Shown piece after piece: positions 1-64,000 of a DNA stretch of 64,000 nucleotides. Both the position numbers and the translations under genes were made by a program. This stretch comes from Onthophagus taurus (Eukaryota; Arthropoda; Insecta; Coleoptera; Scarabaeidae). Location: contig NC_091968.1 of assembly GCF_036711975.1 (NCBI RefSeq), forward strand, positions 22,692,001 through 22,756,000, written 5' to 3'. Below the pieces are notes generated by a model. That model was given only the letters and a program-made list of their open reading frames with translations, was not told where the DNA came from and searched no databases. Numbering within the stretch: position 1 is the first letter of the stretch; each line of letters begins with the position of its first letter.

Positions 1-3000
1 GCAACCGGCGATGATTTTTTCATGGAATGGGATAAATGTTAAATCGAGGAAAGTGTTGATAAAAATCGTTTGGGCTGGTTCATCCTAAAAAATATTATAA
101 TAATATATAATTTATATTGTTTAATTGATTTTATACTTCGTTTAAAATGTAAATTCTTAATTGCCCGCTATTTGTGTAACTAAAAAACATCTCTTTTCGA
201 TTTGGGGAAAATTGCACTTTAACAATTTCACTTTCGTGGGGCTCGAAATATTTATAAACCGGATCTGATATTGGTACTTCTTTAGTACTTCCTAAAAATT
301 AAAAAAATGATTTAAAATAAATTTTTTATTAAATTGATGTAGAAAAAACCTTTTAAAGGCACAGTTCCCAATAAAGAACATTGCACTAATAATCCTCCTT
401 CAACCCCAACGATGAACATATCTCTAATGTAGGGGGAAAAATCGAATGTAATAACCCCTCTTTCAATTTTTTTTGCTATCTCTTCCGGTACTTGTAATAA
501 TCTTGGTGATTTTGGTAAAATCGGCGATTTTATTTTGTACCTAAAATAATTAAAAAAATCTTCTCTTTGAATAGGCCCCGTTTTGTAATCCCAAATTTAG
601 GACCCAAAGCATCCCTTTGCTTTGACCAACACCGCAAACATACCAAATTTACAGGATCAAATCCCACCCTAAAAATGGCGTCATCTACGGATAACCGGGT
701 AAGAAAACCCGATGGTACTTTCTACCAGAGATCCGGGGACCTTCCTCAGGATAAATTTGAGCCATAAAGACCCTGTATGTAATCCCGAATGCCAGGTTCA
801 AGAGAAGACTTAGGCAACTTTTTATACATCGACCTTTTAAGCTCGCATCTCCAAGATAATGGCAGAAAGAATCGACTTTTTAAGCGATTTATTCTCGTAT
901 TTAGAATTATTTTAAAATTTCTTTTTGATTTTACCCCATTTAAAAAGCTTGTTTGATTTAATTCTTAAAAGTAATTCTTACTTGTGTTTAATTTCTAATT
1001 CGGAGTTAAAATTCCACAAACATAAACAACCGTCTAAACTCGAAGAAGCCAAAATCACGATTTTTGGGTCATCTAAATCGGAAATCCAAGAAAGTTGGGT
1101 TATATTTTCTTCGTGAGCTTGGATTTTCACTATAACATTATCGTCGTCATCGTTTTGGATGTTCCAAATGATTATTGCACCTAATTAAAATTAAAATTTA
1201 TTTTAAATTTAAAAATTAATTATTATATTATACCAGTATAAGTTCCGGCTGCTATAATAAACGGTAAATTAGGATGGAAATTAATTACGGAAACACAAGT
1301 CTCAGCTACTAATTTTTTTGTGGGTGTTTCCGAGAATTGCTCGAAACTAAAAAATTCAAAATTTATTAATAAAATAATTTAATTAAAAAAAAATCTGGAT
1401 AATTCAAGAATCATGTCGCTTAAAAATCGACAATTTTAATAAGATATAGATAATATAAATAGAAAATGATATATGGATAGTATAGATATAGGTGAGTAAG
1501 TTAAAAATTTTGCAAGCATAAAAGCAAGACGAGTAAATATTTTATAATGATATGTGTTAAGTTATTTTAACATAAATTTTATAATTTACTTAATAAAGAA
1601 TATTTCTTATATATTTTCCTTGTTTAACTTTTTTGAGTACTAACCATATATTTCCGCAGCACATTTGGTTTAACGACTAAAATGTCGTTGTTAACCATCT
1701 ATAAACTGCAGATAACCTAAAATGGGGTAGATCTTTAACTTATTGGTTCCTGAATGCTAGATACTGCTAGTAAAAGACTAAAAACTGCTTGGAAAGAGGA
1801 AATACTATTTCAAAAAGTTACCTACTGATTCTAAAATGCTAGATACTGCAGAAAAAACCACAACTTACTTGGAAAAGACTAAATACTGTTTTCAAAATAA
1901 TACCTATTGCTTCCAGAACGCTAAACACTGCTGTTAAAAATTTTGACCTACTTGGACAAGAATACTGCTTCCAAGATCACTTATTGCTTTCAAAGACTTT
2001 AATAATTGTTTGGAAAAGTGATATGCTTTCCAAAAAGCTGCCTAGAATGTTAGATACTGTTGGAAAAGACTAATAACTACTTGGAAAAAAGAGATCTGCT
2101 TTCCAAAAAAGGTATCTACTGCTTCGAAAATGTTAGATACTGGTGGAAACGATTACAATCTGCTTAGAGAAGACTAGATAGTGCTAACAAACAACTACTT
2201 ACTGATTGGAAAGATGAGATACTGCATCCATAAAACTACTTACTGCTTTCAGAGCGTATACTACCAGAAAAGATTACGACCTGCTTGGGGAAGACTAAAT
2301 ACTGCTGGAAGAAACTATTATCTGCTTGGAAAGACAAGATATTGTTTCCAAAAGACTATTAACTACTTTCAATGTGCTAAATATTAACTAATTGCTTGAA
2401 GAAAGCTAAATATTGTTGGCAAAAACTATTTAATGCTATCAGAAGACTATATACTGCTGCCAAAACACTACTAAGTGCTTGGATATTACAATACTGCTGG
2501 CTGAAGACTATTTACTGAAAGTATTCTTCTGTTGAGTGATATCTTTCTGTGTTTACAGATTTAAAAATTGCTGCTACAACACTCGATTCTTTGTCACCCA
2601 CATGCGACATAACTTTTTAGACATTCGGATCAACATAATTTACTGATTTATTTCAGAATTTGTATAGAAATTCCATGTTGAGTTAGGTTAACTAACATTT
2701 AAATCAGTGAGAATGTCGGGTTGGGCATGGAGCAGAGGGTGGGTTGTTAATTCCAGGTTAGGTTAGCCGTGCGTCTTCAGACGGAGATTACATTAAACCC
2801 GATACTTTCTAGTTCTATGTCTAGTGTTAGTTTTACACTAGCACTATCACTAGAATTAACACAAGACCTAGAACTAGAATCATTCGGGCTTAGCCGTCTT
2901 GAAAGATGTGCGGCTAAATCCGAATGTTAATTCTCGGTCTAGTGTTAGTTCTAGTATTGCAGTAGCACTATTACTAGAAGTAACACAAGACCTAGAACTA

Positions 3001-6000
3001 GAATCATTCGGTTTAGACGTCATGAGAGACGCGGGGCTAAATCGGAATGTTTCTTGTTCCAGGTCTAGTGTTAGTTCTAGTTTTAAATGTATTTAGCGTT
3101 AGATAATAAAATGTATACAGGTGTCCCGAAACTCAACGTTAAGCGGGCACCGGATGAGAGGCCAACCCATACCTGTTCTGGTAAAAATAAGAAAACAATT
3201 CTATGTCTCTTAGTTAAGTGGTAATAGACATATTTTTGAAAATGTTAAAAATCGTTCCCGTACATCTTATCTTTAGGTACTACGGTCAGAAATGTTCGCA
3301 ATTTAATAGTGATTTTTTTAATAATGTATTCCTAATGAACCATGCTACTATAACAATCACAAATCGAACAACAAAAGTCGTTAGTTTTGTAAAAAAAAGT
3401 ATTAGTTTGATTGAGTTAAGGTTGAAAGAATTTATGTCTATTAAGTTTGACACACGATTTCTAAACAAAGGAGTAGTACAACACCCTTGGCAAGTTATTT
3501 TAAAAGATGGCCTGTTTAGTCAAGATTGGTATAACACTTGCTATTTTTCTTTTCCTAAAAAATATGATTGCCTGTTTTTCTACAAAAAACGCGTTATTTA
3601 AAAAATTCATACGTTCGTATGTTATTTGTATTTCCTCTAAATTGATTTAACAACTTTGTTAGAAGATGTGCCACTCAATATCTACAGAGAAATGTGGTTT
3701 CGACAAGATGGTTGCCCAGCTCATTATGCTTGTCCTGTATGGTATTGCATGCAGAATACCCAGCAAGATGGATTGGGTGTCTCTGGGTCTAAATCCCTTT
3801 GATTTTCTTGTTAGGATTGCATAAAAGAAACAGTGTATTAAAAACCGATTGAAAATCTTGCCGAACTGAGCACAACCGAACACAATATTTATACAACAGC
3901 AGAAGAAATAAATGCAAAGAAATTTGCACAACTAGTAAAAAGATCTTTTCTGTGACGATGCAGAGCTTGTATTAGTGCCGACGGCAAATAATTTTAGCAT
4001 TTGCCTTAGTTTTAAGAAAATACTGCTATAAAATTAATAAAAAATAAATTTGTTTGTTTAACTTTGTCTTTAGATTAACCTTATTTGAAAGAGTCTTTTT
4101 GCAAGACATAAGGGCCAGTTAATATCTACGAACATTTTGTAGTTCGTAGATATTAACTGGCACATCTTCTAATAAAGTTAAGAGGAAATAAAAAGTAAAT
4201 ACAACTAACATACAAAAGTATGAATTTTTTAAATAACGTGTTTTTTGCAGAAAAACAGGCAATAATATTTTTTATGACAAGAAAAATAGCAAGTGTTGTA
4301 CCATTTTGGAAACTTGACTAAACAGGCCATCTTTTAAAATTACTTGCCAAGGGTGTTGTACTACTCCTTTTTTTAGAAATCGTGTGTCAATCTTGATAAA
4401 CATAAATTCTTTCAACCTTAACTCAATCAAATTAATATATTTTTTTGCAAAACTAACGACTTGTTTCATTCAATCATAAGCTAAATTTGTTTCAAAACGC
4501 AACATTCAATAACACCAACCTCAACGACGTCTAAGCGCTTAGAATTGATCCTGAACTTTCTGGAAACAGTTACCATATTCTAAATGTACTGCATCTTTTT
4601 CTGCCAACTTGCATAATTTTATGTGAACACTCAAAACTGAGTCTGATGCGTTTTAGTATTTGCCAAAAGATGTAATAATGCAAATGGAATAGGTTTCAAA
4701 ACGCATTACACCAGAATCTTTCAGAACCTATTGTAAGTATGACAATAGAATAAAGTCCAACCTCAACGATGTCTAAATACTCAGAACTGATTCTCTACTT
4801 TCTGGAATTAGTTACCTAATATGTGTTACATCTTTTTCAACCAACTTGCAGAATGTGTAGAAGAATGTGTATGCTAATCTCTCAACATTTTAATCAATGT
4901 TTTACGGAAATAATAAGCAATAATACGCAGGTCTAGCCTTTTTGTGAAAAATATTAATCGTAATAACTATCTTTCGTGTTCAGATGCATGGCTAAACCCG
5001 ATACTTTCTAGTTCTAGTATTAGTTCTAGTTTTACACTAGCACTATCACTAGAACTAACACAAGACATAAAACTAGAATCATTCGGGTTTAGCCGTCTTA
5101 AAAGACGTGGGGCTAAATCCGAATATTTCTAGTTTTCGGTCTAGTGTTAGTTCTAGTATTAACACAGAGTCTATTGACACACAATCTATCTAACGACAGG
5201 TAGTCAGTCATTATGCATCGAAAGCCTAAGAAACAAGGTGTTTCATCCCAAAATATACGTTGTAATCTCACCTAAAATAGCGAAAATAACTTTACTTTTA
5301 AGTTTATAAAATTGATTTGCTATAAAATAAACAATTTGTAGGTTGTAGGTGACGTCACGTTTTGTAACAATCGCAATTTTAACGTGTTTTTTGGGTCATT
5401 TCAAATAGATTTTTTAAGCAACATGATTCGTGAATTTTTCCAAAAATCTCAATTACCGATCAAATGTAAATAAAGAAACCAAACCGGGGTGATAACACCA
5501 TATCTTATGACAATAATTACAAGAAATAGCTAAAGTATTTCCCGTGGAATTCCATGATAAAGAAGAAACACGGGGGATCTAAAATAAACCCACAAATAAA
5601 TGCGTTTAACTAAAACAAATTTTACTTCTCCAGAATTATCTTGTCCTGCAATAACTTTTAACGACTGTAAAAGTTTAACACTTGGTTTCTCATAATTCTT
5701 ATCCAATCGATAATTTTTAAAAGCCTGAGAATGAATCGTTTCATTTAATTCCTTAGAAACAGTGGGGTAAATCTTATTTAACCATTTCGAAAGGCGCTCC
5801 ATATCGACTTCACACGTTGCGGGGATTTCAAACATATCAGTTTGAGTCTAAAAGTATCAAAAATAATCCAAACAATAACAATTAAAAAATTAAATAAATA
5901 CCTCCGATGTAACTTTAGGTTGTGTTGTTGTTCCGATTTCATGCGAGACATAATTCGTTTGCGAACTATTAACTTCATAAACTCTGTTGGGAATTAAATT

Positions 6001-6147
6001 CAAATAATTAATTAATAATTTTGAGGGTATAACTTACTTTGTAACTTTCCAAATCGACTCAAAACCGACGCATTCGCAATCTTGAGTTGAAAACATCTTC
6101 GAGTGACGTTTATTTTGTTGTAATTTAAATGTCGAGTTGGTTGTCAT
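1..6147 (-). CDS. DYNC2I2: Dynein-2 intermediate chain (WDR34/DYNC2I2-like), 3' part beyond left edge
   Basis: WD-repeat intermediate chain of cytoplasmic dynein-2, the retrograde intraflagellar transport motor of cilia. I joined nine exons on the minus strand, all with GT-AG borders and continuous phase: 6147-6038, 5983-5902, 5847-5626, 5578-5457, 1346-1234, 1180-982, 540-350, 291-137 and 84-1 (open). They give about 426 residues before the edge; the human protein has 536. Exon 3 carries TQTD followed by a helical stretch (LSKWLNKIYPTVSKELNETI). Exon 4 has VSSLSWNSTGNTLAIS, the first beta-propeller blade. Exons 5 and 6 have INFHPNLPFIIAAGTYTG and IIIWNIQ, and exons 7 and 8 continue the blades (FIVGVEGG; VQFSPNRKEMFFS). 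Order and wording match WDR34 better than WDR60. Intron 4 (5456-1347) is about 4.1 kb and holds a mariner relic and tandem repeats; intron 3 is under 50 bases. The ATG at 6147 is the first in frame after a non-coding stretch. Confidence 0.86.
1700..2530. repeat. Degenerate minisatellite, 35-45 bp units
   Basis: Inside intron 4 of the WDR34-like gene. Variants of 'actgcttggaaaagactaa' and 'gctagatactgc' recur about twenty times with irregular spacing. No open frame is kept. A short stretch at 48718-48800 (variants of 'aagattagatactgct') looks related. Confidence 0.7.
2745..3100. repeat. CTAG-rich hairpin repeat, locus 1
   Basis: Two imperfect inverted-repeat units made of 'ctagaactagaatcattcgg', 'gtttagccg' and their complements ('ctagttctaggtctagtgtt'). 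Each unit folds into a long hairpin with a short centre such as 'tcttgaaagatgt'. The same unit occurs at 4975-5175, 34365-34700 and 45475-45560. No coding capacity. Confidence 0.75.
3117..4490. mobile_element. Foldback mariner-like relic
   Basis: Starts with CAGGTGTCCCGAAACTC next to TA. Segments 3360-3690 and 4140-4480 are inverted copies of each other (for example 'gtagtacaacacccttggca' against its complement near 4350-4370), so the piece folds back on itself. The middle (about 3660-4000, plus) is a decayed transposase C-terminus with MWFRQDGCPAHYA and CRACI, the mariner/IS630 pattern, broken by several stops. It sits in intron 4 of the WDR34-like gene. The right border is uncertain. Confidence 0.65.
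4496..4870. repeat. Two diverged direct copies (about 230 bp)
   Basis: 'ccaacctcaacga(c/t)gtctaa' and 'ctttctgga(a)' followed by 'gttacc' appear twice in the same order, near 4517 and 4756. Non-coding intronic sequence of unknown origin. Confidence 0.5.
4975..5175. repeat. CTAG-rich hairpin repeat, locus 2
   Basis: Same family as 2745-3100. The left arm reads 'ctagaatcattcgggtttag', the centre is 'tcttaaaagacgtgg', and a decayed complementary arm follows. Confidence 0.7.
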
Positions 6148-7810
6148 GGTGATTCAATCGGTAAAGAAGATTTGTTAAGGCGTTAATTTAATCAAAAGTT
6201 AGTAAACTTAAAATTTATTATCCGAATTGTATTATTTATTATTTTAGTTCAATACAACATTTCGCAAATTTTAATAATTATTATTTATACCTTGTCAATA
6301 ATATCGAATGTTTGTATTTAGTCAACAAAAGATGGCGCTAGTGTGAAGTTAGAAATGTAAGTTCGTAAACGTGTTTTAAAAGGTTAAGAATATAAAGTTT
6401 TTTGTAATTAATTTATCATTGATTGAATTGAAAAGTAATAATAATTAAAAATAGCAATAAATTAATTTTAAAAAGAATATAAGATTTTTTATTAGTTTAG
6501 AATTACTCCAATAGATGGCTCTCGGTTATAAATTTTTTAACTGTCAATTAGAAATGTCATTTGAAAAGTGTTAATATTATTTTGAAAAGGAATATTATAA
6601 ATAATACAGAGAGGAAAAAGAAGTGATGTGTATATAGATAAAAGGTAATAAATTTAATACACATTTATTACACATTTAAATAGATTGAAATACATTTTTT
6701 TTTTCATAGAGAGTATCACAGAAAGTTGTAAGCATTTCGCGAGTTTGTCGACGTCGTGTTTTTCGTCATGTAAATATATAATATATTAATAATATATCCA
6801 TGTAGAGACTTCTTAGTAATTTTTTTCTATAAATAGTAGATAGTAGACATATACATATACTTTGTATAAATAAATACTTATTTTTTGCATGAAACGAAAC
6901 AGCCCAAAAATTTTGGCACATAAAAGGAGATCACAGTTGCCAAAAATACCTAACGAGTTCTTTAATTTCCTATTAAAAAGATAACTAAACTAAACATACA
7001 AGAAAAACAGAAACTAATTAAGAAAACTCTCTTGATTTCTAACAAGAAAAATTTGAACGGTTCGTATGATTGTACAGATTGTGTGTGTGTGTGTGTCTTT
7101 TTTCCTTAATTTTCTTTTTGAATAGATAGAAAAATATTCAGTGTGGGTTACTTTTTATACATTTAGTTATTAAGTTATTATTTTATTTCTCTTCTTTTGA
7201 GTGTGAAAACATCTTTTATATTTAAGTTAATAATATTATTATCGTTAATATTACATTTAACTACTCGATAGTATGCGTCAATATGGTGTAACAAAAATAT
7301 AATCGGGTATTTCCCTAGCTAAGTAAGAAAAAACGCGTCGTTTTTTATTTTTTGTTGTTCCATAAGACCTCTTGAAGATTTCGTTAAGTTATCCGAGAAT
7401 GCAAATAGATTTATTACATTTCTTATACTTTTAGTTTTTTTTTTTTGGTTTGGCACGGTTTTCCGTTGAAAATGTAACATTATGAAGTGCTTAAAAAGAA
7501 AAATCTATCTACACGAAGTGATATACATTAGATGATACTCTAACACTTGGTCTTTTAATTATTTTTTTTTTAATCAATGATATTTTTTTACATACAACAT
7601 GTAGAGATATATTTCACATTGATTGAGGGATTAATTATTATTATGTAAATAGATAAATATATTACCATATTGTTGGAGTTACGGGAAGTTAAAATAATCA
7701 ATTTAAGTAGGTTAAGCACTGGATCTCGACCATTTTGTGATTTAATGTCGAATAACAACAAAAATATTCCCTATACTCTAAAAATGTATGCATATTCGGT
7801 TTTCTAACGA
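6148..7810. other. Intergenic DNA, no gene recognised
   Basis: Lies upstream of the WDR34-like start. It holds an AGATGGCGCTAG core near 6332, a (GT)n run near 7080-7096 and many A/T runs. No frame longer than about 60 codons and no splice-bounded exon was convincing. Untranslated exons or the promoter of the minus-strand gene may be here, but nothing proves it. Confidence 0.5.
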
Positions 7811-7814
7811 CTTC

Positions 7815-8060
7815 AAAGAAGAAGAGAAAAAAATAGAATTAGAGAAGAAAAGCTACAACAAAAATTATCAAAACAAAGATATGACAATACAGATTCTGTA
7901 AAAATTACAACAAAAATCAAAAATAATGATGAGAAAAATATCGGCTGCGACTTATGTGATAAATGGTTTCACAAAAAATGTACGAAATTTTACAACATGA
8001 TGAAGCTGCTACCAAAAATTATAAGAGTGATTTTTGTTAATTTTGTAGTCAGGTAAAAAA
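7815..8060 (+). pseudogene. PHD-finger-like fragment of a transposon gene
   Basis: A lysine/glutamine-rich stretch is followed by CDLCDKWFHKKC, a CxxC...W.H..C zinc-finger core. The expected closing part (YKSDFC) appears only after a frame change near 8000, and a stop follows. PHD-type fingers are common at the ends of pogo- and LINE-derived insect proteins; which source applies here is not clear. Confidence 0.5.
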
Positions 8061-8159
8061 CAATAACTAATACGTGAATAGAAGTTAAGTTCCTATTTTT
8101 TTAAACAAAATTGTGATTACCTATCAAAAAAGAAAACATTTATTTTATAAATATATGTA

Positions 8160-8815
8160 CAGGTGTCCAAATTTCGATGGGTTTGCAGGGTATCTCAGTT
8201 ATTATGAGAGGTAGAAAGTTGCGGCTTTCGCGAACCTGAGCTACTTTTTTGTGAAACTTACAATGGCGCAAACCAAATTTTCATAGCCCTTTTCGTTTTT
8301 GATATACAGGCAGTGTTTCAAAATTTACGATTTTCAGACACCCCTGTATGTCGGCTATCCGGAAACGTAAAAATGGGTTCTAATAGATTTTTTCACGTAG
8401 AATCCAATGGTGCACGTAGAATTTTTCTAGTAATCAAGGTTTTTGAGTTATAAAGAATTAAGTATTTTAGAAGTTGAGTATTCAGTATTTGAGTTGTGTT
8501 TATAACTCAAAAACCGTGATGACTTGAAAAATTCTACGTGCACCATTGGATTCCACGTGAAAAAATCTATTAGAACCCGTTTTTACTTTTTTACTAAGTT
8601 TCCGGATAGCCGAGATACAGGAGGTGCCTGAAAATCGTAAATTTCAGACACTCCCTGTATATCAAAAACGAAGAGGACTATGAAAATTTGGTTTGCGCCA
8701 TTGTAAGTTTCACAAAAAAGTAGCTCAGGTTCGCGAAAGCCGCAACTTTCTATCTTTCATAATAACTGAGATACCCTGCAAACCCATCGAAATTTGGACA
8801 CCCTGTACAGTGTGT
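8160..8815. mobile_element. Foldback MITE-like element (656 bp)
   Basis: Starts CAGGTGTCCAAATTTCGATG and ends with the complement, CATCGAAATTTGGACACCCTG. The two halves are inverted copies over almost their full length (for example 'gtgcaccattggattc' against 'gaatccaatggtgcac'). TA flanks both ends (8158-8159 and 8816-8817). No open frame. Confidence 0.85.
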
Positions 8816-8817
8816 TA

Positions 8818-8954
8818 ATTAATTATCGTACTCGGCGCCATCATTGCAAGTATGCAACCAATATCACAAATCGCGTATACTACGTATACTTACTGTGATA
8901 TTGGTTGCATACTTGCAATGATTACGTCGAGTACGACGATTAATTAACACACTG
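8818..8954. mobile_element. Palindromic MITE (137 bp)
   Basis: CAGTGTGTTAATTAATTATCG at the left is mirrored by CGATTAATTAACACACTG at the right. Inner arms 'caagtatgcaaccaatatca' pair with their complement. Its left TA target is also the right TA of the preceding element. A second copy lies at 47422-47551. Confidence 0.85.
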
Positions 8955-8960
8955 TATATA

Positions 8961-9375
8961 CAGGTTGTATCAAATGTCTGGAATGTAGCCAATAACTTCG
9001 TCATTTGTGGTTTGAAAGAAAAATGTTTCAAATACAAGTTTCTTTATTAATCGTGGCGCATTTTTTTGCGATATTTGCTCGTTTGCATTGTTTTTTGTTT
9101 CGTTGCTATAGCAACCAACATTGTTATTTTAAATGGGATGCATATATTTTCTTTGCACACTTTGATAGAGGATAAATCCGATATGTTCATCTATGCGATG
9201 AACATATCAAATCATATGGTTGTATAAGAAAAGATTCGAGAAAAAACGCGTTTTCTGAAAATATTAAATCAGCAAATAACAATCAAAGTAGGTGCCGAAA
9301 TAACGCCGTTGACAACTTTAAATGTCAAAAAAATGACAGATTCAACAGTTACGAATAATTAATAATGTATGGGTA
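8961..9375. mobile_element. TA-inserted element, copy 1 of a dispersed family
   Basis: Begins CAGGTTGTATCAAATGTCTGG straight after TA. It matches 35426-35800 over several hundred bases ('tttcaaatacaagtttcttt', 'caaccaacattgttatttta'). Non-coding. The right border is not clearly defined. Confidence 0.6.
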
Positions 9376-10318
9376 CAGTAACACACATTTGGATCGTTTA
9401 TTTTGAAAGTGGTGTAAGTCCATTTTTGAAAAAAATGAGATATTATGTAATTCATGCTTAATTTAAAGTAAATTTTTTGTGTATTACTAGTCCGTGTTTA
9501 ATTTCTTAAAAAATTCCTCTGTTTTGTACAATTTAAGATTGTACAATTGTCCAATTGACAGAGGTAAGTGGCTTAGTTGATGGTTGTCGATCAGTAGCCT
9601 GTTAATGTGTCATATTACGTGTCAAGAGTTAGTAGTTTAGGTTACTTATTGTATTTTTTTCCTAAAATGGATAACTTCAGATTAACATCAGATAGTGATA
9701 TAGGTAAGAACAAATGGTAAATCAATATTATTTTATGACAATTGAAAATATTTATTTTATTTAATTTTAAATAAATTCACCCAGAAATAAAGCCCATGAA
9801 TATAAATAGAAGAATAATCTTATGAGATGAGGATATTGTTACTGAGAACTTAGATTCTGCAGAACAAAATAAAAGAAAATATATGCAACAAATAAACAAA
9901 ATTAAGCGAAATACTGGACAAAAGTACTATACAAAAAGAGGAAAACTCATTCCAGCAAAAAAACTTGAATCCAAAAATTGTAATTGTTCGAAGAAATGCA
10001 TAGAACGTATTAATGGAACACAACGTATAGAAATTTTTGATAAGTTCTGGAATATAGGTGATTTTAATAAGCAAAATGTATTTCTTTATTGTAATTTTCA
10101 ACGTGAAACTGTCAATAGAAGAAGGCCTAGAAATAATTCGGGCACTATGAGGGCATATGCTTATAAATTTTACCTGGTCACTTCTGGTGGAAATATTTTA
10201 GTATGTAAGAAATTTTTCATTGATACTTTCCAAATATCTACTGGACGAATTGATCGTATCCTAAAAGCGCATGAGAATATTCCGAAAAACATGCGTGGAA
10301 AAATGGATGGCTCTAGTA

Positions 10319-12423
10319 CAGGGGTGGGCAAAGTTTAATATTCAATGATCGACGTAAATGTTAGCTGGTTAATGGCGATCGACATTTTCAGAAATAGGAA
10401 AAAAATAACGCATTGAATGGTAATTAAATTATTTATTCATGTCAATATACAGGGTGTCTCACGTAACTGGTTCATTAGAACTTTTTTAGGTTCCGGTATT
10501 CGTACAGTTTTAACTTTCGATCTAAAATATTTTCAAGATGGCTGTCACTTCCGGTCTACCGGAAGTAGACCATAACTTCGTTATTTTAAATGGAATGCTA
10601 TAGTTTTTATTACACCTTTTAATTGTACGTAAAAAAAATATGTTGACTTTCATAACAGTTATTGGTACCTAGCGTTTTTCGTTTTCGAGGTATTTTGATT
10701 TTAAGATTTTTTTGGCAAATTTCACCATGCTCTTTAAAACCCTATATCCCAGCCAACGTTCATTCAAAAAAGCTCTAAATTGGCACGATTACTCTTCAGA
10801 TGCTGTCAAATAGATTGTCATATATTGTATCAGAATATCTTATACAGGATGGTCAAAAATTGGATTACCGTTTCTCCATATTCAATGGGGAGAAAGTCGA
10901 AAATTTTAAATGGAACGCCCTATTTTTTATTAGCCTACACGAAAGGGAATTTAATTCTCTACAATTTATCTATAAACATTTCTATACCTATTTATTGTAG
11001 TTTCTCTCATATTCGTAAATTTATGCAAAACATGCAGGAAACCGTTTGTATTTTTATTAGAAGGCCATGACATTTTGACAGTTTTTTGTTTAATTTATTT
11101 CTATTGTTATTTGTACTATTAACTACGATTGATAATCTTTTAGTTTACTAGCTTTTACTTACCAAAAATAATAAACAGAAGATCAAATAAATGAAACTAT
11201 TAAAACAAAAAGTTAATGATAAAAATTAGATTTCAATAAAAATATAAATTTATAATACAAATTTGTTATAAAATTGAATTTGGAAATGCAATAAAACACG
11301 ATAAAATATTTATTTCGTTGTCTTCATCACTGGTGACCGGAAATATGCAATTTCTTTTTGTCTCGATATATCCAGAACTAAGAACTTCTTTATCAATTTT
11401 TTGAAATTTGTCCTTGTGATGGGCGTTAGATTTGTTAGGCATCTCTCATTAAGTGTTCGTCGTACACGTCCTGTCCAAAAGTTTATTACATTCGCCATCA
11501 ATACAAAATAAATTTCAAATATCGGCGTTGGAATAATTTACCATGATGTTCAATGACTTACACCCGTCGTCAAATGTAACTAATGACAACAATAATACAA
11601 ACATGGACCAAAAACTGTCAAAATTCCATAGCTTTCTAATAAAAAAACCTGGATTTTGTGCATGTTTTAATAAATTTCGTAATATGAGACAAATTACAAT
11701 AAATAGGTATGGGAATGTTTATAGATAATTTGTAGAGAGTTAAATTCTCTTCCTGATAGGCTAAAAAAATATGGGGCGTTCCATTTAAAATTTTCGACTT
11801 TCTCGCCATTGAATATGGAGAAACAGTAATTCAATTTTTGACCAGCCTGTATAAGATACTCCGATACAACAAATGACAATCTATTTGACAACATCTGAAG
11901 AGTAATCGTGCCAACGTAGATCTTTTTTGAATGAACGTTAGCTGAGATATGAAGTTTTAAAAAGCATGTTGAAATTTACCAAAAAAAGCTTAAAACCAAA
12001 ATAACTCGAAAACGAAAAACGCTAGGTACCAATAACTTTTATCAAAGTCAACCTATTTTTTTATGTACAATTAAACGGTGTAATAAAAACTATAGCATTC
12101 CATTTAAAATAGCGAAGTTATGGTCTACTTCCGGTAGACCGAAAGTGGCGGCCATCTTGAAAATATTTTAGATCGAAAGTTCTGAATGAACAACCCATGC
12201 TACCAAAATTTCAAATCTCTACGAATAGTGGAACCTGAAAAAGTTCTAACGAATCAGTTACGTGAGACACCCTGTATATAATTCATTTTTTGGATGTGGA
12301 CGCATAGTATTCCATTTTATCACTGAGTTTATTAAAATTGGGTTTATATTCACTAAATAGTATTTGAAAAACTTTTGTGATCTCCTGCCGATCTCTTCGC
12401 GATCGACTGTTTGCCCACCTCTG
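10319..12423. mobile_element. hAT-like non-autonomous element with 8-bp target duplication
   Basis: Ends are CAGGGGTGGGCAAA and TTTGCCCACCTCTG, a typical hAT inverted repeat. The 8-bp CTCTAGTA is present at 10311-10318 and again at 12424-12431. The insertion interrupts a transposase frame that continues exactly after the second copy of CTCTAGTA. No hAT transposase is present. Most of its length is the foldback element at 10450-12274. Confidence 0.88.
10450..12274. mobile_element. Large foldback element (1.8 kb), nested in the hAT-like element
   Basis: CAGGGTGTCTCACGTAACTG at the left and its complement at the right, flanked by TA (10448-10449 and 12275-12276). The arms pair over about 600 bp each. 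The central 580 bp (about 11060-11640) is unpaired and has a 63-codon minus frame (11310-11501) that I do not recognise. A broken copy of one arm lies at 21785-22026. Confidence 0.85.
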
Positions 12424-13602
12424 CTCTAGTAGAAGAACTAGGGAGCTAGTGACGAATACGGTGATAGAACACATAAAAAGCTTTCCAGCATTTGAAAGTC
12501 ACTATACTCGATCCCAAAATCCAGAACTGATGTTTTCAAATCCTGAATTAAACATAAGAAAAATGTATAATTTATACTTAGAAAAATGCAAGGAAAATAA
12601 CTTGAGTTCAATTAATGAATGGACATACAGGAAAATCTTTAAACGAGATTTCAAGCTACACTTCCATTTGCCACGTAAAGATTCCTGTGCGAAATGCGAT
12701 TTCTTAAACATGAAAATTAAGACAAGAACTGATGACGAAGAAAAAACAATTCTTGTACAAAGACATGATGTTCACTTGCAAGATGCTGAATTAGCTAGAA
12801 AAGCATTACAAGAAAATAAAATTCTGGCATCAAAAAATCCTGATAAATACTTTGTATTCTCTTTTGATTTACAAAAAGCCTTACCTTACCCCAAATTATC
12901 TATCTCAATCGCATATTATAAGCGAAATATGTATGTTTTAAACGAGAGTTTTCACAATGTCCACGATAATAAAGTTAATGTATGTGTGGGACGAAACTAT
13001 TGCTTCCAAGGGATTGCAAGAAGTAGCTTCTTGCTGTTTGAGGCATTTAGAAAATGTACAGGTAAATTGGTTGCAAATATGTTGGATAAGCTTTCTCAAA
13101 GGTGCTCCATACACTATTTTATATGAAACGTCGATGAAGGACAAAGAATTTAAAACTATAAATTTATTACCTACACGTCCTGGAAGACCGCCAAAATTTG
13201 AAAAAACGCCCTGGCGCCTTTGTACCAAGATGCCTATTACTTATGAAAAATATAAAGACATCAAGCAGTTATTATCTTATATACCACCGGTGCATCATGC
13301 ATATTTCGAACACTGCCACATACAGAGCATAAGTAAATACTATCAATATCTTGTATTTTTAACAATGTAATTAGCGTCTAAAATAAAAATACTACTTCTA
13401 TTTTATGTCGTGTCATTATTTGTAAACAGAATTGGATCAATATGAAGTATATTTTAAGGAATATTTGATTTTTCAAAATTGAAATTAAACCATTTTTACA
13501 ATTGTCTAATTTTGAAAGTGTTGTGTAAGTCCATTTGCAGCCCGTAAGTATACATCAGTTTAGTAAAATACGCCTAAAACAAATTTATATAACCAAATTA
13601 TA

Positions 13603-15361
13603 CAGTGTGTCCCCGGATTGTGTCCCCGTAAGGTATAATTGACGATAAATTTTTGAGTTCAAATTCCAGCTTTTGCAATTAAAGTCTGGATGTCATAAAA
13701 CGAAATATAACCAAGTTTTACGTCAAATGTCCTCAAAGTACCAAAGTTAACGCAAGAAGTTTGTTAACCGGTGCAGGTAAAGTGGTCTTTCTGAGCAATG
13801 TACCACAAAAGTTGATTAAGATAAAATGTTTGTTATGTTAAATTATAGCGATATGCCGATAATTTTATTAATTTTGCATATAAAAGAAAAAATGAGTTTT
13901 TTCTTGAAAATTTTTTTTAATATTTCGTTTTACAATAAAGACAGAGAGATCTGAGTGAACTAACAATTATCATTTGATAGCTTAGCTTTAACCTATTGTC
14001 AAATATTAATTGATCATATTTGCATTACAACATAAAATATTTATAGTGCAGTGCTATGGACTGGGGAACATTAGTTACAATGCAGTTTTAAGGCAATTTG
14101 AGGAAAAATTTGGATTTTTAGTAGATAAAAAAACAATTAAGAGAGTTATTAAAAAATTTACGGAAACGGGCAATGTGAAAAATAAAAGGAAGGAAAAAAA
14201 GCTTTTAGATGATCATGATGCGGCGTCGATTGTTGCAGTAACAAACGCAATGGATTACGGTAAGGTGTCGTTAAGAAAAAGGGCAGTTCATGTCGGTATA
14301 AGTAAATCCCATTTACAAAGAATTTATCGAGAAAATAAAATATTGCCGTATAAACCAAAACTATCCACACTATCGAATTAGGTCATGAAGCAAAACGTTT
14401 AGATTATTGTTTGTGGCTTCGGTACAAAATTGTGAAAGACAGAACTTTTTTAAAAAACACAATATTTTCGGACGAAGCATCGTTCACCACTAATGGAGTG
14501 GTTACATCACAAAATTGTTGATTCTGGTTAAAGACTAATCCACATTATCGCATAGCTTGTAAACACCAGTATTCCCAGAAAGTGAATGTGTGGTGTGCTG
14601 TTTTGTGATATTTGGAAATACTTGAAAATTGTTTATTTAATTATCTTCACGGCGTGGATTTAGAAAAACGCAATAAATTATATTTCCAACAAGATGGTTG
14701 CGGTCCACATTCCACCATTTTAATTAGAAATTATTTAAATACGTTATTTGGTAGAAAAAAATGGATTGTTAGATATGGTCCGCAACCATGGCCGCCAAGA
14801 AGTCCTGATTTATCTATTATGGATTTTTATTTTTGGGGTTATGTAAAACAAAAAGTGTACACTGAAAATTTTAATAACAATTTAGACCGTTTAAAACAAA
14901 AATTAAAACAGTTATTAGAGAAATTCCGTTGGACCATATTAGAAAAAGTTATAAACAATGTCGCAAAAGGGCTGAATTATGTTAGTGTTGGTGGTGGTAT
15001 CATTGAATAAGCTTTTATGTTAATTCAGTTTAGTTCGAAAATGTTTTGTTAATCTTATGATTTAAAAATCTGCATTTTGCTTTTATATCCTAAATTAATA
15101 AAATTCGGCATATCGCTATAATTTAACATAACAAACATTTTATCTTCATCAACTTTTGTCGTACATTGCTTAGAAAGACCAGTTTACCTGCAACAGTTAA
15201 CAAACTTCTTGCGTTAACTTTGGTACTTTGAGGACATTTGACGTAAAACTTGGTTATATTTCGTTTTATGACATCCAGACTTTAATTGCAAAAGATGGAA
15301 TTTGAATTCAAAAATGTATCGTCAATTATACCTTAAGGGGACACAATCCGGGGACACACTG
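13603..15361 (+). mobile_element. Mariner/IS630-like element with about 275-bp inverted repeats
   Basis: CAGTGTGTCCCCGGATTGTG at the left is matched by its complement at the right, with TA at 13601-13602 and 15362-15363. The inverted repeats run to about 13880 and 15090 and are nearly identical. It encodes the decayed transposase at 14010-15010 and sits inside the DDE transposon at 9387-15501. Confidence 0.88.
14010..15010 (+). pseudogene. Mariner-like transposase, broken
   Basis: The N-terminal helix-turn-helix region is open for 123 codons (14010-14381; FEEKFGFLVDKKTIKRVIKK). After a stop, the frame with IFSDEASFTTNG (first catalytic D) is broken by another stop near 14520. The C-terminal frame 14612-15010 holds LYFQQDGCGPHST (second D) and PPRSPDLSIMDFYFWGY (third). 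By my count 42 residues lie between the second and third D if the D of IMD is used. At least two stops make it inactive. Confidence 0.8.
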
Positions 15362-15866
15362 TATATTGATAAAACAGTAGAAATATTGCCAGACTTGATA
15401 TAATTTGCCTAAATTTTTTAATTAACAGATATGTTAACCTTTAATTTTCTCGAAACAAGAGAAAATGGACTTACACCACATTCAAAATAAACGGTCCAAA
15501 TATTTATAAAAAATGTGAAATAATGCAATCTATTCTAACTTTTTTAGTCTAATAATTTTTTTTAGACTAATCTATGCTACTTTTTTTAAACAGTCACCAG
15601 ATCTAGCTACCAACCTATTTTTCCCCCAAGCCTTTGTTTGACACCCCTCCCTATCCTTTTACATTGGGCGGATGACGTCACTGAGGTGAAACAACTTTCA
15701 GAAACGCCGATTCTAGACAGGAAGTTGTTAATTTTGTTGTAAATAACTTCCAGGAAATATCGAAGTATCTACTGCAATTAGAATTGAACCTGCTTCACAA
15801 TTATAGAATTTACTTCAGTATTGTAGAATTAGCATTTACTACTGTTTTATTCAACCCACCTATTGT

Positions 15867-16100
15867 TTCCGATATTTCTGGTGGTTTTTATGACTTAATT
15901 GCAGTCATATAACGAACAAAGATGGGGTTGTATACAGGTAGTTTACGAATCCCAAACTCTAGCGTGCAAAAATGTGCGTCCCTGGACCTAGTTCACTAGG
16001 AGGACCTATCAAAAATCACGTCCAGGTACTTTTTCGGGGTAATAATTACTGCCACTACTGTTTCTGAGGGTCATAAAAACCACCAGAAATATCGGAAGCT
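15867..16100. repeat. Short inverted-repeat element
   Basis: 'ttccgatatttctggtggtt' with 'tttatga' near 15877 is mirrored by 'tcataaaaaccaccagaaat' and 'atcggaa' near 16071-16097. The centre holds 'cctggacctagttcactagg'. Probably a MITE; no target duplication was identified. Confidence 0.55.
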
Positions 16101-16382
16101 AATAATATGGTAATAATATAGATTTGGCTGGATATTGCCACTCTCACTTCTGGTTAAAAAATGTGTATAAAATATATTCAAAGTTGATTTTTTTGTTAAT
16201 TGGTCGAGAACCAATGCATTGACCCTATTTCGTTAAAAATAAATCAAAATTATTTGTGATTGTCATTTGAACTATGAATTAATATCAGAAAAACATTATA
16301 AATAAACAGCAATAAAAAAAATCCAACTTCCACGATTAATTAATCCCAAAAAACACATTTACAAAACACTTAATAAAACAAC

Positions 16383-17363
16383 CTATTTCATTAAATGCCA
16401 ATTAGGTAAAATTTGAACAATCTTAGTAGAAATATGATGAGTTAAATTATAACAAACAGTTTCCCCACCGGCTAAAATCGCCCCCCAAGTACCAAAAGTA
16501 CCATAATCAAAAATCGTGTGATTACAAGACGCCAAAATAGCCAAATCATCGGCCGCTTTGTTTTTCTCACTAGCAATATAAACGTTATCGTAACTTTTAA
16601 AATGCGCTTGGCACCAACCCGGATCGTCACTTACCACGATAAAAGTAACATTTTTATACTTATTTAAGAAATACCCCATCGCCTTTCGATAAAACCCCAT
16701 CCCGACCGCGTTTATATGCAACTTTCTTTGTAAGTATCCGATATAATCGGTTCTTCTCACGTGAATCCCAACGAAAACCGATCCCGATTTACCTTTTGAA
16801 GCTTCCCTTAATAATTTTTGACTTCTCACCAACAAAGCTCGTCGAAACGAAAACTCTTGGATGATATCTTGGACCCATGATAAAACAATTTCCAGTTCCA
16901 TCGTGTACTTCTTTAATATAATACTTTGGTTTGTGTAATTCCACGAATCGACTGATCGTACGAAACGGTTTAACTCGCAATGGCCGATTTCTTCAAAACT
17001 TGGTACGGATAAAACGTCAAATACTTTATCTAATTCAGCACGGATACATTGTGGCACGTAAGTTTCCAATCCAGTTCGTCTTCCGATCGCCCAAACGCTC
17101 GCATATGCCCACATTTGGTTTCCCAATCTTCCTCCTTGTTCCACTGTTACGATACCCTGTTGGGGACATCTTCGATGCTTGAAAACTACTCTTCGTTTAA
17201 TGTTACCTTTACAAATGCGTTGTTCGAAGTCCGCGTATCGTTTTACTGTTGTATGTTTTGCGTTGATATCGTACAAAGGGAACAAAAAAACGTGCACGAA
17301 AGAGATCACACACAGTGCTAAAATCGTTGCTGTGAACAGTATGTTTTGGTTGGCGTTTATCAT
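16383..17363 (-). CDS. Galactoside alpha-1,2-fucosyltransferase (GT11)
   Basis: Type II Golgi enzyme that moves fucose from GDP-fucose to the 2-hydroxyl of a terminal galactose on glycans. Single exon, 326 residues from the ATG at 17363; upstream in-frame codons include no ATG. A hydrophobic segment at residues about 8-30 fits a signal anchor. Family signatures are intact: GGRLGNQMW (77-85), HVRRTDY (201-207, the HxRRxD donor-binding motif) and FDYGTFGTWG (285-294). NYTNQS, NVT and NHT are possible N-glycosylation sites. The length fits animal FUT1/FUT2 and C. elegans relatives. A diverged paralogue without the signatures lies at 29014-29964 on the other strand, so the pair probably came from local duplication and was then pushed apart by transposons. 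The natural acceptor cannot be read from sequence. Confidence 0.88.
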   Translation of the reverse strand: MINANQNILFTATILALCVISFVHVFLFPLYDINAKHTTVKRYADFEQRICKGNIKRRVVFKHRRCPQQGIVTVEQGGRLGNQMWAYASVWAIGRRTGLETYVPQCIRAELDKVFDVLSVPSFEEIGHCELNRFVRSVDSWNYTNQSIILKKYTMELEIVLSWVQDIIQEFSFRRALLVRSQKLLREASKGKSGSVFVGIHVRRTDYIGYLQRKLHINAVGMGFYRKAMGYFLNKYKNVTFIVVSDDPGWCQAHFKSYDNVYIASEKNKAADDLAILASCNHTIFDYGTFGTWGAILAGGETVCYNLTHHISTKIVQILPNWHLMK

Positions 17364-17752
17364 TTTAATAATGTGTAGTTTAAATCGCGGCACGTGTACA
17401 TTTTTATCGTTTTAGTCTTCGAACAGCTTCTTTCGGCGTTTGAGGCATTCTGTTTTATTGATTTTTTGTAGGGTATAAACAGTAGTGAATTTAGGTACAT
17501 TGCTATTGGAATAAACTCGTTCCCATATTCTTTTTGATTATTACCACTTTTTACTAATATTTATACTAATAATAATCATATTGAGTAATATTATCCATTT
17601 TAAGAAATATAAAATAAATTTTATTTAAAAGTTGAGGTTATGTATGTAACTATTTCAATGCTACCAACACAACTCAATAAAAACTCCATTAATGTTTTAA
17701 TGAATAAATGTATACATATACATTCATTCTTTAAGAAACTAAAATTAAAAAA

Positions 17753-18507
17753 TTCTAACCTATAAATTAAAAAGTAGGTGTAAATGATCAAAGTTTTTTT
17801 TTTACCTTGAAATGGTCGGAAAAGTTTGTAGAGGTGTAGGAAAAGTTTTCAAAGTTCCAATACGATCACTTTTAGTCGTCTTTAGCAACTTTTCTTCTTG
17901 ATATTTATAAAAACTGTTTATAACCAACTTGTATTTTTGACGTTTGTCAAAAGCGCCATCTGTGGGGTGCTAAAATAAAAAGAATTGTTTTAAAATATAA
18001 TTATAATTAATTAATTTTTTTATTAATCTAATCATATAATTTCTACTTTTGAATTAAAAAGTTATTAATTAAATTTTTTTCTTATAATAATTAATTAAAT
18101 TATTACATATAATTAATTGTTGTTGTTTAGAAGCGCCATCTATGAAAATTTATAATTATTTCTATTACTTGGTTTAATTAAAAACGATTTTTAACTTATT
18201 TCATGAAATTAATGAAAATATGAACAATTTTATTATTGTTTGAAGAATAAATGTTTATGTTTAAAAAAAAAAAAAAAATTCTAATCTATAAATTAAATTG
18301 TAGGTGTAAATGATCAAAGTTTATCTTTTTTTACCTTGAAATGGTCGGAAAAGTTTGTAGAGGTGTAAGAAAACTTTTAAAAGTTCCAATACGATCACTT
18401 TTAGTGCTCGTTAGCAACTTTTCTTCGCGATATTTATAAAAACTGTTTATAACCAACTAATATTTTTGACATTTGTCAAAAGCGCCATCTGTGGGCTGCT
18501 AAAATAA
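17753..18507. repeat. Direct duplication of about 225 bp in the FUT-HINT intergenic region
   Basis: 17753-17975 and 18283-18507 agree closely ('ggtgtaaatgatcaaagttt', 'ccttgaaatggtcggaaaag', 'caatacgatcacttttagt'). Each ends with 'aaaagcgccatctgtggg'. Another GCGCCATCT lies at 18134. No coding capacity. Confidence 0.8.
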
Positions 18508-18713
18508 AAGGAATTGGTTGTTATTGAAATTCTTTAAATTTAAAATTAAATTTAAAATTTTTTATAAAAAATAATCTAAATTTGTTACGAAATTTTAAAA
18601 TATTTACAAATTCTTATCGCAATCTTTAACCTTGTACAAAACGATAAATTTAATCAGCAATAAATAAAAAAATTCTTTCACTCCCTACTAGATGGCAGCA
18701 CATTATCAATAAA

Positions 18714-19359
<646 letters not shown>

Positions 19360-20005
19360 AAATATATCAAAAAAAGTTTTCAAATTTCGTTTGTTGTGTT
19401 AGTAAAAAATGATGGAGGTTAATAAATATATTAAAAGGAGTGTTTTTAATTTTTTAAAGTAATGTAGAATAGAAACACCATAAAGTTCGTTTTTTTTCCT
19501 ATAATACCTGTCAAATTGTAAAGTTGGCAAAATTAATAGGGAGTTTTGTTTTATCATGTTTTGAAATAAATATGTCAAACTGACGTTTATTTGAGTTTTC
19601 CTATTTAAAATATAATAGGTATATTTATTTATCTAAAAATTTATTAAAATTTTAACCTCAACTATTTAGTTACTGAAAATGTTATTAGAAATCAGGAAAA
19701 CAACCTAAATTTTATAAGGGCCCTACTTAATACCAACAGAAACCCAAAAAAATTTACTTTGACAAGTATTATAGAAAAAATACGAACTATTCTTCCTATA
19801 AATACTTATTTGCGTGTTTCTGTAGTAAGAATGCATTAAAAAGTAACTGATATAACAAGTGATAACTTCAATTATCGACTTTCACTATCAGAAACAATTC
19901 AATCACAACGATTTGTAATATTTGTATCAATAAGATCTTGAGAGTCTTATGGTTATGACTAACATCTGTTAAAGAAGTAGTCCTGGTTTAGGTAGGTGTT
20001 ATATA

Positions 20006-20523
20006 CAGTATGTCCACGGAAAAGGTGTTGAATAGGAAAAACTTTTTTATTTTTAATTTTATCGAAAAAAGTTGTCTTGATAAAAAATTTTGCTAGTTTT
20101 TAGAGTAAGATTGGGATAGAAACATTTAACATACTTTATACGCGGTGTTCAGAAAATTGAAAAAACTTTAAATGGTACAAGAGTAAAGTCAATTTATTTG
20201 AGAAGATATGGAAATAAGTTATTAGGAAAAGTTGTTCAAAAGTAAAAGGTAGTCTCTAATACCAATTTTCGAAAAATTCGGCCTACTTTTATTTATTTGT
20301 CATCATTAAATTTATTTTAATATCAATTAACTAATTCCAAATTAACAATGCATGAGTTGTAAGTTTATTTACTCAAACACACCATCCTGTTGGGCACATG
20401 CTTTTAAACGAACAAGTAATTCATCAAAACTTTTTCTAACCTCATGTAAAGATATTGAAAATTAAAAAAATTAATTAAATTAAAAAGTTTTTCCTATTCA
20501 ACACCTTTTCCGTGGACATACTG
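20006..20523. mobile_element. MITE (518 bp), TA target
   Basis: CAGTATGTCCACGGAAAAGG at the left and its complement at the right, with TA at 20004-20005 and 20524-20525. Inverted repeats are about 45 bp ('tgttgaataggaaaaacttt'). No open frame. Confidence 0.85.
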
Positions 20524-20829
20524 TATATTCAAGATGATGTTGGGATTTCGACTGGAACTAATTTGACACAGTTACTTCAGGGCATTTTGGAAACAAAGCG
20601 TCGACCAATGTTATCATTGTGGCAAGTTTTTTTTGTTCATAGTTATAAAGATTGTGGAAGTAGCTTCATTTATCTGCCTCAGACTACATTCTGCTTACTG
20701 TGAAACTAATGATCATTGTCAATATTTTCTTCTAATATTTTCTAGTCAAGATGTTAGGTTGGCAATTATTTCTCCATATCTCCTTGCGCATGTAGTTTCA
20801 TGTGGGGGTGAATGAAATAATAACTTGTG

Positions 20830-21780
20830 TTTCTATGCATTTTACCAGAAGAACTAAAATACGGGAAAATTATACCAATACAGAAACCTGGAGATCCCAA
20901 CGACCTGAATAATCCGTCCAATCTCTGTCCTACCTACAATGCCCAAAATTTTGGAAATTGTCATAAAGAAGTGCTTACTCAAATATTTGACTTATGAAAA
21001 CTTATTAACGACTTACCAACACGGTTATCAACCAGGTAAATCCTAGAGCACGGCACTGCTTAATGTATGACAAGTGATTAAGATGATCAGAAGAGGTTTT
21101 GATGAACAAAGATATACTCAAATTGCCTTTTGTGATCTTAGCAAGACTTTTGATCTGTAAATCATGACATTCTTACTAAGAAATTGAACAAATACGGAAT
21201 AAGAGATAAGGCCCTTAACCTGTTGGTTTCATATCTAGATCAGCGACAACAACAAACTCATTGGAAAAGTGAAATATCGGAGTGGAAGAGAGTCGAAACA
21301 GGAGTTCCGCAAGATTCGATTCTCGCCGGATTTTGCTTTATGCGTAATGCTTTATGCATTACTTCCTTCATAAACGTGGAAAAGTATATTGAAAGACTTC
21401 AGAAAAAAACTAGTACAACAATGCTTGAGGCAGAAAAGTGATTCAAGTCGAACAAATTACAACTAAATCCAAGTTACTTACGTTTTATACGAAAACCAAT
21501 GATCACGTTACAAATCAAAAGACTAAATTCCTTGGCGTGGTGTTTACGGAATCTTTGAGTTGGTCGGAACACATATCGCAGCTTAAAAAGAAATTAGTAA
21601 CTTCAATATATTGTTTAAAAGTAATGGTTAAAAATGTACCATCGGCTGAATCACGAAATGTGTATTTCGGATACTTGCACAGCATGGCGGTGTATGGCAT
21701 AGCAATATTGGGTGCTTCCAGTGGCCTTAAAGAAGTTTTCAAATAGCAAAGGAAAGCGATAAGATCGCTAATATAGGTTT
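20830..21780 (+). mobile_element. LINE reverse-transcriptase relic, copy A
   Basis: Decayed RT of the jockey/CR1 type on the plus strand. IAFCDLSKTFD lies near 21120, GIRDKALNLLVSYLDQRQQQ near 21200, and VETGVPQDSI follows. The C-terminal part 21438-21746 (FLGVVFTESLSWSEHISQLK, YFGYLHSMAVYGI) is in another frame, and the YADD region is missing between them. Ends near 21780, where a foldback-element fragment begins. Confidence 0.75.
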
Positions 21781-21784
21781 AAAA

Positions 21785-22026
21785 CAACATCAGATGTTGT
21801 CAAATAGATTGTCATTTGTTGTATCGGAGTATCTTATACAGGCTGGTCTAAAATTGAATTACTGTTTCTCTATATTCAATGGCGAGAAAGCCCCATATTT
21901 TTTAGCCTATCAGAAAGAGAATTTAATTCTCTACAAATTATCTATAAACATTCCGATACCTATTTATTGTTCTAACTTATTGTTCTAACTTATTGTTCTA
22001 ACGAACCAGTTACGTGAGACACCTGT
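21785..22026. mobile_element. Fragment of the 10450-12274 foldback family
   Basis: Matches one arm of the nested element ('ttgtcaaatagattgtcatt', 'aacattccgatacctattta') and ends 'acgaaccagttacgtgagac' plus 'acctg' before TATA. It lies between two LINE relics. Confidence 0.75.
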
Positions 22027-22330
22027 ATATATAAATGATTTGCCTTTCAATCTAACATCAGAGGTAACATGTGTGTATGCCGACGTCATTTATAACAATA
22101 GCAAAAACGGAGCAAAAAGTGAAAAGGTGCAGCGATAAAAACTTGGAAAGAGCAGAAATATGGTTCCATAACAACAAATTGAAAATCAATGCTGAGAAAA
22201 TACAGTATTTAAAATTTGCACCAAAAAATGATACAACGGTGTGTAATATCAAGTACTTAGGGATGAATATAGATAAGAAACTTACCTGGTAGTCACATAT
22301 ATCGGGATTTAGCTTCTAAATAGCTTATTT
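22027..22330 (+). mobile_element. LINE reverse-transcriptase relic, copy B (short)
   Basis: INDLPFNLTSEVTCVYADVI near 22030-22085 keeps the tail of an RT catalytic block (YAD). NNSKNGAKSEKV and YLGMNIDKKLTW follow with frame changes. It is a piece of the same general LINE type as its neighbours. Confidence 0.6.
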
Positions 22331-22519
22331 TGCAAATTTCCAAAGTGTTGCAAGTTATGGATACTGTTCTGGTGTATGGCATCGGACTCAGTTCGTATCT
22401 TCACCCTTCAAAAAAAGCAATCAGATCACTATGCAACCTAAAACCGTACGAAAGCTGCAAAGATCACTTTAATACAGAAAAAATACTTACCCTGCACTGC
22501 TTAGTGTAATCCAAAGTAT

Positions 22520-23618
22520 AATAACTGGTTTTGATACAAAATTATACACAAGTAGTTTTCTGTGACCTGAGTAAAGCTTTTGACTCAGTGAATCACCAAA
22601 TTCTTCTGAAAAAAATTGAAAAATACGGCATAAACGAAAATGGAAATAAACGTATTGCTTCATATCTTCAGGAAAGACAACAATAGACACACTGGAAGGG
22701 AACAATTTCTGAATCGAGAACAGTGGAAACTGGAGTACCACAGTGCTCTGTGCTCGGACCAGTTTTATTCCTGTTATATTTAAACGATTTACCAAAAAAT
22801 ATAAAGGCAGACTCAATGTGCTTGTATGCTGATGACACCTCATACATAAATAGTTCTAAAGACTTAAAAGACCTAAAAGAAAAAACAAATATAACATTAA
22901 ATGAAACAAAAAATTGGTTCGAAATAAATAATCTACAACTGAACAGAGAAAAAACACATCACTTACTTTCTTCACAAAACAAAACCAGGAGGTCAGAGAT
23001 AATACTACAATGTTTCTAGGAGTTACACTATCAGAAACTCTTTCATGGAGGGACCACATAAAAAAATTGAAGGAAGAATTGGCAACGGCACTGTATTGTT
23101 TAAGTATGTTAGCTAAAAGTTTACCGGAGGAAGAAATAAGGAATGTATATTTTGCGTACTTTCATAGTATGGCGATATATGGCATACTTACCTGGGGCGC
23201 ATCTAGTGCGCCCCAGGTAAAAAATTGGGTTATAGAGAAAGTTGCAGAGGCTATTTTAGGGAGTTGAAGATACAGACAATACCATCCCGTTTTGTTTTTT
23301 CTTGTCGACAATATGTTTATGCGCAAAGAGAGACATTGGAAAGAAATATAGACTCTCAGAACTATAGTACACGATATGGAAACAATTTACTGGTACAGAA
23401 GTACACAGAGTACAGAAGTCACAAAATACTTTCAAATATATTTCAATAAAACTATATAATGCTCTACCATCAAGAACAAAACAATTAGACGAGAAGACAT
23501 TTAAAGCGGAAGTGAAGAAACACCTAATAGAAGGTGAAATTTATTCAATTCAAGAATACTATGGAAGTAAGATGTTTTGTATATTTGAGAAATAAACTAT
23601 TATTATTATTATTATTAT
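22520..23618 (+). mobile_element. LINE reverse-transcriptase relic, copy C, with 3' end
   Basis: Best preserved copy: VFCDLSKAFDSVNHQILLKK (about 22557-22615), a stop, then 22723-23019 with VETGVPQCSVLGPVLFLLY and MCLYADDTSY (YADD catalytic motif), then 23010-23267 in another frame (VTLSETLSWRDHIKKLKEEL). The tail is a run of TAT/ATT triplets at 23597-23617, as at the 3' end of several non-LTR clades. 5' truncated and frame-shifted, so inactive. Confidence 0.8.
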
Positions 23619-23619
23619 G

Positions 23620-23965
23620 AAAGCACATAGGGCTATCTCTTAGGTTGCAATTGCCTCCTCTAAAGTGCTAGTCAAAGCATGGAGAGCAGTAATTGTTGAT
23701 TTTGCTTTTTGGTAAGTATGTTGGGTAGGGTGAAGTAAATTAGTGACAAGCACTCCATTTCTAAGGTATTGATCGATTACTTTTTTCATCTCTTTGAGGA
23801 GAAATGAAGTTAGACCCATTGGTCTGTATGCCTTTAGGTATGAAAACCACCTTTACTTTCCTCCATAGTGTGGGTATATAGCTAAGGCTGTTGCTAGCTA
23901 TATATAGGGATATTGTTACTGGAAGCAGGTCTTCTAAGCCTTTTTGCATAAAAATAAGCAGAATT
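23620..23965 (-). pseudogene. Reverse-transcriptase fragment of another LINE
   Basis: Minus frame 23949-23761 reads MQKGLEDLLPVTISLYIASN, then LSYIPTLWRKVKVVFIPKG, the N-terminal RT block of non-LTR elements. It ends in a frame change. Opposite in orientation to the LINE pieces to its left. Confidence 0.65.
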
Positions 23966-24084
23966 TCATCCTCCAGGCGATTTTAGAGGCTTGAAATTAT
24001 GAGTTACAAGCTCATAATTAGTTCCTAACCCCATCTCATCTCTATTCCATACCCACTTATATAGCCAATAATTTGCATGACTAA

Positions 24085-24375
24085 GGTCCATTACTACCAT
24101 CTTTTAGTTAAATTTATCTTATAGATAAACCCATCTACTAGCCAATGAGAGCGCGTAAAATAGCCGTAACCATGGTAATAATCCCTTAGATAGCTTAACC
24201 AGAAGATGGTAGTAACGAGCCTAAGGCCCACTTTCCACTTTTTATTTACCACTTCCTGATAAATTTATCCTATAGATAAATCCAGTTCTTAGCCAACGAG
24301 AGGGCTTAAAACCGCTGTAACCATGGTAATTATCTATCGGATAAATTTATCAAGAGGTGGTAAAAGTGGGTCTTA
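24085..24375. repeat. Two short adjacent inverted-repeat elements
   Basis: 24092-24232 has 'ttactaccatctt' paired with 'aagatggtagtaa'. 24228-24375 has 'cccactttccactttt' and 'gataaatttatcctatagat' paired with the complements near 24340-24375. Both contain 'gtaaccatggtaat' and 'agccaa(c/t)gagag', so they share a core. Confidence 0.6.
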
Positions 24376-24728
24376 CTCAGACTTTGACATGTATAACACA
24401 AAGTCATGGTGCACATCTCGATTGACGTGGGCTGATCCGCTGTTATGCAATTTCTGTTGTAACATATCACATTTATTATGAAAACTTGGAGATGTTTTCT
24501 TTTATTTGGTGAAGATTTACATTTCTGTCTTGCTTTGCTTCTTTCCTTCTTTTAAGGGTCGATTACACGGAGATAGTATACACGCCACTAGCGCACTTTT
24601 TTACTATCCGGCTAGTTAGATAGTTGGCGAATAAAAAGCGTGCATGATTACACGCAACAAGTAAACAAGCTTGATCTTGTTCACTCGCAACCACCTGATT
24701 ATTGTGTTTATGTGTACAAAGCCTCAAC

Positions 24729-25115
24729 ATGAAGTGGAATAGTAATAACATCAGCAAGTTTTTGGAAATTTACGAAAATTTTCCAATATTATGGAATATA
24801 AAACTAAAAAATTATCACGATACAAAATTGAGGGACGCTGTTTTCGAAAAGTTAACTGAAGAATTAAAAGCTGAAGGTTTAGTTGAGGATATGACACCAA
24901 AGCAGCTAAAATCAAAAATAAAAAGTATTAAAGATGCCTACCGCCAAGAATTAGCCAAAATTGAAAAGTCAAAAAAAAGTGGTATGGGAACCGATGATAT
25001 CTACACTCCTAAATTGATTAGGTTTGGTAAAGCTGATTTTCTACGGGAAGTTACATCAACAAGAGAGTCAAAATCAAATTTAGTAAGTATATATTTATTC
25101 AATAAAAAAACATAA
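24729..25115 (+). CDS. Harbinger ORF1, MADF-like DNA-binding protein
   Basis: About 128 residues from the ATG at 24729. An in-frame ATG at 24702 would add nine residues. FLEIYENFPILWNIKLKNYH, LRDAVFEKLTEEL and KQLKSKIKSIKDAYRQEL follow the MADF pattern (three helices with conserved W and Y). A lysine/serine-rich tail follows. In Harbinger elements this protein binds the ends and carries the transposase to the nucleus. The frame is open, but the matching transposase is dead. Part of the Harbinger element, not a host gene. Confidence 0.7.
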   Translation: MKWNSNNISKFLEIYENFPILWNIKLKNYHDTKLRDAVFEKLTEELKAEGLVEDMTPKQLKSKIKSIKDAYRQELAKIEKSKKSGMGTDDIYTPKLIRFGKADFLREVTSTRESKSNLVSIYLFNKKT

Positions 25116-25167
25116 TAATTAGTATTTATTACTCTTGGGTTGGTTAAATTTCAATACCAACTTTTTC

Positions 25168-26473
25168 TCATTGCCATGGAACAGATCCTTCTGTCATAAA
25201 ATATTGGGCATAAGAACTTCGTACATTCTCCGCTTCTCGTTTGTAATTATTGCTGCCCAAGTGGCTCACCAGCCGTAGTCCATTAGTATGATTTCGCCAC
25301 GTTCCCGATGACACCTCAAAAGTATTTAAATCCTCACTGTCAACTGATTGTGGGGTAAGGTAAGTATTAGAAGTCATTCGTAGCCAATTATGTAAACTAC
25401 AAGCAGCCCAGATTACTTTATCAATAGTATCTGATTTTAATTGTATTGGTCTCTGAAATACTCGAAAATCGCCAGACAAGTATACCAAATGCATTTTCTA
25501 CTACTCGCCGCGCTCTGGAAAGCCTATAGTTGAAAAGTTTTTCTTCATTTGATAAGTTGTTTTTACTATACGGCTTCATTAAATTTGCTCTTAAGGGAAA
25601 TGCATCGTCACCAATAATAACTGATTTGTCAGGGAAGCCTAACAACTTATTCTGAATGGCTATGTTTAAAGTTGAGTCTCTGAATATTGCACTATCGCTT
25701 GCACGTCCATTTCCTCCTATATCTATGTATCTGAAGCTGTAAGTTGCATCCACCATGGCGAATAAAATTATGCTGTATGTGCCCTTATACCTACAAGAAA
25801 AGTACTGACTACGCCAATGTCCTTCCAAATACTGTTTGGAACAAAAAGAGTTCTGATGTGTTAGAGGAAGCCATGCAGAATAGTTTCCTTGATAGTACAC
25901 AAAATGCAATTTATATGTCATTGTAATTGTTTTAAAAAAGAAGAGAAAAATAAACTTATTTACTGTTCATGACTAGTTTTATTTATCTCCTATTTCTTTA
26001 GGTAATAACTTTATTAGATTAACTAACCTTTAGGTAGGGTCTGATATTGCAATTAGAACTTCCGGTAAAAATTTCGAAATTGTACATTCCGGGACTCGAA
26101 ATAGATACTCCAAAGATGTAAAGCTGTCTCTAGTGGCTAAATAGCGTAGCGTTATTACAAGTTTTACTCTTGTGGGAATAGCCAATCTCATTACCGTATT
26201 AGTTTTTTGGATTGAATCTTCTACCATTTGCAGCAAATTATTAAAATTTGTAGTACTTATTCTTAGGCTATTTCTATAAGCTGTCGGATCTTCTTCAGCT
26301 AATTCTTTTAAAAGGGTGCAAGAAGCACCTAACTTATCCCTGCGAGAAATCCATTCCCTCACTCATTTCCTTTTTCGTTTCTCGCAAATCGTGTTTTTTA
26401 ATTCTTCTTGTAAAACGGCTCCAACAACCAAGGCACATCCACGTAATACTTCTTTTGATATTTTAGGTGTCAT
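25168..26473 (-). pseudogene. Harbinger (HARBI1-type) transposase, broken
   Basis: Reads from an ATG at 26473. The first block (ISKEVLRGCALVVGAVLQEE) is cut by TGA near 26363, then VREWISRRDKLGASCTLLKE continues to 26030, where a stop follows ISDPT. The second block (25921-25421) has GTYSIILFAMVDATYSFRYID, then VIIGDDAFPLRANLMKPYS and NYRLSRARRVVENAFGIL. After a frame change FRVFQRPIQLK and AACSLHNWLR close the DDE nuclease. The conserved Harbinger order is complete apart from the first catalytic D region, which is scrambled near 25850-25920. The last frame ends at 25168. Confidence 0.8.
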
Positions 26474-26483
26474 TTCCACTATA

Positions 26484-28552
26484 CAGGGTGATTCACATAA
26501 GAACCGACACAGAGCAGGGACATGTAGAGGACAATAAATTAAGATGATTTAACGCAACTTATCTCTATACCAAGTTGTACCCCTGAGGAGTTATAGGCCT
26601 TCAAAGTTGGCTCTTAAATTTTTAAAACATTCAATATCTTCGTAATACATTAAGCTAGAAAAACCAAATTTGGTATACGTTATGAGTGTACCGAGGGTAT
26701 TAATTGGTAGCAAGTTGAGACCAATTGAGGCATTTCAAAGGGTTGATTAAGGGTGATGGTTCCCTAAATTTTGGCAGATTTTTTTAACCTTTTTGTGGAT
26801 TTAATACATTATTACCTCATTTCATGTGGAATTTAATTCTAAAATTTTTTTTACTCTTACTATTTTTAAAAAACATTGTCGTTTTCATAAAAAACTCAAA
26901 AAACTAAAGACGCGTATCTTGTTAATGCTACTTAAAATCATCGAAAATTCAGTAGTCGGCTGTGAAATTGTACGTAATTTGAGAAATAAACTGTTTATTA
27001 TGAGCTAAAAAGACATCATCCATAAACCAATTTAGTTTAGGCATAATAATTTTCTAGTGATAAAGAGAAAATCCCCAAAATGTCAAAATTAAGTACTTTT
27101 AGTTTTAAAATCGATCATAACTCAAGAATGAAAGGTGATGATGAAAGTTTTTTAGGAATAAATTGTTTATTATGAACTAAAAAGATATTATTGATAAACA
27201 GATTTTGTTTAGATGTAATGATTTTCTAGTGATAAAGAGAAAATCCCCATAATGTCAAAATTGAGTACTTTTGTTATCAAAATCGATCATTACTCAAAAA
27301 TTAATTGTGATGGAGATAAGTTTTTTTGAAATTAATTGTTTATTATGAACTAAAAAGACATCATCCATAAACAGATTTGGTTTAGTTATGATTTTCTAGT
27401 GATAAAGAAAAAATCACCAAAATGTCAAAATTGAGTACTTTTGGTATTAAAATAGATCATAACTCAAAACTGAAAGGTGATGGTGAAAAGTTTATTTGAA
27501 ATAAATTGTTTATTATGAACTAAAAAAACATCATCCATAAGCAAATTTAGTTTAGGTATAACGATTTTCTAGTGATAAAGAAAAAATCACCAAAATGTTA
27601 AAATTGAGTACTTTTGGTATTAAAATAGATCATAACTCAAAAATTAAAGGAGATGGAGAAAAGTATACTTCAAATAAATTGTTTATTATGAACTAAAAGG
27701 ACATTACTCATAAACAGATTTGGTTTAGTTATAATGATTTTCTAATGATAAAGAGAAAATCACCGAAATATCAAAATTGAGTACTTTTGGTATTAAAATT
27801 GATCATAACTCAAGGATGAAAGATGATGGAGAAAAGTTTTTTAGGAATAAGTTGTTTATTGTCAACTAAGAAGACATCATCCATAAACAAATTTAGTTTA
27901 GATGTAATAATTTTCAGGTGATAAAGAGAAAATCCCAAAAATGTCAAAATTGGGTACTTTTGGTGTTAAAATCGATAATAACTCAAGAATGAAAGGCGAT
28001 GGAGAAAAGATGAAGAAAACCTTGTCGTCAAATAACTTTATAACTTTGTCGTCAAGTTTGACGTACAATTTCATAGCCAACTACTAAATTTTCTCTTATT
28101 TTAAGTAACATTACGAAATACGTGTCATTAGTTATTTACGTTTTTTATGAAAACGACAAAGTTTTTTAAAAAATAATACGGGTAAGAAAAGTTTTAGAAT
28201 TAAATTCCACATGAAATGAATTAGTAATGTATTAAATCCGCCAAAAGTTTAAAAAAATTTGTCCAAATTTAGGGTACCATCACCCTTAATCAACCCTATG
28301 AAATGCCTTAATTGAGTTCAATTTGTTACCAATTAATACCTGTGGTACACTCATAACGTATACCAAATTTGGTTTTTCTAGCTTAATGTATTACCAAGAT
28401 ATTGAACTTTTTAAAAATTTAAGAGCCAACTCTGAAGGCCTACAACTCCTGAGGTGTACAACTTAGTATAGAGGTAAGTTACGTTAAATCATTTTAATTT
28501 ATTGTCCTCTACATGTCCCTGCTCTGTGTCGGTTCTTATGTGAATCACCCTG
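26484..28552. mobile_element. Foldback element nested in Harbinger, with internal tandem repeats
   Basis: CAGGGTGATTCACATAAGAA at the left and its complement at the right, flanked by TA (26482-26483 and 28553-28554). The arms pair over about 400-450 bp ('gaccgacacagagcaggga', 'ttggtttttctagctta'). The centre is a tandem array (26950-28030). No transposase. Confidence 0.88.
26950..28030. repeat. Tandem array, about 172-bp period, six copies
   Basis: 'tgtttattatgaactaaaaa' or close variants begin at about 26992, 27164, 27337, 27507, 27680 and 27853. Each unit also has 'gattttctagtgataaagag' and 'aaaatgtcaaaattgagtac'. Units are diverged, so the array is not recent. Confidence 0.85.
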
Positions 28553-29013
28553 TATATAACTGAACCAACCTTGACATTACAACCGTCAGTATTATAAAAT
28601 CTCTTCTACTCTGTATCTACTTTGCTCGCCGATATAATTACACGATACTTTTTTACTATCTAGATAGAGCTATCTAGATGAGCTAGTAGCTAGGAAAGTT
28701 GACCGGTCTCCAACTTTACTCGCATACATATTTGCTAGCTAACTATCTGGATAGTTTACACGCCACCATAATTACACAGAACTACTTTACTAGCAGCTAG
28801 TAAAAAAGTGCACTAGTGGCGTGTAAACTATTTCCGTGTAATCGACCCTTTACGGACATTTAAAATCTTTTGCAATACACTTTTTACGCTTCAACCAATA
28901 AAACTTATTGCCATTTAATATATCATTACATAGAAAGTGACAAAATCAACTCATCTCTTATCATTTATGTCAAAGTCAAAAATTAATTTGAAAATGAATA
29001 ATTTTGCTAGAAA

Positions 29014-29964
29014 ATGTTAAGATTAATATATATACTAAAATTTGTTTGTGTAATTTACGCAATCAGAAACGGACATATGTTCGATAACTCCATAAGAAGA
29101 TTTTTTGATACCCCATTTCGAGGTGATCCTGATTGTCCATGGACGAGTATCGTAACAATAAGCGCCAGTAACGATTTTGCGACCCAAATGTGGGAATATT
29201 GCACGGTTTACGCTGTCGGTCGATACACCGGTTTAGATCCTTTTGTTCCTCCGTTAATCCATAAGAAATTATCGTTGATTTTCCAAGGATTATCCGTAAA
29301 ATCATTCGCTAGAATCGCGCGTAAATGTAAATTTAATCGAAAGAAATTCGTTTTTGATTATGCGAGTTGGACCAACATGGATAAGAGTTTGTTGATATCA
29401 AAGGGAAATATTGAATTAAATTTGGTGTTGAAATATTTAAAATTTTTACTTGATCAATTTAAATTGACGGAAATTTTTAAAAAACCTTCCAGCTCCATTA
29501 TCAAAAAAGCTTTAAAACAATACGAATCAAATAAATTAATTGGAATTTATATAAATAAAATCGATTTTGAATACGAAAACCCTTTGTTGGCTAAAACCGT
29601 GGATTTTTATGAAAAAGGACTACAATATTTTCGAAACGAATATAGAAACGTAACATTCATCGCTTTATGTGGAATTAACGCAATTTGTTTGGACATATTT
29701 AAAGAACAAAACGATGTTTATATTTATAAATATAATAATATCGAGCGTTTAACTATTGCGATATTATCGCTTTGTAATCATGTTATTTTCAAAACCGGCG
29801 GAATTGGTTTATGGGGAGGATTATTATCGGGGGGCGAAATAATTTATTCTTTTTGCGAAACTCTTCAAATAAATAAACCTGGAAATTATACAATCATCCA
29901 AAGATTAATTGGAACTAAAAAGAATTGCGATGAATATGATTATTCAATTGAAAATGTTGCATAA
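29014..29964 (+). CDS. Diverged GT11 fucosyltransferase paralogue lacking the donor-binding motif
   Basis: 316-codon open single exon, collinear with the enzyme at 16383-17363. QMWEYCTVYAVGRYTGL matches QMWAYASVWAIGRRTGL, and GLWGGLLSGGE matches GTWGAILAGGE. The key residues have changed: GGRLGN became ASNDFA (51-56), HVRRTDY became YINKIDF (179-185), the FDYG start became FKTG, and VVSDDPGW became ALCGINAI. H and both R of HxRRxD are gone, so classical fucosyl transfer is unlikely. The frame has no stop, and a hydrophobic N-terminus (about residues 3-16) could still insert in the ER. AATAAA follows at 29994-29999. It may be a pseudoenzyme with a kept role, or a young pseudogene that has not yet gained a stop. 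Confidence 0.75.
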   Translation: MLRLIYILKFVCVIYAIRNGHMFDNSIRRFFDTPFRGDPDCPWTSIVTISASNDFATQMWEYCTVYAVGRYTGLDPFVPPLIHKKLSLIFQGLSVKSFARIARKCKFNRKKFVFDYASWTNMDKSLLISKGNIELNLVLKYLKFLLDQFKLTEIFKKPSSSIIKKALKQYESNKLIGIYINKIDFEYENPLLAKTVDFYEKGLQYFRNEYRNVTFIALCGINAICLDIFKEQNDVYIYKYNNIERLTIAILSLCNHVIFKTGGIGLWGGLLSGGEIIYSFCETLQINKPGNYTIIQRLIGTKKNCDEYDYSIENVA

Positions 29965-30366
29965 AAAGTTTTTTTTATTTAAAAATAAACGCATCAACTA
30001 ATTCGTTTGTGTTTCGAATACAATGAACGTGGTTGCATTCACCGGAAGTGATGGGGGACGAATCCCCCGCAATACAGATCACAATTTATATAGACCAACA
30101 ACAAAATTGTTCGAACGTTCTCTCGATTTGCCGCTTGTGTTCAAGTACCCGTTACAAACACCCTTAATAATCACGTTTTAGCCGACAAATAGGGGGGCCC
30201 CCGGACCGCCCGTTCCAGTAACATCATTGGACTTTGTATTCCGGCCGCCCACGCACGACTCCGCCCACGGGAAAAGCCCTCTCGAAGCTTTGCATGCCGA
30301 AAGCTCCCAGAAACAATCCAACAATTTCATCGGTTACATGTTATAAAGTTTTTCGAAATTTCAAAA
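29965..30366 (+). promoter_or_regulatory. GC-rich leader and probable promoter region of rough
   Basis: Much richer in G and C than its surroundings ('ggggggcccccggaccgccc', 'ccggccgcccacgcacgact'). It ends at the rough ATG at 30367. A 14-mer CCACGGGAAAAGCC at 30265-30278 recurs at 47072-47085 downstream of the gene. The start site is not visible. Confidence 0.5.
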
Positions 30367-33300
30367 ATGATGGAAAATGCTAATTTAAAAACACGTTCAA
30401 ACCAACCGTGTTCACCCAAAGACTTTTTCGCGCGGCTTTACGGGCATTTAGAGAGTGATCGTGATGAGAAAGACGACGGGGAAAGAGTTGTTGGTAATCA
30501 AAATGTTGTCGCTCCAATTCCCGTCTTTCCAACTCCTCCAATTCCGTTATTTTTACCGCACGCCACTGATGTACAATTAACTGCAGCAGCCGCCGCTGGA
30601 TTATCAGCTTTTTGTAAGTAAATTTTGTTTAAAAACCATCAATTTCACGTTTGACGTTTCAATAATAAAAATTAACCTAAAAAGAAAAAAGATAATGACA
30701 TTTGAATAAAAAATTAATACCAACCTAATATCTTAAATGTCATATTTTTGCTTTTTGTAAGATAATTAGACCGCGTTATAGGTTTATCTTAGAAAAAATG
30801 CTACAATAAAAAAAATAGATGAACCTACAATTTCGGGGCCAGTGTCCTTATGTCTTAAAACCAAAATGTTCGAACTTTTAATTTTGACATATTTGTCAAC
30901 TTCATAAAAAATCCTTTAAAATGAGTCCAAACTCGACATATTTAACTTTAATATTAATGCAAATACAATCACTTCCGGTTTGAAACGTCAATTTTGACAT
31001 ATTTGTCAACTTCTTAGCAATTTAATTTTTAAATATTAATACCAACCTTATTTTTTTATGTTTCTTTTATTATATTTTTGTTTTTGTGACAAATATTCAA
31101 ACATTTTATAAAAATTAAAAATATGTCAAAATGACATTGACATTTCAAACCGGAAATTCTTATATCTCGAGTGATATTGGAATTAAACGTATCATGTTTG
31201 GACTCATTTTAAAGGATTTTTCACGGCGATTACAAATATATCAAATTGACGTTGACATTCTTAACCGGAAGTTGACCATAACTTCATTAATATTGAAAGA
31301 AAAATGAGAAAAATAGACGAACCTGAGATTGTTCAAAGTTTTTATAATTTAAGTTAATTAGTCGTCCGTGCCGTATTTTATTAGTCATTGTTATTCACTT
31401 GTTTCTCGAGTTGTTATTGACATCAAAAAGTGTAATAAATCGTTCCGTTCAATTTTCGTGAAAAGTAGTTTCAGTTGTGTTAATAGATACACATGTTCGT
31501 TAAAAGCATTTCGGCTTTTATTTTCTATTCGAAGAGATACTTCTACATTTTCTACAAGAACAGTAAGACTTTTCCTTTTTTTGACAGTTTTTCTAACACC
31601 CAGGTTTTTAAGTGACGGTCTCGACTATTTCTTAACAGAGATGAACCTACAATTTCGGGCCAGTGTCGTTTTTTAGATGTTAGTATAAAATTAAAAGTTT
31701 AAGACTTTTATTTTATATACAGGGTGGTTCAGTTTTTAATCGGGAAACTTTACTAGGACGTAGTACTTGCCAAAATAACACAAGTTTTTTATATAAACAT
31801 AGGGTCGCAACTCTTTTGTTTTCGAGCTATGAGCGATCAAAGTTGAGCTAAAAATTTACATTTTATTATTTATTTCGGCTATAAGTAAACCGAAGAATTT
31901 GAAATTTGGTATGTATTTACTACTGGTTAACATCTTGTTTTCTAGCATACCTTAAGCTTCCCTAGCGCCCTCTAAGGGGATGAAATTCACCACCCCCTTG
32001 GTTCTTTTTAGAAGAACTTTTTAACGCCATGGAGTATTAACATAAAAAAATATTGGTTATAAAGCTCATTCTTTAATGGCACTTTTTTGTCTCTTTAGTT
32101 TTTTTCCTAAAATTGATAGTTTTTGTGTAAAAAAATGGAATGTCGTGCCATGTACCGCCATGCTTAGCTAAAATTACTCTAAAAGTTGGCTTTGATTTTC
32201 AAAAAACAATTTATGTTTGTATTGAGACGAGCTGTTAGTTACGTTAAATCCTCTTAATTGTTGACAATTATTGAAAATATTTCTTGATTGTTATTAAGTA
32301 AAAGTATCATTATTTTTTTATTGTTGATCATTGTTTAAAAAACTAGGAAAAATTGATCATGCCACGATTATTTTCGACAGAAGAATACGCAGACATTCAT
32401 TTTATTTATGGTTTTTGTGATGGAAATGCGGAAGCGGCATCTAGAGAATACGCTGGAAGGTTTCCTAATAGAAGATGTCCTGATCCTCAGGTATTTATCA
32501 ATACACATCAACGTTTTCGACAATATGGTTTAAATACCCAGCAAGTACGAAATAATCAAAATAACAGAAACCAAAGAGCAATTTTAAACCTTTTTGATAA
32601 TGACAGCACATTAAGCAGTCGCATAGCTGCTAGACTACTTAAAGCTCAAAATTTACGAGTCTCAAGAAGTACAATTTTACGAACTCTGAAGAAGGACCAC
32701 AGGAAACCCTATCGTTTTCAACCTGTACAAAATTTAAGACCTGAAGATGGTCCTAAAAGAGTAACTTTCTGTAGGTGGTTTGTACAGTCTGTTGAACGTG
32801 ACCAAAATTTTTGTAAGAAGATTTTGTGGACAGATGAAGCCACGTTTACAAGAAGGGGTGTAGTAAATTACCATAACTTACATAGTTGGGAGCATGAAAA
32901 TCCCCATGCAATACGTCCAAAAACCTACCAAACAGAGTTTAGTTTTAATGTGTGGATGGGTGTCATTAATAATAACCTCTGTGGGCCTTATTTTTTGCCA
33001 CCTCGTTTGAACGCAACGATGTTTTTAAATTTTTTGCAAAACGATTTGGCGGAATGTTTATCGGACGTTCCTCTAGGTGATCTGGAGCAACATTGGCTTC
33101 AGATGGATGGGGCACCATCGCATTACAGCGCTAACGTACGTGCATGGTCATAGACGGATAGGACGACTAGGTCCTGTCAATTATCAAGAGGCAAACCGAG
33201 GTCCCGTTGCCTGGCCACCAAGGTCTCCTGATCTTAACGTTTTAGATTTTTTTGTGTGGGGCTATATGAAAAATCTAGTTTACGCCGCTCCAATAAACAC

Positions 33301-36300
33301 TCGGGAAGAACTGTTGGGAAAAATAAAAGACGCTGCTAACACTTTAAGGAACAATCCGTTTCAAATATTAGCAGCAGCTAATTCTGTTGTTACAAGATGC
33401 CAAAAATGCATTGATAACAATGGCATGCATTTTGAACAATTTTTAAATTAATTGTGTTTATTTTTGTAATGAGTTTTTTTGATAAATTTGTTTCATTTTG
33501 ATTCTTATTTAGTTTTCTGTTTGTTTTTTAACATTTTTCTCTTGTAATTTCCATTTTTTTAGTATACTATTTAATTTATTATTAAATGTTACTTATCTTT
33601 TGAATGATTATTTTAACTTAAATTTAATTACATTTTTTATTACTTTAATGAGAAAACAAGTCAAGAGACGAAATCGTAAATAATTTGTGTTATTGTGTTA
33701 GCCCAAAATCCTGGTAAGTTTACATCTTCCATAGCCAACTTAAAATTTTGTTTTTTATTTGTAGGTAGCGCTTTGCCGCGCAATGTAACATATTTTATTT
33801 TTTTACGCAAAAACTATCAATTTTAAGAGAAAAACTAAAGAGACAAAAAAGAACCACTAAAGAATGAGCTGTACAACCCATATTTTTCTATGTTAATATT
33901 GCATTGCGTTAAAAAGTTCTTCTAAAAAGAACCAAGGGGGTGGTGAATTTCATCCCCTTAGAGGGCGCTAGGGAAGCTTAAGGTATGCTAGAAAACAAGA
34001 TGTTAACCAGTAGTAAATACATACCAAATTTCAAATTCTTCGGTTTACTTATAGCCGAAATAAATAATAAAATGTAAATTTTTAGCTCAACTTTGATCGC
34101 TCATAGCTCGAAAACAAAAGAGTTGCGACCCTATGTTTATATAAAAAACTTGTGTTATTTTGGCAAGTACTACGTCCTAGTAAAGTTTCCCGATTAAAAA
34201 CTGAACGACCCTGTAGAATTTAAGTTTAACTAGTTTCGGCCCTTAGCCATCTTCAGAAACTTTACAACTAGATTAACATCTCTTATCTTATCCATTTTAC
34301 AAACGATAGCGGTAGGTAGCGCTAGTTAGCATAAAATATCACTATGTTGCATATTTTTATTGCACTAAAACTAGAACTAACACTAGACCTAGAACTAGAA
34401 TCATTCGGGTTTAGCCGCCTTTAGAGACGTGCGGCTAAACCCGAATGTTTCTAGTTCTAGGTCTAGTGTTAGTTCTAGTTTTACACTATCACTAGAACTG
34501 ACACACGACCTAGAACTAGAATCATTCGGGTTTAGCCGTCTTTAGAGACGTGCGGCTAAACCCGAATGTTTCTAGTTCTCGGTCTAGTGTTAGTTCTAGT
34601 GGCAGTGGCAGTTAGCGCTAGTTAGCATAAGATATTACGATGTTGTATATTTTTATTGAACTAAAACTAGAACGAGAACTAGAAACATTCGGGTTTAGTC
34701 GTGAAGAAAACTTTCAGTTGTCAATGTCAACTTTAATTTTATAATTATATTCGTAATCTTCTCAAAAAACCAAAAAGTTAGAACTTTTAACTTTTAATTT
34801 TCACATATTTGTCAACTTCATAAAAAATCCTTTAAAATGAGTCCAAACTCGACATATTTAACTTTAATATTAATGTCAACGTCAATTTTGACATATTTGT
34901 CATCTTCATTAAAAAACCTTTAAAATGAGTCCAAAGATGACGTACTTATCTCAAAAAACAAAAAAGTTAGAATAAAAAACATTTAACCCGAAGTTAGCAA
35001 CAATGCCGATAGCAATTTAATTTTTAAATATTAATACCAACCATAATTTTTTATTTTTTTTTTTATTATATTTTTGTTTTTGTGACAAATATTGAGACTA
35101 TAAATACTATTATACTATTATATTGAGATTATAAAAATTAAGAATATGTCAAAATGACATTGACATTTCAAACCGGAAGTAGCGTCTATCTCGAGTAATA
35201 TTGGAATTAAACGTATCATGTTTGGACTCATTTTAAAGGATTTTTCATAACAATTACAAATATGTCAAAATTGACGTTGACATTCTTAACCGGAAGTTGA
35301 CCATAACTTCATTAATATTGAAGATAAATATGTCGTGTTTGTACTCCATTTAAAAGATTTTTAATGAAGATTACAAATATGTCAAAATTGAGGTTGACAT
35401 TTTAAACCTGAAGTTAGTTATCAAACAGGGTGTGTCAAATATCTGGAATATAACCAACAACTTCGCCATTTGTGGTTTTAAAGAAAAATGTTTCAAATAC
35501 AAGTTTCTTTATTAACCATGGCGCATTTTTTGGCGATATTTTCTAGTTTGTATTGTTTTTTGTTTCGTTGCTATGGCAACCAACATTGTTATTTTAAATG
35601 GGATGCATACTTTGATAAAGGCTAAGTCCCTCTATGCGTTGAACATATCAAATCATATGGTTGTATAAGAAAAAAATCAAGAAGTCCTAAATCTGCTAAT
35701 TACAATCAAAGTAGGCACCGAAGACAGCTTTAAATGTCAAAAAAATTACAGTTTCAACAATTATGAATAATAATGTTAATAATTAATAATGTATGGCCAT
35801 TGGTAACTATCTTCGGCTATCAACTTTTTGGAAGGTTTTTAACACTTCCGGTGTTAAAACTTTTTTTTAATACTTTGGATACTGTGGATTGTGTAATTTG
35901 TGCAATTTTTTGACATTTAAAGCTGTCAATGGCGTTATTTCGGGGCCTACTTTGATTAACAAATGGACAACTTGATGGGGTTCTTTCATGATGTATTCTT
36001 TATTAAAAACCTTTAAAACGATTCCAAATATGATGCATTTATCTCAAAAAACCAAAAAGTTCGAACTTCATACAACTTTCAACTTTTAATTTTCACATAT
36101 TTGTCAACTTCATACAAAATCCTTTAAAATGAGTCCAAACTCGACATATTTAACTTTAATATTAATGGAAATACAATCACTTCCGGTTTGAAACGTCAAC
36201 GTCAATTTTGACATATTTGTCACCTTCATTAAAAAACCTTTAAAATGAGTCCAAAGATCATGCATTTATCTCAAAAAACAAAAAAGTTAGAATAAAAAAC

Positions 36301-39300
36301 ATTAAACCCGAAGTTAGCAACAATGAAGATAGCAATTTAATTTTTAAATATTAATACCAACCTTAATTTTTTATTTTATTTTATTATTTTTTTTTGTTTT
36401 TGTGACAAATATTAAGACATATAAAAATAAATAAAAAAAATTTAAAAATAAAAAGAATATGTCAAAATGACATTGACATTTCAAACCTGAAGTTGCTTAT
36501 ATCTCGAGTAATATTGAAATTAAACGTATCATGTTTGGACTCATTTTAAAGGATTTTTCAAGACGATTACAAATATGTCAAAATTGACGTTGACATTTCT
36601 AACCGGAAGTTGACCATAACTTCATTAATATTGAAGATAAATATGTCGTGTTTGTACTCATTTTAAAGGATTTTTAATGAAGATTACAAATATGTTAAAA
36701 TTGAGGTTGACATTTTAAACATGTAGTTAATTATCATATAATAGAAGTTTTATAACTAAAATTAATGTAGTGTTTGTTTCTTAATATTTCTTTTGTTAAA
36801 AAAGAGTGCTTAATTTTTAACCTGTAAACTTGTAACTAGGGATTGCAATTCCAGGCAAGTTTTACAATCCCGGGATTTTAAAGTCAACTTTCGTTTCATA
36901 GGAGGCTCATAATTGTGTTTTTGGTCAGCTGAATGTACTTTCAAATTGTGCTTTGTTAATAAATGCGTATGAAGGCCTATTGTAGAATCACCCAATTTTC
37001 TAGATTTAGGATAGATCCACATTTCTTACATTTTACAGTTTTATTGCCACTGGACTTTAAATAATGCGATTTTGTAAAATAAAAGATGGTTCTTTTTCAG
37101 ACACGTTTCCAAGGATATTTTTTTAAACACAAGTGCAATCAAATTAATTTCGCTAAATATACAGGTGTTCAGAATGAACTCAGAACACATGTTGCCAAAT
37201 GTGTTTTTCATGCAGATATGATAATGAAAAAATTTTAAAAACGAACTTTTTTTTATTCTAAATTACAGCTTATTTATCAACAGATATTGAATATTAATGA
37301 TTGTTTATGATTATTCGCTTTAGAATCGAACGAAGAATGTTGCTACGTGTAATTTCTGAACATCCTGTATATCAATAAAAATTACTTTTAAAACGCACTG
37401 TTTATACTATTACTTTTAAAATGCATTTATTCACCATTTGACTGATACGACTCTAACACTTCGTTCTTAATTTCATTTTACAACTTTTTAAACTTTCATT
37501 TTATAAATTAATAACTAATAATCCGATTTCGACTTTGATATGCGAACTTTTTTAACAAAACAAAAAGAAATATTAAGAAACTTGTTTGTAAAATGGATAA
37601 GATGAGAGATGTTAATCTATTTGTAGAGTCTCTGAAGATTAATTATATGCAGTTTAAAAGTACAAAATCAAACTCTAGATTATTTTCTTCAAACATGTTT
37701 ACACGAATCGTCATTATTTTGTCTATAGTTTTAGTGGTTAAATTTATGCCACGACTTACAGAAACAGCCTGTATAATCGTAAAACGTACCCAGTGATTAA
37801 GCGATGTCATCAGTGTTCTGTGATAAAAATGGACAAGCACAAAATAATTTTCAATAGTTTGAGCCTGTCTATTCTAAGTCTTATATTTTTAGATGAAATC
37901 GAAAATCCCGTTTTTTTCAACATTATACATTTGTCGCTTAGTCAAGTAATGCATAACGCGGTCCAATTGTTAACAAAGAACGTCGCGTGATTTCATCCCG
38001 GATTTAGTAATATTAGACGATGCGAATATTTTCGGAATTATGCCTCATTCGTTCCGCATGTTCATCATCCTTTTACCGGGGGTCCCCATGTGAACCATGA
38101 AAGGTGCTTCCTGAGAACACCGAGATTGACGGAAGAGACGAGAGAGGATGGAAGCCCTCGTTCTTCACCATATGGTACCAAAAGCACCCCCTCAATAATT
38201 GCTAATTACCAACAAAAATTCTTGTTATTAGTTATTATCACCGAATCTAATAACAGTTGATATTTTTAAATTGGTAATAACGTGTAATTTGTTGAATTGG
38301 AAAATTTAACACTTTCCGTTTGGATGCGTTAAAGTACCATCGCGACGCCCAAAAGCTTAACCATATCGAATCGACGACAGTTTGTCGGTCCTTCTCTCTT
38401 AAAACCGCGAAGTTCGCCACAATAAACCGCAATGCAAAATATTATTATGATGAGATTACGCGGTTCCAGTCGAACGCTTTCGAATAATGGTGGACGTCGC
38501 AACGCTCCCTGGGGACGGTTCCATGTGACGTCGCGGCGTTTCCGGGATTCTCACTCCCGATTATTATCCGGGACGCGTGCAACTGTAAACATCACAGAGA
38601 GAGAACGAGAGATACAGGAAAAATAAGGTTTAACTATTACTATTACTTGTTATCTCAGATATCCAAATTGTAAGTGTCTTCTATTCATGATTGTCTCTGA
38701 TGATGGCTTTATTGTTGAAATCAGTAAGCTCTAAAAATTTCCATCCTCTCAATTTTTCTTATAACTCAACTAATGGAGTTGAAAATTTTAAAAGCAGATT
38801 AGAATTAATAACGATTTACTAAAATGGTGTCTCCACCACAAAGCACTTCACCAGCAAAGCATATCAAAGAATGCAAAACATCCAAATTTCGTTTCATTTA
38901 TCAGATTTCCATGAAATTGGAGAAACTCCGTCTGACCCAGGCGAAATCTCTTTTAATCAAGTAGTGTATGTTCAGAGTTATTGACTTAAATCCTCAATCC
39001 ATCTCGCATGCGATGATTAGAAGTCTTTAGCCACTGGTATTCATGGTAATCAGGTGTAAGCTGACATGTCATAGACACCTGCATTGCTATGTCTGTGTTT
39101 CTATTCCTAAATCTCTGCAACATACATGACATAAAAAATTAGCAATAATACACTCAGTGGCATAAAAAACGCATCACCTAAAATGATGACCAGTTTCAAA
39201 CTTCAATAACTTTGAACACTACCCTTTGCCAATATTTTTGTAGGTGTCTTCCCCATTTTGGCGCTCTTCAATTTCAGTGTTTTCTTCCTGCACTTTGAAG

Positions 39301-42300
39301 CTTGCTGTGGAGTGTACAAAGAAATTAATTTTAAACATAAGGAGCTTGTAGTCTCGTCTGTTCTGATCACTTCTGTTTTTTGTTCAAGTTTTTATTGTTG
39401 TTAATACCAAAGTTACAAAACCTAAAGGATAACGCAGCTTTTTCGGCAGCGCCATCAGAAATTAAAGCAAGCCAGAAAATATTTCAGTAACATTTAGTGT
39501 CGTTGACTGTTGCTAAATAAGAAAAATGCCTTTAAGTCTTGCAGAAGTTGCTCAGGCAGTGGCTTTGGTGAAAGATGAGAGAGCTCCTTCCAATTATGTA
39601 GGATGAAGATTAAGACTAACAACAATGCTGCTATATCTGCTATAAACATTCTGGACAAAAATGTAACATAAAGTAAATCTATCTTGCGAAAATGCGTAAT
39701 TATCTAATATCATCGTTGAAGAAGGCACATCCTTTCTTTCTAGTTTATTATGAATGCATAAAGTGTAGGAAATGTTTATAATGATGTAGATACGTACTTC
39801 CTGTTAATTCCCAATAAATCCTCCTAATTTCTAAATACCTCCTCATTTTATTAATGACAAATATGGTCAATTCTCAAAAATAAAAATTCATATGTTTAAA
39901 ATTTCGAATTTCTTTTTAGTAGCTAGAAGACGTCGTAAAGAAGGTAGGCCGAGACGACAAAGGACTACATTCAGCAGCGAACAAACTCTCCGTTTGGAAA
40001 TCGAGTACCAAAGGGCCGAGTATATAAGCAGAGGAAGACGTTGCGAGTTGGCCGAATCTTTACATCTATCCGAGACGCAAATTAAAATTTGGTTTCAAAA
40101 TCGAAGAGCTAAAGACAAACGCATTGAAAAGGCTCAACTCGATCACCAATACAGGTAATTAAAAATCGAATTTTAAAAAAGTATTTTGGTGCTTTTAATC
40201 CATTTGCATCATAAACTCAAATACAGGTGTCACACAAAAAACGCCCCAAGCTGTAACTCTGTCATTTATATTCCGATTTTCACGACCGAGGCATCAAATG
40301 AAATGGTTTGATGAATATTATGGTTCATGCTACAAATAAATTTTTTTCAAGGCCATCTTCAATTTTAAGCGATTATTAACTTTTGTTTTTCAAATTACTC
40401 CATATATTTCTCTTCACGTCATTAGATAGAGATTGTTTTTCTGAATCCACTGATGTGCAATACATCCACTTTGAATGTAATTTTAGCAGAAAAAAGACAC
40501 CTGTATATACAGGTTGTCGCACAAGAACGCCGTAAGCTGCAACTCTGCCATTGACCTTCCGATTTTTATGAACGAGGCAACAAATGAAATGGTTTGATGA
40601 ATGCTATGATTCATGCTACAAATAAACTTTTTCCAACGCCATCTTCGATTTCAAGCGATTATCAACTTTTGATTTTCAAATTGCTCGGTATGTTTTTCTT
40701 CACGTTATGGGATAGAAATTGTTTTCTGAGCCCATTGATGTACAATACATTAACATTAATTGTAATTTTAGCAGAGAAAAACAATTAAAACATTTTCCGA
40801 ACATTGTCTTAGTCACTTCTGTAATACTGCAGTGTGCCATGGAAAAAATAACACGCAAAACTGATAACAGTCATTAAATGCTATTTCAATGCCCAAGCAG
40901 TTGTAAATGATACTTATAAGTTGGTTTTTCATTTATCCCATGGCACACTACAGTATAACACAAGTGACTTTAAGAGAATGTTCAGAAATTATTTTAATGT
41001 TTTTCTATGCTACAATTACAATTAATGTTGATGTATTGTACATTAATAGATTCAGAAAAAAAAACTCTATCCAATAGCGTGAAGAAAAACATACCGAGCA
41101 ATTTGAAAATCAAACGTTGATAATCGCTAGAAATTGAAGATGGCGTTGGAAAAAGTTTATTTGTAGCATGAATCATAGTATTCATCAAACCATTTCATTT
41201 GATAGCTAGGTCATGAAAATTGGAAGGTAAATGACAGAGATACAGCTAGCGGCGTTCTTGTGTGGCAACCTGTATATACAGGTGTCTTTTCTCTACTAAA
41301 ATTATATTCAAAATGGATGTATTGTACAGCTGTGGATTCAGAAAAACAATCTCTATCCAATGACGTAAAGAAAAATATATAGAGCAATTTGAAAAGCAAA
41401 AGTTAATAATCGCTTAAAATTGAAGACGGCCTTGGAACAAATTTATTTCTAGCATGAATCATAGTATTCATGAAACCATTTCATTTGATAACCCGCTCAT
41501 GAAAATCGGAATGTAAATGACAGAGTTACAGCTTGGGGCGTTTTTTGTGTGACACCCTGTATATACCACGATATATCACAGCTTGTATTAACTTAACTTT
41601 TGAACTTTTTCAAAGTTACTATCGTGGTTTTCAAAAAAGCCCATTGCTTTGTCAAGGTGCTCAATTGCTTCTAGAAGTATTTTCGTTGTCAAGTCTTCAG
41701 ATGGTTCAATATTATTGGTGCTTCTTGTATTTCAAGATTTTTTTATTAAAATTGAGTTTCCTGATTGGTCTTGTTTTTTCTCCAATTTGGAAATAAAGTC
41801 GTCTGTCAATAGCGTGTATAAGCATAGAATTTGTCAAGTCATCAGGAATTTAGTCTGTAAATACAGCCTCTGTCCCAGCCGCCACAAAATACAAGAGCTC
41901 AAAACGCAAAAAAAAGGCTAAGCACATTATATCTTACAGGAGCGTGGCTAAGTACAATCATGTTCACGGGAAATGCACACTCAAGGTCAAGCGCTGTTGT
42001 GAGATCCGACATGCCGCTGGCTAAACGGGCTGAGCCGAGCGCACACGAAGCTCGTGGCTCGTGTGCGTTCGGCTCAGCCCGAAATTTTAATTCTTTTTTT
42101 AGTCCATTACTTGAATTTATATATATACTTTAATTATTTCTATTTTTTTTTGTTACATGAACGGAACTTTAAGGTTCGGTCATGTAAGACGGCTATGTCG
42201 ACCATTGTGAGACGAGACAGGGCCACTCGTGGGGGAGGTGTGGCATTGTACATAGCGCAGCATCTGAGGTATGTCAATGTGCGTGACGTCGGTTTTGTTG

Positions 42301-45300
42301 ATGATGACGTTGAGCAGCTCTGGGTTTTGGTGTCAATCATGTCTAGAATTATTGCTTTCGGGTGCGTATATAGGTCTCCAAGCTCAAATGTGTCTGCCTT
42401 CCTTGGCAAGCTGAGTTCCACGTTGTGTCATATATAGGATGTCTCTGACTTCCTGTATTGTATAGGGGATATAAATATAAATATGTTGGATTTTGATGAA
42501 AGAGCCACAATGAGATTTAATATACTCTTAGACGAATTGTCTCTTGATCAGGTAATTAATCTACCCACGAACAACCCAGATACGTACAATTCAAAGAGTT
42601 GTACAAACCAGATAAACAGGCCTTTAGATATTTCAGACCATAACCTAATCCAATGTGATATAGTGTTTTCAGGCTTGAAGTCCGCTCCGACGGGCAGATT
42701 ATGCAGGAATATATCTGGCATGAATGACTCCGACTTAAGGCGTGATCTCGTTTGTTTACCTCTTCATAACATCTATCATATGAATGATATTAATCAAAAA
42801 GTAAACTTCTTAAACTCTCATCTGTTGAATCTACATGCACAGCTGCGTCCTCTTAGGACTACTAAGCCTTTTACTCCATGGATAACGCCCAATATTAGGT
42901 TTATGATGAAGCTCAGAGAACAGGCTCTGGGTAAATTTAGGAGAACAAAACTAGCTCCTCATTTCGATTATTACAAATCTTTGAGAAATTTAGTTACATC
43001 GGCAAAAAAAAGCTTATTTCAATAGCACATTTAAAAATATGGACGCGATTTGGATGCGATTTAGTGGTTTCCTCTTTGTAAGTGAGACATACTGTATAAG
43101 TTGTGGTGTGGTTTAAGTAGCCAATTTTTGCTTCTCTCAGATTCTATACAGGGACTGGGATTTTTTGACCATATTCTTTGTTTTGAAAATTTGCCATTTA
43201 AGCCAATTTTTTGCTAACTTTGAAGTCCTCTAGCGGCGAAACGAAGCAACTTTGGATATAGATAGCTTAACTTAAATCGACCTATTTTGAGCCAAGGAAT
43301 CTGTGGTCTTCCGTTGTACACGCATTTCGGAGACACCTGTATATAAATCATTCCATTGAAGTAAATTAGAAATGGTCACTCAACGAATATGTAAAAATCC
43401 TTCAGAAAAATCAAAAAAAGGGACTAAATAGGGTTAAAAATAAGGAAAAACAAGAATTTTTAAGACCAGTCGTTCTTTAACTGTTGTACTTTCGCGTTTA
43501 TACTTTTAGATCAACTGAAATTCTTTGAACATTTTGTTAATATTGTTTTTCGTCCTTTTCAAGTAAGTTACAAAAACTCATTAAGTTAAGTTTTATGTTT
43601 TTCAAATTTAGGGTTCGACCCTTTTGTTTTTTCTGAAGGATATTTTACATGTTCGTTGAGGGACCATTTCTAATTTACTTCAATGGAATGATTTATATAC
43701 AGGGTGTCACACAAAAAATGCCCCAAGCTGTAACTCTGTCATTTACACTGCGATTTTTATGAGCGAGTTATCAAATGAAATGGTTTGATGAATACTATGA
43801 TTCATGCTACAAATAAACTTTTTCCAAGGCCATCTTCAATTTCAAGCGATTATCAACTTTTGATATTCAAAGCGCCCGGTATGTTTTTCTTCACGTTATT
43901 GGATAAAGATTCTCTTTTTGAACACACTGATGTACAATACATTAACATTAATTGTAATTTTAGCAGAGAAAAACAATTAAAACATTTTCCGAACATTGTC
44001 CTTGTCACTTCTGTAATACTATAGTGTGCCATGGAAAAAAATAACGCGCAAAACTGATAACAGTCATTAAATGATATTTCAATGCCCGAAGCAGTTGTAA
44101 ATGATACTTATAAGTCGTTTTCTTTATTTTTTCCCATGGCACACTACAGTAATACAGAAGTGACTAAGACAATGTTAGGAAAATGTTTTAATTGTTTTAC
44201 TCAGTTAAAATTACAATCAATGTTGATGTATTGTATATTAATGGATTCAGAAAAAAAATCTTTATCTAATAATCTGAAGAAAAACATACCGAGCAATTTG
44301 AAGATCAAAGTTGATAATCTCTTGAAATTGAAGATGGCGTTGGAAAAAGTTTGTTTGTACCATGAATCATAGTATTCATCAAACCTTTTCATTTAATACC
44401 TCGCTGATGAAAATCGGAATGTAAATGACAGTTACAACTTGCGCTATTCTTGTGTGACAATCTGTATATACAGGCTGTCTTTTTTCTGCTAAAATTACAT
44501 TTAAAATGGATGTATTGTACATTAATGGATTCAGAAAACCAAACTCTATCCAATGACGTGAAGAAAAATATACGCTGCAATTTGAAAAACAAAAGTTAAT
44601 AATCGCTTCAACTTGAAGATGGCGTTGGAAAAAAATTATTTGTAGCATGAATCACAGTATTTATCAAACCATTTCATTTGATACCTGGGTCATGAAAATC
44701 GGAATGTAAATAACAGAGTTACAGGTTAGGGCGTTTTTTGTGTGACACCCTGTATATGTATACGATTTCCCGATTACTCATATGTGTACCACATTGAGGG
44801 TAACTATTCCATGTTTTGTATCAATTTTTTTACCAACTATTTAATTTTAATTTTAGTTGTACCTGAAGAAGGCTACTTGACCGAAACATGTTGTACTGAA
44901 AAAGATAAATAAAGAAATCGCATCGTTTAGTTTAGAAACAGTTAGTAACAGATATTGAAAAGGAAATTCTAGGTTTCGATAGGAAAGCTGAGGATATCAT
45001 CTATCAGGGTAATAGATGAATATCTACCCGCTATCTTACGTTATAATATTTTACTAGTATTAAATACAATTTGGATTTATTATGATATGATGTATCAGAT
45101 AGAACTATTACATATCCTTCATTTTTCAAGTCTTTTGCTAGTATTTCATAAGTTTCATAGATTCATATTAATTGGGCGCAACATCTCTACATACAGAGAT
45201 TAACAGATTAGTTTCAAAATATACAAAAGGAAGACAAGTAGTAGGAGGACACTTTTTAGGAAGGACAGAACCTACAAAAGGACTGTCCTATCTAAAGGAG

Positions 45301-46650
45301 GACGATTGGTCATCTTAGTATATACCACTTTTAACGTCACAACGTTAAGGGGACTTCCCCTAATTCGTTTACTAGTTTGTACAACTATACAACTAGCACC
45401 ACCTATTGGATCGTTCGTACTAAATGGGTACAAGGAAATACGTAAGTGCGAAAATATCGAGGTAGTATGCCTGTATATTGAACTAAAACTAGAACTAATA
45501 CTAGACCTAGAACTAGAAACATTTGGGTTTAGCCATGCATCTTATAAGACGGCTAGATAGGAACTTGAGGACGCTTTTTTCCATGCTGCTAAATCACAAA
45601 GGTATCATCCACGACCCAACCCAACCCAACCCAACCATAGCTTTGGTTTCCTTAACACTTCTTCTTCAAACATCTCTCCATGTAAAAATTGTTCTGAAGT
45701 GCCATGGAATATTTTTCGGTAAATCCTCCGGAATAAGTTTCTGGCGAAAACCATCAATGGCATCTTTGACTGGTGCAAATGGAGACTCCACAACAAAATT
45801 TACCAGGATATCATGGGGATCTAACTAGATACTTTTGATTGATTCCAAAAAATGGCAAGAAAAAAAATCTTGACAAAGAGCTGAGTCAAAAACTTCTGTG
45901 TTGTTCTGTTGAAATTTTTATAGTTTTCATCGATCACAAATATATTATAATTATAATTTAGTCGCCTATACTATACAGGGTGTACAAAAAGTATGGAATA
46001 ATGGTTCTACAGCTTTAACTTCAACTTGTATTTAAAAAAGTTTTAAATAAAAGTTACTTGAAACTATTTTTCGCATATCTTGGCGTAGAAATAAAATAAA
46101 AATGATGACGGCCTGTATTTTAAGGTTTTTGGATTCCTTTTGACAAGGTGTTGCAAAATGCCATAAGGTTTTAATGCTTTAAACTGCATAGTTCACCAGT
46201 ATAATAAAAAAAATTTGGTAATACGGGTTTTATTTCTTATTAATGATGTAAATGAATTAAAACACCCCATTTTGTGTATCCACCCTTAGTTATTGTAAAA
46301 ATGCGTGTACAATTCGAATAAATACCGCTTAAGGGTTGACAGAACGATCAAAGAACATCATATTAACAGGTGTTCGACGTAATTAAATTTCTAATTACCA
46401 ATTCCACGATATCATCATCATCATTATCATCGAGTTTTAATTATTTCCATAAATTTATTATCTTATTTGAAGTGTATAATATATTTTTAGGAAAATTTTT
46501 GGTACATTCCCCGGTACAATGTGTCCCATATGCGTTGACACCGCTTGTTATCATTCAACGACACCCTCGATTTTACCACACTTCAATTCAAGATCAACAG
46601 AAACAACGGCGAGCGAAAACACCAAAGAACAAAGTTCTGTGATTCAATGA
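30367..46650 (+). CDS. ro: Rough homeobox protein
   Basis: Homeodomain transcription factor that in flies acts in photoreceptor R2/R5 fate choice and furrow progression. Three exons, phases consistent: 30367-30613, 39920-40154 and 46491-46650, giving about 213 residues (the fly protein is about 350). Exon 1 has [14 protein letters not shown] and a proline/alanine stretch. The homeodomain spans about residues 93-152 ([39 protein letters not shown]), with Q at position 50. EYISRGRR and KDKRIEKAQ are close to Drosophila rough and unlike Hox or BarH. The exon 2 acceptor is a tandem TAG-TAG, so one residue may vary (acceptor use after 39919 or 39922). Exon 3 was chosen because phase 2 gives R then [20 protein letters not shown] to TGA at 46648; it is the least certain part. 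Introns of 9.3 and 6.3 kb hold many transposons. Confidence 0.82.
30840..31670. repeat. Dispersed 'gtccaaactcgacatattta' repeat family, block 1
   Basis: Inverted pieces of a repeat containing 'aatcctttaaaatgagtcca', 'aacttccggtttgaaacgtc'-like and 'attgacgttgacattcttaa' sequences. It recurs at 34740-35410 and 36000-36720. It also includes a shorter duplicate, 'gaacctacaatttcggg' with 'ccagtgtc', at 30821-30846 and 31641-31668. Non-coding, in rough intron 1. Confidence 0.65.
31720..34213 (+). mobile_element. Nearly complete mariner/IS630-like transposon with long inverted repeats
   Basis: CAGGGTGGTTCAGTTTTTAA at the left and its near-complement at the right, with TA at 31718-31719 and 34214-34215. 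The inverted repeats are about 430 bp ('cttctagaa...' region included; 'aatttgaaatttggtatgta' near both ends). A single transposase gene lies between them. This is the best preserved transposon in the window, in rough intron 1 in the sense orientation. Confidence 0.9.
32353..33451 (+). pseudogene. Mariner-like transposase with one frameshift
   Basis: The likely start is [20 protein letters not shown] (ATG at 32359). The N-terminal helix-turn-helix region and [19 protein letters not shown] fit insect mariner-like enzymes that bind inverted repeats. [13 protein letters not shown] holds the first catalytic [17 protein letters not shown] the second, and after a frame change near 33145 [19 protein letters not shown] holds the third. 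The protein ends FEQFLN at 33451. Apart from the one shift the frame is open for about 365 codons, so the copy is young. Spacing between the second and third D looks larger than the classical 34 residues, though the frameshift makes my count (about 45) uncertain. Confidence 0.85.
34365..34700. repeat. CTAG-rich hairpin repeat, locus 3 (two tandem units)
   Basis: The clearest copies. Arm 'aactagaactaacactagac' with 'ctagaactagaatcattcgg' and 'gtttagccg', centre of about 14 bases ('cctttagagacgtg'), then the complementary arm. The unit is then repeated (34490-34605). A partial unit ends near 34700. The flanks 'gcgctagttagcata' occur at 34319 and 34614. Confidence 0.85.
34740..36740. repeat. Dispersed 'gtccaaactcgacatattta' family, blocks 2 and 3
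   Basis: 34750-35410 and 36000-36720 are near copies of each other: 'aatcctttaaaatgagtcca', then 'ttaatattaataccaacc', then the complement 'tggactcattttaaaggatt' and 'gaagttgaccataacttcat'. Each block is a loose palindrome. They are separated by the element at 35426-35970. Confidence 0.75.
35426..35970. mobile_element. TA-type element, copy 2 of the 8961 family
   Basis: Begins CAGGGTGTGTCAAATATCTG and matches 8961-9375 ('gtttcaaatacaagtttctt', 'ggttgtataagaaaa'). The part after 35880 ('gacatttaaagctgtcaatg', 'ggcctactttgatt') is the complement of 35695-35745, so the copy folds back partly. Confidence 0.65.
36810..37085 (-). pseudogene. BED zinc-finger fragment of a hAT-type gene
   Basis: Read on the minus strand: VKCKKCG at about 37040-37015, then after a frame change [21 protein letters not shown]-x2-C followed by H-x4-H with GLHTHL is the BED-finger pattern of hAT transposases and their domesticated relatives. 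Only this domain and a short tail to 36810 remain. Confidence 0.65.
37162..37367. mobile_element. MITE (206 bp), TA target
   Basis: CAGGTGTTCAGAA at the left and TTCTGAACATCCTG at the right, flanked by TA. Short inverted repeats and no open frame. Confidence 0.65.
37985..38620. promoter_or_regulatory. GC-rich blocks in rough intron 1, possible enhancer
   Basis: Two stretches (37985-38180 and 38300-38610) are much richer in G and C than the rest of the intron and contain no transposon signature. TAATTA-type homeodomain cores (GCTAATTACC near 38198) and 'tgacgtcgcggcg' occur. Short open frames on both strands look like chance. Regulatory function is inferred only from base composition and position. 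Confidence 0.35.
39150..39660 (+). pseudogene. N-terminal relic of another mariner-like transposon
   Basis: A left end 'cagtggcataaaaaacgcat' lies near 39155. [18 protein letters not shown] at 39526 is the usual opening of a vertebrate-and-insect mariner relative with a helix-turn-helix. The frame ends after about 27 codons and the rest of the transposase is missing. Confidence 0.55.
40224..41559. mobile_element. Foldback element with a nested copy of the same family
   Basis: The outer ends are CAGGTGTCACACAAAAAACG and its complement, with TA outside both. Inside, 40510-41272 begins CAGGTTGTCGCACAAGAACG and ends with the matching complement, also at TA. It shares 'gaaatggtttgatgaat' and 'catgctacaaataaa' with the outer element, so a family member landed in another member. 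The arms contain 'gccatggaaaaaataac' and its complement. No transposase. Confidence 0.82.
42026..42081. repeat. GC-rich perfect hairpin (23-bp arms)
   Basis: 'cgggctgagccgagcgcaca' plus 'cga' pairs with 'tcgtgtgcgttcggctcagc' plus 'ccg' across a 10-base loop; 22 of 23 positions match. It lies in rough intron 2, just upstream of a LINE fragment. Confidence 0.8.
42160..43025 (+). mobile_element. LINE endonuclease-domain relic
   Basis: [20 protein letters not shown], then [19 protein letters not shown], then after a frame change [13 protein letters not shown] and [12 protein letters not shown]. This is the order of APE endonuclease motifs in jockey/CR1 elements. The 42483-43025 frame continues into the linker before RT ([20 protein letters not shown]) and stops. 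No RT follows. In rough intron 2, sense orientation. Confidence 0.75.
43345..43690. repeat. Inverted repeat of about 345 bp
   Basis: 'aatcattccattgaagtaaa' with 'ttagaaatggtc' at 43347-43376 is mirrored by 'gaccatttctaatttacttc' with 'aatggaatgattta' at 43661-43695. It abuts the foldback element that starts at 43700. Confidence 0.7.
43700..44752. mobile_element. Foldback element, second copy of the 40224 family
   Basis: Starts CAGGGTGTCACACAAAAAAT and ends with the complement before TA. 'gaacattgtc(c/t)t(a/t)gtcacttctg' and 'gccatggaaaaaa' match the 40224-41559 element. An internal end 'gtgtgacaatctgtatatac' near 44452 again marks a nested member. Confidence 0.8.
45475..45560. repeat. CTAG-rich hairpin repeat, locus 4 (half unit)
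   Basis: 'aactaaaactagaactaata' followed by 'ctagacctagaactagaaac' and 'atttgggtttagcc'. Only one arm and part of the centre remain. Confidence 0.7.
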
Positions 46651-46979
46651 ACTATTATAAGTAAGAGAATGTTAAAATAATTTTGGAAGTTAGTTAAATA
46701 ATTAAGACTGTATTTAAAATTAATATTAATCTCATCTATAATCCAACTTAATATTGTTAAAAAAAAATGATTTTAGTAGGATTATCTAGTCATATTTATA
46801 GTGTTATTAATCTTAACATGCACGTTGAATATTATAAGTTTCTTTGTTTATTCTTCACTCAATAAATTATTCAAAAAAAAAATAATTTTTATTTTCTCAT
46901 TTATTTCTGTTTCGGTTGATTGTAGTTTTAGAAATTTTCTATTGGGGCTTAAAGAGATCATTAAGATCCTCATCGCGAG

Positions 46980-47300
46980 TTCCAAGTAATATTAGGGTGG
47001 GTTTTTAAAAGAAATGATAATAGCCGAGTTCGAAACGACCGAAGGGATGGATGGCGTGAGTTTTAAATCGGCCACGGGAAAAGCCAGATGATGGACCGCG
47101 CGCGCCAAGGGCTAATCTGCGACCGCTTTTGTATAACATCTGGCCACGCTCCGTTTGAGTCTATGATTGCCCGGCACGATATTTATATGGCAAGGCACAA
47201 TAAGGAGCCCTCTTCTTATCGTTTCCCAAACCAACTCACTCCCCACGAACCCCCACACAAAATCTTTCACCTTAATGAGACTCTTTTAGACCGAGTGGAA
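46980..47300. promoter_or_regulatory. GC-rich non-coding block downstream of rough
   Basis: Contrasts with its AT-rich flanks ('gatggaccgcgcgcgccaag', 'ctggccacgctccgtttgag'). It shares CCACGGGAAAAGCC (47072-47085) with the rough leader. The 85-codon plus frame 47088-47345 has no recognisable domain. Regulatory function is inferred. Confidence 0.35.
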
Positions 47301-47421
47301 GTTATTTTTTTTTATTATGTAGTTTTAATCTTTATAGGTAATTAAATTTAAACATAAAATTTAAAAAAAAATAATTAGAATTTATCTAACATCTCGTTTT
47401 TAAAGATTTTTACAATAAATA

Positions 47422-47551
47422 CAGTGTGTTACTTAATTATCGTACCCGACGTCATCATTGCAAGTATGCAACCAATATCACAGTATTGGTATTGCAATAC
47501 GCGTACTGTGATATTGGTTGCATAATCGTACAATAATTAATTAACACAGTG
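47422..47551. mobile_element. Palindromic MITE, second copy of the 8818 family
   Basis: CAGTGTGTTACTTAATTATC at the left and a variant complement at the right, TA at both sides. The core 'gcaagtatgcaaccaatatc' is shared with 8818-8954; the centre differs. Confidence 0.82.
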
Positions 47552-47596
47552 TATAACATCAAATCATAACCTCCGACATCTAGACCATAGTAGAGG

Positions 47597-48130
47597 TTGG
47601 AATGCATTTATCCCAAGTCATACAAAGGCGTCTTTACACAAGCAGACTCAAGTTTTGCTGAAGAAGAATTATTAGCCCATCTTGAAACAGAAGAAAGAGA
47701 AAAGGTAATACATGTCCACCGAATCAAAACAAGAATCGAAACGGAGGATGGACCTAATGATATTAGCACTGCCTCAGTCATAGTGACATTTAGAGGAACA
47801 CCTTCACCACAGATAGTTACGCTCGTCTTCAGTGTCAGACGCCCAGAACCATACATTGCCCCGGTAACCCAATGCCAGAATTGATTACGATACGATTATA
47901 CCAAAAAACAGTGCAAATGTAAAACAAGATGCCCGGCTTGCATAGAAGAGCACAAATGTGAAAAAAAAAATTCACCAAGATGCACCTTCTGTGGTAACAA
48001 CCATCTCAGCAATGAAAGAGGGACCTTACCAAGAATGAGAAAATGTCCAAAATACACAAGACTTATGAAGCTGCGCAGAAAGTGGGTCCGGATTATACTC
48101 AGCAATCAACAATTCTCACACAGGTAGTGA
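47597..48130 (+). pseudogene. LINE ORF1 (gag-like) with zinc knuckles, broken
   Basis: 47597-47884 encodes an RNA-binding domain part (IHVHRIKTRIETEDGPNDIS, then ASVIVTFRGTPSPQIVTLVF). VTQCQN, a stop, CKCKTRCPACIEEHKCEKK and RCTFCGNNHLSNERGT are three CCHC-type knuckles. Typical of ORF1 in I/jockey-type elements. A stop at 47882 and changed cysteines make it inactive. Confidence 0.7.
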
Positions 48131-48403
48131 TGGATCCCAGAACTTAATGCAACCCAACCTAAACTAACCATCAACAAAGAGACAATTGAACAAACAAATC
48201 GATACAAAAAAATCATATAAAAAACCATCACTTCGCCCAGAAACAAAATTCTAACGAAACACAAAGGAGTTTGAAAACGCATTCGTATTAGTACGTAGTA
48301 CAGTAAATAAAGACAAGTCGCGAGATGGTCGAACAGGAACTTTAAATTGTAACTCAGATAGTATCGTGGAACAGTAGTTGTTGACTACTGCCTTGATATT
48401 AAT

Positions 48404-48667
48404 TTAGCGCCTAGAGGAGAGCTGCTGGATACCGAAAACTGTGCATCGCTGCGCATAAAAATTTGTATGAAGGTGCCGAAGAAAACGCTTTTGGACTTGC
48501 TCTAGGTGATCAATGCAGGTGGATACTGAAATTGAAATCCAGTAAATTAGGGCATTTGGGATGTCGTAGTTGGAGAGTTCTTTTAGAAGAATCCTATGGT
48601 CAATCCTGTCAAAGCTTTTGCTGTTTTCAGTATATATGTATAGCATCAACTTGGCTATTGTTATCAA
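48404..48667 (-). pseudogene. Reverse-transcriptase fragment with internal deletion
   Basis: SKSFDRIDHRILLKELSNYD is the RT 'KAFD..NH' block. It then passes directly into STCIDHLEQVQKRFLRHLHT, which normally lies near the C-terminus, so about half of the RT is missing in frame. Confidence 0.6.
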
Positions 48668-48849
48668 GAATATTTAATACAAAATTAGAAATAAAGTTAG
48701 ATTGTACTGTCCTACCCTAGGACTAGATATTACTAATACAAGATTAGGTACTGCTAATAAAAGATTAGATGCTGTTTGCAGAAGACTAGATAATACTAGC
48801 GGAACACTAAATTTAGAAGATTACATACTGAAGAAGAAACGCTGCTTGA

Positions 48850-49410
48850 GATTCTGGAGGATGTATCATACGCGGAAAGAATTGCAATGTGGTTTATGCA
48901 TGATGGTGCACCACCACATTTCAGTTTGGTTACTCGTGATTTTTAACAGCAACATACGAAAATCTCTGGATTGGTCGAGGTGGACCACACACATGCTCGA
49001 TCCCTAGACTTCAACCCCTTGGATTATTTTTTCTGGGGATTTTTGAATTCATTAGTTTACGCTACTCCAGTGGAGAATTTTGACGATTTGCGAAATCGGA
49101 TAATTGCTGGGACACTCAATTAGAAACGACCCTAGTGTGTTTGAAAGAGTTCGGCAATAAACGACGTGAAGATTGAAGATTGATGCTTATATTCAGGCTG
49201 GGGGAAGTCATTTCGAACATTTATTGTAGATTGAGCAACTTTACATGTACTTTTTGGTAATAAAATGTTGTTATTGTCGTAAATTTTGTTCGCCCTGTAT
49301 CTTCGAATCAAAGGGGTTTTTCAAAAATCATCATAGGACACAATATTCTTAGAATAGGTCAAGAAATAACGCCTTGAATTTTTGCCGTATGTTTACTTAA
49401 CACCCTGTAT
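48850..49410 (+). pseudogene. Mariner-like transposase C-terminus
   Basis: ERIAMWFMHDGAPPHFSLVT near 48880-48935 is the second catalytic block. In a shifted frame SLDFNPLDYFFWGFLNSLVY (49003-49060) is the third, and a decayed tail follows. The right end 'aacaccctgtata' lies at 49399-49411. Confidence 0.7.
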
Positions 49411-50813
49411 AGCATCAACTTGGCTATTGTTACCAAGTGTATTTAATAAAAAATTAGAAAATAAATTAAGTAAAAAAATCTTGTTCAAGGATTAAGGATG
49501 ATTTGACATTAAACATCAGCAAATCATATATAAGGCGTTCAAAGATGTATTGTTATATGAATACGTTGTTTCCTCAAGAAAATACTGTGCTAGCAAATTC
49601 CAAAACTAAAATAAATGTGATATCAAGAAGGACTAAATAGAAATAATTGTGATAACTAGTCAATTATAGAAAGATATAACTGACTGTGATATTACTTAGA
49701 CCTTAATACACTATTTATACTTATAATCCCTTTCCAGATCTAGTTGTCCGAGAGTCCTCCCAAAAGGTCCTAAGAAAGTCGAGTCACTGGACTTCTACCT
49801 CGCAGAAGAAGTATCCTTCCATTAATTTTGTCATCTCTATTTTAAAGTGTTGTTCCATATATGTAAGTCTTATTTAGAAACAGAATTAGAAGAAACTCTG
49901 CGACCGGAGAATGATTTGAATGAAAGTTTGAACTCCAAAACACAACCTGTGGAAGGAAATAATAATAATAATAACCTCAAAAATCATTTTGTTTGCGTCA
50001 TTCTTTTATATAGCGCCACCTAGCGATTGTTTTATAGCAACGCATGTTTCCATAGCAACGGAACATGAACATATTAAAATTTGACAAAATTGAATTTATT
50101 TGAAATTTGTTATAAACAAAATGTTAATTCTTACCTTAATTAAGACAAATTAATCCGTTTGATTGTATTGGTGGGAATCGTCTTCACTAAAATCAAATAC
50201 TTATTTTATAAGTTTATAAAATAATTCAAGATTTACATAAAATAAATATTCTTACCTCATTCATTATGAGAATTAACGAATTTTGATTTAATTTAACTCT
50301 CAATTTTAAGATAATCTCAACATAATCTCAAAAAAGCGCGTCTTCTTCAAAACGAAGCTATTGTTTGTAATTAAACTTAATTTTTGTATGTATTCGACGA
50401 AATTTCCATGGTAACGAAGGTTGGGTAACTTTGAAATAATTAAATAATTTTAATTATTTTATTAATAATTAATAAATATGATTATTTTGAAACTGATTGT
50501 TGTTATTTATTTAAATAAACAATTTTTTAATAAAGTTTTGCATAAATTTTAGCAAAAAAAGTGTTATTAATATAGTTATAGATAGTGAGGTTATGTTCCA
50601 AAAAAAAGTAAGGTTTAAAATTTAACTAAATCATATCTTTTATAATTATAATTAAATTAAAGCAAATAACTTCCAAAAATAACCGCCATCCATCAAAGAA
50701 AAGCCTAAACCCCATTAGATCATGCGCAGTAATAAAAACCACCATAACCACCAGTTTCTTGTTTACAACACAAGCATTTTTACATTTCCAACTTTAAAGT
50801 GTTTTTATCTAGG
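49411..50813. other. Intergenic DNA upstream of esc/EED
   Basis: No gene recognised. 'tagcgccacctagcg' at about 50013-50028 is a good match to the CTCF consensus on the minus strand. The last 120 bases before the esc ATG are free of repeats and probably hold its promoter. Confidence 0.45.
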
Positions 50814-53800
50814 ATGAATAACGATTTATCAAACTCGAATTTAACGGAAGAATCAGGCGATGATTTGGTAAATAATATTTTTTAACTTTTTATTTTGATT
50901 CAAACAAGAAAATTTTAGGATGAAACTTCTTCCGTTGGAAGCACTTCAACTACGGATAACACCTCGAGAAGTGCCACCCCTACTAATAGACTCAGAAGAG
51001 GTCGTCGTGGTAAAAGAAAAATAAGCCAGAACAAAGTTTTGAAGCCAATTTATAAATATACGTAATAAAAATGTTTCAATTATGTTTTTGGTCAATAATT
51101 ATCTTCTTGGGATTAGTTGTAGTATAAAAGAAGATCATGCTCAACCGTTATTTGGCACACAATTCAATCATAGTCTAAAAGAAGGCCAACCGTTGGTTTT
51201 TGCAGCTGTTGGAACAAATCGAGTTTCTATTTATGAATGTCCTGAAGGAAATGGTATTAAATTGTTACAATGTTATGCTGATCCAGATGTATCCTTTTGT
51301 TTTCTTTTTAACACTAAACGTACCAAGACTTAATAAATGCTGTAATTTATTGTTTCTTAGCAACAAAAACAAAATTGAAAAGAAAAAAAGCTAATTTATC
51401 TCTGTTTCTTCTTAATTTAGGCCATAATTCTGGTTTTAATTTGTAAAATTGGAAATATTCTGCATTGATACCCTGTTTCTCTTTCATTAATCTATCTAGA
51501 TTCCATTCTTCATTTACCTCTTATTTTCTGGTTTTATTTATTGGTATTTCCTTCTAACTCCATTACATGTGACTCAATCTTTGTGATTGTGCCTTTTCTA
51601 TATTAACTTGATTTTCTTCAAAGTCTTCTAATTTGTTGTTATTATCGTCCAATTTCTTTTCTGTGTCAGATTGTCTTGCTTCCAAATTGGTAATGTTTTT
51701 GTTGAGTTCTTTTTGATGTTCATATATTTGAACTTAACTCTCCTCTATTTTTTCTTCTATTTTCTTCCATTAATTGTCTCAACATTTTCATAAGATTTCC
51801 TTTTTCACTTTTTTCTTTATTATGTCCTGAAATACTTTGTTTTTCTATTTGTACCAGCTTAATTACTTGCTCTTCTCTTCCTCCACTGACCTATTTTGCT
51901 ATAACTCTACTTCTTGTTTGACTTTACAGTTTGACTGGTAATGAGACGTCAAAATTTCAAAAATCGTCAGTTTAATTTAATTTTTTTAGAACTTCTAAAG
52001 GTTTGACATTAAAAAAACGTAAATAAATTCTTTTTTCCTATGATTTAAACATAATTAATTTTCGCTAAAAAAAACATGACGTTTCATAAAATTGACATTT
52101 AATTTTGACAAATTGTTGTGAAGTTGGTTACAATTGGTAACATTGAATTTCTGTCACATTGACGTTTAAATTTTATTCAAAAATTTATTTAAAAAAATAA
52201 ATTTATGGAATCAATTTCAATAGTAGACGTGATTTGATGCCAAATTTGTCTGGCTTAATGGACATATATTGCTTAATTCTGCATTTTGCTTTCGTCGGAA
52301 ATAGTTGTTCGTCCACAATAACTTTTACCCCTTGTTTATAACAATTTTGACCGTTCTCAATAAATTTATTCCATACCTCAGATATCAAGGCGAATTTATC
52401 TGTTTTCTGTTATGGGCACTTTTTTTTATCAAATCGAATAAATCTGAGAATTTCTATAAACCAATTCTACAATTTTTTCGAATTTTGCAATTTTCGCCGA
52501 TTCAGTTTTAAAAATTCGTATAAAATCCATTTCTTGGAATATGAGTATGAAAATTTCCCAAAGTGTTAATAAAAGTGTCTTCTTTCCAATGAACCAACCC
52601 GTTTTGAAAAATAACTTTTAGTTTTTGAGAAAACAATATTTGAAGTTTTGATAAAATTTTCGATGTTGCAATTTTCATCGATAACTTTGAAAATTCGCTA
52701 TAAAATTAATTTCTTGAAGGATCCTTGTGGAAATATCACCAATTATTAATTAAACTATCTTCTTTTTAATGCAACAAGCCTTTTTGAAAAATCACTTTTA
52801 GTTTTTGAGAAATAAATTTTTGAAATGATCGACAAAAGAGAAAGATGTTTATCCCAGCTTATCACAATACAATTAAAAATTAAATAATATTATACAAGTA
52901 GTCCTTCTGCCCATGTTACACTGATTAGTCATTTTTTAGCAATCCACGATTTTCTTGTAGTGTCAAAATTTGAGGATTCGAAAAGAGGAGAAGGGTTTGA
53001 GGACATATTTTTGTAAGCTTTTTGTGCTAGGAGAGATATTCGTTGAGTAAGGGGAATAATTTGGAATTTTTCATAAAGGAGATTGTTAGAGGGGTTGAAT
53101 AGGGGATTTCTGGGGTTTCGAAGTTTGGATATTATTCTAATTGCTAATCTTTCTGCTACTTCTAGATGCGATATTGCCTTTTTGCTGATATTAAGGAAGA
53201 TGGGAGCTCCATAATTAAGAATGTGCCTGCAAATTGTTTTATAAATATGGTCGACAATTTTTTAGAATTTTGCAATTTTCGACAATTAAGTTTTAAAAAT
53301 TCGTATAAAATCCACTTCTTGGAATATGAGTATGAAAATCTCCCAAAGTGTTAATAAAAGTGCCTTCTTTCCAATGAATCAACCCGTTTTGAAAAATAAC
53401 TTTTAGTTTTTGAGAAAACAATATTTGAAGTTTTGATGAAATTTTCGATGTTGCAATTTTCATCGATAATTTTCAAAATTCGCTATAAAATCCATTTCTT
53501 GAAGGATCCTTGTGGAAATATCACCAATTATTAATTAAAGTATCCTCTTTTTAATGCAACAAGCCGTTTTGAAAAATCGCTTTTAGTTTTTGAGAAATAA
53601 ATTTTTGTAATGATCGACAATTTTTTCGAATTTTGCAATTTTCGCCGATTAAGTTTTAAAAATTCCTATAAAATCCATTTCTTGGAATATTAGTATGAAA
53701 ATTTCCCAAAGTGTTAATAAAAGTGTCCTCTTTCCAATGAACCAACCCGTTTTGAAAAATAACTTAGTTTTTGAGAAAACAATATTTGAAGTTTTGATAA

Positions 53801-55256
53801 AATTTTCGATGCTGCAATTTTCATCCATAACTTTCAAAATTCGCTATAAAATTCATTTCTTGAAGGATCCTTGTGGAAATATCACCAATTATTAATTAAA
53901 GTATCCTCTTTTTAATGCAAGAAGCCGTTTTGAAAAATCGCTTGTAGTTTTTGAGAAATAAATTTTTGAAATGATCGACAATTTTTTCGAATTTTGCAAT
54001 TTTCGCCGATTAAGTTTTAAAAATTCGTATAAAATCCATTTCTTGGAGTATGAGTATGAAAATTTCCCAAAGTGTTAATAAAAGTGTTCTCTTTCCAATG
54101 AATCAACCCGTATTGAAAAATAACTTTTAGTTTTTGAGAAAACAATATTAGAAATTTTGCTGAAAATTTTCGATGTTGCAATTGAAATATCACCAATTAT
54201 TAATTAAAGTATCCTCATTTTAATGCAACAAGCCGTTTTGAATAAATTCATGGTACGTTTAGTGTTAAATTTTCAAATAAAAACGTCTTTTTAACTTAAT
54301 TAAACTTAGTTGGATGAAAATTATTATACATGCGCATGGTCTCACGACGAAGAAACGGGAAAGCCACTTTTAGCTGTAGCTGGATCAAGGGGGGTTATTC
54401 GAATATTAAATCCAGCTACAATGACATGTATTCGTCACTACATAGGTCACGGTCATGCTATAAACGAATTAAAATTTCATCCAAGAGATCCTAATTTATT
54501 ATTGTCAGTTTCAAAAGATCACGCTCTTCGATTATGGAATATAAAAACCGATGTGTGTATAGCAATTTTTGGTGGCGTTGAAGGCCACAGAGATGAAGTT
54601 TTAAGTGCAGTAATTAATTTAATTGAGTTTTAAAAAAATGAATTATTTTGATTTAATTTTAGGATTTTGATTTATTGGGTAATAGAATTATGTCTTGTGG
54701 AATGGATCACTCTTTAAAGTTATGGAAATTAGATAAAGAATCGATGAATAAAGCGATTAAAGATTCGTATCAATGGATGGCTAGTAGAAGTTCAAGACCG
54801 TTCGATTCATTAAAAGAACATTTTCCTGACTTTTCAACTCGAGATATCCACAGAAATTACGTTGATTGCGTCCGATGGTTTGGTGATTTTATTTTTAGCA
54901 AATCGTGCGAGAATTGCATAATTTGTTGGAAACCCGGTCGATTGGAAGATGAAACTTTAAGACCTGGAGATACAAGTTCGACGATTATCCATCGCTTCGA
55001 ATATAAAGAGTGCGAAATTTGGTTCGTTCGGTTCTCGATGGATTTTTGGCAGAAAATTTTAGCGCTTGGTAATCAAATTGGGAAAGTTTTTGTGTGGGAT
55101 TTGGATGTAACTGATCCGAGTCAAGCGAAATGTTACACTTTACAACATCCGAGATGTACTAGCGCCGTTCGACAAACAAGTTTAAGTAGGGATGGAAATA
55201 TATTGCTTTGTGTATGCGATGATGGCACAGTTTGGAGATGGGATAAAATAGCTTAA
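50814..55256 (+). CDS. esc: Extra sex combs / EED, WD40 subunit of Polycomb repressive complex 2
   Basis: Binds trimethylated H3K27 and activates the E(z) methyltransferase in PRC2. Five exons in phase: 50814-50867, 50919-51061, 51117-51288, 54310-54609 and 54663-55256, giving 420 residues (fly Esc 425, human EED 441). The basic, serine-rich N-terminus (residues about 18-60) is followed by seven WD repeats: [120 protein letters not shown] and [17 protein letters not shown]. Every block agrees with EED in order. Intron 3 is about 3 kb and carries LINE fragments and a 362-bp tandem repeat; other introns are about 50 bases. The 3' end of the last exon is repeated at 55418-55660. Confidence 0.93.
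51420..51935 (-). pseudogene. Coiled-coil ORF1-like relic of a LINE
   Basis: On the minus strand: [20 protein letters not shown], then after a frame change [20 protein letters not shown] and [20 protein letters not shown], all heptad-like and charged. Such coiled coils open ORF1 of several non-LTR elements. It lies in esc intron 3, antisense. An unrelated coiled-coil pseudogene is possible. Confidence 0.45.
51940..52200. repeat. Dispersed 'ataaaattgacatttaattt' repeat, copy 1
   Basis: 'acgtttcataaaattgacat', 'ttgtgaagttggttacaatt' and 'cacattgacgttta' in order. Further copies at 55640-55870, 58605-58780, 58860-59095 and 59540-59680. About 200-240 bp each, non-coding, always within or next to esc or the region to its right. 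Confidence 0.75.
52470..54245. repeat. Tandem repeat, about 362-bp period, in esc intron 3
   Basis: 'gaattttgcaattttcgccg' recurs at about 52478, 53264 (variant), 53626 and 53988. Each unit continues 'cttggaatatgagtatgaaa', 'gttaataaaagtgt' and 'cttgaaggatccttgtggaa'. The first copy is separated by a LINE fragment (52860-53240). The last copy is truncated near 54240, just before exon 4. Confidence 0.85.
52860..53240 (-). pseudogene. LINE RT C-terminal fragment within the 362-bp array
   Basis: Minus strand: [40 protein letters not shown], then [20 protein letters not shown]. This is the region after the RT palm in CR1/jockey-type proteins. It was inserted into the array or the array grew around it. 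Confidence 0.7.
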
Positions 55257-55660
55257 GATTTCTTTTTATTTTATTGAATTCGATATAACCTCAATATAAC
55301 CTAAAAATGAATTTTAATCTGTCAAAATTATTATCAAAAGCGGTCATCTTACAAAAATAGTATATGATTATACAAGGATATAATTTTAAAAAACGTCAAT
55401 TTAATTTAATTTTTTTAAACAAGTTTAAGTAGAGATGGAAATATTTTGCTTTGTGTATGCGATGATGGTACAGTTTGGAGATGGGATAAAATAGCTTAAG
55501 ATTTCTTTTTATTTTATTGAATTCGATATAACCTAAAAATGAATTTTAATCTGTCAAAATTATCAAAAGCGGCCATCTTACAAAAATAGTATATGATTAC
55601 ATATGATTATACAAGGATATAATTTTAAAAAACGTCAATTCAATTTAATTTTTTTATGAC
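55174..55660 (+). repeat. Tandem duplication of the esc 3' end (about 245 bp)
   Basis: 55174-55417 covers the last 27 codons of esc, the stop and about 160 bp of 3' flank. 55418-55660 repeats it with few changes ('agtttaagtag(a/g)gatggaa', 'gatgatgg(c/t)acagtttgga', 'ataaaatagcttaagatttc'). The second copy has no splice acceptor and no upstream coding sequence, so it is not a gene. Confidence 0.9.
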
Positions 55661-55870
55661 TTTCTAATGGTTTGATATTAAAAAAACGTAAACAAATTCT
55701 TTTTTCGTATGATTTAAGCATAAATTAATTAATTTTCTTAAAAAAAACGTGTAATTTCATAAAATTGACATTTAATTTTGACAAATTGTTGTGAAGTTGG
55801 TTACAGTTGGTGACATCGAAATTGTGTCACATTGACGTTTAATTTAATCAAAAATTTATTTAAAAAAATG
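55640..55870. repeat. Dispersed 'ataaaattgacatttaattt' repeat, copy 2
   Basis: Same order of blocks as 51940-52200, including 'acgtgtaatttcataaaatt' and 'gttggttacagttgg'. It begins where the esc 3' duplication ends. Confidence 0.75.
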
Positions 55871-55929
55871 AATTTTAAAGGATAATCATTTTTCACAAAG
55901 TGAATAATAGCGGTGAATAATCATTATTT

Positions 55930-58620
55930 ATTTATTTATTAGCACCACAACATATAAAGAATACAATAGCACAAAAATAATAACATTTTTTATTGACCCT
56001 ACCGAGGAGTTATAAAAATTTAAGTAATAATTAACAAAAATTCAAATTAAATTTATTATAAGCGAAGAATCAAAAGGAAGGAATATGCAGAGGCAGATGC
56101 AAACATTTATCTACTAAATTTACGTTGAAACCCAGCACACTCTCCTGCTTTATCGAATCCGCAATTTTGTTGTAAACATTCGGCATACAATACGAAAAAG
56201 ATCGTTTAAATAATTGTCAACGATGTTAGAGTATCGTTAGTGTATGCCTATGCCTAACGTTAATGTTATGGACTCACTAATGTTATGAATCTCAACTCAG
56301 AGTCGACAACCAAGCCCAAGTTTCGCGCGTCAGACACCACATTTAGCATTTGACCATTGATACATATACGAGGGGCCACAGTGAAACAATCAGGAACACC
56401 ACCACACCCAAAAACAACAACCGACGACTTCGAAGGATTGATGCCTAACCGCGAACGTGATTAGGTCGTTCAGATCTTTATTTATATTATCCCGTGCAGC
56501 TAAAGCATCCGATTTAGAAAAGCTGTAATAGAACTGCGTATCATCAACATACATATGGTTAGAGTAATCTTTAAAAAATCATAAAAAACTTAAATTCTTA
56601 AGATATCTCAGTGTAAGGATGCAGTCCTGGAGTAGGTTAGGCAGATTGCAAGAAAATCTACGATTCATGATTTAATACTGCAGATTTTGAAAGATACGAA
56701 AATCGATCCCAAAACTAAATCCCAATTATGCTAAGTCAAAAATAAAAAACTAAAGAACCCAAGTGATTGTGGGACAAGAAGGAGTTTCCTAAGATGATGC
56801 CCATACTACTCTGCTTTAGATTTGTACACGATTTATGTTGTGGTTATTGGAAGAGATCACATTATAGCAATAAATTGACCCTTCATTCTTCACCATATCA
56901 ACATTACAGATTGAGAGTCGATGTGATGCTACCTGGTCTAGACAATTTATCGTTAAAATCAACTAATTGTAGTCTGTCGCAGAAGTAGCTTCTAAACAAG
57001 CATATATCTGCATCTGATAGACTAATGAAATGAAGAATTGAAAAGAGAGTTTTATGATGCAGTACATCAAAAGCCAGGAAGGGAAATAAAGATACTGCAG
57101 ACAAATCTGAACAGATGTATAGAAGCAATGAATCTGGCAGAGGAAAAGTACCAGAGAGAAGAAGTGGATGTTGTTATAGTGTCAGAGCCAAATAAGAAGA
57201 AGGTTTACGGTGCGGACTGGTTTACGGACTGGGAGAGTGACGTCGCTATAAAGTTTTTTAATAGAGGAATGACGATAAGGGGATGTAAAAGAGAGAAGGG
57301 ATATGTGGCAGTCAGATTTGAGGAGTGCATAGTGATTGGATGCTATATCTCACCAAATGAAAACATAGAGGCCTTTGAGGAAAGATTGGGAAAGATGAGG
57401 GATATGCTGGGAGGAGAGAGGGGAAATGTTATAATAGGCGGAGATTTTAACGCCAAGTCGCCTACATGGCAGGCAACAATAGAGGATAGAAGAGGAAGAC
57501 TCCTATGCGAGTGTTCTGCTGAAAGAGGGCTGGTTGTGTTGAATCGAGGAGGATTACCGACATGGAGAAGGGGTAACCAGGAGTCGAACATAGATGTAAC
57601 AATGTGTAATGAGGATATGGTGGCGGATGTGAAGGCGTGAAGAGTGATGGAGGAGGAAAACTTGAGCGACCACCTAAACATAGAAATAATTCTCCAACGA
57701 AGTACAAACCATTCTCAGAATAAAACCACAGTAGAGGGGGAATGGAGAAGAGACGTCGATAGGACTGAAGAATATATAGAAGAGGTTAAGAAACGACCGC
57801 AAAACGTAGAAACACTAAGTGTGGAGAAACTCAAGGAAATAACCGAAAGAGCATGTAAGAAGGTGTATGGGCGGAAGAGAAAAAGAAGAATAAAAAACGG
57901 GAGTGTATACTGGTGGAATTCTGAGATAGGTGAAATTAAAAAAAGGGCCAACGATATAAGAAGGAAATTGACAAGAAGCGACAAGGGAAATGACAACAAC
58001 AAGGAGGAAACGTATGGGGTGAGTGTAACGAATGAAATTGCACGAGATACTGTTATGGCAATTGGAGAAAAGATAGCAACATTATATCAAGAACTATTGG
58101 AATCATGTAAATTCCCAAAAATCTGGAAAGAAGGAAGACTGGTCTTGATAGAGAAGCCAAAGAAGAATGGGGAAGATACACAGTACCGACCATTGTGCCT
58201 TAGAGAAATCAAGTAGTCATCCAACAGAGCAGATGAGCAGCTAAAGCCAGGCCTAAATCCAGACTGTTTGCTAGGAAGGATACAAAATCTCTCCAAATGC
58301 TCTGTCAGTCTGGTAGCAATTATTCTTTCAAAAACCTTCGACAGAACAGGCAAAATAGTTATAGGCCTAAGATCTTTCAATTGAGATGCGTTGTTGGTTT
58401 TAGCTAACGGAAGTACCAAAGCGACCTTCCAATCATCAGGAAAAACGGAATGTTCAATACAAAAGTTAAAAATATGACAAATTAATGGCAAAATAGTTGG
58501 ACAGCAAAGTAATAACATTTTCCTACTGATCTGGTCGTCACCTACGGCATTAATTTTAATACTAAGCAAGGCTAAAATTTCCTCTTCAGATGTATTTCTT
58601 TGTTCGTATGATTTAAGCAT
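55930..58620 (-). mobile_element. Minus-strand CR1/jockey-like LINE, split by an R1-like LINE
   Basis: Pieces from right to left follow RT order. 58620-58217: GDDQISRKMLLLCCPTILPL, KVALVLPLAKTN, LRPITILPVLSKVFERIIAT and SGFRPGFSCSSALLDDY. 57046-56900: ILHFISLSDADICLFRSYFC, DRLQLVDFNDKLSRPGSITS. 56600-56270: NHMYVDDTQFYYSFSKSDAL (catalytic YVDD), then SSVVVFGCGG and NLGLVVDSEL in changed frames. The gap 57047-58216 is filled by the R1-like element on the other strand. Many stops. Confidence 0.78.
57046..58215 (+). mobile_element. R1-clade-like LINE, internally deleted
   Basis: 57038-57640 is an open endonuclease frame: IKILQTNLNRCIEAMNLAEE, VDVVIVSEPNKK, GNVIIGGDFNAKSPTWQ, RRGRLLCE and SNIDVTMCNED. 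57644-58216 continues with LSDHLNIEI, a linker rich in K and R, then FPKIWKEGRLVLIEKPKK and TQYRPLCLREI, the first RT block. The endonuclease-to-RT distance is too short for a full element, and the sequence ends in RT block 1, so a deletion and a truncated 3' end are likely. Less AT-rich than its surroundings, which suggests a young insertion. Confidence 0.78.
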
Positions 58621-59095
58621 AAATTAATAAATTTTCGTAGAAAAAACATGACGTTTCATAAAATTGACATTTAATTTTGATAAATTGTTGTGAAGTTGGT
58701 TACAATTGGTAACATTGAATTTGTATCGCATTGACGTTTAACTTTATTCAAAAATTTATTTAAAAAGCGAGTTTTAAAGAATAGTCATTTTTGACAGAGT
58801 GAGAAATAGCAGTGAATAATCACTATTCATGGGTAATCAACTTGACAGACTAATAATTATTTGAAACGTCAAAATTTCAAAAAACGTCAAATTAATTTAA
58901 TTTTTTTTGGACTTTCTAAAGGTTTGATATTAAAAAAACGTAAACAAATTCCTTTTTTCGTATGATTTAAGCATAAATTATTTAATTTTCGTAAAAAAAC
59001 ATGACGTTTCATAAAATTGACATTTAATTTGAACAATTAGTTGTGAAGTTGGTTACAGTTGATAACATTGAATTTGTATCACATTGACGAGAAAA
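58605..59095. repeat. Dispersed 'ataaaattgacatttaattt' repeat, copies 3 and 4
   Basis: Copies at 58605-58780 and 58860-59095 with the same blocks as 51940-52200. The second ends at the copia relic. Confidence 0.7.
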
Positions 59096-59538
59096 ACAAT
59101 ACTTGATCGGTTTTAAACGTGTCGTAATTTTATTAAACACAAAAAAATTTATACTGTTTTTTTCAAATATATGATTATTCTCTTTTTCCAGCTTCCGTAA
59201 TCTTCTCCATCGAACATCGGTATCGTTACGTCCGTCATTTTTTATAACCTTCTATATAAATTCCAATTCAAATTCTTTTACTATTCTTCTCAGCAATCAT
59301 TAGTTTTACCACCTTTACCACGTTTTCTTCTTTTATTTAACCACGTTCTGCTACCATGTAAAAAATAGTACGTGATCGCTTTTAAAAGTGTCGTACTTTT
59401 TTATTAAACACAAAAACAGTATAAAAGCTTAACTAATAACTACCTTTTTTATATTGACTACTTGATCACACCTAAATCATAATCGAAACTAAATAACTCA
59501 CTAGATGGTGTATATTTATAAATGTATATAATCCAACA
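59092..59538 (-). mobile_element. Internally deleted copia-type LTR retrotransposon
   Basis: Minus strand. A 182-bp LTR (59538-59357) starts TGTTGGATTATATACA and ends TACA. TGGTAGCAGAACGTGG follows at once, a copia-type primer site complementary to part of initiator tRNA-Met. An ATG near 59248 opens MTDVTIPMFDGEDYGSWKKR, the N-terminus of copia gag. After about 30 codons the sequence passes into 59165-59092, which resembles the middle of the LTR ('gtgtttaataaaa', 'acgacac'). All of pol and most of gag are missing. Confidence 0.78.
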
Positions 59539-60228
59539 AAAACATGACATTTCATAAAATTGACATTTAATTTGAGCAATTAGTTGTGAAGTTGGTTACA
59601 TTGAATTTCTGTCACATTGACGTTTAACTTTATTTAAAAAAATAAATTTATGGAATCAATTTCAACATATTATTATTATTACACAATGTAATAACCGCAA
59701 TGAACGAAAATTCAACGTTTCTATAAGATACTTCAACTTATGATGCACAAACAGCAGTGAATTTGGCCGATTTTGCAACTCAGATCAAAATTTAGACAAC
59801 AATTTCCACCAGATATAGTAATTTCCATGAAAAAAATGTGGATTTGGCCGCTTTTGATTCCAAGCTACTCAAATTTAAATTTATTTGCCTTAAAAGTACA
59901 ACATTGACCATTATAACAAAAACAATATTATCGATGAATCAGATAAAATACTAAGAAACACAAAAAGTACATGAGATTGTTATCGATTAGGACAATACGT
60001 CATCTTGTTTAAAACTCATTTCAATTTATTTTTATACCTATTATAATAATAAAGTAGAGAATAAATAATTATTAAAACTAACTTTTTATTAACCGGTCAA
60101 TATCTAATCTAGAGATAGTTATTAAAACACTTTATTTACATTACACTTACACTAAAAAAACGATTGCTCAAGCATTAAAAGTGAAGTGGTTAAATCAAAA
60201 AAAATTTAATCTTTTTATTTCCAATTAA
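59539..60228. other. Intergenic DNA upstream of trypsin 1
   Basis: Contains a fifth copy of the dispersed repeat (59540-59680) and otherwise unremarkable AT-rich sequence. No gene seen. Confidence 0.5.
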
Positions 60229-60237
60229 TATATAAAG
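60229..60237 (+). promoter_or_regulatory. TATA box of trypsin 1
   Basis: TATATAAAG lies 54 bases before the trypsin ATG at 60291, so transcription should start near 60258-60262 and the leader would be about 30 bases. Short leaders and TATA promoters are common in insect gut trypsin genes. Confidence 0.65.
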
Positions 60238-60290
60238 GGGATCGTTTTAAAACTAGCCACAACTTACGAGTTCGATCAATTCTAAGTAAA

Positions 60291-61279
<989 letters not shown>

Positions 61280-61319
61280 ATTTAAAAGATAATATTAAAA
61301 TCTATCAATTTTTTTTTCA

Positions 61320-62735
61320 AATTTTAATATTTAATTTACTGAAAATAATTTTGACAGTTTACTATGTGGCGCCATCTCTTAATTTTGTGCATAAATACAA
61401 AAATATATTTTAATTAAAAATTTTATGTTAATTAATTTGTTAATTCAAGAAAAAAACTTAAATTGTACAAAAATTTATTGTTAAATACATAATAATACTT
61501 TGATCATTCATTTTAATCAAAAAAACATTCCAAAATAACAATTTGTCATTAAATCTTCAAAACATCTTTTTATTTTTAATATCTTTTTATATATTATTTA
61601 GATTAATTAATTTTTGGTTAATTGCAATTAATTTATCGAATTTACTTTCAAATTTTAATATTTAATTTAATAAAAATAATTTGAACAGTTTAGTATGTGG
61701 CGCCATCTCTTAGCTTTGTGCATAAAAACAAAAATTTATTTTAATTACAAACTTTATTCTAATTAATTTGTTAATTCAAGAAGAAAACTTAAATTGTACA
61801 AAAATTTATTGTTAAATACATAATAGTACTTTGATCATTCATTTTAATCACAAAAACATTCAAAATAACAATTTTTCATTAAAAATCTTCAAAACATCTT
61901 TTTATTTTTAATATCTTTTTATGTAACTTTTGAATTAATTAATTTTTGGTTAATTGCAATTAATTTATCGAATTTTCTTTCAAATTTTAATATTTAATTT
62001 AATAAAAATAATTTTAACAGTTTAGTATGTGGCGCCATCTCTTAATTTTGTGCATAAAAACAAAAATATATTTTAATTAAAAACTTTATTCTAATTAATT
62101 TGTTAATTCAAGAAGAAAACTTAAATTGCATAAAAATTTATTGTCAAATACATAATAATATTTTGATCATTCATTTTAATCACAAAAACATTCCAAGATA
62201 ACAATTTGTCATTTAATCTTCAAAACATCTTTTTATTTTTAATATCTTTTTATTTAACTTTTAGATTGATTAATTTTTGGTTAATTGCAATTAATTTATC
62301 GAATTTTCTTTCAAATTTTAATATTTAATTTAATAAAAATAATTTTAACAGTTTACTATGTGGCGCCATCTCTTAACTTTGTGCATAAAAACAAAAATAT
62401 ATTTTAATTAAAAACTTTATTCTATTTAATTTGTTAATTCAACACGAAAATTTAAATTGTATAAAAATTTATTGTCAAATACATAATAATACTTTAATTA
62501 TTCATTTTAATCACAAAAACATTCCAAGATAACAATTTGTCATTAAATCTTCAAAACGTCTTTTTATTTTTAAAATCTTTTTATGTAATTTTTAGATTGA
62601 TTAATTTTTGGTTATTTACAATTAAAATTATCGAATTCTTTTTCAAATTTTAATATTTAATTTAATGAAAATAATTTAGACAGTTCACTATGTGGCGCCA
62701 TCTCTTGATTTTATGCAATTTGTTAATTCAAGAAG
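61320..62735. repeat. Satellite, 331-332 bp period, about 4.3 copies
   Basis: GTGGCGCCATCTCTT recurs at 61366, 61697, 62029, 62360 and 62692. Each unit also has 'taattaatttgttaattcaa', 'acatctttttatttttaata' and 'gattaattaatttttggtta'. Units are nearly identical, more alike than other arrays in the window. It lies between the two convergent trypsin genes and begins about 40 bases past the stop of trypsin 1. Confidence 0.92.
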
Positions 62736-62795
62736 AAAACTGGGTTCGTCAACAAACTAGAGTTTAAATTTAAAAGATAATATTAAAAAATTTAT
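62736..62795 (+). pseudogene. Copy of the trypsin 1 3' end
   Basis: 'aactgggttcgtcaacaaac' followed by 'tagagtttaaatttaaaaga' and 'taatattaaaa' repeats the last codons (WVRQQTGV, here with R for G), the stop and the first 3' bases of trypsin 1 (61250-61300). It follows directly after the last satellite unit. Confidence 0.85.
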
Positions 62796-63042
62796 AAGTA
62801 AATTGGAGATAAAAATTAGTTAATTTGGTATCTTGAAGTACCTATATTATTAATCACATTGTTGATGTTAATCCATCAAAAAGCACACTCAAAAGATAAA
62901 AAATCAAGGTTAGAAATAAAAAACCACAAAAATAATGTGTATTTTGTTCGATTCTTTATTTAACCATTCTTTAAAGCATTTAATTAAACAACTTTATTTC
63001 AATTTAATTGAAAAAGAAATTAATCTTCAACCCAGTTCCGGT

Positions 63043-64000
63043 TTAAATTCCGGAAATTTGGGCGATCCAATTGCGGAGATTTCCAGTGCAGGCGTAAACT
63101 CCGGGGAAATTGGGTCTAGCGCATCCTCTTCCCCAAGAAACAACACCGACGAGGGTGTTTCCAACAGCTAATGGGCCACCGCTGTCTCCTTGACAAGCGT
63201 CTCTACCACCAGAAGCAAATCCAGCGCAAATCATACTAAAAAAGATTAAAATTAAAACAAAATTGTTAAGTTAAAAAAGAATTATTCACCGATCAGTAAT
63301 AGCGGAAGTGCCATAAGATGATCTACAACTAGCTTGGCTGACAATTGGAACAGTAACAGCTTGGAGTTGAGTGGCACCAGGTCCACCTTCCTATTTATAT
63401 GAGAATAGGAAGAAATTAAAGATTAATTTATTTATTATATTTAAATTTACCCTAATGGCACCCCATCCAGACACAACAGCGTTAGTACCAGCAGATGGGC
63501 GGCTACCAGCTGATGGCAAATTAATTCTTTGCACTCCAGTGCTTCCAAGAGCGAAAGATCCAGAAATTTGTGCGAGTGCAATGTCGAAATCGAGAGTTCT
63601 AGAGTTGTAGCTTCCGTGAACAACCAATCTGGAGATGCTGTGAATGGTACCTCCAGAATTAGCCATAGAACTTCCAGACCTGATGCTGAAGGTTCCAGAA
63701 ACACTACAAAAAAAGAACAATAAACAAATAAATTCCAAAAATCGTTAAAAAAATACCCGACAAGACAATGAGCAGCGGTAACAGCCCAATTAGTACCGAT
63801 GATGACAGCTCCACAGAAATGGGAAGTTCCAAGTCTGAGAGATACTTGGTAAGGGAAGTTGGCGATGTTCACCGTTTGACCTCCGACGATTCTTCCATCC
63901 AAAGTTGGCACGATGGGTTTGAAACCCCTATCGGCAGCTAAAACGAGTTTAAATTGAAATCTTTACGCAATCAAAAGATGATGTTGAAAACTCACCAACG
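63043..64000 (-). CDS. Trypsin (serine protease S1), gene 2, first exon beyond right edge
   Basis: Paralogue of trypsin 1 on the opposite strand with the same exon layout. Visible exons: 64000-63996 (end of exon 1), 63937-63757, 63703-63451, 63390-63290 and 63235-63043. The propeptide ends LDGR before IVGG. The triad residues are in TAAHC, LDFDIA and GDSGGP, and [10 protein letters not shown] gives the trypsin-type [17 protein letters not shown] completes the pocket. Minus-strand AATAAA signals lie at 62998-62993 and 62960-62955. The signal peptide is outside the window, except for the last five bases of its exon. Confidence 0.93.

Follow-up and report, generated by a model that had tools for sequence, protein, structure and literature searches.

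Two GT11 genes lie 12 kb apart in the 64 kb stretch of DNA analysed here (hereafter referred to as the window): an intact fucosyltransferase gene and a paralogue with altered family motifs (Table 1). The frame of the paralogue runs from an ATG at 29014 to a stop codon at 29962-29964, and the 316 codons between them bear out the claim, made in an earlier note on this DNA, of a frame open over that length. The stop-to-stop run comprises 317 codons. When the 64 kb window was simulated 100 times with a Markov-2 model, the longest run was 203 codons and the maxima averaged 138, which rules out an open frame by chance. The codon-position base composition of the paralogue was weakly coding-like (chi-square p = 0.0017); an equal or higher score was obtained in 4.6% of 590 background windows. 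An upstream exon could be joined at the TAG just 5′ of the ATG, acting as a splice acceptor, which leaves the true N terminus and the 5′ end of the paralogue unsure.

Table 1. Positions of the GT11 genes, their motif sites and the other features of the window.
Feature	Position	Strand	Basis or remark
RNase MRP RNA gene	559-809	-	RF00030, 96.7 bits, over the entire model
Intact GT11 fucosyltransferase gene, 326 aa	16383-17363	-	Pfam and genome search
HVRRTD of the intact enzyme (residues 201-206)	16746-16763	-	Alignment
GGRLGN of the intact enzyme (residues 77-82)	17118-17135	-	Alignment
Repeat arrays and inverted duplicates, about 75-95% identical	26480-28560; 40218-41566 with 43694-44758; 52466-54183; 61299-62717		
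Short upstream reading frame (ATG at 28994)	28994-29020		By eye; overlaps the paralogue start
TAG, possible splice acceptor	29008-29010		Just 5′ of the paralogue ATG
GT11 paralogue, 316 aa, open frame	29014-29964	+	Aligned part without intron
GGRLGN site, reads SNDFAT	29167-29184	+	Alignment; Asn in 75/75 other rows
HxRRxD site, reads YINKID	29548-29565	+	Alignment; first Arg to Asn
SDDPGW site (intact 245-250), reads CGINAI	29668-29685	+	Alignment
Family Asp site (D273 of the intact enzyme), reads Thr	29752-29754	+	Alignment
AATAAA, possible polyadenylation signal	29984-29989	+	Sequence-based; 20 bases past the paralogue stop codon
Inverted repeats, 419 bases, 96.7% identical	31718-32136; 33797-34215		Flank the transposase-like frame
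Transposase-like frame	32353-33153	+	DUF4817 over cut-off; Tc3-type HTH below cut-off
WD40-repeat fragment	54675-55256	+	Pfam beta-propeller matches, all below cut-offs
Trypsin-like protease frame, start	63447-63911	-	PF00089, 50.4 bits

In a BLASTP comparison, the paralogue and its intact neighbour were identical in 83 of 241 columns (34%, E = 9e-50). The match spans residues 41-277 of the 316 and leaves the first 40 and the last 39 residues of the paralogue outside it; of the earlier statement that the two proteins align end to end, the homology holds and the full length does not. Against Pfam PF01531 (Glyco_transf_11), the paralogue scored 41.7 bits (E = 1.1e-10; curated cut-off, 23.9) and, in a genome-wide search, 41.2 bits; the intact neighbour scored 118.4 bits. 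The paralogue is like the GT11 alpha-1,2-fucosyltransferases (FUT1/FUT2, bacterial WbsJ/FutC; PF01531) in lying above the family cut-off. A quick tree built from the first 50 of 77 aligned rows placed it among the GT11 enzymes, with the intact copy as its sister (SH-aLRT 99), a placement made less sure by its long branch. Searches of the whole genome (290.8 Mb) with two proteins and the Pfam model, at E values up to 1 or 10, returned these two GT11 places alone, both without an internal stop; these searches score the best candidates alone (2, 2 and 5), exon by exon, and a much-split or very diverged copy could escape them. No further GT11 copy was found in the window by tblastn, the remaining matches having E values of 2.3 or worse. 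Single-protein queries of viral and genome contigs yielded no confirmed close relative, and NCBIfam gave no match near a cut-off. Among phage records, 102 had a tblastn match to the intact GT11 protein, 83 of them named as Synechococcus phages or viruses.

Unlike the GT11 enzymes, the paralogue is devoid of the family donor-site residues: the first Arg of HxRRxD, GGxLGN, SDD..W and a later family Asp, all expected of an active member, are missing. The replacement of HxRRxD and the loss of GGRLGN had both been noticed earlier and were confirmed. HVRRTD has become YINKID (H to Y, first R to N, second R to K), with the last D retained, and SNDFAT stands in the place of GGRLGN in the pairwise alignment with the intact enzyme. 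The changes of SDDPGW to CGINAI and of D273 to T are losses additional to those. At 32 positions, a residue conserved in at least 80% of 75 GT11 rows from bacteria and phages is also present in the intact enzyme; 12 of these residues survive in the paralogue, and at least 23 in each of the 75 rows (median, 30). Profile queries supplied the best 80 of 528 and the best 80 of 459 relatives from virus and prokaryote collections. Of these 160 loci, 156 gave proteins of 230-380 aa, thinning at 70% identity left 111, and 75 of the 111, hand-picked for spread without a written rule, were aligned. Six of nine phage and plasmid loci (L005-L013) were aligned.

The 75 rows were fetched by the HxRRxD motif or a C-terminal motif and overstate the rigidity of the motif. 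As a profile-fetched control, we used PF01531 matches in 148 genomes of one bacterial phylum, of which 14 matched, at 17 places, 16 of them over the family cut-off and one (L189) under it. In the profile alignment of these places, the H of HxRRxD was present in 13/17, the first R in 17/17, the second R in 14/17 and the last D in 16/17. One place, L176, shares its genome with L100, a locus that had been retrieved through the motif; when L176 is set aside, the counts are 12, 16, 13 and 15 of 16, respectively. A plain HxRRxD-like pattern recovered 10 of the 17 profile-found loci. These results indicate that HxRRxD is less rigid than it appears in the motif-fetched rows, and that the first Arg, present in all 17 (16/16 without L176), is its diagnostic residue. 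A review, in a passage on WbsJ, calls this Arg critical for activity (PMC4202792). Variants among the control hits included HARRLH (L183), S for H together with an altered second Arg (L188), TVRRGD (L191) and SIRRGD (L184); the last two come from a single genome (G069), with about 6 kb between them.

Core positions of the protein are preserved. Of the 60 hydrophobic family columns, 50 are still hydrophobic in the paralogue and 55 in the intact enzyme. At positions that differ from the intact enzyme, 27 of 37 hydrophobic columns stayed hydrophobic, whereas 19 of 59 polar ones turned hydrophobic (p = 1.4e-4). Among the 32 strongest positions, the residue class was kept at 16 of 19 hydrophobic and 4 of 13 polar positions (p = 0.0035), as against no separation by strict identity (9/19 versus 3/13, p = 0.27); the separation is seen in the class-preserving count alone, with residue classes chosen after the alignment was seen. 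Five of seven lumenal cysteines are common to the two proteins, as is an NVTFI stretch with an N-glycosylation sequon. The predicted fold of the paralogue resembles solved fucosyltransferases and is of the GT-B type, with a nearly equal order of strands and helices to that of GT11 enzymes in the predicted C-terminal half. Because the prediction took a GT11 enzyme alignment as its input, the fold was partly put in. With the intact enzyme as the sequence query, no solved GT11 structure was found, the two matches (E = 0.35 and 0.87) being unrelated by title. The best N-terminal 15-residue hydrophobic mean was 2.01 in the paralogue versus 2.78 in the intact enzyme. The best 19-residue mean of the intact enzyme was 2.45; the three best 19-residue windows of the paralogue scored 1.47-1.5, and none of them is N-terminal. 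By these values, the short N-terminal hydrophobic stretch of the paralogue resembles a signal peptide rather more closely than it does a membrane anchor.

We then considered the age of the pair. The fourfold sites shared by the two genes were identical at 7 of 25, against a random expectation of 0.32, and silent sites are accordingly saturated. Identity at the first, second and third codon positions was 50, 56 and 36%, respectively. The pairwise dN was 0.78 and dS 1.92; the ratio, saturated and common to both branches, was not used as a branch test. In the tree, the terminal branch of the paralogue measured 5.26 changes per column and that of the intact gene 0.72, and in a relative-rate count 24 family residues were kept by the intact enzyme alone versus 6 by the paralogue alone (p = 0.001). 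Judged from these comparisons, the pair is old and has been under protein constraint for much of its time. A very young duplicate, as the earlier note had entertained, is ruled out by the saturated silent sites and contradicted by the two branch lengths.

The state of the frame was compared with simulated neutral decay. Neutral drift from the intact gene that erased an equal number of family residues (K 0.4-0.5) produced a mean of 14-15 stops and left 0 of 400 replicates open; the paralogue frame contains no stop. With indels counted, 5.5% of the replicates were open at K 0.02 and 0 of 400 at each K of 0.05 or more. In a second simulation (4 x 1000 replicates, K 0.4-0.7), every replicate had at least 5 stops, a mean of 36-41 hydrophobic columns was kept, and none reached the 50 of 60 that the paralogue keeps. 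With indels set at 0.1 per substitution (39 overlapping pairs of repeats in the window give 0.098), the probability that an unconstrained frame is open was 0.05 at K 0.021 and higher below that, and a K of 0.02 would remove about 1.3 of the 32 family residues, of which the paralogue has lost 20. Because so small a K costs so few residues and the frame closes beyond it, the donor site appears to have been lost during a period of selection on the frame. These simulations reject wholly neutral decay. The selection would have acted until recent times, the last 0.02 changes per site lying outside the reach of the test.

The frame has thus been open past the neutral expectation with catalytic residues lost, the pattern of a maintained pseudoenzyme. 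We consider it probable (roughly 0.62) that the paralogue is an old GT11 (alpha-1,2-fucosyltransferase-like) duplicate that lost catalysis while its frame and GT-B fold were under selection. The suggestion that it is kept for a non-catalytic role was partly supported, in that the intact frame, the hydrophobic positions and the retained cysteines fit its having been kept.

That the paralogue is instead a plain old pseudogene, open by luck, would agree with its accelerated branch and its loss of family residues, but is next to impossible given the absence of open replicates at K of 0.05 and above and the stops in every replicate of the second simulation. An unlikely reading is that the gene died recently, having served until lately, as an enzyme or otherwise, and been a pseudogene for less than about 0.02 neutral changes per site. 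Over so short a time an unconstrained frame may still be open; the coding periodicity is weak, and the neighbourhood is rich in transposable elements, four of the nine other long frames scanned being transposon or retroelement pieces. However, the loss of 20 family residues, far above the 1.3 or so that such a time would take, must have come earlier under frame selection, and a phase as a pseudoenzyme or an altered enzyme would still be required.

It is likewise doubtful that the paralogue remains catalytic, with a changed donor, acceptor or chemistry and a GT-B fold with a rebuilt donor site. The predicted fold, the retained Asp of HxRRxD and the change of the second Arg to Lys would allow some catalysis, HxRRxD varies among the 17 bacterial GT11 hits in its H and its second R, and alpha-1,3 activity has been recorded for one GT11 member (PMC4202792). 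On the other hand, the first Arg, invariant in those hits, is Asn here, and GGRLGN, SDDPGW and D273 are gone alongside it. A further alternative, a variant of the pseudoenzyme explanation that gives the pseudoenzyme another job, is a secreted lectin-like or decoy protein in which a glycan-acceptor or other ligand site was kept and the donor site lost. The signal-peptide-like N-terminal stretch is compatible with it, but conservation in the part corresponding to residues 101-170 of the intact enzyme (24/70) does not exceed that elsewhere, and the role is indistinguishable here from that of a partner; we regard it as quite unlikely.

According to the preferred reading, that of a maintained pseudoenzyme, the paralogue would be a protein of the secretory pathway that folds but does not handle GDP-fucose as the GT11 family does. 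It would enter the secretory pathway through its short N-terminal hydrophobic stretch, fold like the enzyme, and act by contacting proteins or binding a ligand instead of transferring fucose; both its secretory location and its loss of catalysis are inferred. The likeliest partner would be the product of the other GT11 gene, as Cosmc serves T-synthase. This partner role is the mechanism that we prefer and a tentative guess by analogy, the intact enzyme being proposed solely because no other GT11 gene was found. More speculative, and rather unlikely in our view, is the idea that a fucosyltransferase family of GT-B fold independently evolved a Cosmc-like pair, with the dead, fast-evolving duplicate as the obligate partner or chaperone of a single active GT11 enzyme.

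Several known genes bear comparison with the paralogue. SEC1 (FUT2P1) is a pseudogene beside mammalian FUT1/FUT2, and in human a plain one; it is like the paralogue in being a degenerate GT11 neighbour of active GT11 genes and unlike it in that the frame here is open. To our knowledge, there are few cases of an active glycosyltransferase controlled by a dead paralogue, and the best-known such paralogue is Cosmc, in GT31. Cosmc (C1GALT1C1) is a homologue of the active T-synthase, 27% identical to it and without DxD (PMC5493369). The paralogue resembles Cosmc as a homologue of an active glycosyltransferase that is without a family motif; the GT31 proteins are, however, thought to have a GT-A fold, and the chaperone action of Cosmc is experimental, whereas the paralogue is known from its sequence. 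Fam20A is a secretory-pathway pseudokinase that activates Fam20C (PMC5413348), and it would be similar in that a dead paralogue acts within that pathway on its active counterpart; being a kinase, it offers an analogy only. Among the matches listed from the open-access literature, none described an insect GT11 pseudoenzyme, which does not prove novelty. Such a pseudoenzyme in an animal in which two GT11 genes were found would give a small and clean system for the upkeep of eroded enzymes.

The remaining features of the window are listed in Table 1. The transposase-like frame and its flanking inverted repeats (31718-34215) probably constitute a Tc1-like element, judged from their sequence. The WD40-repeat fragment is similar by eye to EED/esc.
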